Positions 1 to 64,000 of a stretch of DNA of 64,000 bases are shown piece by piece. Below the pieces are notes generated by a model, which was given only the letters and a program-made list of their open reading frames with translations, searched no databases and had not been told where the DNA came from. The stretch is from Sphaerolaimus hirsutus (lineage: Eukaryota; Nematoda; Chromadorea; Monhysterida; Sphaerolaimidae): positions 1,922,001 through 1,986,000 of the forward strand of contig OZ038454.1 of the NCBI GenBank assembly GCA_964036195.1, in the 5' to 3' direction. Position numbers and translations under genes: made by a program. How positions within the stretch are numbered: the stretch's first letter is position 1; each line of letters starts with the position of its first letter.

Positions 1-1132
1 CTACAGTTTGAGTCAGGATGTGTGTGGTACCATGTAGTACCTAGTGAATGCCTGAAAATGTTTTTTTTTTCAACGACAGGTTTTTTTTAGAAAGAAAAAA
101 ACGTTTTTTTTTCAAAAACAGGGTTTTTTTAAAAATAAAACCGTTTTTTTTTAAAAGCTCCCAGATATGGTCATGAGTCAATAGATACAGGTAAATCAGA
201 CAAATGACAGTACTTCGCGATGTTATATATAGCCATATAATGGCTCTAGAGCCATGGAATTGCATTAAAAGTGGTGACTTCTGTCAAAAATATCTGTTTT
301 ATGTTGACCTATTATGGATATCGCCTTTTGTCGAACATTTGTGACTTCAAGTGATGTTGGGTGCGGAAAAGTGCTTAAAAATGATATTAGAGCAGGCTAA
401 CACATTGGAAGTGGTGTTTCACACTGTACAAGTATGTGGGGGCACATAAGCTGTATACTAACATATCATGGCTTATTATGACATAATAGCACAAACAAAT
501 GGAACCTTCCACACTAAAAACGCTCCAAATGAAGAAAACCACCACAAATGGTTGAATTCAGGTGAAATTGCGCACTTGCGCGCAAAAAATTGCAAAATAC
601 CTAGTGCTTAGTACTAAAATTTTTGGCCAATGTTTAAAAAAAACGGTTTCGATGGTCGGGTTTTTTTAAATAAAACGTTTTTTATTTAAAACAAAAACCT
701 TTAAAAAAACCTTGACCATCCCTGGTAGTACCATCAGGTCAAAACACCGATTCTAATCCCAATCCTGAATTCTCAAAAAACAATCCTGATCCCAAAAAAG
801 TCCATCCCATTTGAACCCTAATTATGGCTAGGATTTTAAAAAGTTGTGAGCAGGATCAGTATCAGAAATATGGTGTTGGCATTGGGACTGGTAAATACCA
901 ATGTTTTGGGATTCAGAACAGGGATAAGGTTTGAACTTTGATCAAAGTCAAAGGGGTCTTGGAAAGTCAAGTCAAAAGTGTGTAGAATAAACTCAACACA
1001 TGATAGATATCAATTGAAGGCCAGATGATAAATACAATATGAAAATCAAGTGAAAAATAGCTAAAACAAAAATAAATTTAAAAAAAACTAATTTAACAAT
1101 GGTCATATTTATGCACGTGATATACACAGGGA
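1..1132. other. Intergenic, AT-rich, no gene seen
   Basis: No coding exon was recognised. Two stretches (about 60-165 and 640-720) consist of T7-T10 and A-rich runs separated by ACG, and the second lies between inverted ATGGTC-type words, so it looks like a small fold-back element. Around 720-920 there is a loose array of the words AATCCTGATCCC/GATCCC, a word type that recurs at 19044-19340. Confidence 0.5.
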
Positions 1133-1565
1133 CGTATCCAGGATTTTCGAGCGGGGGGGGCTGCTTGTTTACGGAGCCCGGCGAACGGGGGGGGCTCAGC
1201 CCCCCCCCCCCTTGAAATTTCGCCTACATAGTGACGGAATGGCGCCATGGCGCTAGCGCCATTCATAGGCGCCACGCCATGGCGCCATTGGCGCTGGCGC
1301 CAGCGCCAGAAACCGCTGTATATGTATGAAATACACGTTCATACACAGTGGAAGGCACACAATTTCATGGATTTGTGTCACCGGGGACCTATCCGCTGAT
1401 AAGTATGTGTTGGAGGGGAGGTCGCGCGACAGCGCGCGAAATTTTTTGCACCTACCATTAAAAATGTATAGGAAAAGTTGCTTTTCCCGGGATTTTTTAG
1501 GTCTCACCCCGGGAGCGGGGGGGGGCTGCAGCCCCCCCCGCCCCCCCCCCCCTGGATACGTCCTT
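1133..1565. mobile_element. Small DNA transposon with GGACGTATCCAGG inverted ends
   Basis: The left end reads GGACGTATCCAGG and the right end CCTGGATACGTCC, a 13-bp perfect inverted repeat. The interior has G/C homopolymer tracts and a short GGCGCC/TGGCGC word array (1215-1315). A second, shortened right half with the same end lies at about 7464-7535. No target-site duplication is obvious and there is no coding capacity. Confidence 0.6.
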
Positions 1566-2048
1566 GGATATACAGGGTGCAGCAATTTAGACCAACGCTT
1601 TATATTTAGGATAACTTGACACATGGTCACTGGATGAAAATCAAAATTTAGGTGAACATTATCAATTAAAAAGGAAAGGTTACCTCCAAATATGGTTGCA
1701 CCAATAATTGTTGTTCTATGACCATGCCGCTTTAAAACTATTATGCAAATGCCCTCCAAATTCTTATTGGCAAGGCAGATTAGTGGCACGCCCGCGCATG
1801 CACACATTTAGGTCCACTGCTGCAAAAAGAAAAAGAAGTCCCAAAAAGTCGATTCCATTTGAATCATATATTGAGGTGGTGGTATAGGGACACTTACATG
1901 TTTGGTTCAAAAACTTGTGACTGAGTGGAGCTATCACAGCCATATTTGGAGGGAACCTTCCCTATTTAGTTATTAATGTTCACCTAAAATGACTTTCATC
2001 CAACCACCCAGTGTCAAGTTATTCAAAATCTAAAGTGTTGGTCTAAAT
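1566..2048. repeat. Dispersed repeat, copies also near 5950 and 7240
   Basis: The sequence starting ACAGGGTGCAGCAATTTAGAC (1566 on) and its partner running the other way (about 1926-2048) match the copies at about 5952-6120 and 7234-7372. All share words such as GTCACTGGGTGG, AAGTTATTC and GAGTGGAGCTAT. No reading frame is conserved between copies, so it is treated as a non-coding repeat. Confidence 0.5.
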
Positions 2049-2056
2049 TTCTGCAC

Positions 2057-2725
2057 CAGAGTTGTGCAAATACGGGTATTTTTGGAAAACGTAAACGTAA
2101 ACGTAAATACCTTTTCCAAATAATGTCAAATGGCATGCAAAGTGTCTAAAGTCTTGCAAAGTGCCCTGGAAGGTGGCAAATCTTTGCCATTTTGCTGGGC
2201 ATTTTACATGAGTTTTGACATTTGCATGAAATTTTACATTTTACAGGGCATCCCACAGAGTCTGGGATTGGCACCAGAGCTTGCACTCGCCCTGCCAGTT
2301 TTGAAACATGTACTACTCACAGTTGTTGCAAGTGGCGTCGTCGGAATTCATCACAAAAAAATTATAAATGCAACGCTCCAGAAACAAACAAAGGTTTTCG
2401 TGTTCAGCTTTTGAACACATTTATCAATATGTACCCAGTATTCCATGTGTAAGATCAAGCGTGCAGTCACTTTTTTCATACACTACATTTTTGTATGTAT
2501 ACATGTTACGTTTATGCGGCTGCAGGTGGTGCACCCCATTTGAACATGTGCACATGTGAACGATCACAAGTTTTTTTTACGTTTTCCCCAGTACCCGGGT
2601 ATTTTGGTCAGGAAAACGTAACAAAACGTAATGGTATTTTTGGAAAACGTAAACGTAAACGTAAGTATAAATACCCAAATAACCCGGGTATTTCGGGTAA
2701 ACGTAAATACGTTTTTCCAACTCTG
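2057..2725. mobile_element. hAT-like element, CAGAGTTG family, ACGTAA dialect
   Basis: The ends are CAGAGTTG and CAACTCTG. The flanks are an 8-bp duplication with one mismatch (TTCTGCAC at 2049-2056, TGCTGCAC at 2726-2733). It carries the hexamer ACGTAA singly and in triplicate at 2085-2115 and 2575-2720, in both orientations, around the word ACCCGGGTATTT. It also contains a TGTAAAGTG/CAAATG-type stretch (2128-2250). No transposase is encoded. Confidence 0.75.
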
Positions 2726-2739
2726 TGCTGCACCCTGTA

Positions 2740-4290
2740 TGAACATTAAGACATATTTCCACAGGTGAATTTGGGGCAGGCAGTCTCTCCATATGCCTCA
2801 CACAATGATTTCAAACGGGCTGGGACAAGTTCAGCAATGCACAATTGACAAGAAAAGTAGAACATGTCTAGTCAAGTAACATATGAAATTATAAGTGGCA
2901 GGTCATTCTATTGACAAATTTAGTTGTCACTTATGTGTCTACTCTTTACTATCACTTGAATCACTGAATAACCAGTTGTTACTTAACTTACCACTTCCAC
3001 TTTTCTTGCCAATGTTTTACTCATGGAATTGGCACCAGGATTGAGGAAATTTGACCAAGAACAGTGGACTAGTGGTTGGACAGGTTTGATGCGCTCCAGC
3101 TGGCATCACCTTGATAATTAGCATTGAAAAAAACGACCAATTTTGAGAAAATATAAATAAATATTATCTCAGAAAATCTCCCAAGAAAAAAATATAATTA
3201 AATATCTTAGGTCATTTTCGAAAATATAATTAAATCTCTGAGAAAATCTCTTGCAGTTCAAAAAAATCTCAAAAAATCTCTCAACTTGAAGTATGATTTA
3301 ATCGATATTTCAAGGTGTTTGAACCATTGAGAGTAGATATTAAGCAAATTAACTGTTGTTTTACCTTTTCATTCACAATTTCATATGATAACAGCATATT
3401 GTCTACTGATGGCACACTTTGTACTACCATGTATTTTTATCCAAATAATGAACAAAAATATGGTTTAGGCACATTTTTCCTCATAGTAGAACACAATACT
3501 TTCACATGTGATGATCCCCACAGAATTTATCAGATGACTTTTTCACCAAAATTTGGTAAGTATATTTCCAATAGCATAAGTAGCAACATCCAGTGCCAAT
3601 GTAGACCCGGTGCTTAGGTACAGCCTCGTACTTGAGCACTGGGTCTTCATGGGACTGCAGGGGTTTGGTATGGTCCAGGGGTTAAAACATACCTATTTAC
3701 ATTTACTCAGAAATACATATACTTGAGTACTAAGTAAATACATCTAAATTTCCTCTGAAAAAGTTCCAGTACTCTCTTTTATGTATACTTCTTGAAAGTG
3801 TACTTGAGGACAGAAAATGTATTTCAGAAAACTTTTGTTTTGGCTCTTTCATGCCATAGAACAGAAAAAGGGAAGGAAAAACTACAAATAAGGGGAAAAT
3901 TGCCAAAAATGGGTTTATAAGCAAATGTATTGTTAAAAATAGATGAAAATTGGTAAAAAAGCACATGAACTAGTGAATTTGAGGGTAAAAATGGGCAAAT
4001 ATAGAGCGATTTTCTCGAGAGATTTTCTCAATCAGGAGAAAATATAATTAATCTCTCTGGAAAATCATGGAAAAAATATAAAACTCAGAAAATCTTATAT
4101 TTTCTGAGATTTTCTGAGATTTTTTAAATATAAATCTCCCAGAGATTTTTTCAATGCTATTGATAATATGAGTAATTGTGGCAGTTTGACCATTGATGTC
4201 AGTGAAGATTTTTTGGTATGAATTTCCAGTGAAAATTGTACACCTCCCTATGTATTTACATGAGTAATAACACAATAAACAAAAAGTACG
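2740..4290. other. Intergenic; fold-back and word-array debris
   Basis: No convincing exon. At 3120-3290 and 4010-4155 there are inverted stretches of GAGAAAATCTC/AAATATAATTAAAT words, which look like the two ends of a decayed fold-back element. At 3685-3830 there is a decayed stretch of TTACTCA/GAGTACT/GTAAATAC words like those in the element at 30785-31233. Confidence 0.4.
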
Positions 4291-4296
4291 ACACAC

Positions 4297-4910
4297 TAGG
4301 GTGGCAAACAATTTTTTTACGGAAAATGGAAACGGAAAAAAATTTTCAGTGGCCGGAAAACGGAACGAAAAACAGAACAAATTTGCACTTGGCGGAAAAC
4401 AAAACGGAAACAGAAAAAACTTTCAGCAGCCAGAAAACGGAAACGGAAAAATGAAATCTGCACGGAAACAGAAAAATTTGCTGAAATTTTGCTGGAAAAC
4501 GGATAAAACTTGCTGAAATTTTGCTGGAAGTGGAAAAAATTTGCAGAAATTTTGCTGGAAACAGAAAAATTTACATGATTGACAATCTGCATGAATGTTT
4601 ACCAGTTTGGCTGGTACAGAAAACAGAAAGTTGAGTCAGAAAAAGGTAAAATGAGGTGGAAAAATGGAAAATTGAGGCAGAAAACAGAAAAATGCAGAAA
4701 AACTGGAAATGAGGTGGAAAACTGAAAAAAGGCAGAAAAACTGAAAATTTAGCCGGAAAACTGAAAATGAGCCAGAAAAACGGAAATGGAAAAAAAGTAG
4801 CCGGGAAACGGAATGGAAAACGGAAAAAAATTTCAGCAGCCGGAAAACGGAAAAAAATTTGCCTGCGGAAAACATAAAGGGAAAACGAAAAATAGAAATT
4901 TGACACCCTA
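4297..4910. mobile_element. Small hAT-like element, TAGGGTG ends, GGAAAACGG word array
   Basis: It starts TAGGGTGGCAAAC and ends TTTGACACCCTA, so the termini are inverted. The flanks CGACACAC and CTTCACAC agree at 6 of 8 positions, consistent with an aged 8-bp duplication. The interior is an almost pure array of CGGAAAA, GGAAACGG and CAGAAAA words on the plus strand. Open frames across it (for example runs of Phe and Arg on the minus strand) are by-products of the array. Confidence 0.6.
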
Positions 4911-5199
4911 CTTCACACCATGTTCTGAAGGAAGCATAACAACAAAGTAATTATGTATACTGCCATTCTTTCACTACAAACAAAAGCAAATCCACAGCAA
5001 GAGCAAAATTGACAGTGTCCAATGAAATGCAATGTTATATACTTCATGTCAATATGTTAATGAAGAGACACTGAGTTTCCCTCGAAACTTGAGCCGGATG
5101 AAAAAAAATAGCCCAAACATTTGTTTAAAAATTCATTGGAACTCCCTGTGGTCCGTGTAAAAGGGAGTTTCTGTAAAAATTCTAAAACCCATGAGCCAG

Positions 5200-5380
5200 G
5201 GCCATACATGATTTTTGAGCGGGGGGGGGTGCTTGTTTACGGAACCCGGCGAACGGGGGGGGGGGGCTCAGCCCCCCTAAAATTTTACCTGTAAAGAGAC
5301 GGAATGACGTCATGCCATTGGCGCCATTCGTAGGCAACATGCCATGACGCCATTGGCTTGCGCCAGAAACCGCTGTAAAT
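5200..5380. repeat. G/C-tract and GGCGCC-like repeat fragment
   Basis: A G9-G10 tract, a GGGGGGCTCAGCCCCCC palindrome and words such as TGGCGCCATT match the interior of the element at 1133-1565. The expected inverted ends are decayed, so this is a fragment. Confidence 0.5.
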
Positions 5381-5392
5381 GTATGTAAATAG

Positions 5393-5545
5393 AGCCTGTA
5401 GCTGTACGCACAGAAACTCGGCACGCACACAGGCCCGTTACGCACAGAAGTTAACTCGGTACGCACAGAAACTCGGCCCGCACATACAGCATGCCATGTG
5501 CGTACCGAGTTTCTGTGCGTACCGAATTTGTGTGTGAGCTGTTAA
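5393..5545. repeat. GTACGCACAGAAACTCGG word array
   Basis: The words GTACGCACAGAAACTCGG and, after about 5500, their reverse complement (GTGCGTACCGAGTTTCTG) alternate, so the block can fold on itself. It is related to, but worded differently from, the arrays at 5737-5895, 8596-8720 and 9582-9732. Confidence 0.6.
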
Positions 5546-5736
5546 GGGACATTTGTTTACATCATAATGAAAAATAGCACTGAACAAATAAATGTTCTTG
5601 GTATTTATGGTATGACTGAAAGTTGTCATGAAGTAAGTAGTGACAAATGATTTCATTGTCTCCAATAATGAATACCGTGTATCCTCGAAAACGACCCCAG
5701 GGGAGTTATTATTTCGTCAGAAGTTTTGGATTTTGG

Positions 5737-5895
5737 GCACATAAACCCGCCACGCACAGGGCCCGTTACGCACACAGCCCCAGTTGTGTGCGCAACGGGT
5801 GTCTGTGCGTGGCGGACTTTGATCCTGTGCGTGACGGGCGCATGTGCGTAATGGGTTTATGTGCGTAATGAGCCTGGCCCATGTAAATATACGTA
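5737..5895. repeat. GTGCGTAACGGG-type word array
   Basis: The first half carries CGCCACGCACAG and CCGTTACGCACA words and the second half their complements (GTGCGTGGCGG, GTGCGTAATGGG). This gives an imperfect fold-back of about 160 bp with no coding potential. Confidence 0.6.
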
Positions 5896-6379
5896 CACAC
5901 ACAGCGACAGGTACATTATTGGGTGGATTTTCAAGGATATATGTCCACGGGACATACAGAGTGCGGCAATTTATACCTACGCACTAGATTTTGAATAACT
6001 TGTCACTGGGTGGTCGGATGAATGTCAAATTGTAGGTCAGCATTAACAACTAAATAGGTAAGGATCCCGGAAAATATGCCTGCAATAGCTCCACTCGTTC
6101 ACAAGTTATTCAGGCGAACGCGTAATTGTCACTTTGCCACCTCCTTGTGATATCGTTCAAACGGGATTGACTTCTCGGTATCGGGATCGGGATCGGATTG
6201 TTTTTTCCGATTTTTTTTTCGCAGCTGCATGCCTAAATGCGTGCACGCCCGCCACCAATTCGCTATGCCCATAAGGAAATCGGCGGGCGCTTGCGTAGTT
6301 GGTCGTAAAGATAGGTGGCTGAAAACTGAGAATTACACGTTTCCATGAATAACTTGGGAACGAGTGGAGCTATCGCAGC

Positions 6380-7225
6380 TAGTGATGGAAAAGCGCCAGA
6401 AAAAAGGGCGCCAAGCGCCAAGGGCGCCATGGCGCCATTCGGAAAGTGCGCGCCAGGCGCCAAGGGCGCCACGGAAAGAGGGCGCCAAGCGCCAAGGGCG
6501 CCAGGGCGCCAATTGGAAAATAGGGCGCCAGGCGCCAATGGCGCCAGAATACATACCGTATTTCTCCTAATAGAAGAGCGCCCTTCTATATTTTGTCAAC
6601 TTTTTTACCTGCCCTTCTATTAGAGACGCCTTTCTATTGAAAGCCACTGTTTTATATTCTTCGAAATTTTTTCAGGCAAGTTTTGACAAAGTTTTTCAGA
6701 GTGTCAAATCGTCACACACGATTCACAGAATGACGATACATAGGTTTATATAATATTTAGTCTTGAAATAGAACAAAATCAATGGACCGGAGGCGTAAAT
6801 TTGATCATTCACTTTCTCCATGATGTATCCAGGAAAAACGAGATAGGCAACAAACTTCTGACCTGTCAGATGTATTTATCTGATAAACTGTTGGACGAAA
6901 GATTTACGTCCACTCGCATTTTTGTGGCGTGTTCCCATTGTCAACGCATGCGCTTTTTTATTTTTTTATTTTTCCATTTACGCTACACTCGCCTTGAAAC
7001 CCTGCTGGCGCCATTTTGGCGCCCTTTTTGGGCAGGGCGCCAGGCGCCAAGGGCGCCACGGAAATGGGGCGCCAAGCGCCAAGGGCGCCATGGCGCCTTT
7101 CAGAAAGTGGGCGCCAGGCGCCAAGGGCGCCACAGGAAAAGGGCGCCAAGCGCCAAGGGCGCCATGGCGCGGCGCCCTTTGGCGCCCTCAAATGGCGCCA
7201 GCGCCATAGCGCCATTCCATCACTA
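6380..7225. mobile_element. hAT-like element, TAGTGATGGAA ends, GGCGCC arrays
   Basis: The ends are TAGTGATGG and CCATCACTA. The 8-bp duplication ATCGCAGC flanks it exactly (6372-6379, 7226-7233), and the interrupted sequence GAGCTATCGCAGCC is found uninterrupted (ATCACAGCC) near 1935. Both ends carry arrays of GGCGCC, AAGGGCGCCA and CCAAGCGCC words. The middle (6551-7000) holds a stretch starting ACCGTATTTCTCCTAATAGA plus unique DNA. Long open frames in the arrays are compositional. Confidence 0.85.
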
Positions 7226-7233
7226 ATCGCAGC

Positions 7234-8580
7234 CATATTTTCAGGGATCTTTTCCTATTTAGTTGTTAATTTTGACCTAACATTTGATATCAATCCGACC
7301 ACCCAGTGGAAAGTTATTCGAAATCTAGAGCGCAGGTCTACATTGCCGCACCCTGTATATGCTGAAAATACCGTGTAAGCGGCAAATGCGTGCTTGCGCG
7401 CAAAATTTTCGTATACACAGTAGAAAATTTGTACTTAAAGTTTGCATTTCAATGAGGTTTGCACGTCTCACCCCGGGAGGGGGGAGGGCTGCAGCCCCCC
7501 CGCCCCCCCCCCTGGATACGTCCTTGCCATGAGCTCAAGCCCGAAAAGTCCATCCCATGGCAACCCTCGCCCTTGGTCATCGACAATCGACTGGGGAATT
7601 GTCCCGAGAGCAGTGCGCGCGTCTGTTTCACATCGCTTCTTTGGGGCAGAAACTATACTCTACCGTATAAAAAATAATGAAACGGAATGGATTGGGCTAT
7701 TTATGACAAATTGGCACCCGTCAAAGTTATCGGTTACGTAATGTATGAAACCGCTTAAAGTGAGGGGAGAAAGCGCTCAAAGTGCTCAAAATAGCAAAAA
7801 ATAACTCCGTTTTGCATATTTTGCCCTTGATAACCGCTATTTTCGTCTATATACTGTTTATACATATATTTATTTTTGCTCATTTTATGTCAAGCGATTT
7901 CGAAATAATTCTTGGCCGGCTGTTTCTGGCAAACTGCCAATTTGTCATTCCCAACGGGTGGTATTTCCCAAAGGAATCAGTTCGAAAGTCAATTGGCTAT
8001 GTGCCAAAAAGAAAACATGAACAATCAGAAAAACAAATTCGGAAACAAAACTTGGCTTCGGATTACACTTGGCGTAGGCAGTTTAACAAGTTTCATTTCG
8101 GCCGGAAGAAAGTTAATTAGCTTCATGGAGAAAAGCCGCGATAAATAACCGGATGGGAGAGGTTCGTTTCTTTTTTAAAGTACAGATCGATAAAATAAAA
8201 TAAAAAACGTTTTAAAAGGAATCGGGTTAGGTTGGCTCACGTCCAAGTTCGTACTTGTGTCAACAAAATCATATTTGGATACCGCGTCGTGGTTTTTATG
8301 CTTTTTTAACTGAAACGATTAAACGTTCCACAACCACAAAGTACCTCAGCTAATGTCCAAGACTAAAGTTGTTTTTATGAGTAAAAAATCACACACAATT
8401 CACACATTAAAGCAACGTACTGTATTACCAGGCATACCTCCAATAAAAGGCACATCTGGCTGCATGCCAAAACGTGTGAGATCGTAAAAACAGTGACCAA
8501 ACAAAGTGGACAACGAAGAAAATGATGCCGAAGGGCAGTGGCACCCAGACAACTCTGTGTCCAAAAGTTATTAGGTTTGG
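7234..8580. other. Intergenic, repeat fragments, no gene seen
   Basis: 7234-7372 is the dispersed repeat also seen at 1566-2048. 7464-7535 is a shortened element right end with G/C tracts ending CCTGGATACGTCC. The frames at 7782-8148 have no recognisable product, splice context or codon signature, so I did not call a gene. Confidence 0.4.
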
Positions 8581-8595
8581 TTGGGCCAGGCCTCC

Positions 8596-8720
8596 TACGC
8601 ACAAACGCCCGGCGCGCACAAACGCCCGGCACGCACAAAATTGAGCCCGCCACGCACAAATGCCCGGTACGCACAAATCTGATGCTCTGTGCATACCGGG
8701 CATTTGTGCGTACCGGTAGG
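8596..8720. repeat. GCGCACAAACGCCCGG word array
   Basis: Forward words (GCACAAACGCCCGG, GCACAAATGCCCGG) occupy the first part and complements (CCGGGCATTTGTGCGTACCGG) the end, so the block is a fold-back. This is the CCGGGC version of the arrays at 5393 and 5737. Confidence 0.65.
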
Positions 8721-8840
8721 GTTGCGACGATATACAATATCGAAAATCGAATATCGGATATCGACCATTTTTTCATATCGGATATCGATATCGAAAATTT
8801 AAAAAAAAGGTCAAATATCGACCATTTTTTCGATATTCTG
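8721..8840. repeat. ATATCG word array, one-ended element fragment
   Basis: It starts TAGGGTTGCGACGATA, similar to the TAGGGTG/CAGGGTTGG ends of other elements here, then runs through about ten ATATCG/GATATCGA words. A matching right end was not found, so it is probably truncated. Confidence 0.5.
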
Positions 8841-9298
8841 ACAGTCATTTTGACATATTTGTGATCCCCCAAAAATGGCTGAAGCCAACAAAAATTGGAC
8901 GCTGCAGCAAAACATGTGTATGCTTTTGAATGCACAAAGTAATATATCATATAAATACCATACCATTTTCACATTGAGCTATCAAAAGTAGGATCATTTC
9001 ACTGGTAATGTATACACATCCTAACAAAATGTAGGCTACCAACACAGCAAACTGCAGCATGAGGAAGCAATTTCATCAAACACTGGCATGGCAGCGTGGC
9101 TAAAATTTTTCAGCTGTTTTTTATTATTAATGACAACCTTTCAAAAATATAAGCCGGCTACCCTTAGGGTAAATTATTCAGTAGACACTTAAATACAGTT
9201 CATATTTTTAACTGATATAATTTGATTTGTAATGTTTTTATTTCATTCTCTCATTTTGATTGTTGTGAGCCTCATTTAAAAAGATGATATGACATATA

Positions 9299-9572
9299 CC
9301 GTATTTGCTTGAATAATCCCCCTGGGGGATTATTATTTCGTCAGACTTTTTTGAGGGGGGAACTATTTGAGGGGGGGGGGGGAATTATTCGAGGGGGGAA
9401 CTATTTTTTCGGCAACATTTAGAAGCATGTTTCTATCAACACATTTGATGAAATGTGCTTTATTAACACCAGAACGTGCCATTTTTGTTGATATTGGGCA
9501 CAAACATTTGATCAAATCTTTTAAGGGGGGGGGGGATTATTCGAGGGGGGGGAATTATTCAAGCAAATACGG
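9299..9572. mobile_element. TA-flanked MITE, CCGTATTTGCTTGAATAA ends
   Basis: The left end CCGTATTTGCTTGAATAA and right end TTATTCAAGCAAATACGG are inverted repeats, flanked by TA on both sides (9297-9298, 9573-9574). The interior contains G8-G11 tracts and the words GATTATT and AATTATTC. The TA duplication fits the Tc1/mariner type. It is non-coding and a variant of the CCGTATTTCCTCGAAATA family. Confidence 0.8.
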
Positions 9573-9581
9573 TATGCACAT

Positions 9582-9732
9582 GACCGGCGCGCACAAACAA
9601 CTAGCAGCACATTGTGCGCGGCACGCACACAGCTACAGTTTTGTGCATACCGGGCGTTTGTGCGTACCGGACTTTCATTTTGTGCGTGCCAGGCGTTTGT
9701 GCGCGCCGGGCGTTTGTGCGTACAGGTGCGGA
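9582..9732. repeat. GTGCGTACCGGGCGTTTG word array
   Basis: Same family as 8596-8720. CGGCGCGCACAAAC words lead and GCGTTTGTGCGTACCGG complements follow. It directly follows the MITE at 9299-9572. Confidence 0.6.
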
Positions 9733-9879
9733 GCCGTTTGGTTTACCAATTTGTTACACTCCAGTTTGAAAAACAGATTTGCGTTGTTGTTCACCGTTGG
9801 TTAAACATTTGCAAAATTTGAAGAGAAAAAACAATAGACAGCACCCTCTTGAATAAAAGGTACCCTCTAATTGAAGGTA

Positions 9880-10652
9880 CCATATTTCCTCGAAATACCC
9901 CGAGGGGGTTTATTTTGTCAGAGTGAGAATTTTGAGGGGGGTTAAAGGGGGGTATTTCGAGGGGGGGGGGTATTACTTCGCGAGAATTTTTTGAAATCTC
10001 AGTACTAAATGGTTGCTTGCATTTAAAGCCAGGATTACAGCTCAGAGGCGTTTGACGTGAAATGATGACGTAAAATTATGTCATAGAACTGATTAGACAT
10101 CAAAATAGACAAAGGTACGGTGTTGAAATTTTACGTCTGACATACGTTTGACATAAATATTACGTTTCTTTCACCATTATGTTCATAATTTGTTGTCAGT
10201 TTATGACAAAAAATACCTAGGTAGTAACATTTTATGTACAGCATTTACCCCAGTCAGTAGACAACAGTGAATACCGTATTACCTTGAAATACCCTCTGGG
10301 GGTTTATTACTTCGCCAGCAAAATTTTAGGGGGTATTTTGAGGGGGGGTCTATTTGAGGGGGGGTCTATTATTTCGCCAGAAATTTTTGGAAATCCCCAT
10401 TACTCAGACGTATAAAAATCAAACAATTACATAGATGTACATGTGTTTATAGTCATATATGACTGTATATACACATGAACCGTTCCCTTACGTCACTCAA
10501 TAATCGGTTTTAACGTGTGTTCTGCATTGTACAGATCACAAACTGTGGTATTTGTCATGTACATTCTCTTTACATCCAAATTTAGGGGGTATTTCGAGGG
10601 GGGGGGGGGGGGTTAATTCAAGGGGGGGGGGGGTTAATTCGAGGTAATACGG
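9880..10652. mobile_element. Cluster of TA-flanked MITE copies
   Basis: A left end (CCATATTTCCTCGAAATACCCC) starts at 9880 after TA. A second left end (CCGTATTACCTTGAAATACCC) starts at 10274 after TA. The right end at 10652 (TTCGAGGTAATACGG) is followed by TA. The simplest reading is a complete copy at 10274-10652 next to a half copy. Between them, 10085-10235 is a separate repeat also present at 55325-55462. Confidence 0.65.
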
Positions 10653-10844
10653 TATGTGTATTCGAGCGTATTAAATATCTGAGTTTGATTTGTAAGAATT
10701 CTAATTGCTTCATAAAGTGATACCCAGATAATTCTGATCATTTGAGGTTCTCAACCATCAAAATTGGTCGAGAATTCATGGAAATTTCAGTTCCGAAGGT
10801 GCGGCCTCTAAGAGTGGTGCCTTTCAGCGCTAGCAAGGCTGTCC

Positions 10845-11100
10845 GGGAGGGGCACATACAAGCTGGGGTAAACTGGGCACGTACAAATTTGCATGTGCCC
10901 AAACCTGGAAACATACATTTTGTTTACAGTTTGTATGTGCCCAAACCACGGGCACATGCATGTTTATATGTTACCGCGGATGGGCACATGCACGCGCGCA
11001 CGCGTGTGTATGTTTCCAAAACGTGGGCACATGCAATTTTTTGAGGTCTGTATGTTCCCAATACTGGGCACATGCATAATTGTGTGTGATTCCCAAATAT
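10845..11100. repeat. GGGCACATGCA / TGTATGTGCCCAA word array
   Basis: A run of irregularly spaced words GGGCACATGCA, ATGTGCCCAAACC and GTATGTTCCCAA in both orientations. It is not an exact tandem repeat, and the open frames on both strands come from the words. Confidence 0.55.
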
Positions 11101-11159
11101 GGTGACTGCACCATACACTTTGCAAAGTATAAATATAGCGGTCTGCAAAGTATAAATAT

Positions 11160-11760
11160 ATCGACAAATTTTTTTATTATGTTTGCCATTTTCCATGACT
11201 TTTGACACTTTGCATGACATTTGACATTTTACAAGGCTTTTTACAGGGTCTGGGAGTGGCACCAGTTGTCCCACCCAGTTGACATCCGATAAAACTTGAT
11301 GTTAACTTGTACTGGAGCGCATACTTTGCGCAGAATCGTACCATAATATTCACAATGCTAAAAATTGTGATAAATTTTATCAAAAACTGGTCATAATCCA
11401 GTAATAAATTTTGTAACAAATTAATCAATGGTAAACTGCTAGCACTGGCAACCGACCAGTGTCCCAGGGTGCCAGTGCTATGTTTTTCAAAATGGCACCG
11501 GTGCTGGTCCGTGCCATTTTTTTTGCCGGTGCCCAAGGTGCGGTGCGGTGCGGTGCCATCGTTTCTGGTGCCTTTTCCATCATTATTCCGTCTTTAACTG
11601 CATTGCATACATTTTCAGTTCCACACATTGAGAATTATAGCATTTCAATACTGCCGCAATATTTTATTGAACAAGTTTTTAAATGTGGAAATGTCTGCCT
11701 GTAATTTTCGGTGCCGTTGCAGAAGCCGTTGCAGTGACAACCAGAATCCTTTGACAAAGC
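11160..11760. other. Intergenic; GACATTTTGACACTTT-type array and GGTGCCxxTGGTGCC words
   Basis: 11164-11260 holds the CTTTGCATGACATTTGACA array ending TTACAGGG, as at 2246, 42120 and 47095. 11440-11580 holds GGTGCCAGTGC and GTGCGGTGCGGTGCC words resembling 32590-32790. No exon was recognised. Confidence 0.45.
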
Positions 11761-11766
11761 AAATAC

Positions 11767-11915
11767 CGTATTTCCCCGATTTAACCTCGATTGAATAACC
11801 CCCCCCCCTCGAATAACCCCCAGGTGTCTTTGAGCTGGGGAAAAAAATAAACCTCCCTCGAAATACCCCCCATCTGGAATGATGTACACCATGTATGCAA
11901 TGTACATGATGTATT
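11767..11915. mobile_element. Left half of a TA-flanked MITE interrupted by the Harbinger-type element
   Basis: It starts ACCGTATTTCCCCGATTTAACC and runs to GTACATGATGTATT. It matches the uninterrupted copies at 38692-39091 and (inverted) 29057-29470 up to this point, where the match stops at the element boundary. The other half is 28601-28863. Confidence 0.85.
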
Positions 11916-11945
11916 GTGGCTGTACACGCTAGTTTACCAACACGG

Positions 11946-12013
11946 CACGTCGATCAAAAATGTAAACTGAAACGCGACGCGTCACGCGTCGGTTTACATT
12001 TTTGATCGACGTG
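11946..12013. repeat. Subterminal hairpin at the left end of the element
   Basis: Two 22-bp arms (11946-11967 and 11992-12013) are perfect reverse complements. Each ends in GTAAAC/GTTTAC toward the loop, which is made of ACGCGACGCGTC words. It sits 30 bp inside the transposon end and could be a transposase- or accessory-protein-binding site; that role is inferred. Confidence 0.8.
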
Positions 12014-12075
12014 TGTACTTTAGTTTACGTTGGTGTTTCACTTTCTGGGGTTAGTGGTTTCGGCAAGTCACAAAA

Positions 12076-12200
12076 GTGCGACGCGTCGCACGATTACACA
12101 CGAATGTGACACAGCTGGGTAAACTGGAAGTGACGATTATGCGACGCGTCACATTCGTCGCGCGACACGTCGTATGCGACTCGCGACGCGTCGTACAGCC
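12076..12200. repeat. GCGACGCGTCGC palindromes, left subterminal region
   Basis: A perfect 16-bp palindrome, GTGCGACGCGTCGCAC (12076-12091), is followed by several GCGACGCGTC, GTCGCGCGAC and GCGACTCGCG variants to about 12195. Similar GTCGC/GCGAC words recur in the large transposase intron (26340-26470). Confidence 0.65.
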
Positions 12201-13131
12201 AAAAATAAGGAAGGATTTATTCCCCGAGACTTATCAGGTGAGCAGTAAACTAATTTTTTTTGACTTTTCAAATTCCCTAACGTATCTTTGTTGCAAAACG
12301 TAGACAATTTAGACGTGACAATTACGTTTGTGTGTGTCTGCTAACATTTGTTCTTTATCGTGACTGTTGATATTTCGTTTTTTATCGTGACTGTTAATAA
12401 TTCGTTTTTGTTACTTTTTACTTCAATTTACAAATTGAAATCTACGTAACAGATTTATTGCGTGATTTCATCATGTTGTTACGGATAGAAAAATTAAAAA
12501 TTACATGGACACGTGATTTGTATGGAAGTTCGACAAAAAGAAATGCAAGTGCGACAAAATAAAATCCAAACTTTGTACTCGCGAATTTTCAATGTATATC
12601 TAAAACTGTAAAAAAAGAAATCATTCTCCTTCTTGCTTCGACAAAAAGAAAGGAAGTGCGACAAAAAAAAATCCAAACTTTGTACTCGCCAATTTTCAAT
12701 TTAAATATAAAACTGTAAAAAGAAATCATTCTCCTTCTCGCTGTAACAAAAACTAAGAAAAAACAAAAACAAGACTATATTGCTGTTGACAAGAGTTACA
12801 CTTTTGAGCAAAATTTAAAACTTGTTTACCTATCTCAGAATGCGAAATTTGACAATTGTATATGGAAGAAACTTAAAAAGTACATAACGTTTTCACTTTG
12901 AAATGTGATAATTTGCGAATGATGGAAATGTTACAAAAAAGGAACTGTATGAAAACGTAAAATGATAAGAAACTGCATTAAAACGTATTCACTACTTTCA
13001 GCACTTTCACATGACTGAAGCCTTCTGTGCATGTAAACCCAGTGTGCATGTGGACCATAATTTTAACTCAAATTCGACAATTTCCATAACTTTTTATATA
13101 TTTTCACCTTTGAAACGACTAGTCCATGTGT
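12201..13131. other. Left spacer of the Harbinger-type element, no gene
   Basis: AT-rich sequence between the left terminal repeats and the 3' end of the minus-strand gene. It contains two direct copies (about 12530-12610 and 12650-12735) of a roughly 80-bp unit with AAATCCAAACTTTGTACTCG and AAACTGTAAAAA. No exon was seen. Confidence 0.5.
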
Positions 13132-13137
13132 TTTATT
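13132..13137 (-). terminator. Candidate poly(A) signal of the 31-exon gene
   Basis: AATAAA on the minus strand about 150 bases downstream of the stop codon at 13286-13288. It is the first such hexamer I see in the expected range. Confidence 0.5.
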
Positions 13138-13285
13138 TTTAAGAACTATCAATTGCTCCAGAGGAGTCTACCCAATCCCCTGGAGCCTCGTGGAAAGTCA
13201 ACATGTAGAATACCGCTGACATGCACATGGGGTAAACATGCACAGAGGCACACGCCCCTTTCACATTACCAAAAAAAACAACATT

Positions 13286-16200
13286 TCAATCATCAAAATC
13301 CTCCAGTTCCTCATAGTAGTCTTCATTGATCGCCTGAGAATGTGTGCAATTTCAGTATACTGTTCTATTTGTTAAAAAGAAGTAAACAGTTTACATCTAT
13401 GAACATCTGTAATGGTAAACTTATAGAAAAGTTTCCAACTGTTTCCCAGATATATATATATGCACACTGGGGAACTGTACATATCAATTACTGTAGAAAT
13501 ACTAAAGTCTAGTAGACACTGCACATAGAAACATGTACAACACCGAAAACCACAATTGAACCCAAGACGTACCGCCAGTCGTTTTGCGTAGCCCTCCTCA
13601 TCCAAAGGGCAATTGCGCGGCGTCGTACCGGCGCGCGATTGGCGGATCGGCTGTGGCACGGTACGGCGCTGTTCACTGGTCGGCGGCGGTTCGCTTGTCT
13701 GCACATTTTCATACTGTAAACATAGATTACAGTACGAAGCAAAATATCGAAGCAATTTTCTATCCTAACCGTTTTGGTCCCGGCAGCCGCTTGCTCGCTC
13801 CTCTTTGCACTTTTGCGCGCGCTGGCCGGGGAACTGGCAGCAGTCTGATTCTGAGTTTATATTATCATTTTATAATGGCAACAAAGTTGTACAACAGAAG
13901 CACTGCAGACAGAAACTTACTGTCAGGCGGTACCGCTTCGCAGCACATTCTGTGTCCGGTACAGGCTGGCCAGTGCGTTTCTGGGCACTTTGCAACAGCA
14001 CGACGCCATCGTCGTTCTCGCAGTCCATTTCAGCGGGCTGTAAAAAAGCGGATAGAATTTACTTGCTTCTTAACACTGAATTATAAGTAGGAAAAAAAAA
14101 ACAGAAACTGTCAGTCACCTCGGCATACTGCAGCTGTTGATGCTGCCGCTGCGGCGCCTGCGATGCCACAAACGAGTACGTGATGCCGTCTTCAGTGGCA
14201 TCCACCTGGTGGCACGACTGCAAATATACATGAGAAATTTCAATTTGCATATGGTATTGCACATGAAGAAGTAATGAAATGTATTACTAACGTTAACGTT
14301 TTGCAGGGCTTGCTGCAAGTGCTGCACTTCAAAGCGGGTTGCCTGAAGCTTGGCAGCCAGGGCAACCTCGGAAGCCTGCCTTTGCATCAAGTGTGCGGCG
14401 ATGGTCGTCGCTGTGTTCACATTCACCGGTGACGTGTACAGCAAACTCGGTGCTTGCACGTTCTGTTGCGGAGTGGGCAATTTCTGCACGGTGGGCAATT
14501 TGCCCTTTTCCGTCGGCACGGATTTCTTGGCTTTTTTCATAGACCCGCCGGCAAGTTGGTCCAGTTGTTGCGTCGGCTGTAAGTACGATATGTCACTTTA
14601 TCATAATCATAAAGAAATGCACTACTACAAATAAGTACCACTGTGCACACTGATTTACCGAAATATGTATAAGAATGTGTAAATTGGATTTCATCAAAAG
14701 TAACAAGAAGTAAATCTTTTAAATTACACATTTTCAATTTACCAAAAGATGCATCTTAAGTAGTTTGTTGACACAAAAGAAAGAGTGCAATCCTCACAAT
14801 TTCAGCCAGGTATTGTACCAGACTGTCATCTTGGTCCGGTTCGGCAACTTTCGCCTCCTGCTGCGGAAACGCAAAGTTGCCCGGCTTTGTTTTCTGATGT
14901 AAGTAACATTAGTAGTTAGTACAGGGTTGTTAGTTACATGCTGTTTACGTACATCATGAAACACCACCGTTATACTCACCTGCACCGGCGTGACGTTGTA
15001 GTCCATTTCCGCGTTCTTTTGCGGCGCGGCGAGGGGCGACACAATGAGCCCGCTGGTCCTGCGGCGGCGGCGTTCGAGCAGCGCACTGCCAGACGGATTG
15101 GCAGGCGGAGCCGCAACGATCGGCAAACTGGTCGTTCCAGTATTGGCGGATTCCTACGAAAAGTTAACATCATTTACGAAACGTTTCAAGTAAATTACTT
15201 TTTCCTACTTTTAAGTGGTGACGTTGAGATACCTTCAAGGCAACAGTCCCGAAAACACACACACTCCATTCTCAAAATGTTTATCAATCAAATAACCTGG
15301 TTCATGATGAAGTCCTCGATCATGTCACAGAACTTGTTCAGATCGGCCTTCAGCAGCGTGTTGATGACGCCGATTTCCTGCTGCACCACGCCGATGAACC
15401 GTATGTTCTTGATGAAGGAGCAAATGCAGGGCAGTTTGCTGCGCTTCACGCTGTCCGCATTCACGCTTGTGCTCTGCAAATTAGCACATTTGAAAGATAT
15501 GGTAGAATTGACTGAATACATGACAATAAAGAATAGTTTACCGATTGGGTGCACTGCGACAGCATGCTTTCCATACTTTGGCGCATTGCACGGATCGCTG
15601 CAACGTCCATCTTGTCGATAATGGGCGCGCACTGTTTCAGCACGCTGTGAAACTGGGGGTTCGTCAACAGCTCGTGCTCGCGGCATGTCTGGCGGTGGTT
15701 ACGGCAATTTAAAAAAGTGTATATTAAAAACGGGAAATAAAACTAAAATGGTCAAAACGTAACACTTAACAAAAACAATTTACTATTACACTTTAACGTT
15801 AACACAAAGTACATTTTTCTTCACTCCTTACAATTTTCCTGTTACATTCATGCAACTCGCACCTGGTTGTTGTCCTGCGCCATGATGGGCGCGTTGTCCT
15901 GCGCCATGATGGGCGCGTTGTCCTGCGCCATGTCGGGCGCCTCGTGAAAGTCCTCCGGCGGTGGGCTATCGACCGTTTTCACCGTCCCTGGCGCGGGGGG
16001 AACGGCACTCGCAGCCTGTTTCACTCGGTAATCCACGAGTTGCACCGCCATACTTTGCGGCTCAAATTTCTCCGGCGTGAACGTGGTTTTTACCAATTTG
16101 CCCAGCATGATGTAGAAGTTTCCCTGGCACACGTTGTGCCAGTAAACTTGCATTGCCCGGCGCCAATCGGTCGCTGTAAAGTGCACAACCACTGCTACAA

Positions 16201-19200
16201 ACGTACAAACATAAAAACAACATTAAATGATACATTTCAGTAAACCAACATCTACTGGCCTTTCCGTCTTTGAACACAATCATGGGCATGGTGGAGAACT
16301 GGATCATTTCTTCCGCCAGTTGCATAGCCTGGGCCTCCGATTGCCGCATTTGGTGCACCAGGGTAAAAACGATGTCCGCCTTCAAGTCGGTTCGCACCTT
16401 GTCCAACTCGATTTTCCACGCGTAGTGCCCCAGCTCGCGCCGGCTGATCTGAATAAACGTGTTGAAAAGGTTAGTACTGTTCCCCAAACTGTGATAATTC
16501 ACTGACGCAAGGCTTATCTGAATCAACCTGGGGCAGTTCTCCTGGCTCCACTTTCGGAATGGCGGCTTTTTGTTCAGCGGTGCGGCCCTGACTGCGCAGG
16601 CGTTCCACGATGTCGGGAAACACTGAGTAGTTGTACCATTTTTGCGTAATGCAAATGCGAAGTTTACATCTACATGGCCCGGAAAGGGTAAACTCACCGG
16701 ACTCGTCTGCATAGTAGTCCATGTGCTTCAGAGTCGCGAAATTGAGCTCCATGATGTTCTTGTAGTAGTGCGCCCCGAGGTCCTCGTTTGACACGCCGCT
16801 CAGACAGCCGCCGTAAAGTATGCGCGCTTGGGTCAACGCTCTCTGAAAGGACAGTGAAACAGTGTTACGTGTACGGTGTAAAACAAAGTTGCTTACTTGA
16901 AACTGAAAGTAAAAGATTGTTTTCACTTGCTGTAAAACGGAAACTGAAAGCTATTTGCACTTGCACAAAAACAAATACTGCGAAATGTTTTGCACTTGCC
17001 AGAAAAGGGAAACAGATACATTTCCCGCACTTGCTGTAAAACGGCATACAGAAATTTGACACAGCAGTACTCGTCAACTGTAAACTGAGAAGTCTAAAAC
17101 ATGGTTAACCTTGAACTGCCGCTTTTTCGTGTCCCACATCGACTGCAACATGCCGCGGTGGGCCACCAGAGCGGACTGGTTTGTTTTGGCGGACTCGTTC
17201 GCCACCTCGCGGGTCAACCACATCTTGTTGTCAGGGTAGTTGTCGTACGGGGGCTCGAAGTAGCTCTCCCTCGTGAAGTTGTTCCACGACCTGTTCACCG
17301 CCGGGTGATCGGACCGCTGAAAAAAGAAATGAAAGAATGGTTACAGAAAGGAATCTTTAACTCTCAAATGAAAGTAAGCGGTAAACTGCAACTAACGTTC
17401 GTTTGCCTTTCCGGGTGATGCAGGTCGTACTTGGTGCACTCCTTCATGCTCCAGCACCTGTGAGTAATGTATGTGTTCACAACGTCCATTTACTTGTGTG
17501 ATAAAAAAATACAAACAGAAACAAACAGCGGGTATTTCTGGAACAGCTCGTGGAACTTCTGCCAGAATTCTTCCGATTTCTCGGCCGGAATCAGCACGCT
17601 CGGCCGGCCTCCGACGCCGACGCGGCTCACATCGCCGGTAATCTGAGGTCACTCACACACCATCTTAACTGTCCAGTATACTGTTTCCAGCCATGCACGT
17701 TTGTAAATATCCTGTTAAATACAGGTAGCCTTCCGGCTAACCGTTTTATCATGATATTGTACGAATTGCAAGGCAAGCAACAGTTTACATTTACTTGCAG
17801 ACGGTGTGTGACTGTCACCGGTTTTTTCGGTTTTTTCCCGGCCACTTTCAGCTTGCTTGGGCGCTTTTCAGTCTTTGACTGGGCCACCGCCAGCGACCGC
17901 TCATCGTCATCGGATGGCGTTTGCGACCCGTCGTTGGGCCCGCGGCCGCGCGGCCCCAACGGATTCATTTCCTGAGTTACGGGAGGTATGTGAGATTGTC
18001 ACGTAACTGAAAATGTATGGGAAAGTCACAATTATGCACGATCCGGAACTATCCAAACCGAAGGGGTCCGAATCGTAAGCTACCTCTTGTTCATCATCCT
18101 CCTGGGTGAAGTCCTCCACCCAGTCCTTGTCCTTCTGTGGATTGTCCTCGTCCACTTGGCCATCCTGAAGCTGTTTCAGTTGCTTCGTGGCATTCACGCG
18201 AGAGCGGCGCACGCTGCTGTTGTTGCGGCGGATGACTGGCACTTGCTGTATACAAGAAAGTGCTACTGTAAATGCAAACTCTTCTTTTGAAAATGCCAAA
18301 AACGGTCATTTAAACGTACCACTTTAGCGACCTGTGCAGCCAGCGCCCTCGTTTGCTCCTCCAGTCTCTTGGCATTTTCCTTCCTCCGCCTTTCCATTTC
18401 CACGTCCACTGCGCTCGGTGGCGACTTGGCGGTCTGACTGTACCGCGGCGTGATGAAGTCGTCATCATCGTCCTGCAGTTTACAACGCTAAGTTTACTGT
18501 TTCATGTAAAGAGAACTTAAAAAGAAGTTTACTACATCTGCGCATGCACATGGTAAACTGCAAACTTTGTGCTTGTAGGCATTCATAAATGTGTTTGGAA
18601 CGGATTGCAGTTTACTTGAATGAGTTATGCCCCAGTAATTGCGTTTGACATATACATTATTTTGGTGAACTGACATGCATTCAAAGCTGATTTATGACGT
18701 TTCCAGCACACAGTTTGCAGTTCAGCGTGTGTACCCAAGTTAAATTAACCTCCCAGTCGTCCCACTTCACCTTGGCGCGCACATTTTCTTTTTTCACGCG
18801 TTCTTCGTGCAGGCTCCTTTTGCTTTTGGACGCCTTGCTCTTCAGCGCCACGTGTCGCTCGTACTCGAGCTTTGCCTGAGAGATATTTGAAAGTAGTGTT
18901 TTGCAGTGACAATTACACAGTGTTTTAAAACACAGTGTGTTTCAAATTCATGTATACAGCAAGACTCGCTGGTGGATTTTAGAACGGTACAAATCGTGGA
19001 ATGTGTCTATATAGTTACTGCTTGAAACATGATAGATGTGGGTTCAAGTCCCTATCCCGATCCCCATTCGTATGACGATCCCGATCCCCATTCGTATGCC
19101 GATCCCAATCCCCATTCGTATGCCGATCCCGATCCCCATCCCCATCCCGATCCCCATCCCGATCCCCATTTGTATGCCGATCCCGATCCCCATCCCCATC

Positions 19201-22200
19201 CCGATCCCCATCCCGATCCCCATTCGTATGCCGATCCCGATCCCCATCCCCATCCCGATCCCCATCCCGATCCCCATCCGTATGCCGATTCCCATGCCCA
19301 TCCCGATCCCAATCCCGATCCCGATCCCGATCCCGAAAACTCAATCCCCTTTGAATCCTACTGACAATGACACACTGTTTAACTACAGTGCGTTTCAAAT
19401 AAATTTTCGCTGTAATATTTTCATGTAAATACACGAATATTTCCAGATTTATAGTGTTTTGCTGTATGGAAGAAATCGTGCAAGGTTTCTACAGTGTGTG
19501 CTTGAAACATGAAAGATTTGGGTTCAAGCAAAATATGTCCGAAACATTTAAACGTGAGAATGACACACGGTTGTTAAAAAATGCGTGTTTCAAATAATGA
19601 AGGTAACACAACCCTGTCAACTGCACACAGGTATTTTTAGCATGACATTCATGTGTACAGTGCGTGCTTGAAACATGAATGATGTGGGTTCAAGCAAAAA
19701 ATGTCCAAAATGTAAATGTCCAAAATTTAAATGTCCAAAAGTCAAACGTCACCTTCTCAGTCAGCGTCAGATCATACTCCGATGGCGGGCGGGCAGTCTG
19801 AAAAAAATTTAAGTTGGAAGTGCGCACACGTCTAACGTGTCATACAACAGAATAAAAGCAGTATGCCTAGCCTAACTGAACAACTTAATTCACTGGCAGT
19901 TGGGAACAAGAGCGTCATGTCGCAGCAAGGGCAGCAATCCAGCGGGCCTTACGCTGCGCAACAGTCGCAGTCCGATTTCAGTCGCACTTTCTCACATGGC
20001 ATGTTCCAGTTTCCCGCCACAACGAACACCTCAGCCTACCCCTTTCCACCACCGCCCCCAAACAGGTGCTTGTGTACACATTTCAGTATCGTTTCTCTAA
20101 AGCTACCTGCCTATCAAGAACCAATTAAAATTTAAACAGCACATTCTAATAAAGAATGTGCTCCAAATAGTGACGTATGATCGTTTTGGACAAGGATTTA
20201 CGCAACAACATTCTGCTTGAGACTGCCACCAAACACTAAAAATGCATGCCATCATCATTTTCCCTGAAACATGACATTAGCGGGTTTCACTTTTCACACT
20301 GCTAAATGATTTTTGTGATTGCAGGTGCAGCAAACAGTTCTTATGTGATAAGGTTTGTGTATGAGAAAATGTAACAGTGTGTACACAAGCACAGTTTTCG
20401 TTTTCCGGTACCCGGTGCGTCTACACCCAATCAAACAACACAAGTGCAAAGCGGAACTTCAGTGTCCACAGCGGAAGGCATGAGTATTGACAGGAGTGAG
20501 GAGGATGCAGGCCCCAGAATGACACCATTTCAAGCTGTTAGTTTACAGTGCAGTAAAAACTGACCATGTTGACAAAAATTTGTCAAAGTTGATCACGTGT
20601 TATTCGTGTTATTCAAGAAATACGTTTTTTTCCCATTTCTTTCAAAATGCAGATGGATGAGCTCATCAACTTCACGAAAACCACCGAGAACAACATCGTA
20701 CACGTGAACACGCAAGTGCAGAAACTGGTGAACACAGTGAACCAGTTTACGGGCAAGATGCATATGGCCAGTAAAGCTACGGAGGTTCTGTTGGAACACA
20801 CTAAGTTGCTCGAAAAGAAAGAGAAGGCTTATGAGCGCATGGTGACAGAGCTCGTTCCGCGTGACCTGCAGCGTACCCATCCTGTCAATCGCTACATGTG
20901 AAACACTGAACCAACTGATTCCCCCCTTTTATACAGAGAACTGTGATGTTCAGAAAGTACTGCTTAAAAGTGAACCGTTCTTGTAATAAATGTCTCGGAA
21001 AGCGCAACATAATTGCAAACTCACTTTACTATTGTCAAAATTCAAATTTCGCTTCACGTCGGACGCTGTGGGCGTGGCTGTGTCAGCGGGTTTGCCTGGC
21101 GGTGCAGTCCGGACAGGCTCGGCGGGCTTGGCGGGCTCGGCGGGCATGTCGGGCTCGGCATTCTCGGGTGGGTTCTGCTTATCCGCCCACCACGGAACAC
21201 GCTCGTTTGCACCCTGAAAAAATGAGAAATGTTGAAAGAATTTTGCATTAGAAAAAGCTGTAAAGTAGCGCATGCACATGCTAGTTTACTGCCACATGTA
21301 GGTAAACTGATAAAGCAGCTTTGAACGCATTTCAGTTCACTGAAATGGTTTATTCATTGACTGGAGTTGCCAGAGACATCACTGTATGAAACGCAAATGC
21401 GTTATAAGTTGAGGTATCAGTTTACAAAAATGTTGCGGTAAAGTAGTGTGTGCATGACCATTAGTACAACAGAAGCTGGATTACAGGGAAGCTAACTAAC
21501 ACCAAAGAATGACACCGAAAATGAGGGAAAAAAGGTATAGATGGTGCATGTACTTAAGCGATGTACATGCTTAATAATTAGTTGAAATCAGAATCCACCT
21601 TCCTTTCACCAACACCGGGAAAGTGCACAGTTAATAGTCCTAGAAGCTACAAAAAACTTTAAATGGTAAGTGCCACTTACAGTTAAACTTACACTGTCGA
21701 ACGGCCTACCTGCCATTCAGAAAGTTATTCGAAAAAAGTTAACAGTAAAATGGTAAACAGTGTCGGGCTAACGATATCCATCAGGCGACGCGGAAGCGAA
21801 TTTGTGCGGTGGTAAATTGGAAAGGGTGCAAACGGGCCCGGTGTCCTCGTCGTGTGCCGAATCCAACCGTCGTCACCGGGACCCGAGTGAACCCAGCCCT
21901 GGCCCTCGTCCAAAACATCTGCAGAAAAGAGCACGTTACAATGAATGTTTCCTTTCCATGTTAAACTGACAGTTAGAAAAGAGTACTGTCTTTGTACATG
22001 GCCGGCAACGGGGTAGTGCACGTGGGCACGAACAAATTGTCCCGGATTTCTTGCAGGGTCTGTGAAATAGGAGAAACATTTTGATAAAATGTTTTGCAAA
22101 AGGAACTTAGCCATGTATAATTTTGTAAATACAAAATTATAAAATCAGAGCAGTTGAAGCCAGTTTCGATTCAGCCAATGTAATTCTCACTTTGTAAGAA

Positions 22201-23686
22201 ACAATTAAAATTTTAAGACAGTGAAAAAGTGGGCATTTTGATCGCTGAAAAATATATATATGGCACACACTGAGACATTTTTGATTCCAAGAATATACAC
22301 CTTTCTAAGAACCAATTAAAATTGTCAGCCAGTGAAACAGTGAGAAATTTGATGGCTGAAAAATATATATATGGAACAGACAGAGACATTTTCGATTCCA
22401 TCAATCTACACCTTTCTAAGAACCAATTAAAATTGTCAGCCAGTGAAACAGTGAGAATTTTGATGGCTGAAAAATATATATATGGCACACACTGAGACAT
22501 TTTTGATCCCAACTTCTGATGCATGAGGTGAACAATTTTCAAAAGAGAAATATGGGAAAAAGTGATTTTACAGAAGGATTTTGGTATAACAAAAATTTAA
22601 ATATGGAACCCACTTAGACATTTTTTGATTCCAAACATACCTGCAGAATGTGCAAAATTTTCAAAACAGAAACATGGTGAAATTTTATTTCACATGAAAG
22701 ATTTTGGTTATACACAAATATAAATATGGAAGCCACTTAGACACTTTTGATTCCAACGGAATATGCAGAAGGTGAAAAATTTTCAAAAGAGAAACATGTG
22801 AAAAATGGATCTCACATGAAACATTTTGGTTGAACAAAACTATATATGGAACCCTGTCAGACACTTTTTGATTTCATACATATACGCAGAGTTTGCCAAA
22901 ACTTAGAAACGGAATTATGGGAAAAAGTCATTTTACATGACCGATTTTTGGTATAACAAAAATATAAATATGAGCCCATTTCCCTACTTTTTTGATTAGT
23001 ATACGTCTCCATATTTCACCAAAAAACAATCGTACTGAACTAACTTCGGCGGTGATTGTGCCCTTCACCTTCTGCACGCCACTGCTTTTCGGCTGACGAT
23101 CAGTGCGCTTATCTGGCACGATCGGATCGCCATACTGAAATACGTAAGAGTACATCTATTGAAGAATTTACCAAACTGAACATTCTTATATAGAAACTTC
23201 CGCATACTTAAAATTTACATTTAACGAAAACAAAGTGCAAAAAGGATGAAAGTAAGGAAGTAAACTTACTTCATTCAGAGGGGCAGTTCTGTACTCGCAC
23301 GTCCTGTTGTGCTCCTCCCTCAAGCGCTTCTTTTCCGCAATCTTCCTGGGGCTGTCCGGCGGAATTGGTAGGCCGGCCTCCATCGCCAAGCGCTCTTCCT
23401 CATCCTGCAACACATTCAGAAACGTCTAAAACATGTCTCAAGAACACTGAAAGAATTCTTACTGAAAGTAAACTAACGTAAATACCGTGACACCGTGGCT
23501 TGTCACAAACGAAGAGCGCAAACTTTCGCTTTGGCTTCTCGGCTGCGGCAGTGTCTTGGCCAACTGTCGGCGTCGGGGGCTTGGCCTTCACGGCTGTGGC
23601 AGTGTCTTGGCAAACTGTCGGCGTCGGGGACCGCGAACCCCCAACAACGACAGTTTTCACGGGCAATTCCTTGGCGGGCGGTACGA

Positions 23687-23738
<52 letters not shown>

Positions 23739-25012
23739 TGCGGGCGCGGAAGCCGTAGTGCTTGCAGCGGGTGCAACCACTGCGGACGGCACAAGGGGAC
23801 CACCGTACACGTTCGTGGCTGCCTCACGTGCCTGCCGTTGCAGCTCCTGCTGCAAAGTGACAGTGTGTGTGTGATCAAACTATCAGTTTACATCTACATT
23901 TTACATAATGGGTAAAAGGTGCTACAGTATGTCTGTCACAGTGTGCAAAGTTACACTGTCATGGCAACATCAGTTTACATCTACTTTTTACATAAGTGGT
24001 GAAAACAGCAACAGTAGTTCACGTTGCGCAAACTTTCATGAAAGTGTACAGTGAGGTAATGCCTGAAAGAGAACGTATTCAAATAAAGAAAAAATGACAA
24101 ACCATTTTTTTCTCTTTCAATTGCAGCCTCTTCTTGTCTCTGCGCCGCTTCGCCCCGATTCTGTCATTTTCCAACTTTCTCAGCCTTCTTTGCTCCTCCA
24201 TCGACAATTTCTGCTGGCGCGCTCTTTCCTCCTCGCGCGCTTTTTCCTGCTCCTCCAAACGGTCACCGTCAGCCGGGACTTCCGGCTCAGCCGGAGAGTC
24301 CTGACTCGCGAACAAATCCTGAAAAGGAACATTGTGTACACTTTTGACATGGTGGAAAGAGAATTCCGCATAGTTGAAACAAATGAAATGTGAGTTTACG
24401 AAAAAGCACAGAAGTTTGCTAAATTAGAGCTGAATTTAGACAAATTTCAAATAAAGAATAAACTGTGTGTGTAGAAAAAGTTCAGAAACCCGTACAAATA
24501 TAAGTAGCAAACCTGCGACAAAATCCTGCCAAACGAATGTGCGAGGTGATCGTCGGGGACAAGCACGCGCTGCGGCTCGGAAATGTCGCGCTGAGAACTC
24601 TGCGCAGCCTGCCCTCTGGTGTGCATGTTTGTGCCTCGGCCGCGCACGGGCGGTCCAGTCGGAACGGTCTGAAGGGGGGCAAACGATTTGTAAACATTGG
24701 TTGGCTTATCTTGCATTGTAAATATCGCGTTGGCTTGTAAACATTCGCAAATTGTAGATAAATTGGCAGATGTCCAAAAGACACTTGTACTCAAACAAAA
24801 ATGATAAGTAGAAAACGCATGAAAAGAAATAGTAAGATAACCAAAGAAATCGGATGAGTAACCTGTTCTGGGGGCTGGCTCTCAGTTTTCTGCTTTGGCG
24901 GCCATCCACGTTTGTTTCCATTTTTGCCTTTGCCGCCATCCGAAGTCGTTTCCGCGGTCGCGGAAACGTTTTGCGATCGGCCGCGCGCCATACCGCTCAA
25001 AGTTCGGACCAT
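13286..25012 (-). CDS. 31-exon, 1548-residue accessory protein of the Harbinger-type element
   Basis: I do not recognise the family. Exons (minus strand): 24863-25012, 24513-24668, 24103-24318, 23478-23849, 23270-23404, 23045-23134, 21987-22059, 21773-21918, 21058-21213, 19753-19797, 18750-18875, 18320-18472, 18084-18245, 17819-17971, 17527-17642, 17397-17457, 17110-17316, 16698-16842, 16528-16622, 16256-16448, 15863-16194, 15542-15688, 15297-15473, 14980-15153, 14798-14893, 14292-14576, 14119-14217, 13921-14037, 13770-13850, 13573-13713, 13286-13333. They sum to 4647 bases, and every junction is GT-AG with matching phase. The N-terminus is basic with an AT-hook-like NKRGWPPKQK. Then come a charged coiled-coil (exon 3), an Ala-Pro repeat (exon 4), a central region rich in Trp/Tyr/His (exons 16-21, about residues 750-1090), three MAQDNAPI-type repeats ending exon 21, and an acidic C-terminus (EDYYEELEDFDD). 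It starts head-to-head with the transposase. A role in transposition is inferred from location only. Confidence 0.8.
19044..19340. repeat. CCCGATCCCCAT simple array in an intron
   Basis: About 25 units of CCGATCCCCAT or CCCATCCCGATC, with TTCGTATG interruptions, lie inside the intron between exons 10 and 11 of the large gene. The long frames of alternating Asp-Pro-His or Ile-Pro are artefacts. Three copies of a CTTGAAACATGA..GGGTTCAAG sequence (about 19020, 19500 and 19665) surround it. Confidence 0.75.
19863..20901 (+). CDS. Nested 197-residue protein, 3 exons, antisense inside the large gene
   Basis: Exons 19863-20065, 20395-20536 and 20653-20901 join in phase (AACAG|GTGCTT, GCT|GTTAGT; acceptors CACAG, TGCAG) and encode about 197 residues. 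Residues 1-67 are Gln/Ser-rich and end in a Pro run. The middle has an acidic SIDRSEEDAGP segment. The last 82 residues are helical and heptad-like (DELINFTKTTENNIVHVNTQ onward, with KLLEKKEKAYERM), probably a coiled coil. The gene lies wholly within the intron between exons 9 and 10 of the minus-strand gene. A TATA-like AATAAAAG precedes the start by about 10 bases and AATAAA follows at 20985-20990. I do not recognise the family; it could bridge the transposase and the large protein, but that is a guess. Confidence 0.6.
20985..20990 (+). terminator. Poly(A) signal of the nested gene
   Basis: AATAAA 84 bases after the stop codon and 68 bases before exon 9 of the opposite-strand gene begins. 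Confidence 0.6.
22200..22990. repeat. Intronic tandem array, unit about 115-120 bp
   Basis: In the intron between exons 6 and 7, a unit containing GGCTGAAAAATATATATATGG, GAGACATTTTTGATTCCAA and AACCAATTAAAATTGTCAG repeats about three times almost exactly (22200-22520). Three to four degenerate copies keep TATGGAACCCACTTAGACA and CATGAAAGATTTTGGT (22590-22990). Confidence 0.75.
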
Positions 25013-25264
25013 TTTCGACGCGAAATCAATCGAACGGTCTATTTTTCACTTTTCCACAAAATTTTTGCTTTTTATTTCTTATCTGTGAAAGATATGGATT
25101 TGTGACAAAAAAAAGTGACACGTCGTGATACAATTTTATGTTATTCATGGTTACTTTTTTTAATCACATGTTTCATTTCTGGCTACATGCCAGAAATGTC
25201 TGGCATATGGCCAGAAATCTGAAATATCGATTGACAAAAACTGTCCCCAAAAAAACGTTTCAAA
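25013..25264. promoter_or_regulatory. Bidirectional promoter with GCCAGAAAT palindromes
   Basis: 252 bases separate the start codons of the divergent transposase and 31-exon gene. At 25174-25218 ATTTCTGGC and GCCAGAAAT words form two overlapping inverted repeats (spacers TACAT and ATATG-like). This is the arrangement of a dimeric operator able to control both genes. The promoter role follows from the head-to-head layout; the operator role is inferred. Confidence 0.6.
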
Positions 25265-27744
25265 ATGGCGCACGATGAATCCGTTTTGGGACAAATGCAA
25301 AGAATGAACGAAGCGCTAGAGCGGAATTTGGATGGAACTGCGCCACTAACGCACAATCAGAAGAGACAAATATTAGCTGCTTTTTTGGCAGTCGGGAACA
25401 CGTTGTTTTCGTATGATGTGGACAACGACGACGAAGAACAAGAGCAGGAACAGCAGAATGCCGCGCAAGAACAGGGTGATCAGGGCAGGAAAAAGTACAT
25501 GACACCGTATTTACTAGAAAGGGCGCGCTCCAGGGGCAATTACTGGCGAGCTGTTATTGCCTGCAAGAACACCGATCCAGCATGGTTTTACAAACTGTGC
25601 AGGGTTCGTTGTTTCACAATTTCTGTTATTTACGTAAAATATACACACGTATATAACATCACTTACTGTGTTGTGACATTTTCATGTTATTGTTTACAAC
25701 AACATCGCAATTGAACAGTAAACTGATATGTATGAATGAACTCAGTTTACCGATAACGTTCACAATGATTACAAATTAATTACAGCTGTGGCCAACTGAA
25801 TTCGAACAGCTGCACGCGATGCTTACAGCTGTCGACCCTGAAACTGGTGAACAATACCTGAGAACACGAGATGAAAGAAGACACATCGCTGTAGTGACAA
25901 CCGAAATGCGACTGTTTTACTTTCTGTATACATGCGCAAACGGCCGGAAGTTGAAGATTGTGCCGGCCAGTCACAGGTGATACCATTTTTCATGCTTTTA
26001 GATTGCTTTATAGTTCATTGTATTTTGGAAAAAAATTTACAGATTTCCGGCGCTACGATTAGAACGATTATTGACGAAGTGTCCACCGGAATAGTGAAAG
26101 TTTTGAAGGACGACTTGAAACCTATGGGGAGTGATTTAGGGCAAATGAAAGATTTCGCGCAGCAATACTGGAAACTGTGGCAGATGCCGAACTGTGTGGG
26201 GAGTCTGGATGGCAAACACATCCGTATTCGCAAACCTGCTGGTAAGTACATATCATTTTACGCATTCTACTTTTGCCCTCATGTGTGTTGTTTCCAGTAA
26301 ACATAAACATGGTGAGTCGTATGCAACGTCACGGTAAACTAAGCGTCGCATTTGCGACGCTTGCGACGCGTGCGTCGCCTTCAATCAGAAATAGTCGCCA
26401 GTTTACCAAGGTTGCAAATTTTTTTGTGAAAACGTCGCTTTTCGTCGCATTTTGCGTCGCAACCGTCGCAAAATCGTTGCTTTTGCTTGAGTTTAACCGC
26501 AACCCCCACCGATTTGAAAGTAACTTCATTTGGGTCATGGGAATGTTGTGCAAATGATTTTTGGATGTACTTGTAGAGAAAAAAATTGCGCTTCTTCTGA
26601 CGTACCTGGCTTCTCATAAAAGTTATCCAAAAAAAAGTTATGATTTTTTTTTAAAAAAGGGCCAAATTGCGCGACGAAATGGCGACGGTCTGGCGACGGT
26701 CTGGCGACTGTAGAAAAATGACTAAATTCACAGTGATGGGAAACTGTGCAGTGAGGTGGAAATGTTTAGTTACAAAAGTAATTGAAAAACGCCTTGCAGA
26801 GGGTGGAACGAGGTACTGGTGCTACAAGGGCTTCTCGTCGATTATACTGTTCATCAGCGCCAGTGCGGATTTGAAAATTCAGTACGTGGACATCGGTATG
26901 CCGGGGTCACAAGCAGATGGTGCTGTGCTGATCACGTCTGATTTCGGGCAGGATTTGATGTGAGTTTACATCCTTTTTGACATGTTCCAATGAGGTGCTA
27001 TACATTTACACATGATAAAAGTGATACATTTACACAGACATGGCAGAATGCTCATGGCGCCACCCTGCTTGCTGCCCGGTGCAGATGCCAACAAACCTGC
27101 AAATACCATTCCGAGTTATTTTGTGGGTGATCAAGCGTTCGCGTTGCGCAAGTGGTGTATGGTGCCATATGCGCTGCATGCAGATGACAGCCAGCGACAC
27201 TTCAACTATCGGTGTGTTTGAATATTCTGAAAGAAGCGTTGTTCGGTTAAACTGAAATCTAAATTTGACTGCAACTACTGCAGCTTATCCCGAGCTAGGC
27301 GTACTGTCGAATGCGTCTTTGGTATTTTGGCCGGCAGATGGCGCATACTGATGACCTGTATCGCGATGGAACCGCCACGCGTACAAAGACTGGTTATGGC
27401 CTGTTGCCACCTGCACAATTGGCTGCGTGATATCCGCGGAGAAAGTGCTGCCAACCAATTTTATGAAAATGGCGATGAAAAACCACAAGACGACCCGAAC
27501 AACACTGTTGAGCGAAACGTAAGTTTACCTTGCATATTCACTGTTACAATTCAACATCACATAAATTCATTCCCATACACAGCTGCAGTGGCGACCAGTG
27601 TACGACAACATGGATACGATCGATAACGTGCCAATCCGAAGGGACGTTGACGAAAGAGATGCGCGCCCCATCAGGGATGCAATCAAGGAGTGGATGATGA
27701 CGGACGCCGGTCGTGTTCCGTGGGTGAATCCCGCTGACTGCTGA
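25265..27744 (+). CDS. PIF/Harbinger-type DDE transposase, 7 exons, one frame break
   Basis: Exons: 25265-25603, 25786-25976, 26043-26241, 26800-26959, 27038-27211, 27284-27518, 27583-27744, about 486 residues. The catalytic core matches the DDE_Tnp_4 nuclease fold of PIF/Harbinger: first Asp in PNCVGSLDGKHIRI (exon 3), second in QYVDIGMPGSQADG (exon 4), a GDQAFALRKW motif (exon 5), and Glu in SRARRTVECVFGILAGRWRIL (exon 6), followed by CCHLHNWLR. The upstream helix-turn-helix-like segment (RLFYFLYTCANG and ISGATIRTIIDEV) spans exons 2-3. The phases disagree there: exon 2 with its good donor (ACAG|GTGATA) ends in phase 2, but exon 3 is open only in phase 0. All other junctions agree. Either a short deletion broke the gene or a weaker donor (ATT|GTGCCG) is used. 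The protein would cut and reinsert the element in the nucleus. Confidence 0.88.
26300..26760. repeat. GTCGC/GCGAC-rich block in the transposase intron
   Basis: The large intron 26242-26799 contains words CGTCGCATTTGCGACGC, GGCGACGGTCTGGCGAC and two GTAAACT/AGTTTACC words. The same vocabulary occurs at the left terminal region of the element. It may be an internal copy of terminal sequence or a small nested insertion. Confidence 0.45.
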
Positions 27745-28534
27745 ATTTGCAACTACGTTGAATATAAAAATCAAACTGAAATATTTCCGTTGCAGTGGCA
27801 GTTAGCATTAAAGTGGAACTGGAATGGTAAACTGATGTAACAAATGCAAAAAATTCATTTTCATGCTATCTGCTACAGCTACACTTCATTTTTCGATTGC
27901 AACCGGTTATAATGGTTGTTATGTAGTACACTGTCGTTGAATGGACAATTTTCATTCACTATTCGATTTTTGGCTGATTTTTTCTTTTTTAATTGTGATT
28001 AAATCATAATTCGCAAAGTCTTTTGTTTCACGCCGCGAAAAATTGTGTGATGTGTGCAGCTAATGTTCCTCTTTCATGTGTGATTTTTTTTTCCGGATTC
28101 GGGCTTTCCGTTCACGTGCTAGTGATTTATTTGCGTTTAATTGAAATAAAATCATAAAAAATCAAAAGTTTATATTTCATGTCCGCTGTGTACACCAATC
28201 GATAGCGCAATGAAAAGTGATAATTTAGAACGTTTCAATAAACGAAAAAACTTAACAGGTGATTTTATACAAATTTATTTCCACAAAAAAATGATAAATT
28301 CAATAAAAAATCCAATGTTGCACTTAAAAATATTTTAAAAATTTTGACAACATCTACACAACGTACTGTACACGATGACGCAAAAAAATTGCATAAACTA
28401 TGCTCCGTTCTTCCACAATTAAAGAAATTAGAAATTAATGTTTACAGCGTAAATTCACATCACAGGCAAACTTGAAAAAAATAAAGATGGCGGCCTAAAC
28501 TCCGCCCACTTTTACTATGCGTGAATTTAGCCGG
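27745..28534. other. Right spacer of the Harbinger-type element, no gene
   Basis: AT-rich sequence after the transposase stop codon. Several ATAAA/AATAAA hexamers (around 28145-28310) could end the transposase transcript. No exon was recognised. Confidence 0.5.
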
Positions 28535-28590
28535 TAAACTAAAAAATGGAGTTTACCGCCAGTAAACTGAAAACGCCAGTAAACTAGTGT
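28535..28590. repeat. Right-end GTAAACT cluster
   Basis: Four GTAAAC/GTTTAC words in about 55 bases (CGGTAAACT, AGTTTACCGCC, AGTAAACTG, AGTAAACTAG) immediately inside the right terminus. The same word occurs four times within the first 110 bases of the left end. Subterminal clusters of a short word are typical transposase-binding sites. Confidence 0.7.
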
Positions 28591-28600
28591 GCGTGGGGCC

Positions 28601-28863
28601 ATTTAGTGGTGCCAGTTTCCATCGCGCACATATAGGTACATCAATTTGTGTACAGATGTACGTCTGTATGCGTCTGTGTCCCATTACTTACCTTTACCGG
28701 TTTTGTGTATGAAAAGCGTATTCTTTACTGTGAATATCACGAAAATCTCCGACGAAATGATAACCCCCCCCCCCTCGAATAAGCCCCCCCCTCGAAATAT
28801 CCCCCCTCAAAATTTCCGCTCTGAAAAAATAAACCCCCTGGGGGTATTTCGAGGAAATACGGT
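28601..28863. mobile_element. Right half of the interrupted TA-flanked MITE
   Basis: It begins ATTTAGTGGTG and continues with TTTGTGTACAGATGTAC, the next part of the repeat after the GATGTATT where the left half stops. It then runs through G/C tracts to the right end TATTTCGAGGAAATACGG, followed by TA. Confidence 0.85.
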
Positions 28864-29056
28864 AGAACAAAACATGGCAAAACACCCTGTCATTAGCAAA
28901 AGGATTAATCTGAGTTTGGCCATGAAATATAGTTAATTTATGATAATCTTGATTAAGGCAGTACGGGATCACGTTGTGTTGTGACACTCTCTCAAACATT
29001 GAAACAATGGATTACCAGATGCCCACTGACCACACATTTTACGATAAAACTGATGA

Positions 29057-29470
29057 CCGTATTACCTCGAAATACCCCCATGGGGGTTTATTATTTTGCC
29101 AGCAAAATTTGAGGGGGGGTTAATTCGAGGGGGGTTTATTCGAGGGTTTTTTTTATTATTTCGCCAGAAAATTTCGTGGAATTTGTAGTAAAGAATACGC
29201 TATTTCTTACACAAAAACGGTAATAAATGTGAGAATATATTTAGGTTATATTGGGGCTATAGATGTACATCTGTACACAAATGAGCGTATAAGAGTAGCT
29301 GCGATGCAAAAAAGTAGTAATAAATACATCATGTACATTGCATACATGATGTACATCATTCCGGGGGGGGTATTTCGAGGGGGGGTTTATTATTTCCCCA
29401 GCCCATTTTGAGGGGGGGTTAATTCGAGGGGGGGGGTTAATTCAAGGGGGGATAATTCGAGGTAATATGG
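29057..29470. mobile_element. TA-type MITE, full copy
   Basis: CCGTATTACCTCGAAATACC at the left and the inverted GAGGTAATATGG at the right, with G7-G8 tracts inside. The middle (CATCATGTACATTGCATACA) matches, inverted, the copy at 38692-39091. It gives one of the two empty-site references for the 16.7-kb insertion. Confidence 0.8.
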
Positions 29471-29489
29471 TAAATGCATGAATATAAAA

Positions 29490-30448
29490 CAGAGTTGTAC
29501 AAATACTGGTATTTTTGGAAAACGTAAACGTAAACATAAATACCTTTTCCAAATCAAAAGTATAAATACTAAAACATAAGGTATTTTTAAAATATTTACC
29601 AAGGAATACATAAATAAAAACGTAAACGTAAAAATTTGATATGTGTAGTATTTGTCACTTTGCTTTGAAAAACACCATTATTTTCAGCTTTATATGGGTC
29701 AATCGCTGATTTCCAAACAATATGTTTTAGCACTAAATGCTCACCATAATGAACTACATCAAGTCAGACAACTATAACAAATGATAATCTAACACAAACA
29801 ACAATGATATAAATATCAAAATTGAGCAAAAGTTACATGTTTTTGTAATTCAATCTGATATATAACTTGCTCAAATGTTGCCATAGCCCAAATGGATCCT
29901 TTTACCAAATTTCAAAAGCCCAGCATGGCTAAACGGATGCTCTACAGCACCATTTCAGTGCATTGTGACTTTAAAACTGTTTGTTTTGCATATTTTGGGA
30001 ATATGTCCTGTAAAATATTCTATGACATCTGCCATACCTAAAATTGAGTTGAATTTTTAATCATAAATATATACAGTTACATTTTTATGTTTGGCATTGA
30101 CTCCAGTCAGTAAACAAAAGTGGCTATGTATTGGACTGTATTAAATATTTGAGGTATTGTTTGTAATCATTCTAATCACTGCACTAAAGCGATCGCCACA
30201 TCATTCTGATCATTTTAAGTGCTCAGGCATCATTATCTGTAGAGAATTCATGGAAATATGCAGTTCCGTCCAAGGGCACAGCCACTAAGAAACTACTAAA
30301 TATCGGAATTTTTACGTTTTCCCAAGTACCCAGGTATTTTGGTCAGAAAAACGTAACAAAACGTAATGGTATTTTTGGAAAACATAAACGTAAACGTAAA
30401 TATGAATACCCAAAAACTGGGTATTTCGGATACATTTTTCCAACTTTG
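29490..30448. mobile_element. hAT-like element, CAGAGTTG family, ACGTAA dialect
   Basis: Ends CAGAGTTG and CAACTTTG, with the exact 8-bp duplication ATATAAAA (29482-29489, 30449-30456). It carries ACGTAA words at both ends, some decayed to ACATAA as expected from CpG loss. The middle is unique AT-rich DNA with no transposase. Confidence 0.85.
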
Positions 30449-30784
30449 ATATAAAACTCAAAAATATTATTTTTAATCACATTACGTTTATTCGACAATG
30501 GTGCACATTGTTTCATGTGGCTTTATTCATTAAAACATGGTAGCATTCTTTGCACAACACCTTGTACAGTCCGATCCCACCCACCATAAACCCTTCTATA
30601 AGCACCCCCTTGAATAACCCATCCCCTTTGAATAACAACCCACTTGTTATTCAAATCCTTGTCCCCATATCTGATGGGTGGGATGGGAATGATGTTACAT
30701 GTATCAGAATAAAACATTTTTGTAATCACAGTTTTTGCTTTTTTTCATAGGATTTATAAATTCTGAATTTTTTCTAAGTATATG

Positions 30785-31233
30785 CATAGTTGTTAAAACG
30801 TATTTATGTTTACTTGACTTTTACGTATACTCAAGTACTGCGTAAATACGTTTACGTTTCCTCCCGAAAAAATACCGGTACTCACTTACTCGCGTACTTT
30901 TTAAAAGTACGCGAGTACTGGAAACGTAATTCCAAAAAAATTATGGGGTGCAAAACAAGCAAAAACGTTTCAAACGAATTGAAGTAGCTGTGAAAATCGC
31001 AGCGGCAATGATCAAAGTTGCGACGGGTAGGGAAAGCGATGACTTCCACGTTTGCTCTACTCACCTTTATGTTTTTCTGAGTACAAAATTGAAAAAATAC
31101 CAGCTTTTACGTTTCCCTGAGTAAAAATACTGGTATTTACGTTTACTCACGTTTACGTTTTAAAAATACTTTACGTTTTCTGTACTCAGGGTTGAGTAAA
31201 AAATAAATACTTTACGTATTTTTGACAACTCTG
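30785..31233. mobile_element. hAT-like element, CATAGTTGT/ACAACTCTG ends
   Basis: Flanked exactly by AGTATATG (30777-30784, 31234-31241). The interior is built from TTACGT, CTCAAGTACT, GAGTAAAAA and GCGAGTA words in both orientations. It is a related subfamily of the CAGAGTTG elements with a different word set. Confidence 0.75.
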
Positions 31234-31243
31234 AGTATATGTA

Positions 31244-31526
31244 CCGTATTTCCTCGAATTACCCCCCGGGGGTTTATTTTTTCAGAGTGGAAATTTTAAA
31301 GGGGGATTAAACGAGGGGGGGGGGTAATTATCTCGGCAGAAAATTTTGAAATCCCAGTACTAATATGTTGTTTGAACATAGGCATTATTTTTAGCGTGTT
31401 TTACATTGCCCGGCTCACGAACTGCAGCTTTTGTCATTTACACTTTATTTGGGGGTGGGAGGGGGTATTTCGAGGGGGTTATTAATTCATAGTGGTTATT
31501 TTGAGGGGTATTTAGAGGAAATACGG
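31244..31526. mobile_element. TA-flanked MITE copy
   Basis: CCGTATTTCCTCGAATTACC at the left, TTTAGAGGAAATACGG at the right, TA on both sides (31242-31243 and 31527-31528), and G8 tracts inside. It lies immediately beside the preceding hAT-like copy. Confidence 0.8.
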
Positions 31527-31528
31527 TA

Positions 31529-32149
31529 TGTATTTACAAAGTACTCGAGTTTACAAAGTACAATTGATGGAGGCTTGATACAGTAAATTCTCAAATTTTG
31601 CAGAAAATTCTGAAAAAATTTGTATTCCCCATTGGAGGTTTTCAAGACATTATGGTATCTACTAATCATCTTTAATGCATTAATGTGTCTGTGACTAACA
31701 ACATGCAAACAATATTCAATCTTTAAACCCTTAATCTGGTTCAATCCTTAAACCTAATTAGCATGGTAAATCGCAAAAGTGAATCAAGAAGAATATCAAA
31801 ACATCTAAATATTTACATGTAAAAATGACAGATAGATAGAAGATACCTATATACTTTTTCATGCACTCACTGAACTGGTCCAAATTGAAAACAAATAAAA
31901 TTACAATCTTCTAAATATTCAAACAATTGCAATCCGAAAATGGGCCAACACCATAGCGACATTCAGTGCTGCGTGGCGCCCCAAACAAATAGTATGAGTG
32001 TAGAATTGACCGATGCGCACAAAAATTATGGTGCAGTGGCCAAAAATACCAGGTATTTATGATTAGAGCTCCAGAATGATATAGTGTATAGTTAACAGTC
32101 CGTCAACCATCCACATTTGAAATCTCCAAAAAAATCCGAACACATTTGG
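31529..32149. other. Intergenic, no gene seen
   Basis: AT-rich sequence with no convincing splice-linked frame, recognisable product or repeat end. Confidence 0.4.
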
Positions 32150-32490
32150 TAATGTCTGGTGGCAATCCCAAGCCCTGTAAAGTGTAAAGTCAAGTGTCAA
32201 ATGTAAAGTAAAGTGTGAAATGTAATGTAAAGTGTCAAATGTAGAGTCAAATGCAAAGTCAAGTGTCAAATGTAATGTAAAGTGTCAAATGTAAAGTAAA
32301 ATGTAAAGTCAAATGCCAATTGAAGTGTCAATTGTGTATCCAAATCTTATTGTTTCGTATCCAACTCTTATGCTTTGGTATCCAAATCTTATTTTTCGAC
32401 ATAAGATTTGGATACAAAAACATAAATTTTGGATATGAAAAATAAAATTTGGATTTACAATTGACACTTTACTTTTCATTTGACATTTGT
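32150..32490. repeat. TGTAAAGTGTCAAATG word array
   Basis: It opens with GTGGCAATCCCAAGCCCTGTAAAGTG and runs through about 15 words of the types TGTAAAGT, GTCAAATG and AAGTCAAG, then TATCCAAATCTTAT words, then the complements, so the block folds back. Related blocks are at 38385-38600, 41937-42130, 46960-47102 and 59158-59310. Confidence 0.65.
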
Positions 32491-32589
32491 ACAATGTACG
32501 CACAATAGAAGAGTGGCCGTGAGTATGTGTTCAACATGAAATTGATAAATGAACACACATGTCCTGGAATTAAATGTATTTCACACCCT

Positions 32590-32800
32590 TGAAACCCTGC
32601 CAGTGCCTTTCCAGGTAGCCCACTTTTTCTGGCTGGTGCCAGCACCTAAAAGGGCACCGCACGGCACACCAACACTGGTGCAGTTCTGAAAAAATGGCAC
32701 TGGCATCAGCAGGGCACCTCTGAAAATTGCAAGGGTACCACACCAGCACCGGTGCTGGTGCCCTTCAGTGCCCAGCACTATGGCACCGGTGACACCCCCC
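32590..32800. repeat. GGCACCxGCACTGGTGCC word array
   Basis: Irregular words GGTGCCAGCACC, GGCACCGCACGGCACC and CACCGGTGCTGGTGCC in both orientations, resembling 11440-11580. The open frame on the minus strand is compositional. Confidence 0.5.
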
Positions 32801-33071
32801 CCACTACTTTTCACTGGAGGTTGAGCCCCCTGGCAACCCCCCTGAGACGGGAGCACTGAAAAATAAACTGATATTTTTGAAAATTCACTGTCCAGGTTTG
32901 GCACTGGAAAGCAAAGCTAAAAATTACATTAGAAAGTACCTTAGAGGACAATGTATACCACTGTATGCGTATTAAAAAACAAATTTTAAAACCAAAATTC
33001 AATCTGGTACTTGTGTATTTTTGACACTCATACACAAGACCCAGATTCAATATTGATTTAAGTCAAATCTT

Positions 33072-34685
33072 TAACGATGGCAAACCCTCCGAAGAAAAGT
33101 ATTTAAATTTTTAGGTGTTTTTTTCAAAATGAATTTTCGAATTTTCGAATTTTTCCTCAAATTAATTTTCGAATTTCGAATTTAATTTTCGAATTTTCAA
33201 ATTTTCGAATCTTTTTGGTCAATTTTCAAATTTTTTTGGGTAATTTTCGAATTTTCTTACATACTTTTCGATTTTATGGAAAAATATTCAATTAAGAGCT
33301 TTAAGCTGTTAAGTAGTTATGTTGAAATAGTTATGGGTACTCGGTGCATTCCTGAGCATTCTTCTATGTGACTGGGTCCGCTCATAGCTGGGATTGGGGG
33401 TGGCTGTTATGGGGGGTCCCCCAGACTTTTGTGTCATTCCATTCTGTTGTACATTTTCTGATTACCGTATTACCTCGAATTAACCCCCCCCCCCTTGAAT
33501 TAACCCCCCCTCGAAATACCCCCCCTAAATTTCAGCTGAGGAAATAATACCCCCCCCCCTCGAAATACCCCCCCCTAAAACTGAGTGTAACGTGAACGTA
33601 CATGACAAATACCGCAGTTTGTGTTATGTACAATGCAGAACACACGTTAAAACTGATGATTAAGTGACATTAGGGAAGGGTTTTTGTGTATATACAGTTA
33701 TAGATGCCTTTAAACACACTTTTTAATAACGTTTCATTCACGCCCCCCTGTAAAGTTTTCGGGAAAATTGACCCGACTCAAAAAATAGCCCAAAGAGTTG
33801 TCTACATGATGTACGGACCACCCCCCCCAATATAATGCTGCGTGGCCCGCTTACACGGCCCACGCAGCATTATATTGGGGGGCGGTCCGTACATCATGTA
33901 GACAACTCTTTGGGCTATTTTTTGAGTCGGGTCAATTTTCCCGAAAACTTTAGGGGTGGGCGTGAACGAAACCTTTAAAAAAAATTCACAACCATCTGGA
34001 TCGAGGTAAACGGGGGTTTATGATGATGTTCAGAATAATTATTTTATTATTATCATTTTACATGTTGAAATACTGGGTTAAATTGGCATAATGGCATTGG
34101 CATTTATACATCACTAATCCAGCCTCAAAAATGGAATCTACAGGTTGTGCAGATCATTTTAAATATTAAACGGTCCAAATCGCGAGTTATTAAGCTTCAA
34201 AGTCAACCAGCCAGATCTCACCCATGTAAAATTAACACCTTTTTATAGACCCCCCTTATCTTGGGACTGGGATTCAAGGAAACAAAACAATTTGGTTGAC
34301 GTGCAACAGAATGGGGCGACACAAAAGTCTGGTCGACCCACCCCCTAGAATTCCTTCCCCGATTCCAGCTATGGGTCCGCTACCGATGCCATTTCAATGT
34401 TCATTGACGTTTTTTTCTTGTTTCGATAGACTTTTTCAGACGCACCGCGTATCGATTATCGATGATTTAGCACATAGAACGCAAGAATGTGTTTTATGTC
34501 CTTCAATTCCCTGAAAAATTCAAAAACTATTTTTGAATTTTTGAATTTTTGAATTTTTGAATTTTTTCAAAAAAAATCTATTTTTAAGTTTTTTTTCAGT
34601 GGTTGAATAAAAATTCGAAAATTCCGAAAAAATTCGAAAATTTGAAAATATTTTCGAATTTTCGAATCTTTTTTTGCCATCGTTA
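33072..34685. mobile_element. hAT-like element, TAACGATGGCAAA ends, TTCGAA words
   Basis: Ends TAACGATGGCAAA and TTTGCCATCGTTA, with the exact 8-bp duplication CAAATCTT (33064-33071, 34686-34693). Both subterminal regions are TTTTCGAA/AATTTTCG arrays (33120-33290, 34515-34680). Inside lie a MITE fragment (about 33465-33590), a long hairpin (33723-33984) and a CpG-rich stretch (34260-34510). A lone right end of the same type is at 43868-43886. The right end is 71 bp before the first globin exon. Confidence 0.85.
33723..33984. repeat. Long near-perfect hairpin, arms about 125 bp
   Basis: The two arms are reverse complements with few mismatches. Core words AATAGCCCAAAGAGTTGTC and CATGATGTACGGACC are mirrored around a short centre near 33852. 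This is a fold-back (MITE-like) insertion inside the hAT-like element. A transcript across it would form a long dsRNA stem. Confidence 0.85.
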
Positions 34686-34756
34686 CAAATCTTTAATACA
34701 CACTTTAAAAGCTGGTGAATGTGTGAATAAATGTCACTGTGCATCCATACATTCAG

Positions 34757-37700
34757 GCAGCCTATAACAGAAAGGCAAGCCCAAACAATACTGCACTCCT
34801 GGAACAGGGCCACATGCCTGATCCAGCCGGCGGACAGGGGAGTGGCCGTGCGCATCTTCGTGCACATGGTCAAGCTGGCACCCGAGATCAAGGCGGTGTT
34901 CGGCTACAAGAACCACAGCACCAGCCACATGCTCCATGATGAAGCCTTCTGCGAGAAAATGGTCACCTTCCAGAAGTCGCTCGACCGCATACTCAATCAG
35001 TTGACGGATACTGAAAGGCTCGTGTCACACCTCAGGCAACTTGGCAAGATACACCTGCAATATCAAGAAAAAGTGAGGGGGTTTTGCAATTGGGATGTCT
35101 ACTTCTAGAATTTGATAAATCCAGAAATGACAGTTGAGTTTAGCTCAAAAAGTCATCTAGCATGTGTTGTTGCATGTTCAAACATTTAGGTGATTTCATG
35201 AAAAAATAGACAAGAAGTTGATAAATCCACACTTGGAGCAATTTTTGGTGTTTCCACAGATTTTGCAAAATTTCAGAACATTCAAGAAACATTTGAATGA
35301 TAAGTGTTGATGGTGTTTTCTATCTTCTCCAGTGTGATTAAAAAACATATATCCATGAATAAGTTCTCCCCCTTGAATCATTCCTACCAATTGGCCAAGT
35401 TAGAAGAAAACTCCCCATTATTTGTTGGGTAGAAAACAGTTCCAATGCACCAAAAAAAGTATGTATGTATAGTTGAGTATGTGATTGTGAGTGATCACTT
35501 CCATTGAGTGACATCCCATTTGAAGGCTGTATAAGTAGCACACATAGGCCAGAACAACAATAATAGTGAACAGTCCACAATGACAATTGAATAAACACCA
35601 CAACACCAGCTGGCTGCCACATGGGGCTGAGGGACCCCACAACAATTCCCTTAACTGTATTAAGTTATTGTTATTATTATTGGTCACATGGATTGCTTAA
35701 GAACTTAAGCCAAAACTTTGCTTTTACAGCTCGTCCTTCTTAAAAATATGTAAATAAAACTGTTTCTACGTGAAAGCCACTGTTAAATATAATTATTCAA
35801 TCTGTGGCCATTTTTCCAGCAGGCAACAAAGAAGAGGAATGATGACCTTCTCATATTTCAGAACTGCAAGAATGGTAGTGGCATCGACTGGGTATAATGC
35901 CAGCCTCTATGACACCCCAAATATGTAAATTTATAGCTATAAACAGCGTCTGTTATCATTCAAGTAACCTAACTCCTTTCAAAATCAATTCATCAACCTT
36001 CACTCTATGAGCGTGACAGATATCACCACCTAATAATGATTCTCTATACCTATTTACAAGGTATTGAGCATTGTGTGTCATAGACATAGTCCTTTGTTGT
36101 TCATTTCCCTTACAAATACTGAGTATATGTGTCAAATCTCCCTTTTTTAACATTTGCTGTACTACAGTGCTGACAGATTTTCTTTCCAGTTCTATTGTAC
36201 AAACGCAAACCATTGTGTCTTGCAGCGAACCAATTTAGTTCATTGTAGCACAAACTTTTTACTATCATTTCACTTTCATATAGTGTGCAATTTTTTGAGA
36301 TATTGTATTAAGTAAATCTTCATCATCTTGAAGCTCAAGTTCCCTAACATTGATTTCACTGTTCAAATTATGGAATTTGTATTCCCACAAATGAATTGTG
36401 TCACCAATTTAACCCTATTTGTGCAGTGAATAAATCATGCATTTTACTGAAAATTCCGATGAAATAACAACTCCTCCCTTGAATATCCCCCTGAAGAACT
36501 CCCCAGTAAAACCAAAACAAAATAATAACACCCCATTTGAGAATACCTTTAAGGTATATTTGAGATAATATTTGATCTAGTATACAAAATTATAAATATA
36601 GACTACTTCCTCTCAAAATCACCAAAAAAATTCAATGCAAACAGGGATTCAATGCGAATATGTGGAATGTGTTTGCTGAGGCAATGATAGAAACTGTGTG
36701 CTATTGGGAAGGCACTAGCCGGAAATCTGGGCAGAACAAGGAGGTAATCAAAATCTGGCACTGTGCAGTCACTTTCATAGTGATGCACATGTCCATTGGT
36801 TTCTATGATGCCAAGAAAAATGCAAGGAGCTCCAGAACTCACAGAACTGGTGAGTCACAGAAAACTATATTTTATTTAAAGAAAATCATTTTCAAGATCA
36901 AAAATTTCATGTGTTTTTCTATTCATGCTGCTCGGGGATCCCCCAGGGGTGTGTTAGACAATACCTGGGCTTAAGCCAAGCAAAAAGCAGCATTGGCTCC
37001 CCTTCACTTGGGGGTTGGGGTGAGAAAACATAAACATAAACATTGAAAAATATTATAATGCTCAGTTATACCTGCCAGCAGTTTATATACCTCCACATGT
37101 CCTTGACACAGGTTCTCCATGTGAGTCAAAGTCAGATCGTATGCCACGGCGTTTAAAAGTTCTTGCAGTCAACAGTATAAAAATTGCCAGTGCAAGCAAA
37201 AACAGCAGCCCAATGCATAAAATTCATTTGGAACAGAGGAATTCCTTGCCAATGAAAAGTTTGCAATCACTTGACAATGACATGTCAAGTGATGATGATG
37301 ATGTGATTAGACCAAAAACAATGTCACAAGTGAAAGATGTAAAAAGGGGTTTTAGCGAGTGAGTGCTTGAGAAATTGTGTATTTTGGTACTTATATTGGT
37401 TGAAATTTGGTTTGTTAGGTTGTTTAACTTTATGGTTTGAAGAAGGTACCTATGCTTTCTTTTCCATTTCCACAGGTAAATATATTTAAAATAGGTATTT
37501 TAAATTATGTGGAATTGCCAACTTTTGGAAAATTTATTTGTGTTCATCTTCAAAAATGTCAGCATCTTAAAAACTCTGGTGAGAACTCCACAACTGGAGA
37601 AGTAAAATGACTTATTTATAAATCAGAAATAAAATATTTAAAGGAAAATAAATCTATAAGTGAGAAGTTAAATGGCAAGTTACAAGAAATGCGAAAGCAA

Positions 37701-38306
37701 TGTTTTTGACTTTTCACTTACCACTTCACTCCTCACTTATAATTTTTTTGTTTCTTTTGACTTTCTACCTCTCTCATCTCAGTTGTAATTTTTTACTTCA
37801 CTTGCGTAAATGACCCTGTCTGGGACCCATCCCGCAAGTGGACAAGTACTTAACTCTTGCCTTTTCCCTCAACTTTCAACTTTACTCTTAACTTTGCTCG
37901 TTTTTCCATCTTTTATTTTACTTCACTTTTGATTTTGGACACTTTACTTGTCCACTCAAACTGGCACCTGGCCAAGAACCCTCCACACACACTTACAGGA
38001 AACAGCGGTGCACCAAACTTCCAATCACACCAGTAATGATGAAGCAGCTGGCACCCCTGCCGAAGCCTGTCAAAGTTGACAATGCATACACGGACACAAT
38101 ACACTTAGCAAGTGTGCAGAACATTTCACGAATCCATCAGGAAAACCTGGCCAGAAGCCAGCATAGTCTGGAGTATGTTCATGTAAATTTGTGCCCACAG
38201 CCAGTGCCATTGCACATTAATCATCGAGTGCGCAACGACTCGTCAGGGAGTTCGCTTCGACTCGCCAGGTGCCAATTCCACAAGTGCATTAGTGACAGGA
38301 AAAGTG
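34757..38306 (+). CDS. Globin-domain protein with long C-terminal extension (partial)
   Basis: Exons 34757-35072, 36645-36849, 37112-37358 and 37999-38306 agree in phase (0, 1, 2). Exon 1 encodes helices A-F: TERQAQTILHSW (A), FVHMVKLAPEIKAVFGYKN (B-CD, with Phe CD1) and LRQLGKIHLQYQEK (F, with the proximal heme-binding His). Exon 2 encodes helices G-H (MWNVFAEAMIETV; IKIWHCAVTFIVMHMSIGF). The E7-F8 spacing of 32 matches neuroglobin and puts Lys, not His, at E7. Exons 3-4 add about 185 residues with an acidic SSDDDD stretch and no recognised domain. The last exon ends at a good donor (GTAAGT), so the gene continues, but no further exon was found before the LTR element. The N-terminal exon was not identified. 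Oxygen or redox chemistry is expected from the family; the extension's role is unknown. Confidence 0.85.
35073..36644 (+). other. Intron of the globin gene
   Basis: The donor AAA|GTGAGG and acceptor AACAG|GGATTC are both in phase 0, falling between the F and G helices. The intron is AT-rich. A short open stretch after a CCAG at about 35822-35890 does not fit the globin fold or phase and is not called. Confidence 0.65.
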
Positions 38307-38384
38307 GTAAGTGACATTGTTAAGTGGTATGTTCTTCGAGAAGTAAACTTACAACTGACAAGCAGATTTGTGAATCAGAATATA

Positions 38385-38600
38385 TGACTGCCACCTGGTG
38401 GCAATCTTAAGCCCTGTGAAGTGTAAAGTAAAGTGTCAAATGTAAAGTGAAATGCAAAGTCAAATGTCAAATCTAAAGTAAAGTGCCAAATGTAAAGTAA
38501 TGTGTCAAATGCAATGTCAAATGCAAAGTCAAATGTCAATTGTCATGTAAAGTGTCAAATAAAAAGTCAAGTGTCAATTGTGTATCCAAATCTTATGTTT
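38385..38600. repeat. TGTAAAGTGTCAAATG word array
   Basis: Same opening as at 32150 (GGTGGCAATCTTAAGCCCTG) followed by TAAAGTGTCAAATG words. It lies between the last identified globin exon and the LTR element. Confidence 0.6.
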
Positions 38601-38611
38601 TGTATAGCAGT

Positions 38612-39417
38612 AGAACCAATGAGCAGTATAACTTTGCTTGACTAAGTTGACTTCTGTTTCCAATTTCCAAGGGAGAATTTACATTTGCATACCGTATTAC
38701 CTCAAATTACCCCCCCCCCCTTGAATTACCCCCCCCCCTCAAAATGGGCTGGGAAAATAATAACCCCCCCCCTCGAAATACCCCCCTCCGGAATGATGTA
38801 CATCATGTATGCAATGTACATGATGTATTTATTACTACTTTTTTGCATTGCAACTACACTTACACGCTCATTTGTGTACAGATGTACAACTAAGGCCCCA
38901 ATATAACTTAATTTCTCTTATTTATTACCGTTTTTGTGTAAGAAAACGCGTGTATCTTACTATGAATTTCACAAAAATTTCTGGCAGAATAACAACCCCC
39001 CCCCTCAAAAAAACTCCCCCTTGAATTAACCCCCCCTCAAATTTTGCTGGCGAAATAATAAACCCCCATGGGGGTATTTCGAGGTAATACGTTGTTATTA
39101 TTCAGTTAGATACAGTTGGATAGGTTAAACAGTAATACAGGATACAGCATTTAATACATTTTACATGATTACATAGAATTACTGAAGATTAGAGAAGATT
39201 ACAGAAGATAATTCATGTACTTAAGACTTGCCTTACTCAATATTTATTGAAACAACAAGTTTGCTGGTTCAACATCACATCTACCTAGAACACAAAAACC
39301 TGAAACAAAGCATGAAACCAAAACCTGTAAGATTTATGTTTCAATAAACAGCCAGTACTGTGGAAAATCAGGTACTTAGAAACTATGTCTTATGTGATGG
39401 AATCCCATCACGACACC
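38612..39417 (-). mobile_element. 3' LTR of a gag-only retrotransposon, with a MITE inside
   Basis: On the minus strand the LTR starts TGTCGTGATGGGATTCC just after a purine tract (GGGAGGGGG) and runs down to about the CTCATTGG at 38612. It matches the other LTR (41143-41937) apart from an insertion (38692-39091), which is a TA-type MITE at a different point from the MITE in the other LTR. Confidence 0.75.
38692..39091. mobile_element. TA-type MITE inserted in the 3' LTR
   Basis: CCGTATTACCTCAAATTACC at the left, GAGGTAATACG at the right. The uninterrupted target (TTTGCATCTATTTATTCAG) is seen in the other LTR at about 41213-41232. This is the cleanest uninterrupted copy for locating the 16.7-kb insertion point. 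Confidence 0.8.
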
Positions 39418-41130
39418 CCCTCCCATGGCGAATGTACCCATAAAAACAATGTTTAAGAAGCATGCTAATGTTTAAGAAGCAGACATTCAGGTTGTGTGGT
39501 GAAGGGTATGTGTGTAGGTGATAGGTGCACCATGGACCCTTGTAACCACTCCAATCCTTCTGCTGCTGCTGCCTCGCTGCCTGCACGGCTTGTGTGGAGA
39601 ACCAGTTGCCGTTGCCCTTCGCAGGTTGCTTGGGGCGTTCCTTGGTTTCTGCTGGTGCAGCAATTTTAGTTCTGGCATTGTCGGCAGCAAGGCACTGGTG
39701 CTCGATGCAGGCCATGTCCATCTGCCTGACAGCCTGACAAAGTGATGTTGGCTGCCCGCCAGTGGTTGCGGGTGGTGTACCAGCAAACCAGCTGGTACCG
39801 GCTCAGCTCCGCTTCAAATTCAGCCACTGTAGATGCTGGCTTTACTTTCATGTTGTACCAGTCAGATACACTGTACTGCTGGTTGCTGTCCTTGTAGTGA
39901 CTGGCAAGTTGGTCCAGCACATACAGGATTTTGATCTTTTTTTCTGGGCAAATGGCGATGTAGCGCTTCATTGCATTGCCCACTAGGCAATTTGCAAAAA
40001 GTCTGCCAGAAAATGCACTGCTGTGCCGCCGGCACTGTAAGTGCTTGTGATGCCACAGCATGCAGCCAATACTTAAATGGGCCAGCAACGCCCGTTGAGT
40101 CACCATTGAATTTGATCTGCTTGCTGGCAATGCTTGCCACGTGGTTGCCAGAAGTCCTTGCAATCCTTGCTTGTCAGGTATGACAAATTTGCAGCCAGTG
40201 AATCCAACTTTTCATCTTCATTTGTGACAAAAGTGTCGACGTATTCAGCTACCTGCTCAGCCAAACTGCCTGGCTGTAATGAAGACAGCCTATTTTCCAT
40301 ATCGTTGAACAAAATCGAGCCAGCGCTATGCTCAGCGCGGCTCGGTGCTGGGGTTGCAGGCTTCGGTACTGGAATTGCAGGCTTCTGCACTGGGCCGGGC
40401 CCGCTTGCTGTGCTGCTGGTCAACTGCATTGCCAGGCTGCTAATCAGCTGCAAACATTGAGCCCGTTCTGCCCTGTCCTTGGCATCATGGTCCCTGAGGT
40501 ACTGGATAAAGACTGCAGTGCTGTCCATTGCTGCAGCTCCACCCCCTAGAATCACAGCTAGCACGATCTTGGCTGGCCAGATTGTCAGGGTGGGGTCTGG
40601 TTGTTGCACCCTCAGGATCCGGGCGATCAAGTACCGCATGACCAATCGGTGACAATATAGGTGTTCATGCACACCTGCACCTTGCTGATGAGTGCTGATG
40701 TGCCCAGCTTTGAGACATAACTGACCACAGGCCAGTCACCAGTTTTGCATCTGTGCTGCAGCAGCTCGATAAGCATGTCCTTCAGCTTTGACCGATCTTG
40801 TGCAGCTAAAAGTTGCTGCACTTCTGCTTCTAGTTCAGCCTGCGTGATCAGCACCATGATGATGTGCACAGGACAGCAGGCTCAGGGTCAGCTTCTTGTG
40901 CGGGGCAACTGCGGCAGGCCTGAGCCGATGTGGGTTAACTGTGGCAGACCCGAGCCAATTGCACACCAAAACTGCCAACATTACTGGCAGTGGTGGCTTC
41001 TGCTGCTGGTGCCGGCAGGATTCTCTGCTAGATGGCTGCACTGCCTGGAGATCAGGAATGCTGCAACCACTGCTTCTTGATGCTGCTTGTCAGGTTGCTG
41101 ACAGGAACAGCTTCAGGCTCCCAGTATGAT
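39418..41130 (-). pseudogene. Decayed retrotransposon gag region, no pol
   Basis: On the minus strand, frames that overlap out of register (40869-40627, 40672-40100, 40163-39666, 39721-39383) carry gag-like text: an N-terminal helical part (AELEAEVQQLLAAQDRSKL), a linker of Pro/Ala (KPAIPVPKPATPAPS), FNGDSTGVAGPFKYWLHAV, and WYNMKVKPASTVAEFEAELS. At least two frameshifts separate them. No protease, reverse transcriptase, RNase H or integrase motif exists in the 1.7 kb between the LTRs. TGGTGATCATACTGGGAG next to the upstream LTR may be the primer-binding site. Ty3/gypsy-like origin is likely; a gag-only element may have relied on a relative. Confidence 0.65.
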
Positions 41131-41937
41131 CACCATGTTGCAAAGCCCAATGAGCAGTAGAACTTTGCTTGACTAGGTTGACTTCTGTTTCCAATTTCCA
41201 AGGGAGAATTTACATTTGCATCTATTTATTCAGTTAGATACAGCTGGATAGGTCAAACAGTAATACAGGATACCGCAGTTAAAACAGTTTACATGAATAC
41301 TGTATTTCCTCCCGGGGGGTGATTGTTTCATAGTGCTCCCGAGAGGGGGTGGGGGTTAAATGAGGGGGGGGGTTATTTCGAGGGGGTATTATTATTTTGC
41401 AAGAAATTTTTTGAAATCCTAGTACAAAATTGTTGTTTGTGATGTGCGCTGGGGTATAAAAATGCATCAATAAATGACATGTATAGACTAATATTAGTAT
41501 GTAGATGGTATAAACATTGTTCTAACGTGATTCCGACACTGTTTTAACATGTGTTCTGCACTACGCAGAACACATACTGCTGTATTTGTCATGTACGTTC
41601 TCTTTACACTCAATCTGGGGGGTGGTATTTCGAGGGGGGAGTTGATTTTTGCATATTGGTCTCGAGAGAGGGGGGTCAAACAAGGGTGGGGGGGGGGTAT
41701 TTCGAGGAGGTGTATTTCAGGGAAATATGGTACATAGAATTACTGAAGATCAGAGAAGATTACAGAAGATAATTCATGTACCTAAGACTTGCCTTACTCA
41801 ATATTTCTTGAAACAACAAGTTTGCTGGTTCAACATTACTTCTACCTAGAACACAAAAACCTTAAACAAAGCATGAAACCAAAACCTGTAAGATTTATGT
41901 TTCAATGAACAACCAGTACTGTGGAAAATCAGGTACT
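41131..41937 (-). mobile_element. 5' LTR of the gag-only retrotransposon, MITE-invaded and truncated
   Basis: It shares CCAATGAGCAGTA, TTCCAAGGGAGAATTTACA and GATTTATGTTTCAAT with the 3' LTR. It lacks the first 40 or so bases (TGTCGTGATGG...), which are replaced by a CACAATTGACACTTAAC word array. A MITE (41300-41730) splits it. Confidence 0.7.
41300..41730. mobile_element. TA-flanked MITE inserted in the 5' LTR
   Basis: CTGTATTTCCTCC at the left and GGAAATATGG at the right, flanked by TA (41298-41299, 41731-41732). The other LTR shows the empty site GATTACATAGAATT with a single TA. This proves TA duplication for the family. Confidence 0.85.
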
Positions 41938-42130
41938 TTGACACACATACTTTGGATACACAATTGACACTTAACTTTACATTTGACTTAAGATTAGACG
42001 CTTTGCATGACAAATGCCACTTGACTTTGCATTTGACTTTACATTTGACACTTTATTTTACATTTGACACTTCATATGACAATTGACATTTGACTTTGCA
42101 TTTGACTTTACATTGGATACTTTACAGGGC
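41937..42130. repeat. GACACTTTACATTTGACTTT word array
   Basis: ACATTTGACACTT and CTTTGCATTTGAC words, ending TTTACAGGGCTTGTGACTG: the opposite orientation of the array at 38385. It replaces the start of the 5' LTR. Confidence 0.6.
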
Positions 42131-42207
42131 TTGTGACTGCCCCCATCGATGGCAAATGCTATGTGAAAAGTGTTCATATTTATAAGTGTTTTTTCTTGAC
42201 CCTGGTG

Positions 42208-43606
42208 TAGTGATGTAAAAGCGCCATGGCGCTGGCGCCTGGCGCTAGCGCCAAAGCAAAAAGCGCCATGGCGCTTTTGGCGCTTGGCGCCTTGTTGCTG
42301 TGGCGCCATTGGCGCTTGGCGCCTTGTTGCTGTGGCGCCATTGGCGCTTGGCGCTGTGCTACGGAAAAGCGCCATGGCGCTTTTGGCGCTTGGCGCTATG
42401 ATGCCGTGGCGCCATTGGCGCTTGGCGCTGGCGTTTTAAAAAGCGCCAAAAAAGCGCCAAGGAGTTCAAAAAATAGATCATTATTTTATGTAAAAAGACC
42501 TTGTGTGCAAAATTTTCACAAGTAAATGTGTTACTGCACATGTATTCCAGGAAGAACAAACCCTCCACTTGCTTATTTTGTAAACCATGTCCATGCAATT
42601 GTGCAAGGATTTCCAATAAAATTTCATTAAAAAATGGGCCTAATGGTTCCCATCCCAATTCAAATTTTGCATTGTGCATGAATCTTGCTCACGAGCCGAC
42701 GAGCGACGATCAAATGCATAGTATTGCATTGTGTTGAAAATAATGTTTTGTTGTTGTTGAATAAAAAGGTAAATACAATGGTAAAATGTCTGAATACTTC
42801 AAACTGTAGAGGAGCCAAAGTAAATAGATGTCCAAAAGCTGTCTGGAAGAATCACATGGTGCACTCCCAAGCAGGGTTGGCAAAATCTCAGAAAAAAATA
42901 AAAAATAAAATAAAAATAAAATAGAAAATTAAAGAATAAAATAAAAATAAAATAGAAAATTGAAGAATAAAATAAAAATAAAATACAATTTTAATAAAAA
43001 TAAAATACAATTTTAGTAAAAAGAATTTTACTTAAATCAATCCTGGTCACGATCTAAAATAAAAAATAAAAATAAAATAAAAATAAAGTGAAAAATTGAA
43101 GAATAAAATAAAAATAAAATGGAAAATTGAAGAATAAAATAAAAATAAAATACAATTTTAATAAAAATAAAATACAATTTTAGTAAAAAGAATTTTACTA
43201 AAACCAACCCTGCTCCCAAGCACCTCCAGACAGAAAACCCTGTTTCAACCCTTTCTAGCAGACAGGGGTTGATTTTGGGGCGGGTGCCAGGGTCTCATTA
43301 GTGCTCAGCACCCTTATTCTACATAACCTACTTAACCTACTACAAAACCTAACCGACAGGACCTAACCAATACCTGCATAAGCATGGCTGCCTTTTGGGC
43401 AGCAAAAAAATTTGGCGCTGGCGCTATTGGCGCTTGGCGCCAACATCCTCTGGCGCCATTGGCGCTTGGCGCCATGGTCTAGAAAAGCGCCATGGCGCTT
43501 TTGGCGCTTTTGCTGTGGCGCCATTGGCGCTTGGCGCTCGCATGCCAAAAGCGCCATGGCGCTTTTGGCGCTTGGCGCCAAAAGTCTGGCGCTTTTTACA
43601 TCACTA
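42208..43606. mobile_element. hAT-like element, TAGTGATG ends, TTGGCGCTTGGCGCC arrays
   Basis: Ends TAGTGATG and CATCACTA with the exact 8-bp duplication CCCTGGTG (42200-42207, 43607-43614). Arrays of AAGCGCCATGGCGC and TTGGCGCTTGGCGCC words occupy 42215-42455 and 43415-43595. A second hAT-like element (42872-43212) is nested in the middle. Confidence 0.85.
42872..43212. mobile_element. hAT-like element nested in the previous one, AAATAAAAT array
   Basis: Ends CAGGGTTGG and CCAACCCTG, with the exact 8-bp duplication CTCCCAAG (42864-42871, 43213-43220). Nearly all of its 341 bp is AAATAAAATAAAAAT or its complement-like ATTTTAGTAAAAAG words, in two similar halves. Confidence 0.85.
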
Positions 43607-43629
43607 CCCTGGTGCCAGTACTCACCTTA

Positions 43630-44420
43630 ACCTGCTTATTCGAGGGGAGGGGGGGGGGGGGTTATTCGAGGATATATAGTATGATGAGCAGCAACGATGA
43701 TACAAGTGAAATGAAGCATGTCTCTGCATTTTATTCAAGACAAACCAAATTGGCAATCAAAAAATATATTTATCTACAAAGTCTGAAAACAATTTCTGAA
43801 CCTCAAAAATCGGGTGGTTGAATAAAAATTTAAAAAAGTCCACAAAAAAAACGAGATTTTTTTCTTTGAATTTTCGTTTGCCATCGTTACTTGTCACATA
43901 TAACTTTTCTCGTCACTTGTGCACTGCTGGAATTGGCATCAGTTCAACTTTAGAACAAAGGAAGCTCTACTGCATGAGACCATACGAGTTGTATGTTAGT
44001 AACTGACTTTGGCCATTTTGGCTATACTCGGCGGACCGCAAAGTATGTGCCCAAAATTACTTATGTCTTGGTCGATAACGCGCGAGCAGGATACTTATGT
44101 ATGCACTTTCACAAACATATTGTGAAAGACAAATACAAACAAGAAACATATTTGTGAAAGAAAAAGGCAGAGTCACGTAGACACGTACAACCGAAGAAGG
44201 TTTTGCCCTGAAACTTTTTTTTTTGCTGAAACAATTTTTATTTTTATAAATGATGACATCATGGTGGAGTGTTTGCTTCAGAAAAATGCGTTGCATGGAC
44301 ATCAATCTACATAGTTGGAAAGCTTGTATCTCGCTCAAACAGTGCTAATGAATTACTCCGGAAAAGTATGAATGTGATGTGATAGACACCTGTTGGCACA
44401 TATCTGGTTGCATATTATAT
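43630..44420. other. Intergenic; MITE and hAT end fragments
   Basis: A partial G-tract MITE end (43632-43680) and a lone TTTGCCATCGTTA end (43868-43886) are recognisable. No gene was seen. Confidence 0.45.
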
Positions 44421-44430
44421 GAAAAAGGGT

Positions 44431-44605
44431 AAAAGATGCAGGACTTATGTTTGCGCCACTCATTATGGCTGTGGAATGCAATTAAGCGATTGGAAATGAT
44501 CGCAAATGTGTCAACTAGTGTGGGCCGCCATTTGCGATCATTGCCGTTTGATTAATTGCTTTCCGCAGCCATAATCAGTGATGCGAACATAAATCCTGCA
44601 TTTTT
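44431..44605. repeat. Imperfect hairpin, arms about 70 bp
   Basis: GATGCAGGACTTATGTTTGCG at the left and CGAACATAAATCCTGCAT at the right are inverted. Inside, ATTATGGCTGTGGAA pairs with TTCCGCAGCCATAAT and GATCGCAAATG with CATTTGCGATC. This is a fold-back MITE candidate. Confidence 0.75.
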
Positions 44606-44911
44606 CACTCTCATTTGTTTGAAACACAAGGTAACTTGGATGTAGCCAAGTTGACATGTGACCCCATCGTTAGTTTACAGCAGCACTCATACAAACATAC
44701 CTTAGACCATTGACTTCCATAATGTCCACTGAGTTTACCAAATCTGATTCCTTTCATGTCTGCTGAATTTATTTACATTTACTCACCCTTTATGCAGCAT
44801 AAAAGTAAAAAATTTTATCACGTTTTCTGTACTCAGGGGTGAGTAAAGATAAAAGACTTTACATTCAAAAAATTCAGTACTTTTAAAAACTGTGCCCTCC
44901 AACAATATGTA

Positions 44912-45400
44912 CCATATTTCTTCTAATAGAATGGCAAACCTCCAGTAGAACGGCAGGTTTCAGCATATTTTTGGGCTCACGAAAACAATAGATGGAATGG
45001 CAGCCTCCAATTGAATGGCACCTCTAAACTAACGGCAAGTGGAATTGCATTGGAAGAGTGCCAAAACACAAACACATAAAACATGGATGACTCAAAACAT
45101 GGATGACTGACATGGAAAACATGGAAAACATGGAAGTCTCAAATGTCATGTCAAACGTCAAACTTGGATGACATGTCAAATCATTCAAATATATGTAAAA
45201 TCTCAAATTGAAGTCTCTGATGATCAAATATTGCTAAAGTTTTATAAAAAAATGAAGCTGAACAATAATAAATTTTTAAAAAATGGTGTAAAACATTGGT
45301 GAAAAAATATAACAGCAGCCTCCAATAGAGCGGCAGGTAAAATAGTTGACAAAAAAAATAGAACGGCAGTATTCTATTAGAATAAAAAGAGTATTATCTG
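44912..45400. repeat. TTCTAATAGAA word element
   Basis: It starts ACCATATTTCTTCTAATAGAA and ends ATTCTATTAGAATAAAAAG, with CCAGTAGAACGGCAG and CCAATAGAGCGGCAG words and GTTGACAAAAA inside. Related pieces lie at 6551-6660 and 63013-63165. The outer bases TACCGTATTTC match the TA-type MITE ends. Confidence 0.55.
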
Positions 45401-45428
45401 ACGTCAGCTGTTGTCCAGCACTCGGTAA

Positions 45429-46951
45429 TAGGATGTCAACTTTCCGTTTTCTATTTCCTCCACAGACAAATTGTTTTCCGTTTCCGTTTCCATTTTCCGT
45501 CAAGTGCAAAAAAGTTTTCCATTTCCGTTTTCCATCAAAAAAATTTTTGTTGTCACTAGGTTTTCTGCAGAGTTGTGAAAGCGTATTTACGCTTACCCGA
45601 AATACCCGGGTAAATGGGTATTTATACTTACGCTTACGCTTACGCTTTCATAAAATACCCGTACGCTTTATTACGCTTTCCCGGCCGAAATACCCGGGTA
45701 CTAAAAGCGTAAAAAAGTTTTTCACATGGTCCGGTTTTATGCTTTTGTAAAAAGTGTAAAAATACAAAAAAGAAAGTGAACGAAACTGCATACCAAAATA
45801 TGACTGCATTTGTGCAGTAATGCACTGGAAATAGCGGCACATGTACAAATTGTGTCGCAATATGAATGTCACTTTTATACTGTGTCCTCGGGCAAAATAT
45901 TTAGATGGCTTTAATATAGAAATGTTGTGGCCAAAAATGCACGACGTCCGAGTTTGAAAATGAAGATGACATAAGTAGTATGTCTTACGTATATGCTATT
46001 AGAAGAAATGCAGTAAGTATTTATGAGAATTACGTATAAATACTTTGCAGAAATCGACAGCACAAAGTCCGAGTTCGGAAATGAAGATTAATTAACTGTC
46101 GCTGTCGATTAATTGCCATCAACATGTAAGGGCAGACTACCAAGTGGACATCCGAAAAATGTTGCTGAAACCTTGATTTTGAATGAATTCACTGAGTGAA
46201 AACTCCCTGAAAATTTTTTACGCTTACGCTTTATTTTACGCTTTCCTAGGTATTTAAAAAATACCTTACGCTTTTAGTATCCACACTCAAAATCTGGAAA
46301 GTGTATTTACGCTTACGCTTACACTTTCCAAAAATACCGGTATTTTAACAACTCTGGTTTTCTGCAGGCAATTCTTTTCCGTTTTCCATTCCATTTTCAA
46401 TGCTGATGAAATTTTTTTCTATTTTCCATTCCATTTTCTGGCTACTTTTTTCTGTTTCCGTTTTTCCGGCTCATTTTCCATTTTCCAGCTAAATTTTCAG
46501 GTTTTCCGCCTTTTTGCCGTTTTCCACCTCAATTTTCCATTTTTTGTCTCATGTGTACTTTTTATGGCTCAACTTTCTGTTTTCTGTTCCAGCTAAACTG
46601 TTAAACATTCATGCAGATCATCAATTATGTAAATTTTTTCTGTTTCCAGCAAAATTTCACCAATTTTTTCCATTTCCGTGCAAATTTCATTTTTCTATTT
46701 CCGTTTTTCTGGCCCATTTTTCCGTTTTCTGGCCACTGAAATTTTTTTTTACATTACCGTTTCCATTTTCTGCCAAGTGCACATTTTTTTCTGTTCCATT
46801 TTCCGGCTGCTGAAATTTTTTTTCCGTTTCCGTTTCCGTTTTCTGCCAAGTGCAAACTTTTTTCCGTTTTCCAGCTGCTGTAAATTTTTTTCCATTTCCG
46901 TTTTCCAAAAAAAAAATTTTTTTTACACACTAGTTGACAGTTGACACCCTA
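45429..46951. mobile_element. Small hAT-like element, TAGGATGTCAAC/TTGACACCCTA ends, split by another
   Basis: A copy in the opposite orientation of the GGAAAACGG word family (4297-4910): arrays of TTTCCGTTTTCC and TTTTTTCCGTT words lie at 45440-45560 and 46370-46920. The element at 45568-46356 is inserted between two copies of GTTTTCTG. Confidence 0.65.
45568..46356. mobile_element. hAT-like element, CAGAGTTG family, GCGTAA dialect (mixed)
   Basis: Ends CAGAGTTG and CAACTCTG with the exact 8-bp duplication GTTTTCTG (45560-45567, 46357-46364). It lies in the opposite orientation to the copies at 50334 and 54119. The hexamer is GCGTAA (seen as TTACGC) throughout 45575-45720. The other end (46216-46340) mixes GCGTAA with GTGTAA. 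Confidence 0.85.
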
Positions 46952-46959
46952 TCAGATAA

Positions 46960-48150
46960 ATAGTCAAGTGCCAAATGTCATGTAAATTATTGTAAAATGT
47001 CATACAAATTAGTAAAAAATCAAAAGTTTAGTAATAACATATTTTTTTAATTTTAATTGGCATCTCACACGATATTTGACATTTCACTTTACAGTTTACA
47101 GGGTGCTGGACTGTCTTATTTCCCCCAATCATTTCTGATGTTGCTCGCACGCAGCTAGCAGAGCGGCCGAGCGGCAGCTTCGCGCCGGCCGACCCGTGGT
47201 CCAGCTGCGGGCGCGCCCACTCGATATCCCAAGGCTATAGGAGTCATTTGACCCCGCACATGGTTAATTGGCAACCTGCCAGTAGTCACGTTGATCTGCG
47301 CCCGGCAAGCGCGTGTGAAATTCGATGCACGCCCATCGGTTCGCCGGTGTTTGTTCACAAAACATTTATGTAGAATTTTTATCGTATTTCCTCTAAATAC
47401 CCCTTGGGGCCTGCATCCAGTTGTATCCATGTATGTATGTTTGATAATATAACATTATGATTTGGATACAAAGACATATGATTTGGATACAAAAATACAA
47501 GATTTGGACACACAGTTGGCACTTTTTGAACGCCCCTGGTGCTGGCTCCACAAGTTGAAAATTGAATAGTAGAGTAAACAGTAAAGAGTGCACTGAAGAG
47601 TAAAGTGAAGAGTAGAGTTTTCCTTTTTACTCTACCACTTGCGGAAATGGCCTCCGGTCTTAGAGACCCGAGGAAAAATACCCCCCTCGAAAAAAAACCC
47701 ATCTTTGAATGAGGTATATCACGTATGCAATGCACATGATGAATTAATAGGGGCCAATTTGCATCACACAGACAAGTTTGCAAATGTGCAAATAAAACCA
47801 GTTTGGTTACATTTTTTACCAGTTTTGGCTATGTAAACGCCTATACAGCCTATGATGCTTTACGAAAATTTCTGTCAAAATAATACACACCTCGATTAAC
47901 CCCCACTAAAATTTTGATGGCTAAATACCCAGGGGGTATTTCGATTTCCTTTTTCGTGTGATTTTCATCCATTTATTTGTGATAAGGATTCCAAAAATGG
48001 GTGTTTTTCAGAAAAGATAAATAACGTAATACCTCCAATTGTAGATGTACCTAGATGATATACCGGGTGGCGCAGGTCAGGCACACGGTTTCAATCTGCT
48101 CCTAACACGTCAATTTTAAACGAAAAGTGCTCAAATTTGGTATGGCAGTA
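46960..48150. other. Intergenic; arrays, a GC-rich patch and MITE fragments
   Basis: 46960-47102 is a CAAATGTCATGTAAA array ending TTACAGGG. 47150-47330 is a GC-rich patch (CTTCGCGCCGGCC, GCGGGCGCGCCC) unlike its surroundings, with an open minus-strand frame but no recognisable product. 47378-47960 holds MITE-end fragments (CGTATTTCCTCTAAATACCCC; GGGGGTATTTCG) around TATCCAAATC and ACTCTTTACTCT words. Confidence 0.4.
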
Positions 48151-48342
48151 GACAAAGGCGCCGTTTACACAGTTATTTTATGACGACAAAAATTTCGATT
48201 TTGTCGACCTTATTTTGGAAAATCAATATGATGAAAATCAATTAGTAGATAGATGGGACGCCTCAATTGATCATGATTCAATGATCATGATTCATGATCA
48301 ACCTCACTGCATGGAACAATAATTTACTTTTCTACATTACGT

Positions 48343-48476
48343 AATCACACACTCCAGATAACGTATTTTTCTTGTTGTTGGAGGTTGTCGGAGGGTTTGT
48401 TCTGTGCAGCCTCGCTAGCGAGGCCACGTAGAACAAATCCTCTGACAACCACCGACAACATGAAGAAGTGTGATTT
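48343..48476. repeat. Hairpin, arms about 55 bp
   Basis: AATCACACACTCC at the left and GTGTGATTTAGTGTGCGTGATT at the right. Inside, TTGTTGGAGGTTGTCGGAGG pairs with CCTCTGACAACCACCGACAA around GCCTCGCTAGCGAGGC. Its outer sequence resembles the split element at 54039-55000. Confidence 0.7.
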
Positions 48477-48971
48477 AGTGTGCGTGATTACAGAATCTTT
48501 GGGATCTGATGTTTGCCTCAGGCAGTGAAGCTGGCACAATCATGATCGATCGAGGTATTGCACATGTAAAATATTTCACATCCATTCCACAAAAACGATT
48601 GAAAAATTGGCTAGGGCCCATTCAGCATCAAAGCCCATTCCGCATGTAGACCCATTATATGCATGCAGGGGTAAGAAAGGGGGGTGGGTACCACCACCCC
48701 AAACCGCCCAATTATCTATCTATCCCTGGCACAAATTTTTTTGGCTATATACACCCCTTATCACCCCCCCTCCCACCCGCAAATTGCCTAGCTATCAAGC
48801 TATCTGGAGCGATTTTGAGCAATTTTATTCTTATTTTCACCAAAATTCCCTAATTTTCATACTTCTCATAGATTTTCATCTTCGAAATAACTAGGTCATG
48901 TGTTTTATTACCTATTTTTAACATGCCAGGTATAATTAATGTGTTCTGGGTCAACATGCGGGATGGGTTTA

Positions 48972-49407
48972 CCGTATTTCATCGAAATACCCCCCCCTCG
49001 AAATACCCTCCCCTCGTTTGACCCCCCCCCTCTCGAGACCACTATGAAACAATCACACCCCCCCCCCAGATTGAGTGTAAAGAGAACGTACATGCCAAAT
49101 ACTGCAGTTTGTGTTCTGCGTAGTGCAGAACACACGTTAAAACAATGTCGGAATCACGTTGTTAAAACAGTGTTTATACCATCTACGTACTAATACAAGT
49201 CTACATAACTTTATAAATGGCAGTTTTTGTTGTATTTTTCGACGTCTGCGTACGTTTCAGACGACAATTTCGTACTGGGATAAAAAAAATTTTTCTTGTG
49301 AAATAAAAACCCCCCTCGAAATACCCCCCCCCTCGTTCTACCCCCCCCCCCCTCTCGAGACCACTATGAAACAATCACCCCCCAGGGGGTATTTCGAGGA
49401 AATACGG
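48972..49407. mobile_element. TA-flanked MITE copy
   Basis: CCGTATTTCATCGAAATACC and the inverted TATTTCGAGGAAATACGG, with TA on both sides and C8-C12 tracts inside. The middle word GTTCTGCGTAGTGCAGAACAC is a perfect inverted repeat also seen in the copies at 41300 and 55465. Confidence 0.8.
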
Positions 49408-49981
49408 TATACTCCGGTTACTTTACACCCTGCACGTGTGGTTCCCGCTGGAAGTGTGCCAACGATGGTTAGCGCGTGTGAGTTTCAAAAAAAGATGACA
49501 AAATTGATTGTTGTTATAATGTTATTCATTAACATATTCACATCGATGAATTTTTTTCATCTTTTTACGGAAATCGCATGACTTAACAATCATTGGCACG
49601 CTTCCAACACGAGACATAAATCAGTGCGACGGCAGGGTATCATGTACGCCGAGTATACATGCGGAATAGTGCACTGCCTGACAAATCACATTTTTTGTCG
49701 TCACAGAAAAACCGTGTAAACGCCGCCAAATGTACCCCATTAGTTGTGTTAAGTGCACAGTTTCAAATCGCAAGATTTATATGGTGGAACGTGAAGCAAA
49801 GTGAATGACTTCGTCCTTTGGGGCTATGTGAAGTTGAAAATCTACAGTCCAAATGCCCAAAAAGATTGACATTGAACAGTTTGAACAATCAGATTGTCTA
49901 GCAGTTCAATGAAATTTTACCTAGCATGACTGTATGGTGTGCTTATCATTCTGTGGAGTGATGTTTTTTTCTCTCCATATA

Positions 49982-50239
49982 CCGTATTTTCTCGAAATAC
50001 CCCCCCTCCTCGAAATACCCCCCTCAATATGGGCACTATGAATTTGTGGTCCGGGAAATGCATAACAGACGTTCAAAACACTTACTGTGTTACGTTAGAA
50101 CATCGTTTATACCATCTACATCCTTATATAAGGCTGTAAAAACTTATAAATGGTGGTTATTGTTGCATTTTTCACGTTTTTCTCTCAAAATTTTCACTCT
50201 GAAAAAATAAACCCCCGGGGGTAATTTGAGGAAATACGG
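49982..50239. mobile_element. TA-flanked MITE copy
   Basis: CCGTATTTTCTCGAAATACC and the inverted TAATTTGAGGAAATACGG, with TA at 49980-49981 and 50240-50241. It is shorter than the other copies. Confidence 0.8.
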
Positions 50240-50333
50240 TAATGTGATCTATGTGAAAATTTAGCAATATGAATGCGTGCTCTTTATATACTAAATTGGG
50301 TAAATACATTTTTCTACCGACATACCAAATTTG

Positions 50334-51062
50334 CAGAGTTGTAAAAATACCGGTATTTTTGGAAAGTGTAAGTGTAAGTGTAAATACACTTTCCGAATTT
50401 TGAGTATGGATACCAAAAGTGTAAGGTATTTTAAAAATACCTAGGAAAGTGTAAAAAAAAGTGTAAGTGTAAAAAAAAAAATTTGAAAGAGTTCTCACTG
50501 TTGAGCATTAGAAAACACCGCTGTTCTCACCTTTAGATCAATTTATTCATAATTTTCATGCATTATTTCACATTTTACAGCCTTTTATGAAACATTTCAG
50601 ACTGTTTGATATTTTACTGTGTTGATATTTTACTGATTAAGCTATGCGATACACACTGTTTAAATGCAAGAATGGACATGCAGCAAATGTCAATGCTAAA
50701 GTTAACTTTGTGTCCCGCTGGTGAATTTCCATTGATCTTGTCCTTTTTACAAAAGTATGATGAAACTGTAGAATACCATGAGTACTGATCAAAGGTTGTA
50801 GATCAAAGGCTAGTTTGTACATTTACCATATTTTCTACATTCAATGCATTTTTTTGTACATGACCCTATTTTATGCTTTCTCAAAAGCATAAAACAGGGC
50901 CACCTGAAAGAAAAAAATACACTTTCTGTACCCGGGTATTTTGCCCAGGAAAGTGTAAAAAAAGTGTATTGGTATTTTATGAAAGTGTAAGTGTAAGTGT
51001 AAATATAAATACCCATTTACCCAGGTATTTCGGGTAAGTGTAAATACACTTTCGCAACTCTG
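50334..51062. mobile_element. hAT-like element, CAGAGTTG family, GTGTAA dialect
   Basis: Ends CAGAGTTG and CAACTCTG with the exact 8-bp duplication CAAATTTG (50326-50333, 51063-51070). All hexamer words are GTGTAA. The left part reads GGAAA, three GTGTAA and ATACACTTTCC. The right part has GTACCCGGGTATTTTG, GGAAAGTGTAA, three more GTGTAA and GGGTAAGTG. No coding capacity. Confidence 0.9.
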
Positions 51063-51070
51063 CAAATTTG

Positions 51071-52783
51071 AGCACTTTTCATTAAAAATTGACTTGTTGG
51101 GAACATATTGAAACTGTGCGCCTGACATGCGCCACTGGGTGCATTCAATTGATTTTGTTACTTTACCTTCAATTAGAGGGTGCCTTTTTAGAGGGTACCT
51201 AGCTTCTATTGTTTTCACCATTTAAAAACAAAAATGCGGAGGAAATTTAAATAATTATAAACATTTTTGTTAAAAACAATCTGAGATTTTTGGAATCCAA
51301 ATTGTAATGTAAAACGCTTGGGATGACTCGTTATTGTTATGCTGACTTGTTATTTACTTTGCACACACAATTATTCACCACATTATGGTAGTTATTCGAT
51401 ATACAAAATATTTTTACCCCTAGAAACTTTTCAGAAAATAGTTTTTACAAATATTCTGATGGAATTTATTTGTTATTCACAGTTTTCTGAGTGAAACACG
51501 GCGCAAATAAAATGTAATCATAAAAAAATTTAAGAAGTTTCAGGCATCAAATGTATATTTTAACCAGCTACGCCTTTCTATTTTTATGGGCTATGGGGGA
51601 TGGGCATTTTGAGTAATTTGTGACTTTTTGAGAAATTAGGTCAATCAATAAATGAAATAAAGTTTACTTGGCTCGGACCATGCGAAGTGAGATGCAAGTA
51701 TAATAAATACAACACAAAACGCCCATCGGCTACCCCTAATGCGTTCCTAAGCAAAATTAACGTTATTTATTTATTTATTTCACACACGTACCACTGCTGG
51801 CTTTACAAGTCAAGGGCATAATATAAAAGTTACGGAAAAAAGAAAATGTAGAACGAAAGTCTAGTTGAACAATAAAACTAGTTGAGCACAGAAAATATTA
51901 TACTCCAGTTACTTTACACCCTGCACGCATGGTTCCCGCTGGAAGCGTGCCAACGATTTTTTACGCATTCGATTTTCATAAAAAGATTTTAAAAAGTAAT
52001 CGTTGTTATAATGCTTAACGTTAACTTATTCACAGCAATTATTTATTTCACCTTTTATACAAAAATCGCATGCTTTATCATCATTGGCACACTTCCAACG
52101 TGATGCATAAATGAGTGCGAGGGCAGAGCATCATGTCCGCCGAGTATACCAGATATACACTCAAATTTTATGGCATAACATTGGGTTGAACAATACACAT
52201 TTACAAACCTGAGCAAAGTTTTCGAGGAACAACTTATAGAAAGAAAAATTCCTAAAAACAGTTCACCTAATAAGCACAATGTACCTATATGTAATACAAA
52301 CAAGCAAACGTTGTTGCACATGCAAGCACGAAATTTGTGTATGGTAAGTGTAAAAGCAAGTGAAAGCAAGATATACTGGGAAAGAAACACCTAGGTAGTC
52401 TATTCTAAATAATTTAAAGTTAACAAACGTCAGCTTAAAACGCACCTCAGTTTACTGTTCTGTTCTCACTTTACACATACTTTTTGGAAGTACAGAAAAA
52501 CTATTTTAAGCGCAGCGTCAGCATCGCATATTTACAGCAGCACAAAAAATAGCACTGGAACAATAAATTTTTCAATTATTTCTATCATTTTCTATTCTAT
52601 TATTTTACCATGATCTTACACCGTATCATTACCCTTAACATATGATGTGAATTTGATTGAAATCACTGAAAAACTTTTATCTTCAGGAAATATGGACCAT
52701 TAATGTTGATTATTGGACATTATTTCATTTTTTTCTTCCAACTGTTGTGCACATTAAACATTTCGAAATTTTTGCAGTGTGCA
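51071..52783. other. Intergenic, no gene seen
   Basis: AT-rich. 51890-52150 resembles 49410-49660 (ACTTTACACCCTGCACGYRTGGTTCCCGCTGGAAG), a dispersed repeat. Remaining frames are short and unsupported. Confidence 0.45.
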
Positions 52784-52791
52784 GTCTTAAC

Positions 52792-53714
52792 TAGTGATGG
52801 AATGGCGCCATGGCGCTGGCGCCATTTGAGGGCGCCAAAGGGCGCCGCGCCATGGCGCCATTGGCGCTTGGCGCCCTTTTCCTGTGGCGCCCTTGGCGCC
52901 TGGCGCCCACTTTCTGAAAGGCGCCATGGCGCCCTTGGCGCTTGGCGCCCTTTCTCCGTGGCGCCCTTGGCGCCTGGCGCCCTGCCATAGAAGGGCGCCA
53001 AAATGGCGCCAGCAGGGTTTCAACGTGAGTGCCTCGTAAATGAGAAAAAATACAAAAGCGCGTCAGTGGATAACGGAAATTCACCAGAAAAATGGACAAA
53101 GTAGTGACATTGGATTGAAATTTTTTGTCCAACGGTTCATCAACGGAGCGTTTGACTGATCAGAAGCTAAGAATGATGAACCATCAAACTTGCAAACTCA
53201 TAAATAAACGGATTCAAATTGTCGTAATTCCATTTCCGTCAACTTCCATGTCGAATCCATGTGAAGTGAATGCATTGTTATGTCGAATGGAAATTTTCAT
53301 TATGTTTGAACTGAATGTCAAGTGGAAGTACGATTTTATTCAAAAATTGTTGCTAGTTGTTGATTTTTGTTGATTTCATCCTGAAGAATGTGAATACGGA
53401 AGTGAATTTGTGCAATACAGTGCTGGAAAAACACTTCTAGCACACACAGGGTATTGTACGTACTTATTTACCCTGGCGCCCTTGGCGCCTGGCGCCCTAA
53501 CTTTCAAATGGCGCCATGGCGCCATTGGCGCTTGGCGCCCTCTTTCCGTGGCGCCATTGGCGCCTGGCGCCCACTTTTCGAATGGCGCCATGGCGCCCTT
53601 GGCGCTTGGCGCCCTTTTTCTGTGGCGCCCTTGGCGCCTGGCGCTCACTTTCCGAATGGCGCCATGGCGCCATTGGCGCTTGGCGCCCTTTTTTCTGGCG
53701 CTTTTCCATCACTA
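52792..53714. mobile_element. hAT-like element, TAGTGATGGAA ends, GGCGCC arrays
   Basis: Ends TAGTGATGG and CCATCACTA with the exact 8-bp duplication GTCTTAAC (52784-52791, 53715-53722). GGCGCC word arrays lie at both ends (52803-53020 and 53474-53700). The array at 52803-53020 is nearly the reverse complement of that at 7005-7215. Confidence 0.9.
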
Positions 53715-54038
53715 GTCTTAACTATTCCGCATGGTAATGAACTAACAGTGCACTACAGAAGTAGGCATTACTGCAAAGCTCTTGCATACAGATTTGGAAC
53801 ACAAAATATTATAAATACATAAATTACATTCATTTATACAAAAATACATTTACATTTTTTAAATACATTTATTTTTCATTTAGACAGCATTCACACTGTG
53901 AAACTGTGACGACAAAAAATGCGATTTTTCAGCCATTGTTGTGCGATTTTATGAAATATTTTTCATGTGTGAAGCCTCAATCGATCATGACTTGATCAGC
54001 CCCACTGCCTAAGACTAACATAAAATTATATATATTGC

Positions 54039-55000
54039 GTGTTCATGCACACTAGATCACACTTTTTTCTTGTTGTCGGCGGTAGTCACTGATTTGTTGT
54101 CGCCACCCCACTTTAACGCAGAGTTGTTAAAATACCGGTATTTTTGGAAAGTGTAAGTGTAAGTGTAAATACACTTTCCAAATTTTGAGTATGGATACCA
54201 AAAGTGTAAGGTATTTTAAAAATACCTAGGAAAGTGTAAAAAAAGTGTAAGTGTAAATTTTTTTTAGAAAGAGTATTGTTGACTGTTGAGCATTAAAAAA
54301 CACCACTGTTTTCACCTTTAGATCACGTAATTTGTCATTTTCATGCATTATTTCACATTTTACTGCATTTTATAAAGCATTTCAGACTGTAACAAATACT
54401 GTAGTGGTATGAAGTTCCCTCATAATTGCACTTTTTCAGTGTTGATATTTTACTGATTAAGCAATGCGATACACACTGTTTAAATGAAACAATGGACATG
54501 CAGCAAATGTCAATGCAAAAGCCAGTTGACTTTGTGTCCAGCTGGTGAATTTCCATTGATCTTGTCCTTTTTTACAAAAGGATGATGAACTGTAGAATAC
54601 TATAAGTACTGATCAAAGGTTGCAGATCAAAGGCTAGTTTGTACATTTGTCATATTTTCAACATTCAATGCATAACTGCACGTGTGCACTGTGCAGTTAT
54701 TTTTTGTACATGACCCTATTTTATGCTTTCTCAAAAGCATAAAACAGGGCCATCTGAAAAAAATACACTTTCTGTACCCAGGTATTTTGCTCAGGAAAGT
54801 GTAAAAAAGTGTATGGGTATTTTATGAAAGTGTAAGTGTAAGTGTAAATATAAATACCCATTTACCCGGGTATTTCGGGTAAGTGTAAATACACTTTCGC
54901 AACTCTGCTTTAACGAGGCCGCGGACAACGCTCCTTGAACAAATACAGCGACAGTCTCCGACAAAAAAACAACTACGTGTGATCTAGTGTGCATGAACAC
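54039..55000. mobile_element. Fold-back element split by a hAT-like copy
   Basis: The outer 24 bp (GTGTTCATGCACACTAGATC... and its inverse at 54977-55000) are perfect inverted repeats, continued by TTGTTGTCGGCGG/CCGACAAAAAAACAAC. The element at 54119-54907 is inserted at CTTTAACG. Confidence 0.75.
54119..54907. mobile_element. hAT-like element, CAGAGTTG family, GTGTAA dialect
   Basis: Exact 8-bp duplication CTTTAACG (54111-54118, 54908-54915). It is closely similar to the copy at 50334-51062, with the same GTGTAA words at every position. Confidence 0.9.
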
Positions 55001-55097
55001 AAATGTGAAAAATGCAACAATAACCACCATTTATAAGTTTTTACAGCCTCATATAAGGATGTAGATGGTATAAACGATGTTCTAACATAACACAGTA

Positions 55098-55315
55098 CCG
55101 TATTTCTCCGTGTAAACCGCCCCCCCCGTGCACAACGCCCGGGGCGTTATACAGCTGTATAGCGCCCCCGGGGCGCTATGCTTGGTTCCAACAACTGCGT
55201 AACACAGTAAGTGTTTTGAACATCTGTTATGCATTTCCCTGACCACAAACAAATTCATAGTGCCCATTTTGAGGGGCGGTATTTTGAGGGGGCGGGGTAT
55301 TTCGAGGAAATACGG
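55098..55315. mobile_element. TA-flanked MITE copy with a GGGGCGCTAT palindrome
   Basis: CCGTATTTCTCCGTGTAAACC at the left, TATTTCGAGGAAATACGG at the right, TA on both sides. The centre has GCCCGGGGCGTTATACAGC followed by its near complement. Confidence 0.75.
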
Positions 55316-55324
55316 TATTAGGTA

Positions 55325-55462
55325 CAAACAACTGATTAGGTACATCAAAATAGACAAAGGTACAGCATTGAAATTTGATGTCTCGCATACGTTTGACATA
55401 AATATTACGTTTCTTTCACCATTATGTTCATAATTTGTTGTCAGTTTATGACAAACTATACC
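55325..55462. repeat. Dispersed repeat, second copy at 10085-10235
   Basis: ACATCAAAATAGACAAAGGTAC, CATACGTTTGACATAAATA and TTCACCATTATGTTCATAA are shared almost exactly. Both copies sit between MITE ends of the CCGTATT family. Confidence 0.7.
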
Positions 55463-55464
55463 TA

Positions 55465-55799
55465 CCGTATTTCCTCGGAATACCCCCCCCCCAAAAAAAA
55501 AAATTGAAGGGAACGGACATGACAATAACTGTAGTTTGTGTTCCGTGTAATGCAGAACACACGTTAAAACAATGTTGGTATCACGTTAGAACAGTGTTTA
55601 TATCATCTGCATACTAATATAAGTCTACAGAACTTTATAAATGGTGGTTTTTGTTGCATTTTTTGACGTCTGCGTACGTTTCAGACGACAATTTCGCACT
55701 GGAATTTCAAAAAATTTCTTGTGAAATAATACCCCCCCCCCCTCGAAATACCCCCCCTCTCGAGACCACTATGAAACAATCACCCCCCGGGGGGTATTA
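55465..55799. mobile_element. TA-type MITE, right end lost
   Basis: It starts CCGTATTTCCTCGGAATACC after TA and resembles 48972-49407 internally, but stops at GGGGGGTATTA without the inverted end. Confidence 0.65.
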
Positions 55800-55821
55800 G
55801 CAGTATAACAGAGGTCTTTGG

Positions 55822-56437
55822 CCTACCAGACCACTAGGTAATGTACCACTCGTTCCTTGGCACGGTGCCAAGTAAACAACGGGTGCCAATGACGTCATTT
55901 ATTTTTCCGGCAAATGTCCGGATCGGAAACTTATGTCCTGGTGACGTCATTGGCACGCGCCCAAAAAATAGTTGGTCTTGTGCCAACACTATTGGGCGAG
56001 TGCCAATACTAAATTGGCGTCTGTCCAACAGTGTTGGCACAAGACCAACATTGGCACTTGTCCAAATTGGCACGTGTCCAATATTGGCACACGTCCAGCG
56101 TTGGCACTCGTCCAACATTGGCACTTGTCCAACATTGGTGATTGGACGAGTGTCAATGTTTGTGCCAAACGTTTTGGCACCACTCCAACTAGTTAATATC
56201 TGGACGTGTGCCAAATTGGGGCGGTGCCAAAGCTGGACATGTGCCAAACTACATGCCACTGGGGCAAATTGATTGGCACAAGTCCAGCATTGGCACACGT
56301 CCAGCTTTGGCACTGTTCCAATTTGGCACACATCCAGATATTGTATTGTTGGAGTGGTGCCAAAAAGTTTTATATAGCATTGGACATGTGTGCTGGACAT
56401 TAGTTGGACCTTGGACATTATCTAGTGGTTTGGTAGG
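55822..56437. mobile_element. Inverted-repeat element filled with TTGGCACxxGTCCAA words
   Basis: The ends are CCTACCAGACCACTAGGTAA and (inverted) CCTACCAAACCACTAGATAA. Between them are about 25 copies of GGCAC plus 2-3 bases plus GTCCAA, spaced by AACATT, ATATTG or AAATT. No target duplication is obvious. Both strands are open over long stretches because of the words; no gene is inferred. Confidence 0.7.
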
Positions 56438-57960
56438 TTAATAGGCTCAAATGACAAATGAATTCTATTCCTATTTCAGATCTCAGAAACACTTGGATGT
56501 TTGCCAGGCCGAAAATGGATGTTTTTTAATGCTATATGAATGAATTTGATTACCTCAGGCTGTTTTGAATCAAGTTGTGATTTTCTGTTTCAGAATATAA
56601 AAAAATGTTTAACAGCACTATATTATGTGATACATTAGCAGATTGACTGTTTCCTAGAGATGTTAAAGAAAAAAATTGTACAAATTGTAACTTGATTAAA
56701 GTTGGAATGTAAAAAACAATGGTAGAGTGAATGAGGTTCAATATGGACGTCCCCCCCACTGAACATGTCTGCACAATAATTGTCGCAATTCAGAATAAAA
56801 AGTGCCCTGTTGGCGGCGGCGGCGGCGGCTTTGCAGCACGTGTTTGTACGCAAATTAATGGCGGGTCTTGGCGTGTCTTTCGCCGTGAATTGTCCCGGAA
56901 TAAACAGTGCGCTGTTGGCTGCGGATTTGCAACACGTGTTTCAATGCAAATTATTGGCGGGTCTTTTGCCGTGAATAGTCACAATTCGGAATGAACAGTG
57001 CGCTGTTGGCGGCGGCTTTGCAGCACGTGTTTCTAGGCAAAATTAATGGCGGGGGTCTTTCGCCGTGTTGCAAAAAAAATGCATTGACAAAAATCGGCAC
57101 ATATGGAATGTGTTCCTTGCTTGCCAAAATGTGAGTATAGTTAAATAAAATGAAAATTGTCGCCAAGTAAAAATAGACATTTTTACAGTTTGTTGTTGAA
57201 TTTGTTTCGAGCTTAGTGTTTTGGCACATATGTCTTGGAACACATTCCTGTTGCTCGACTAAGTGTGGTCGAATGGAGCGAGCGGGGAATGAGTACACAT
57301 AGATGGTAATGACCATAGACGTTGCAAAAAAGTAAATGTCGTACTGCACAAAGGAATTTTTTGCGATTTTTAGAGCTTTTTGAATGTAACACTACAAAAA
57401 GTTTTATTGTCGGGAATGACATCGTGAAGGCAGTGGACTTCGGCATTGTGGTGAAAAGTGTGAATAATTTATTAAAATATTTTTTAAAATATAAAGTTCA
57501 AAATAAACATCTTGATAAATAGGGCAAATAAATATTGATAAAACGCGGTAAAACAACGAAAACTAAACTCGCGCCACACAACAAGTGCAATTAATTGGCA
57601 GAATAAATATGCTGAATGCATTATACATTAATTCAATGAATCCGACTCACATGAAATGTCTGAGTAAAAATTTCCATCTGTAAATACTACCTATAGCAAT
57701 CTTGTTATCGGTCTTGATGCAACATAAAACTCGGCATACAAAGCAACATATTTTAATTTAATGTTGCAACATTAATGGTAATTTTGCGGACTATTTCAAC
57801 GGACTGTGCCATGTGGTGGGTCATTGGGTGAAATTTGGCATTCAACATTCAAAATGAGTTTTTCAATGTGCATAAATCCGCTTTGTTCAACGATTAAGTG
57901 CGCCCCTCACCAAAATTCTAAGAAAAAGCCAGAAAATAGTAGAAAAAGTATTTACCTATG
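56438..57960. other. Intergenic, no gene seen
   Basis: A tandem of three units of about 110 bp (about 56790-57060) containing GCGCTGTTGGC and CAGCACGTGTTT is present. The rest is AT-rich without supported exons. This is the 3' side of the next gene. Confidence 0.45.
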
Positions 57961-57964
57961 GTAT

Positions 57965-60900
57965 TTAAAGTCGGGAATTTTTGCTCAGACTGTACATTTC
58001 TGTAGTTTCATGCACGGTGGGCCGATACACATCCGCCTGCGGCCCCTCAGGCACATCAGTGATAAAGTTAGTCGCATCATAAAAATCTGCGGTAGCGCCA
58101 CTGGTGAAGGTGTTATTAGCCCATGTCCCACTTGTACCACTACATCCGGGCTGTTGGCTGGTAATGGTCGATGCGCGATGTCGCTCAAAATCTCCATACA
58201 TGCGCATATCGACCCTAGGCTGATACGGTGCAGAAATCTGCGTACATTGAAGAAATATTTGCACATTTATTTTATAGCATATTCATTAGGTAGATGTTCC
58301 AAAAGTATAAATACAGATTTTATTGTGTAGCTACTTGTCGCACTAAGAAACGTACCGCCATTCGTGATGTCTGCGCCGAACTCATATTTGAGGTCCGATT
58401 TGATGCATCGAAAGCCGGATTATGGCGTTCCGATGTCGATGCGATACTCGGCTGCTGTCTGAAATGTTTACATTTTTGCCATGCTATTTATTTACCATGT
58501 GGATTTTTTTCCAGAGTGGAAACTTTAGGGTGTAATTAAGCATGGGGCTGTTTTGTAAGGGATATGATTATTAATTTAGTAGAACTTTTTTTATTGTCTA
58601 TAATACATATTTAGGTTACTTGCACACTTTTTGAGGGGGGGATATTTTTGAGTAAATACTTTCGATATTGATAGGCATACCAAACAAGTCATGAAAACAA
58701 TCTTACAGGGTGGCCCTTTCTGGATCGTTTGTAGCGTGCAGACGATCCTGTTTGCGTATACAATACGCAAAAAATAGCGCAATTGTCATAATCAGCGTCA
58801 GGCAGCCAAAAACCGAGATAAAGCTCAACATGAGCAATTCTGTCTGCATGGGTGTGGGGGATACATCGATCACTATGGCATATAAGACAATATATTTAAA
58901 GGTAAAATTATTTACATGGATGTCTGCTGCAATTTTTTTCAGTCTGTTATCAAAATCAAAATTTGCGGTGCCTGCTTTATTAGCCAAAGTGGCAATTATG
59001 GTTTTTTCAATGATTTTTTCCACATCATTCTCATTCAAAACTGATTTCAACCCTTGTGACACCAATATGTCATTGTGAGGCGATGTATACTGCACTTTGG
59101 CTGCTGTTGTGACTGATGGCGTGGTACTTTGTGCACTGGGGGCTGTCCCAAATCATGTAAAGTGTAAAGTAAAGTGTCAAATGTAAGGTCAAGTGCAAAG
59201 TAAAGTCAAAATAAAAAAAGAGGCATTTATTACTGAACTTTACATGACATTTGCCAGTTTATTTTGCACTTGAATTTACATTTTAAACTTTACTTTTTAC
59301 TTTATAGGAATTGGTACTACCACCTGGCCAATGTGGATGGCATCACGGCGTTGGCAAAATTTTTTTCCTTGTGCTCTTCAATTAATTGTGTCAACTTTTT
59401 GGACATGTCACTAGTGCCATTAAAAACTTTGTACCAACTGTCATTATTGGCACATGTCAGCTGAAATTAAAATTTGATAGTAGTATATGCAGAATGCTTA
59501 TAACTTATACTTCACATAACTTACCTGCACCTCTGTCAAACTTTCACTGATAGATAAAAATTCTTTGCTCATTGATGAAAACAGGCCCCCCACTGAATGT
59601 TCAACTTTTTTTAGAATTGTCTCCAATGAAATTTGCATAATTTGTTATAAAGCAAGAAAAATTCAAAGGAAAAAGGCATGACAATTTGAACTTTACATGT
59701 TGGGTGGTAATGTTGCTCTTGATACTTTTGTCATTCTGTATCAACACTGATATCACATTTTGATTGTGTTTTTCCACATTCCTTTCCAACTGCCTGAATG
59801 ATTCATGTAGGATGTTTACATAATTTCCATGGTTATCCACATTTGCCTATGAAAGTTGTACAGCATAAAAATGATCAAATACATAGAAAATATTTTAATA
59901 TATACCCACCACTGTTGATATTTCCATTTTGCTCCTGTCACTGCTCACATTAAGCATTTGCAAAATTTGTGAAGCATAGGTTTTAAGTTCTGCTATACTA
60001 CTATTCAAATTGTTCAGCTTTTCCAAAGTGTGCCCATAATTAAATTTCAACTCATTCAGGACATTCTTTGTGTCACAGGCACTGATTTTGTCAAAAAATT
60101 CATGCTTATCAGGCCATACACTTGTGCTTTTTTGTGACTGCTCTGAAATTTTTGCCAAAATTATGGAATCCTGTGCTTTAATTAGCTCAAATATTTTCAA
60201 CTCGAATGCCGTGACAACGTCTGTAAACATCTCTTTCAATTCCACACAATTTTTTTCACACCGTGACACCTGCATTTGCAAAAGTCAGCCAAAATATATT
60301 GTATATTGTAGGTAAATCTAATAAAAAACAACGAAAGCAGAAATTTGACTAAACCAATTTCAGTTCACTCAGGACATTCTTTGTGTCACAGGCACTGATT
60401 TTGTCAAAAAATTCATGCTTATCAGGCCATATATTTGTGGTTTTTTGTGACTGCTCTGAAATTTTGGTCAAAATTAAGGAATCCTGCTCTCTAATTAGAT
60501 TGTCTATTTTCAGCTCGAATTCTGTGACAATGCCTGTAAACATCTCTTTCAATTCCGCACAATTTTTTTCACACCCTGGCACCTGCATTTTCAACCGTCA
60601 GCCAAAATACATTATACATTGCAGGTAAATCTAATAAAACAGAAAGCAGAAATTCAACTAAACCGATTTTTTGATGATTACCGTATCTGTAGGGGCTGTG
60701 TGATAGTCCTCAATGCGATACGCTGGTGTGGTTCTGCTGCTGGTGCTCCCTGTGGTGCCTGAGTCGCGTTGCAGCGCCTTTGGGACAGTTTGTGGCGCTG
60801 AAAACAGGTGCGTGGATGTTGCTGAAGTCTGCATTTGGCACTCGATGGCAGTATTCGGGCCCACTCTGCAAAATGTTGGGGGGGGGGGGGTAGCATCGTT

Positions 60901-61717
60901 TTCAAGACTTTTAATTAGATTAATATTTCAGAATTTTTATCAACTGAAAACATCACGTTTTTGATGTTGACAATGTTTCAAATTGGATGTCAACATTTCA
61001 GCGTTGAAAGTGAAAAAATTCTGGGCGAAATAATGGCACTCTACATTTTTACCTTTTTCAAAGTTTTTAGGCTCTGTAAATTCTCACCAAAGAAAAACCA
61101 CCCCAAGAGAATGTTTCGCGGAAATATGGAATCATACAATTCGATATTTTGTAAAAGTAGGCCCTATAGACTCATGCCTTTGGCACAATTCCAACGTTTT
61201 GCAACTTATTATTGAAGACTGTCCGTTCTGTTTATTATACATCCCTAAAATTGAAAAATATTAATTTAATAGTTGGATATCAAGGAAATGTGGTATCACA
61301 TTCTTTTTTCATGGTGGTAAAAGAGCACAAATGCAAAAACACACACCTCATTTTAAAGTCGTTTTCCAAGTCACAAAACTGTGCGGGTAGTGAAATTTTC
61401 GACGCCAGATTCCATTCATATTTAATCTTTTCCTAAAAAAAAGACTTTATTATAAATGTGCATTTTAAATTTGAATTTTGAAAGTTAAAAAACAGACAAT
61501 GCGGAAATTCGCATTTTCCAAGTCCCTTGACAAGCACATTATTGTTCTGGAGGCATTGTATGGGCAGGCGCAATAATTGCAAATGCTGTGGAATGAGCCG
61601 AGGCCGCGCGCTGACAATGTAAAAAATTGTTTTGAAATTGTTTTGGGAAGCATGCCAAAAAAATTTAGACAAACCAAAAATAGTGCAAATTCCGATAATC
61701 AGTAGCAACTTTTCCAT
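57965..61717 (-). CDS. Secreted-start, coiled-coil, single-pass membrane protein with tyrosine tail
   Basis: Exons (minus): about 61540-61717, 61347-61432, 60682-60865, 60355-60582, 59910-60269, 59697-59846, 59525-59620, 59324-59460, 58707-59142, 58356-58458, 57965-58237. Exon 1 begins with a signal-peptide-like MEKLLLIIGICTIFGLSKFF. Exon 3 is a Ser/Thr-rich linker. Exons 4 and 5 are tandem duplicates (CEKNCxELKEMFT..ISACDTKNVL) with paired Cys and heptads. Exons 6-8 are further helical segments. Exon 9 ends in a membrane helix (ELLMLSFISVFGCLTLIMTI) followed by CIRKQDR. The tail (exons 10-11) has tyrosines in MYGDF, FYDATNF, DVYRP and EMYSL. Most junctions agree in phase. The exon-1 donor is uncertain, and exons 8 and 9 disagree by one base around an inserted word array (59158-59310), so an exon may be missing there. 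A receptor or adhesion role is inferred from layout; the family is not recognised. Confidence 0.65.
59158..59310. repeat. TGTAAAGTGTCAAATG word array in an intron
   Basis: GTCCCAAATCATGTAAAGTG followed by TAAAGT/CAAATG words and their complements. Its edge lies next to the splice acceptor of the membrane-helix exon, where the phase fit fails. Confidence 0.6.
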
Positions 61718-63010
61718 TTTCAGCGCCAGATATAAATTAGGTTAAATTTGTTGAGTAGATAAGCGCAGGAAACGTAGGAATTTTTTAAAAATATGACGGT
61801 CGGACGCACGTTTTTTTGATATTTTACACTTGGAAAATGCACAAAAATGTTTTGGATACCTTTCCTATGATAAGGATGTTTTTTGTTTTGCCTCCGCATT
61901 GCCTGTTTTTAGTGCACCTTTTGACTAGATATTTATGTGGAATGTGTTTTTGCATTTCAGCGGTGTAGAATTTTTGATGGGGGGCATATATAATAAATGT
62001 GTGTACTATGTACTATAGATAATGTGTGGAATTCATATGCGGAAGTCGTTTGAAATATGATTCAATGCACATCTCATTTTATTGAAACGTACGTTGTAAA
62101 TAGTGGCTTCTAAAAAACCCCACTTCAACCCTCATCCCCCCCCACCCCCCCCTCACATCTCAAACTACAACTATAATCATCATTGGCGCATTGCCAAGGT
62201 ACGACAAAACTCAAGGCATATGATAAATACGCATGTATACTCGGCGGACCGCAAATTATGTGTAGAAACCTACCGTACTTGAATGAATAAAATGTTCGAT
62301 TAAATTTCATAGTAAATAATTCCACAGTAAAAATGAAATCTAATGTGAAAAACAGTATAATTTTTGGATCATTATTCAGATTGGTTATGGTAGGTTTCCA
62401 TACTAAGTGTGATGTCCGCTGAGTGTATATACAATGACTCTACGTCATGTATGTCAATAGGAATGTTTATTCATCACAAAATGTATTTTATTTATACTCG
62501 GCAGACATGATACTCTACAAATGGATGTGATTTATGTCTTCGGCTGGCAGACGGCCAACCTGAAAAGTTATGAATAAAAATTTTGCAAAAAGAAAAAAGA
62601 AAATACGATGTGAATATGCATTCGGCATTGTTCTGTACATATGGGATAATAATTGTTGCCTTCGTCGTAATAGCACCCCCATCTCCCCACCCCCCTTCTC
62701 ACATTGCTCATATTTCAATATTCGTTAACCACACTCCCTGAAAATACCCCCCATCCCCTCACACCCGGCAACTCTATGTAACCCCAAGAAAATTCTAACG
62801 AAATAAAAGTTTGGCCACATCTAAATTGAGTGTCAAAATAGTATCAACAAAAAAACCCACTATTTGTCTACACAAAATTCTGACGAAGTAAAAAACACCT
62901 CCACGCCCCCACATCCCTTTCACCCCAACTCCAAATATTGGTAATTGGCACTGAAAGCTGAAACCCCACATCGCCCCACTGCAATTCAGATTTCATAGGT
63001 AACATACATT
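61718..63010. other. Intergenic between divergent genes
   Basis: It contains the presumed promoter of the minus-strand membrane-protein gene and, further right, that of the plus-strand gene. C-rich patches (62130-62155, 62680-62700) and GCATATG/TACTCGGCGGAC words recur elsewhere (44030, 49650, 52140), suggesting old repeats. No exon was seen. Confidence 0.4.
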
Positions 63011-63233
63011 TACCATACTTCTTCTAAAAGAAGAGTGTCGTTCTATTTTTGCCAACTATTTTTTACCTGTCGTTTTATTGGGAGGTGCCATTCTCTTGTT
63101 TTGGTGGGCACAAAAACACACCTAAAAACAATTGGAGATATGCCAATTTATTAGAAGAAATATGCCATATGTCATGGTACATATCCAAGTTGTTCGCTGT
63201 AGTGTATGCAATGGATTTTTTTCACTTACACAG

Positions 63234-64000
63234 CATATTTACCACACATTTGGCAAGCGTTCAAGGTGGCAGGCAGGAGGCTGAGAAAAACAAAGGCAAA
63301 GCGGTATGTCATTTTTCATTATTCATGTTTTTATTATTCAAGTATAAATAATTCTGATGGTAAATGTGGTGGATAATGTGTTGTTTACCCCCTCAGGCGC
63401 ACAAAGGTGCGTTCACGCTCATTGTCAGCTGGCCCAAGTCGAGCATCAACTGCGGCGCCAGCACCGACTGCGGCGCCAGCACCGACTGCGGCGCCAGCAC
63501 CAACTGTGGGTGGGAACTTTCCAGTGGGAAACAAACTGTTGTGCTTGCTGCTACTGCTGCAGCTTTTGGACCTGTTGAATTTGGTCTGTCAGGTGGCATT
63601 CGTCCATCAGAGGTATCCAAACAGTCAGGTTTGTAGAATATACTAGCTAATTGTGCGCATGTCATAGTTCATTGAAAAATAACTTGGTATAGGGCGGCCC
63701 GCGCTCGTTGCATCGACAATTGTCAAGCAGCTGGTTGACACTAGCCATTGTCGACTCAAATCACACAGGCGACACGGGCACGCAGAAGGGGGCGCAGAGC
63801 TCGTAAGTGTGGAGGTGTCTGCAAAAGGTGGTCGTGGCTGTGGCCGTGCTCGTGGACAGGCACCACAACATCCCCCCGAAGACTGTGACAGGTGTGCACC
63901 ACTCATAAACTCAAATATTTTTAAGGTAGACATTTCAAGTATTTAACATGTTGCAGCACTGCTGTGACACCACCGTATCGACAACAATCTGAGGAGTCAG
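63234..64000 (+). CDS. 5' part of an unrecognised gene running off the window
   Basis: Exons 63234-63303, 63397-63628, 63693-63891 and 63957-64000 join with agreeing phases (0, 1, 2) at GT-AG sites. The product has three repeats of Cys-Gly-Ala-Ser-Thr-Asp/Asn (CGASTDCGASTDCGASTNC) from an 18-base unit repeated three times. Then come LVASTIVKQLVDTSHCRLKS, a basic RRHGHAEGG stretch and GGRGCGRARGQAPQHPPEDC. An alternative frame of the repeat exon (APAPTA repeats) is also open, but it does not keep phase downstream as well. The start codon lies upstream of 63234 and was not found; the gene continues past 64000. No domain is recognised. Confidence 0.5.

Follow-up and report, generated by a model that had tools for sequence, protein, structure and literature searches.

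The 16,685 bp at positions 11916 to 28600 of the window (the whole 64-kb stretch of DNA that was analysed) are best read as a transposon of the PHIS superfamily that entered the locus in one insertion, with a giant accessory gene as a resident of the element and an element-encoded protein that putatively binds the word AGTTTAC; we put the probability of this reading at roughly 55%. All findings on the element come from one copy, within the 64-kb window.

Insertion site and boundaries

A preliminary description of this DNA had proposed that 11916-28600 is one insertion, bounded by a split host repeat and a 3-bp ATT duplication, and our analysis bears this out. The features that define the unit are as follows.

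11916..28600, no strand: transposon, 16,685 bp, delimited by terminal inverted repeats (TIRs), target-site duplication and interrupted host repeat
11764..11915, plus strand: left half of the host repeat (MITE-like), aligning to the copies at reverse-complement 29050-29480 and 38690-39095
11913..11915, no strand: target-site duplication ATT, left copy, read from the sequence
28601..28603, no strand: target-site duplication ATT, right copy, read from the sequence
28601..28864, plus strand: right half of the host repeat; blastn covers 28694-28864, and the element-proximal part is more diverged
11916..11937, plus strand: left TIR, GTGGCTGTACACGCTAGTTTAC, identical to the right TIR at 14/22 positions
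28579..28600, minus strand: right TIR, inward reading GGCCCCACGCACACTAGTTTAC, compared with the left TIR

Joining the flanks through a single ATT gives an unbroken copy of the host repeat, of which the two aligned copies are the further long ones within the window. The blastn alignment of the right half starts only at 28694. In ungapped comparison the 62 bases that follow the right ATT were identical to the two copies at 39/62 and 37/62 positions, in both exactly where the match was expected; the best of 91,380 other placements across the window reached 32. On the left of the element, the final 60 bases were identical at 49/60 and 50/60 positions. The flanking sequences are therefore the two halves of a single interrupted repeat. 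The preliminary description had named unrelated MITE halves as the outcome that would overturn it; this check was run, and the rejoined flanks together with the 62-base and 60-base identities rule out unrelated insertions.

The TIRs are about 22 bp long and imperfect, and their inner part agrees at 12/13 positions (P about 6e-7 with a 25% chance of identity per site; the stretch was chosen post hoc). The right end begins with GG and the left end with GT.

Transposase and classification

Three genes were modelled within the element, all by hand from the DNA alone, and they are to be taken as predictions.

25265..27744, plus strand: DDE transposase, 7 exons, 480 aa, with PF13359 and PF04827 matches
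25265-25603, 25786-25959, 26043-26241, 26800-26959, plus strand: transposase exons 1-4
27038-27211, 27284-27518, 27583-27744, plus strand: transposase exons 5-7
25013..25264, no strand: presumed promoter region, 252 bp, between the giant gene and the transposase
13286..25012, minus strand: giant accessory gene, 31 exons, 1578 aa, from a splice model and coding statistics
22190..22972, minus strand: tandem repeats of 111-122 bp units in giant-gene intron 6, free of AGTTTAC
19049..19336, minus strand: tandem array of 48/54-bp units in giant-gene intron 10, free of AGTTTAC
19863..20901, plus strand: nested gene (3 exons, 197 aa) lying within giant-gene intron 9
19863-20065, 20395-20536, 20653-20901, plus strand: nested-gene exons

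The DDE transposase ascribed to the element was recognised in Pfam, where it matches PF13359 (DDE_Tnp_4) with an E-value of 3.7e-26 over 158/158 profile positions and PF04827 with an E-value of 5.3e-10. Of three donors tried for its exon 2, one alone keeps the frame. The Harbinger helix-turn-helix region has a usual shape, and the exon 2/3 junction was judged against it by eye. The transposase and the giant gene are divergent, lying head to head.

PIF/Harbinger elements usually encode a transposase and a small Myb/trihelix-like protein, and Harbinger-type elements are typically small, with two genes. The element described here has the DDE_Tnp_4 transposase of the PHIS superfamily (profile positions 1-158 of 158), as well as TIRs (14/22) with a duplication (ATT) within the 2-3 bp, or none, of that superfamily, as judged on one copy. 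PIF/Harbinger proper duplicates TWA and is ruled out by the ATT found here; a Myb/SANT-like second protein was likewise not detected with Pfam (E<=1 for the giant protein, the profile cut-off for the nested one). ATT agrees with the ANT duplication of the Pangu group, as seen in one insertion. Pangu TIRs measure 11-40 bp and usually start with AG or GG; those found here, of about 22 bp, give a mixed picture, with GG on the right and GT on the left. A second ORF without a known motif, as found in most published autonomous candidates of Pangu/Harbinger2 (PMC4482050), is also present, a weak point of agreement in that it rests on absent Pfam and PDB matches. As most Pangu candidates have such a motif-less second ORF, finding no Myb-like protein accords with expectation for this group, and the oddity of the element is the size of its accessory gene, not the missing Myb protein. 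On these sequence features the element is probably a cut-and-paste transposon of the PHIS superfamily, Pangu (ANT duplication) group. The earlier label "Harbinger-type" thus holds at the level of the superfamily and not for PIF/Harbinger proper, as ATT fits ANT.

Giant and nested genes

The spliced model of the giant gene has zero internal stops, whereas the remaining two sense frames contain 48 and 45. Its GC content runs 0.61/0.45/0.71 over codon positions 1/2/3, and each of the 31 exons exceeds its adjoining introns in GC (exons 0.40-0.68, introns 0.28-0.46). By composition and codon-position bias the giant gene is coding. These observations argue against a model that in part merely strings together fortuitous open frames, or that represents a gene in decay, which we consider highly improbable even though the gene has no homologue, its splice sites were picked by hand and its donors are unusual (T at +3 in 14/30). 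Phase-0 introns are taken to make up one half of the introns in genes, as their usual share. The 31 exons described previously were recovered, and the protein is 1578 aa long in the new model, not 1548. The nested 197-residue gene was recovered as well; the C-terminal part of its product looks coiled-coil-like by eye.

For the giant protein, Pfam gave zero families at E<=1, which counts against its being an element-recognition protein. The whole protein matched zero PDB chains at E<=0.1, and its core one (E 0.6) with the threshold at up to 10. Residues 802-1076 had no match among IMG/VR viral contigs, residues 743-1076 none among GTDB contigs, and two parts of the protein none in PHROGs. The transposase yielded nothing useful against PDB or viral contigs, nor did the transposase and two giant-protein parts against NCBIfam. 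All Pfam matches of the nested protein were below the cut-off, and its one weak PHROGs match, to an esterase family (E 0.0053), was judged to be chance. One Pfam run covered ten stretches (rest of the window or element proteins), eight of them outside the element. Rfam and tRNA scans of the whole window found nothing, and further copies of the three element proteins were sought in the window with one 27-residue transposase match (E 0.69).

Third-position GC is 0.71 in the giant gene, 0.555 in the transposase and 0.58 in the nested gene. Different gene origins could be the cause, and this was counted against a resident giant gene.

Distribution of the AGTTTAC word

AGTTTAC is the inner core word of both TIRs, and it also forms a cluster at each end.

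11931..12251, no strand: left subterminal cluster, 5 AGTTTAC/GTAAACT sites with interleaved GCGACGC/ACGCGTC words
28534..28585, no strand: right subterminal cluster, 4 AGTTTAC/GTAAACT sites

Both clusters lie outside the gene models, with 5 sites in a span of 336 bp on the left and 4 in 67 bp on the right. The spread of the word through the element is a new observation of this analysis: the element holds 40 copies, 38 of them outside coding sequence, while 47 kb of flanks hold 10. Under an order-1 Markov model the mean is 2.4 copies, with at most 7 in any of 200 simulations. AGTTTAC ranks first among the 7-mers enriched in the non-coding DNA of the element relative to the flanks (Poisson P about 5e-33). 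With the ends excluded, 29 non-coding sites remain, compared with a mean of 4.8 and a maximum of 11 under an order-3 model (200 simulations). Per 10 kb of non-coding DNA the density is 36.5 at the left end (5 sites), 58.4 at the right end (5 sites), 34.4 in giant-gene introns (22 sites) and 57.9 in transposase introns (6 sites), as against 1.7 (2 sites) and 2.3 (8 sites) in the flanks. Sites occur in 15/18 one-kb bins and about equally on the two strands (22 vs 18); 11 adjacent pairs are <=40 bp apart, 8 of these 11 in opposite orientation. The 252-bp divergent region has zero sites, which, like the site-free introns of the giant gene, was counted against the preferred reading.

The density in its introns indicates that the giant gene shares the sequence history of the element, unlike recent host DNA. 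This bears on the alternative that the giant gene, and the nested one, are host genes captured as DNA together with their introns and carried as passengers. Such a capture would fit the intron-rich architecture, the gap in third-position GC between giant gene and transposase, and the lack of a known family match in Pfam or PDB, and genes of this kind are published on Harbinger-type elements: HarbingerS carries SET and PHISTA carries TET/JBP, as described in PMC12730594. With the TIR word nearly as dense in the giant introns as at the left end, and at about 2 per 10 kb in the flanks, we regard capture as unlikely.

It is less likely still that an unrelated mobile element carrying the giant gene inserted into a Harbinger-type element of normal size. 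PIF/Harbinger-like elements reach 25,288 bp, and the longest, from Medicago, is described as carrying nested insertions (PMC2213677); here, giant-gene introns 6 and 10 are rich in tandem repeats. Against such a composite, the TIR word stands at element density throughout the giant gene, and among the 25 longest of 63 inverted pairs (9000-31000) one inside the element brackets the giant gene. That pair (12663-12696/26619-26652, 34 nt, 74%) is A-rich, cuts into the transposase gene and looks like chance.

AGTTTAC might instead act as a signal for splicing or transcribing the genes on the element, or be left over from intron gain, and not be a binding site for a transposition protein. Of the 40 sites, nine fall entirely within the initial 16 nt of a modelled intron (n=38 introns), in forms such as GTNAGTTTAC, compared with one in the last 16 nt, and 13/30 giant-gene introns have at least one site (17/30 have none). 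A splicing-related function could be behind part of the enrichment. As a full account it is doubtful: the word forms the inner core of each TIR and is clustered at ends free of gene models, it uses both strands about equally, and 30/40 sites are more than 16 nt from any modelled splice site.

Strong 7-mer enrichment is not rare in the window, the best 7-mers of three other segments reaching P values of 1e-19, 2e-11 and 5e-21 (whole segments vs rest), and this was counted against the element-recognition reading. Four words of one other segment were mapped; for three of them most copies are clustered locally, and those of the fourth come largely from the same clusters. In 45286-61970, 32/39 copies of AAGTGTA fall in two clusters (50364-51045 and 54149-54890). 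AGTTTAC is dispersed, which rules it out as a local tandem repeat of the AAGTGTA type.

Proposed mode of action

In the preferred reading, a PHIS-superfamily transposon would have inserted once into the host repeat, its transposase cutting and joining the element ends. The giant gene would be a resident accessory gene, not a passenger, much enlarged relative to the usual second ORF. AGTTTAC along the element may be bound by a protein that the element itself encodes, the giant protein being the likeliest candidate, either by itself or together with the transposase. Such binding could mark or coat the element for assembly of the transposition complex, for open chromatin, or for both; the nested coiled-coil-like protein is a possible partner. 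The distribution of the word over ends and introns points to a resident gene and a putative protein that binds the whole element, in a manner resembling VANC targets. It is a more speculative proposal, and on balance an improbable one, that the product of the giant gene is an element-recognition protein of a new kind, putatively binding AGTTTAC over the 16.7-kb element in an independently arisen, VANC-like anti-silencing or coating system.

If the preferred reading is true, an orphan gene that resides in the element, codes for about 1,580 residues and has the TIR word in its introns would show how Harbinger-type elements grow, and the element would be an independent case of dispersed transposon words that let an element's own protein recognise it over its full length.

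Comparison with known systems

With PIF/Harbinger proper the element shares the DDE_Tnp_4 transposase, TIRs and a 3-bp duplication, and it differs in the non-TWA duplication and in that no Myb/SANT protein was found. Pangu (Repbase Harbinger2) is similar in its transposase without another recognised domain, its ANT duplication, its second gene without a known motif and a TIR starting with GG. Autonomous candidates of Pangu have a mean length of about 3,487 bp and mostly two ORFs in the accounts of PMC4482050 and PMC12730594, whereas here 16.7 kb hold three genes, the second of 1578 aa, and the left TIR starts with GT. HarbingerS and PHISTA likewise combine a Harbinger-type element with an additional gene; their extra genes encode known enzymes, while the giant gene matches no family searched. 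That a giant and a nested gene belong to one unit, as first proposed, stands. The further proposal that this cargo exceeds the described range narrows to the size and exon number of the orphan gene, because extra genes and large Harbinger-type elements have precedents; the open-access literature available to us, which leaves Repbase aside, yielded no single orphan accessory gene in PHIS as large or as exon-rich.

The giant KDZ, EnSpm and Sola-1 elements of Ectocarpus also exceed 10 kb and carry accessory genes, with one Sola-1 family described as encoding a 1104-aa protein opposite the transposase (PMC12477816), but they belong to other superfamilies. The autonomous Harbinger elements of Ectocarpus are all described in the same source with two tail-to-tail genes, unlike the head-to-head main genes here.

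VANC of the Arabidopsis VANDAL elements is reported to have dense sites in one orientation, often in tandem repeats (PMC5735166, PMC10398659), whereas AGTTTAC is dispersed on both strands, with 8/11 close pairs in opposite orientation. VANDAL is another kind of transposon, and the giant protein has no DUF1985 or DUF287 match, as Pfam gave it no family. Both systems nonetheless pair a large non-transposase gene with a short word that is dense in the element's non-coding DNA, introns included, and rare elsewhere.

Insertion and ends of the element

Spliced genes and repeats mark the window as eukaryotic. The Harbinger-type element spans 16,685 bp (11916-28600) and is flanked on either side by ATT. 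Fusing the flanks via a single ATT yields an unbroken copy of a host repeat, two other long copies of which were found within the window (reverse complement 29050-29480 and 38690-39095). The right half of the interrupted copy was aligned by blastn only from 28694 onward. In a direct test, the 62 bases beside the element on the right were observed to be 39/62 and 37/62 identical to the two copies at the predicted position, against a maximum of 32 identical among 91,380 alternative placements, which confirms that the two repeat halves are one interrupted copy, as the preliminary description had proposed. The ATT on both sides and the rejoined host repeat indicate that the element arrived in a single event, after the host repeat. 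Its ends are GTGGCTGTACACGCTAGTTTAC and GGCCCCACGCACACTAGTTTAC, and its TIRs are identical at 14/22 positions, and at 12/13 in the inner part. The element, known from one copy in the window, is real.

Elsewhere in the window, an open frame with a globin domain (34731-35105, plus strand; Pfam PF00042, E 6.5e-8) is probably a host globin exon, and gave no PDB match at E<=0.001. Two tandem copies of a 313-bp unit (87% matches) lie at 60043-60669, and GGCGCC-type short tandem repeat arrays at 6423-7170, 42220-42429, 43412-43573 and 52847-53701.

Genes carried by the element

Three genes were predicted within the element.

Predicted genes of the element
25265-27744, plus strand: transposase, 7 exons, 480 aa
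19863-20065, 20395-20536, 20653-20901, plus strand: nested gene in giant-gene intron 9, 3 exons, 197 aa
Minus strand: giant accessory gene, 31 exons, 1578 aa
Exons 1-8: 25012-24863, 24704-24513, 24318-24103, 23849-23478, 23404-23270, 23134-23045, 22059-21987, 21918-21773
Exons 9-16: 21213-21025, 19797-19753, 18875-18750, 18472-18320, 18245-18084, 17971-17795, 17642-17527, 17457-17397
Exons 17-24: 17316-17110, 16842-16698, 16622-16528, 16448-16256, 16191-15863, 15688-15542, 15473-15297, 15153-14980
Exons 25-31: 14893-14798, 14576-14292, 14217-14119, 14037-13921, 13850-13770, 13713-13573, 13333-13286

The transposase matches PF13359 across the full profile (E 3.7e-26) and also PF04827 (E 5.3e-10). 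Just one of three candidate donors of its exon 2 preserves the frame (ATT|GTGCCGG), and its sequence is weak, so either that junction or the intactness of the region is uncertain.

The start codons of the giant gene and the transposase lie 252 bp apart, head to head. GC at codon positions 1, 2 and 3 of the giant gene is 0.606, 0.446 and 0.710, its other sense frames contain 48 and 45 stops, each exon is higher in GC than the adjoining introns, and a candidate poly(A) signal lies ~150 nt beyond the stop. Phase 0 was observed in 26/30 introns (P about 3e-5 versus one half), an excess that is indicative only, since the splice sites were picked by hand and by open frame. In this model (13286-25012, minus strand) the 5' splice sites are odd, with T at +3 in 14/30 introns. 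Just beyond the gene's end, 13060-13137 is 78% identical to 48833-48909 outside the element, the sole such match by blastn (E<=1e-3, low-complexity filter).

By our reading of its composition, the giant protein appears largely disorder-prone, with basic patches scattered throughout, and residues 743-1080 and 1125-1232 (boundaries approximate) look more ordered. The whole protein had no match in Pfam at E<=1 or in PDB at E<=0.1. For residues 743-1076 the best PDB match was at chance level (E 0.6), and none was found in PHROGs (E<=0.1), NCBIfam (E<=1) or GTDB contigs; residues 802-1076 had no match in IMG/VR, the two contig scans being able to detect close relatives only. The C-terminal part of the nested protein seems coiled-coil-like by eye, and its Pfam matches were all below cut-off (COG6_N E 0.012, HsbA E 0.065).

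Distribution of the TIR word

The greater interest of the element lies in the spread of a TIR word throughout its length. Both TIRs have AGTTTAC as their inner core. The element holds 40 copies of this word, 38 of them non-coding, whereas 10 were counted in the 47,315 bp of flanking DNA, and 200 order-1 Markov simulations of the element averaged 2.4 copies (maximum 7). AGTTTAC is the top enriched 7-mer of the element's non-coding DNA versus flanks (P about 5e-33). With ~350 bp removed per end, it is still the most frequent 7-mer there, with 29 non-coding copies against a mean of 4.8 and a maximum of 11 in 200 runs of an order-3 model. Its one-mismatch variants have at most 10 copies each (3.1 expected).

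Non-coding AGTTTAC per 10 kb
Left end: 36.5 (5 sites)
Right end: 58.4 (5 sites)
Giant-gene introns: 34.4 (22 sites)
Transposase introns: 57.9 (6 sites)
Flanks: 1.7 (2 sites) and 2.3 (8 sites)

The similar density in the giant gene, the transposase and both ends ties the giant gene to them, and is the best internal evidence that this gene is a resident and not freshly captured.

Adjacent sites within 40 bp form 11 pairs, where random scatter would give 5.4 (P 0.01 from 2000 draws); 6/11 have the form AGTTTAC...GTAAACT, three of those 27 bp apart. Exons do not avoid the word (2 coding copies versus 0.5 by codon shuffling). Some results speak against the reading given below. The word is absent from 17/30 giant-gene introns, among them introns 6 and 10, which are long and rich in repeats. 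Across the 38 modelled introns, nine sites lie fully inside the first 16 nt and one inside the last 16 nt, and some merge with the splice donor, e.g. GTGAGTTTAC. We infer that a protein encoded by the element would bind AGTTTAC.

As a control, the top 7-mer was determined for each of three segments elsewhere in the window, with P 1e-19, 2e-11 and 5e-21, in a test of whole segments against the remaining window that differs from that of element non-coding DNA versus flanks. AAGTGTA, one of four words from one control segment whose positions were listed, has 32/39 copies in two local clusters. These (50364-51045 and 54149-54890) hold 16 copies each with nearly matching spacing, and look like two copies of one ~0.7 kb repeat. 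A second element-specific word, GCGACGC/ACGCGTC, was seen at 11974-12192 (left end) and 26343-26460 (transposase intron 3), with one further copy in giant exon 8 and none in the flanks.

Comparison with known systems

Groups of the PHIS superfamily vary in their duplication, TWA in PIF/Harbinger and ANT in Pangu, whose autonomous candidates have a mean length of about 3,487 bp and in most cases a second ORF without known motifs (PMC4482050). Typical Harbinger elements are described as carrying a Myb-like protein (PMC9179366). The transposon with giant cargo put forward in the preliminary description is real, and its lack of a Myb protein is less anomalous than was thought there, given the second ORF of most Pangu candidates. 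Harbinger elements with an ANT duplication and two genes tail-to-tail occur in Ectocarpus, and the giant elements with accessory genes reported there belong to other superfamilies (PMC12477816). Harbinger-type elements with SET or TET/JBP cargo are already known (PMC12730594), three Fanzor-bearing MCi-5 elements encode a Harbinger-type transposase (PMC3627910), and PIF/Harbinger-like elements of up to 25,288 bp occur in Medicago, where the longest contains nested insertions (PMC2213677). By term counts, the words Harbinger and PIF are both absent from a review of giant eukaryotic transposons (PMC6431247).

For a short word dense in the non-coding DNA of an element, the nearest published parallel found was VANC, the anti-silencing system of Arabidopsis VANDAL elements (PMC5735166, PMC10398659). 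VANC words are described as being in a single orientation and often in tandem repeats, whereas AGTTTAC shows neither pattern in the element, and the Pfam search with the giant protein (E<=1) showed no homology to VANC. By analogy, the element's system may therefore be VANC-like in its working, while standing outside VANC membership.
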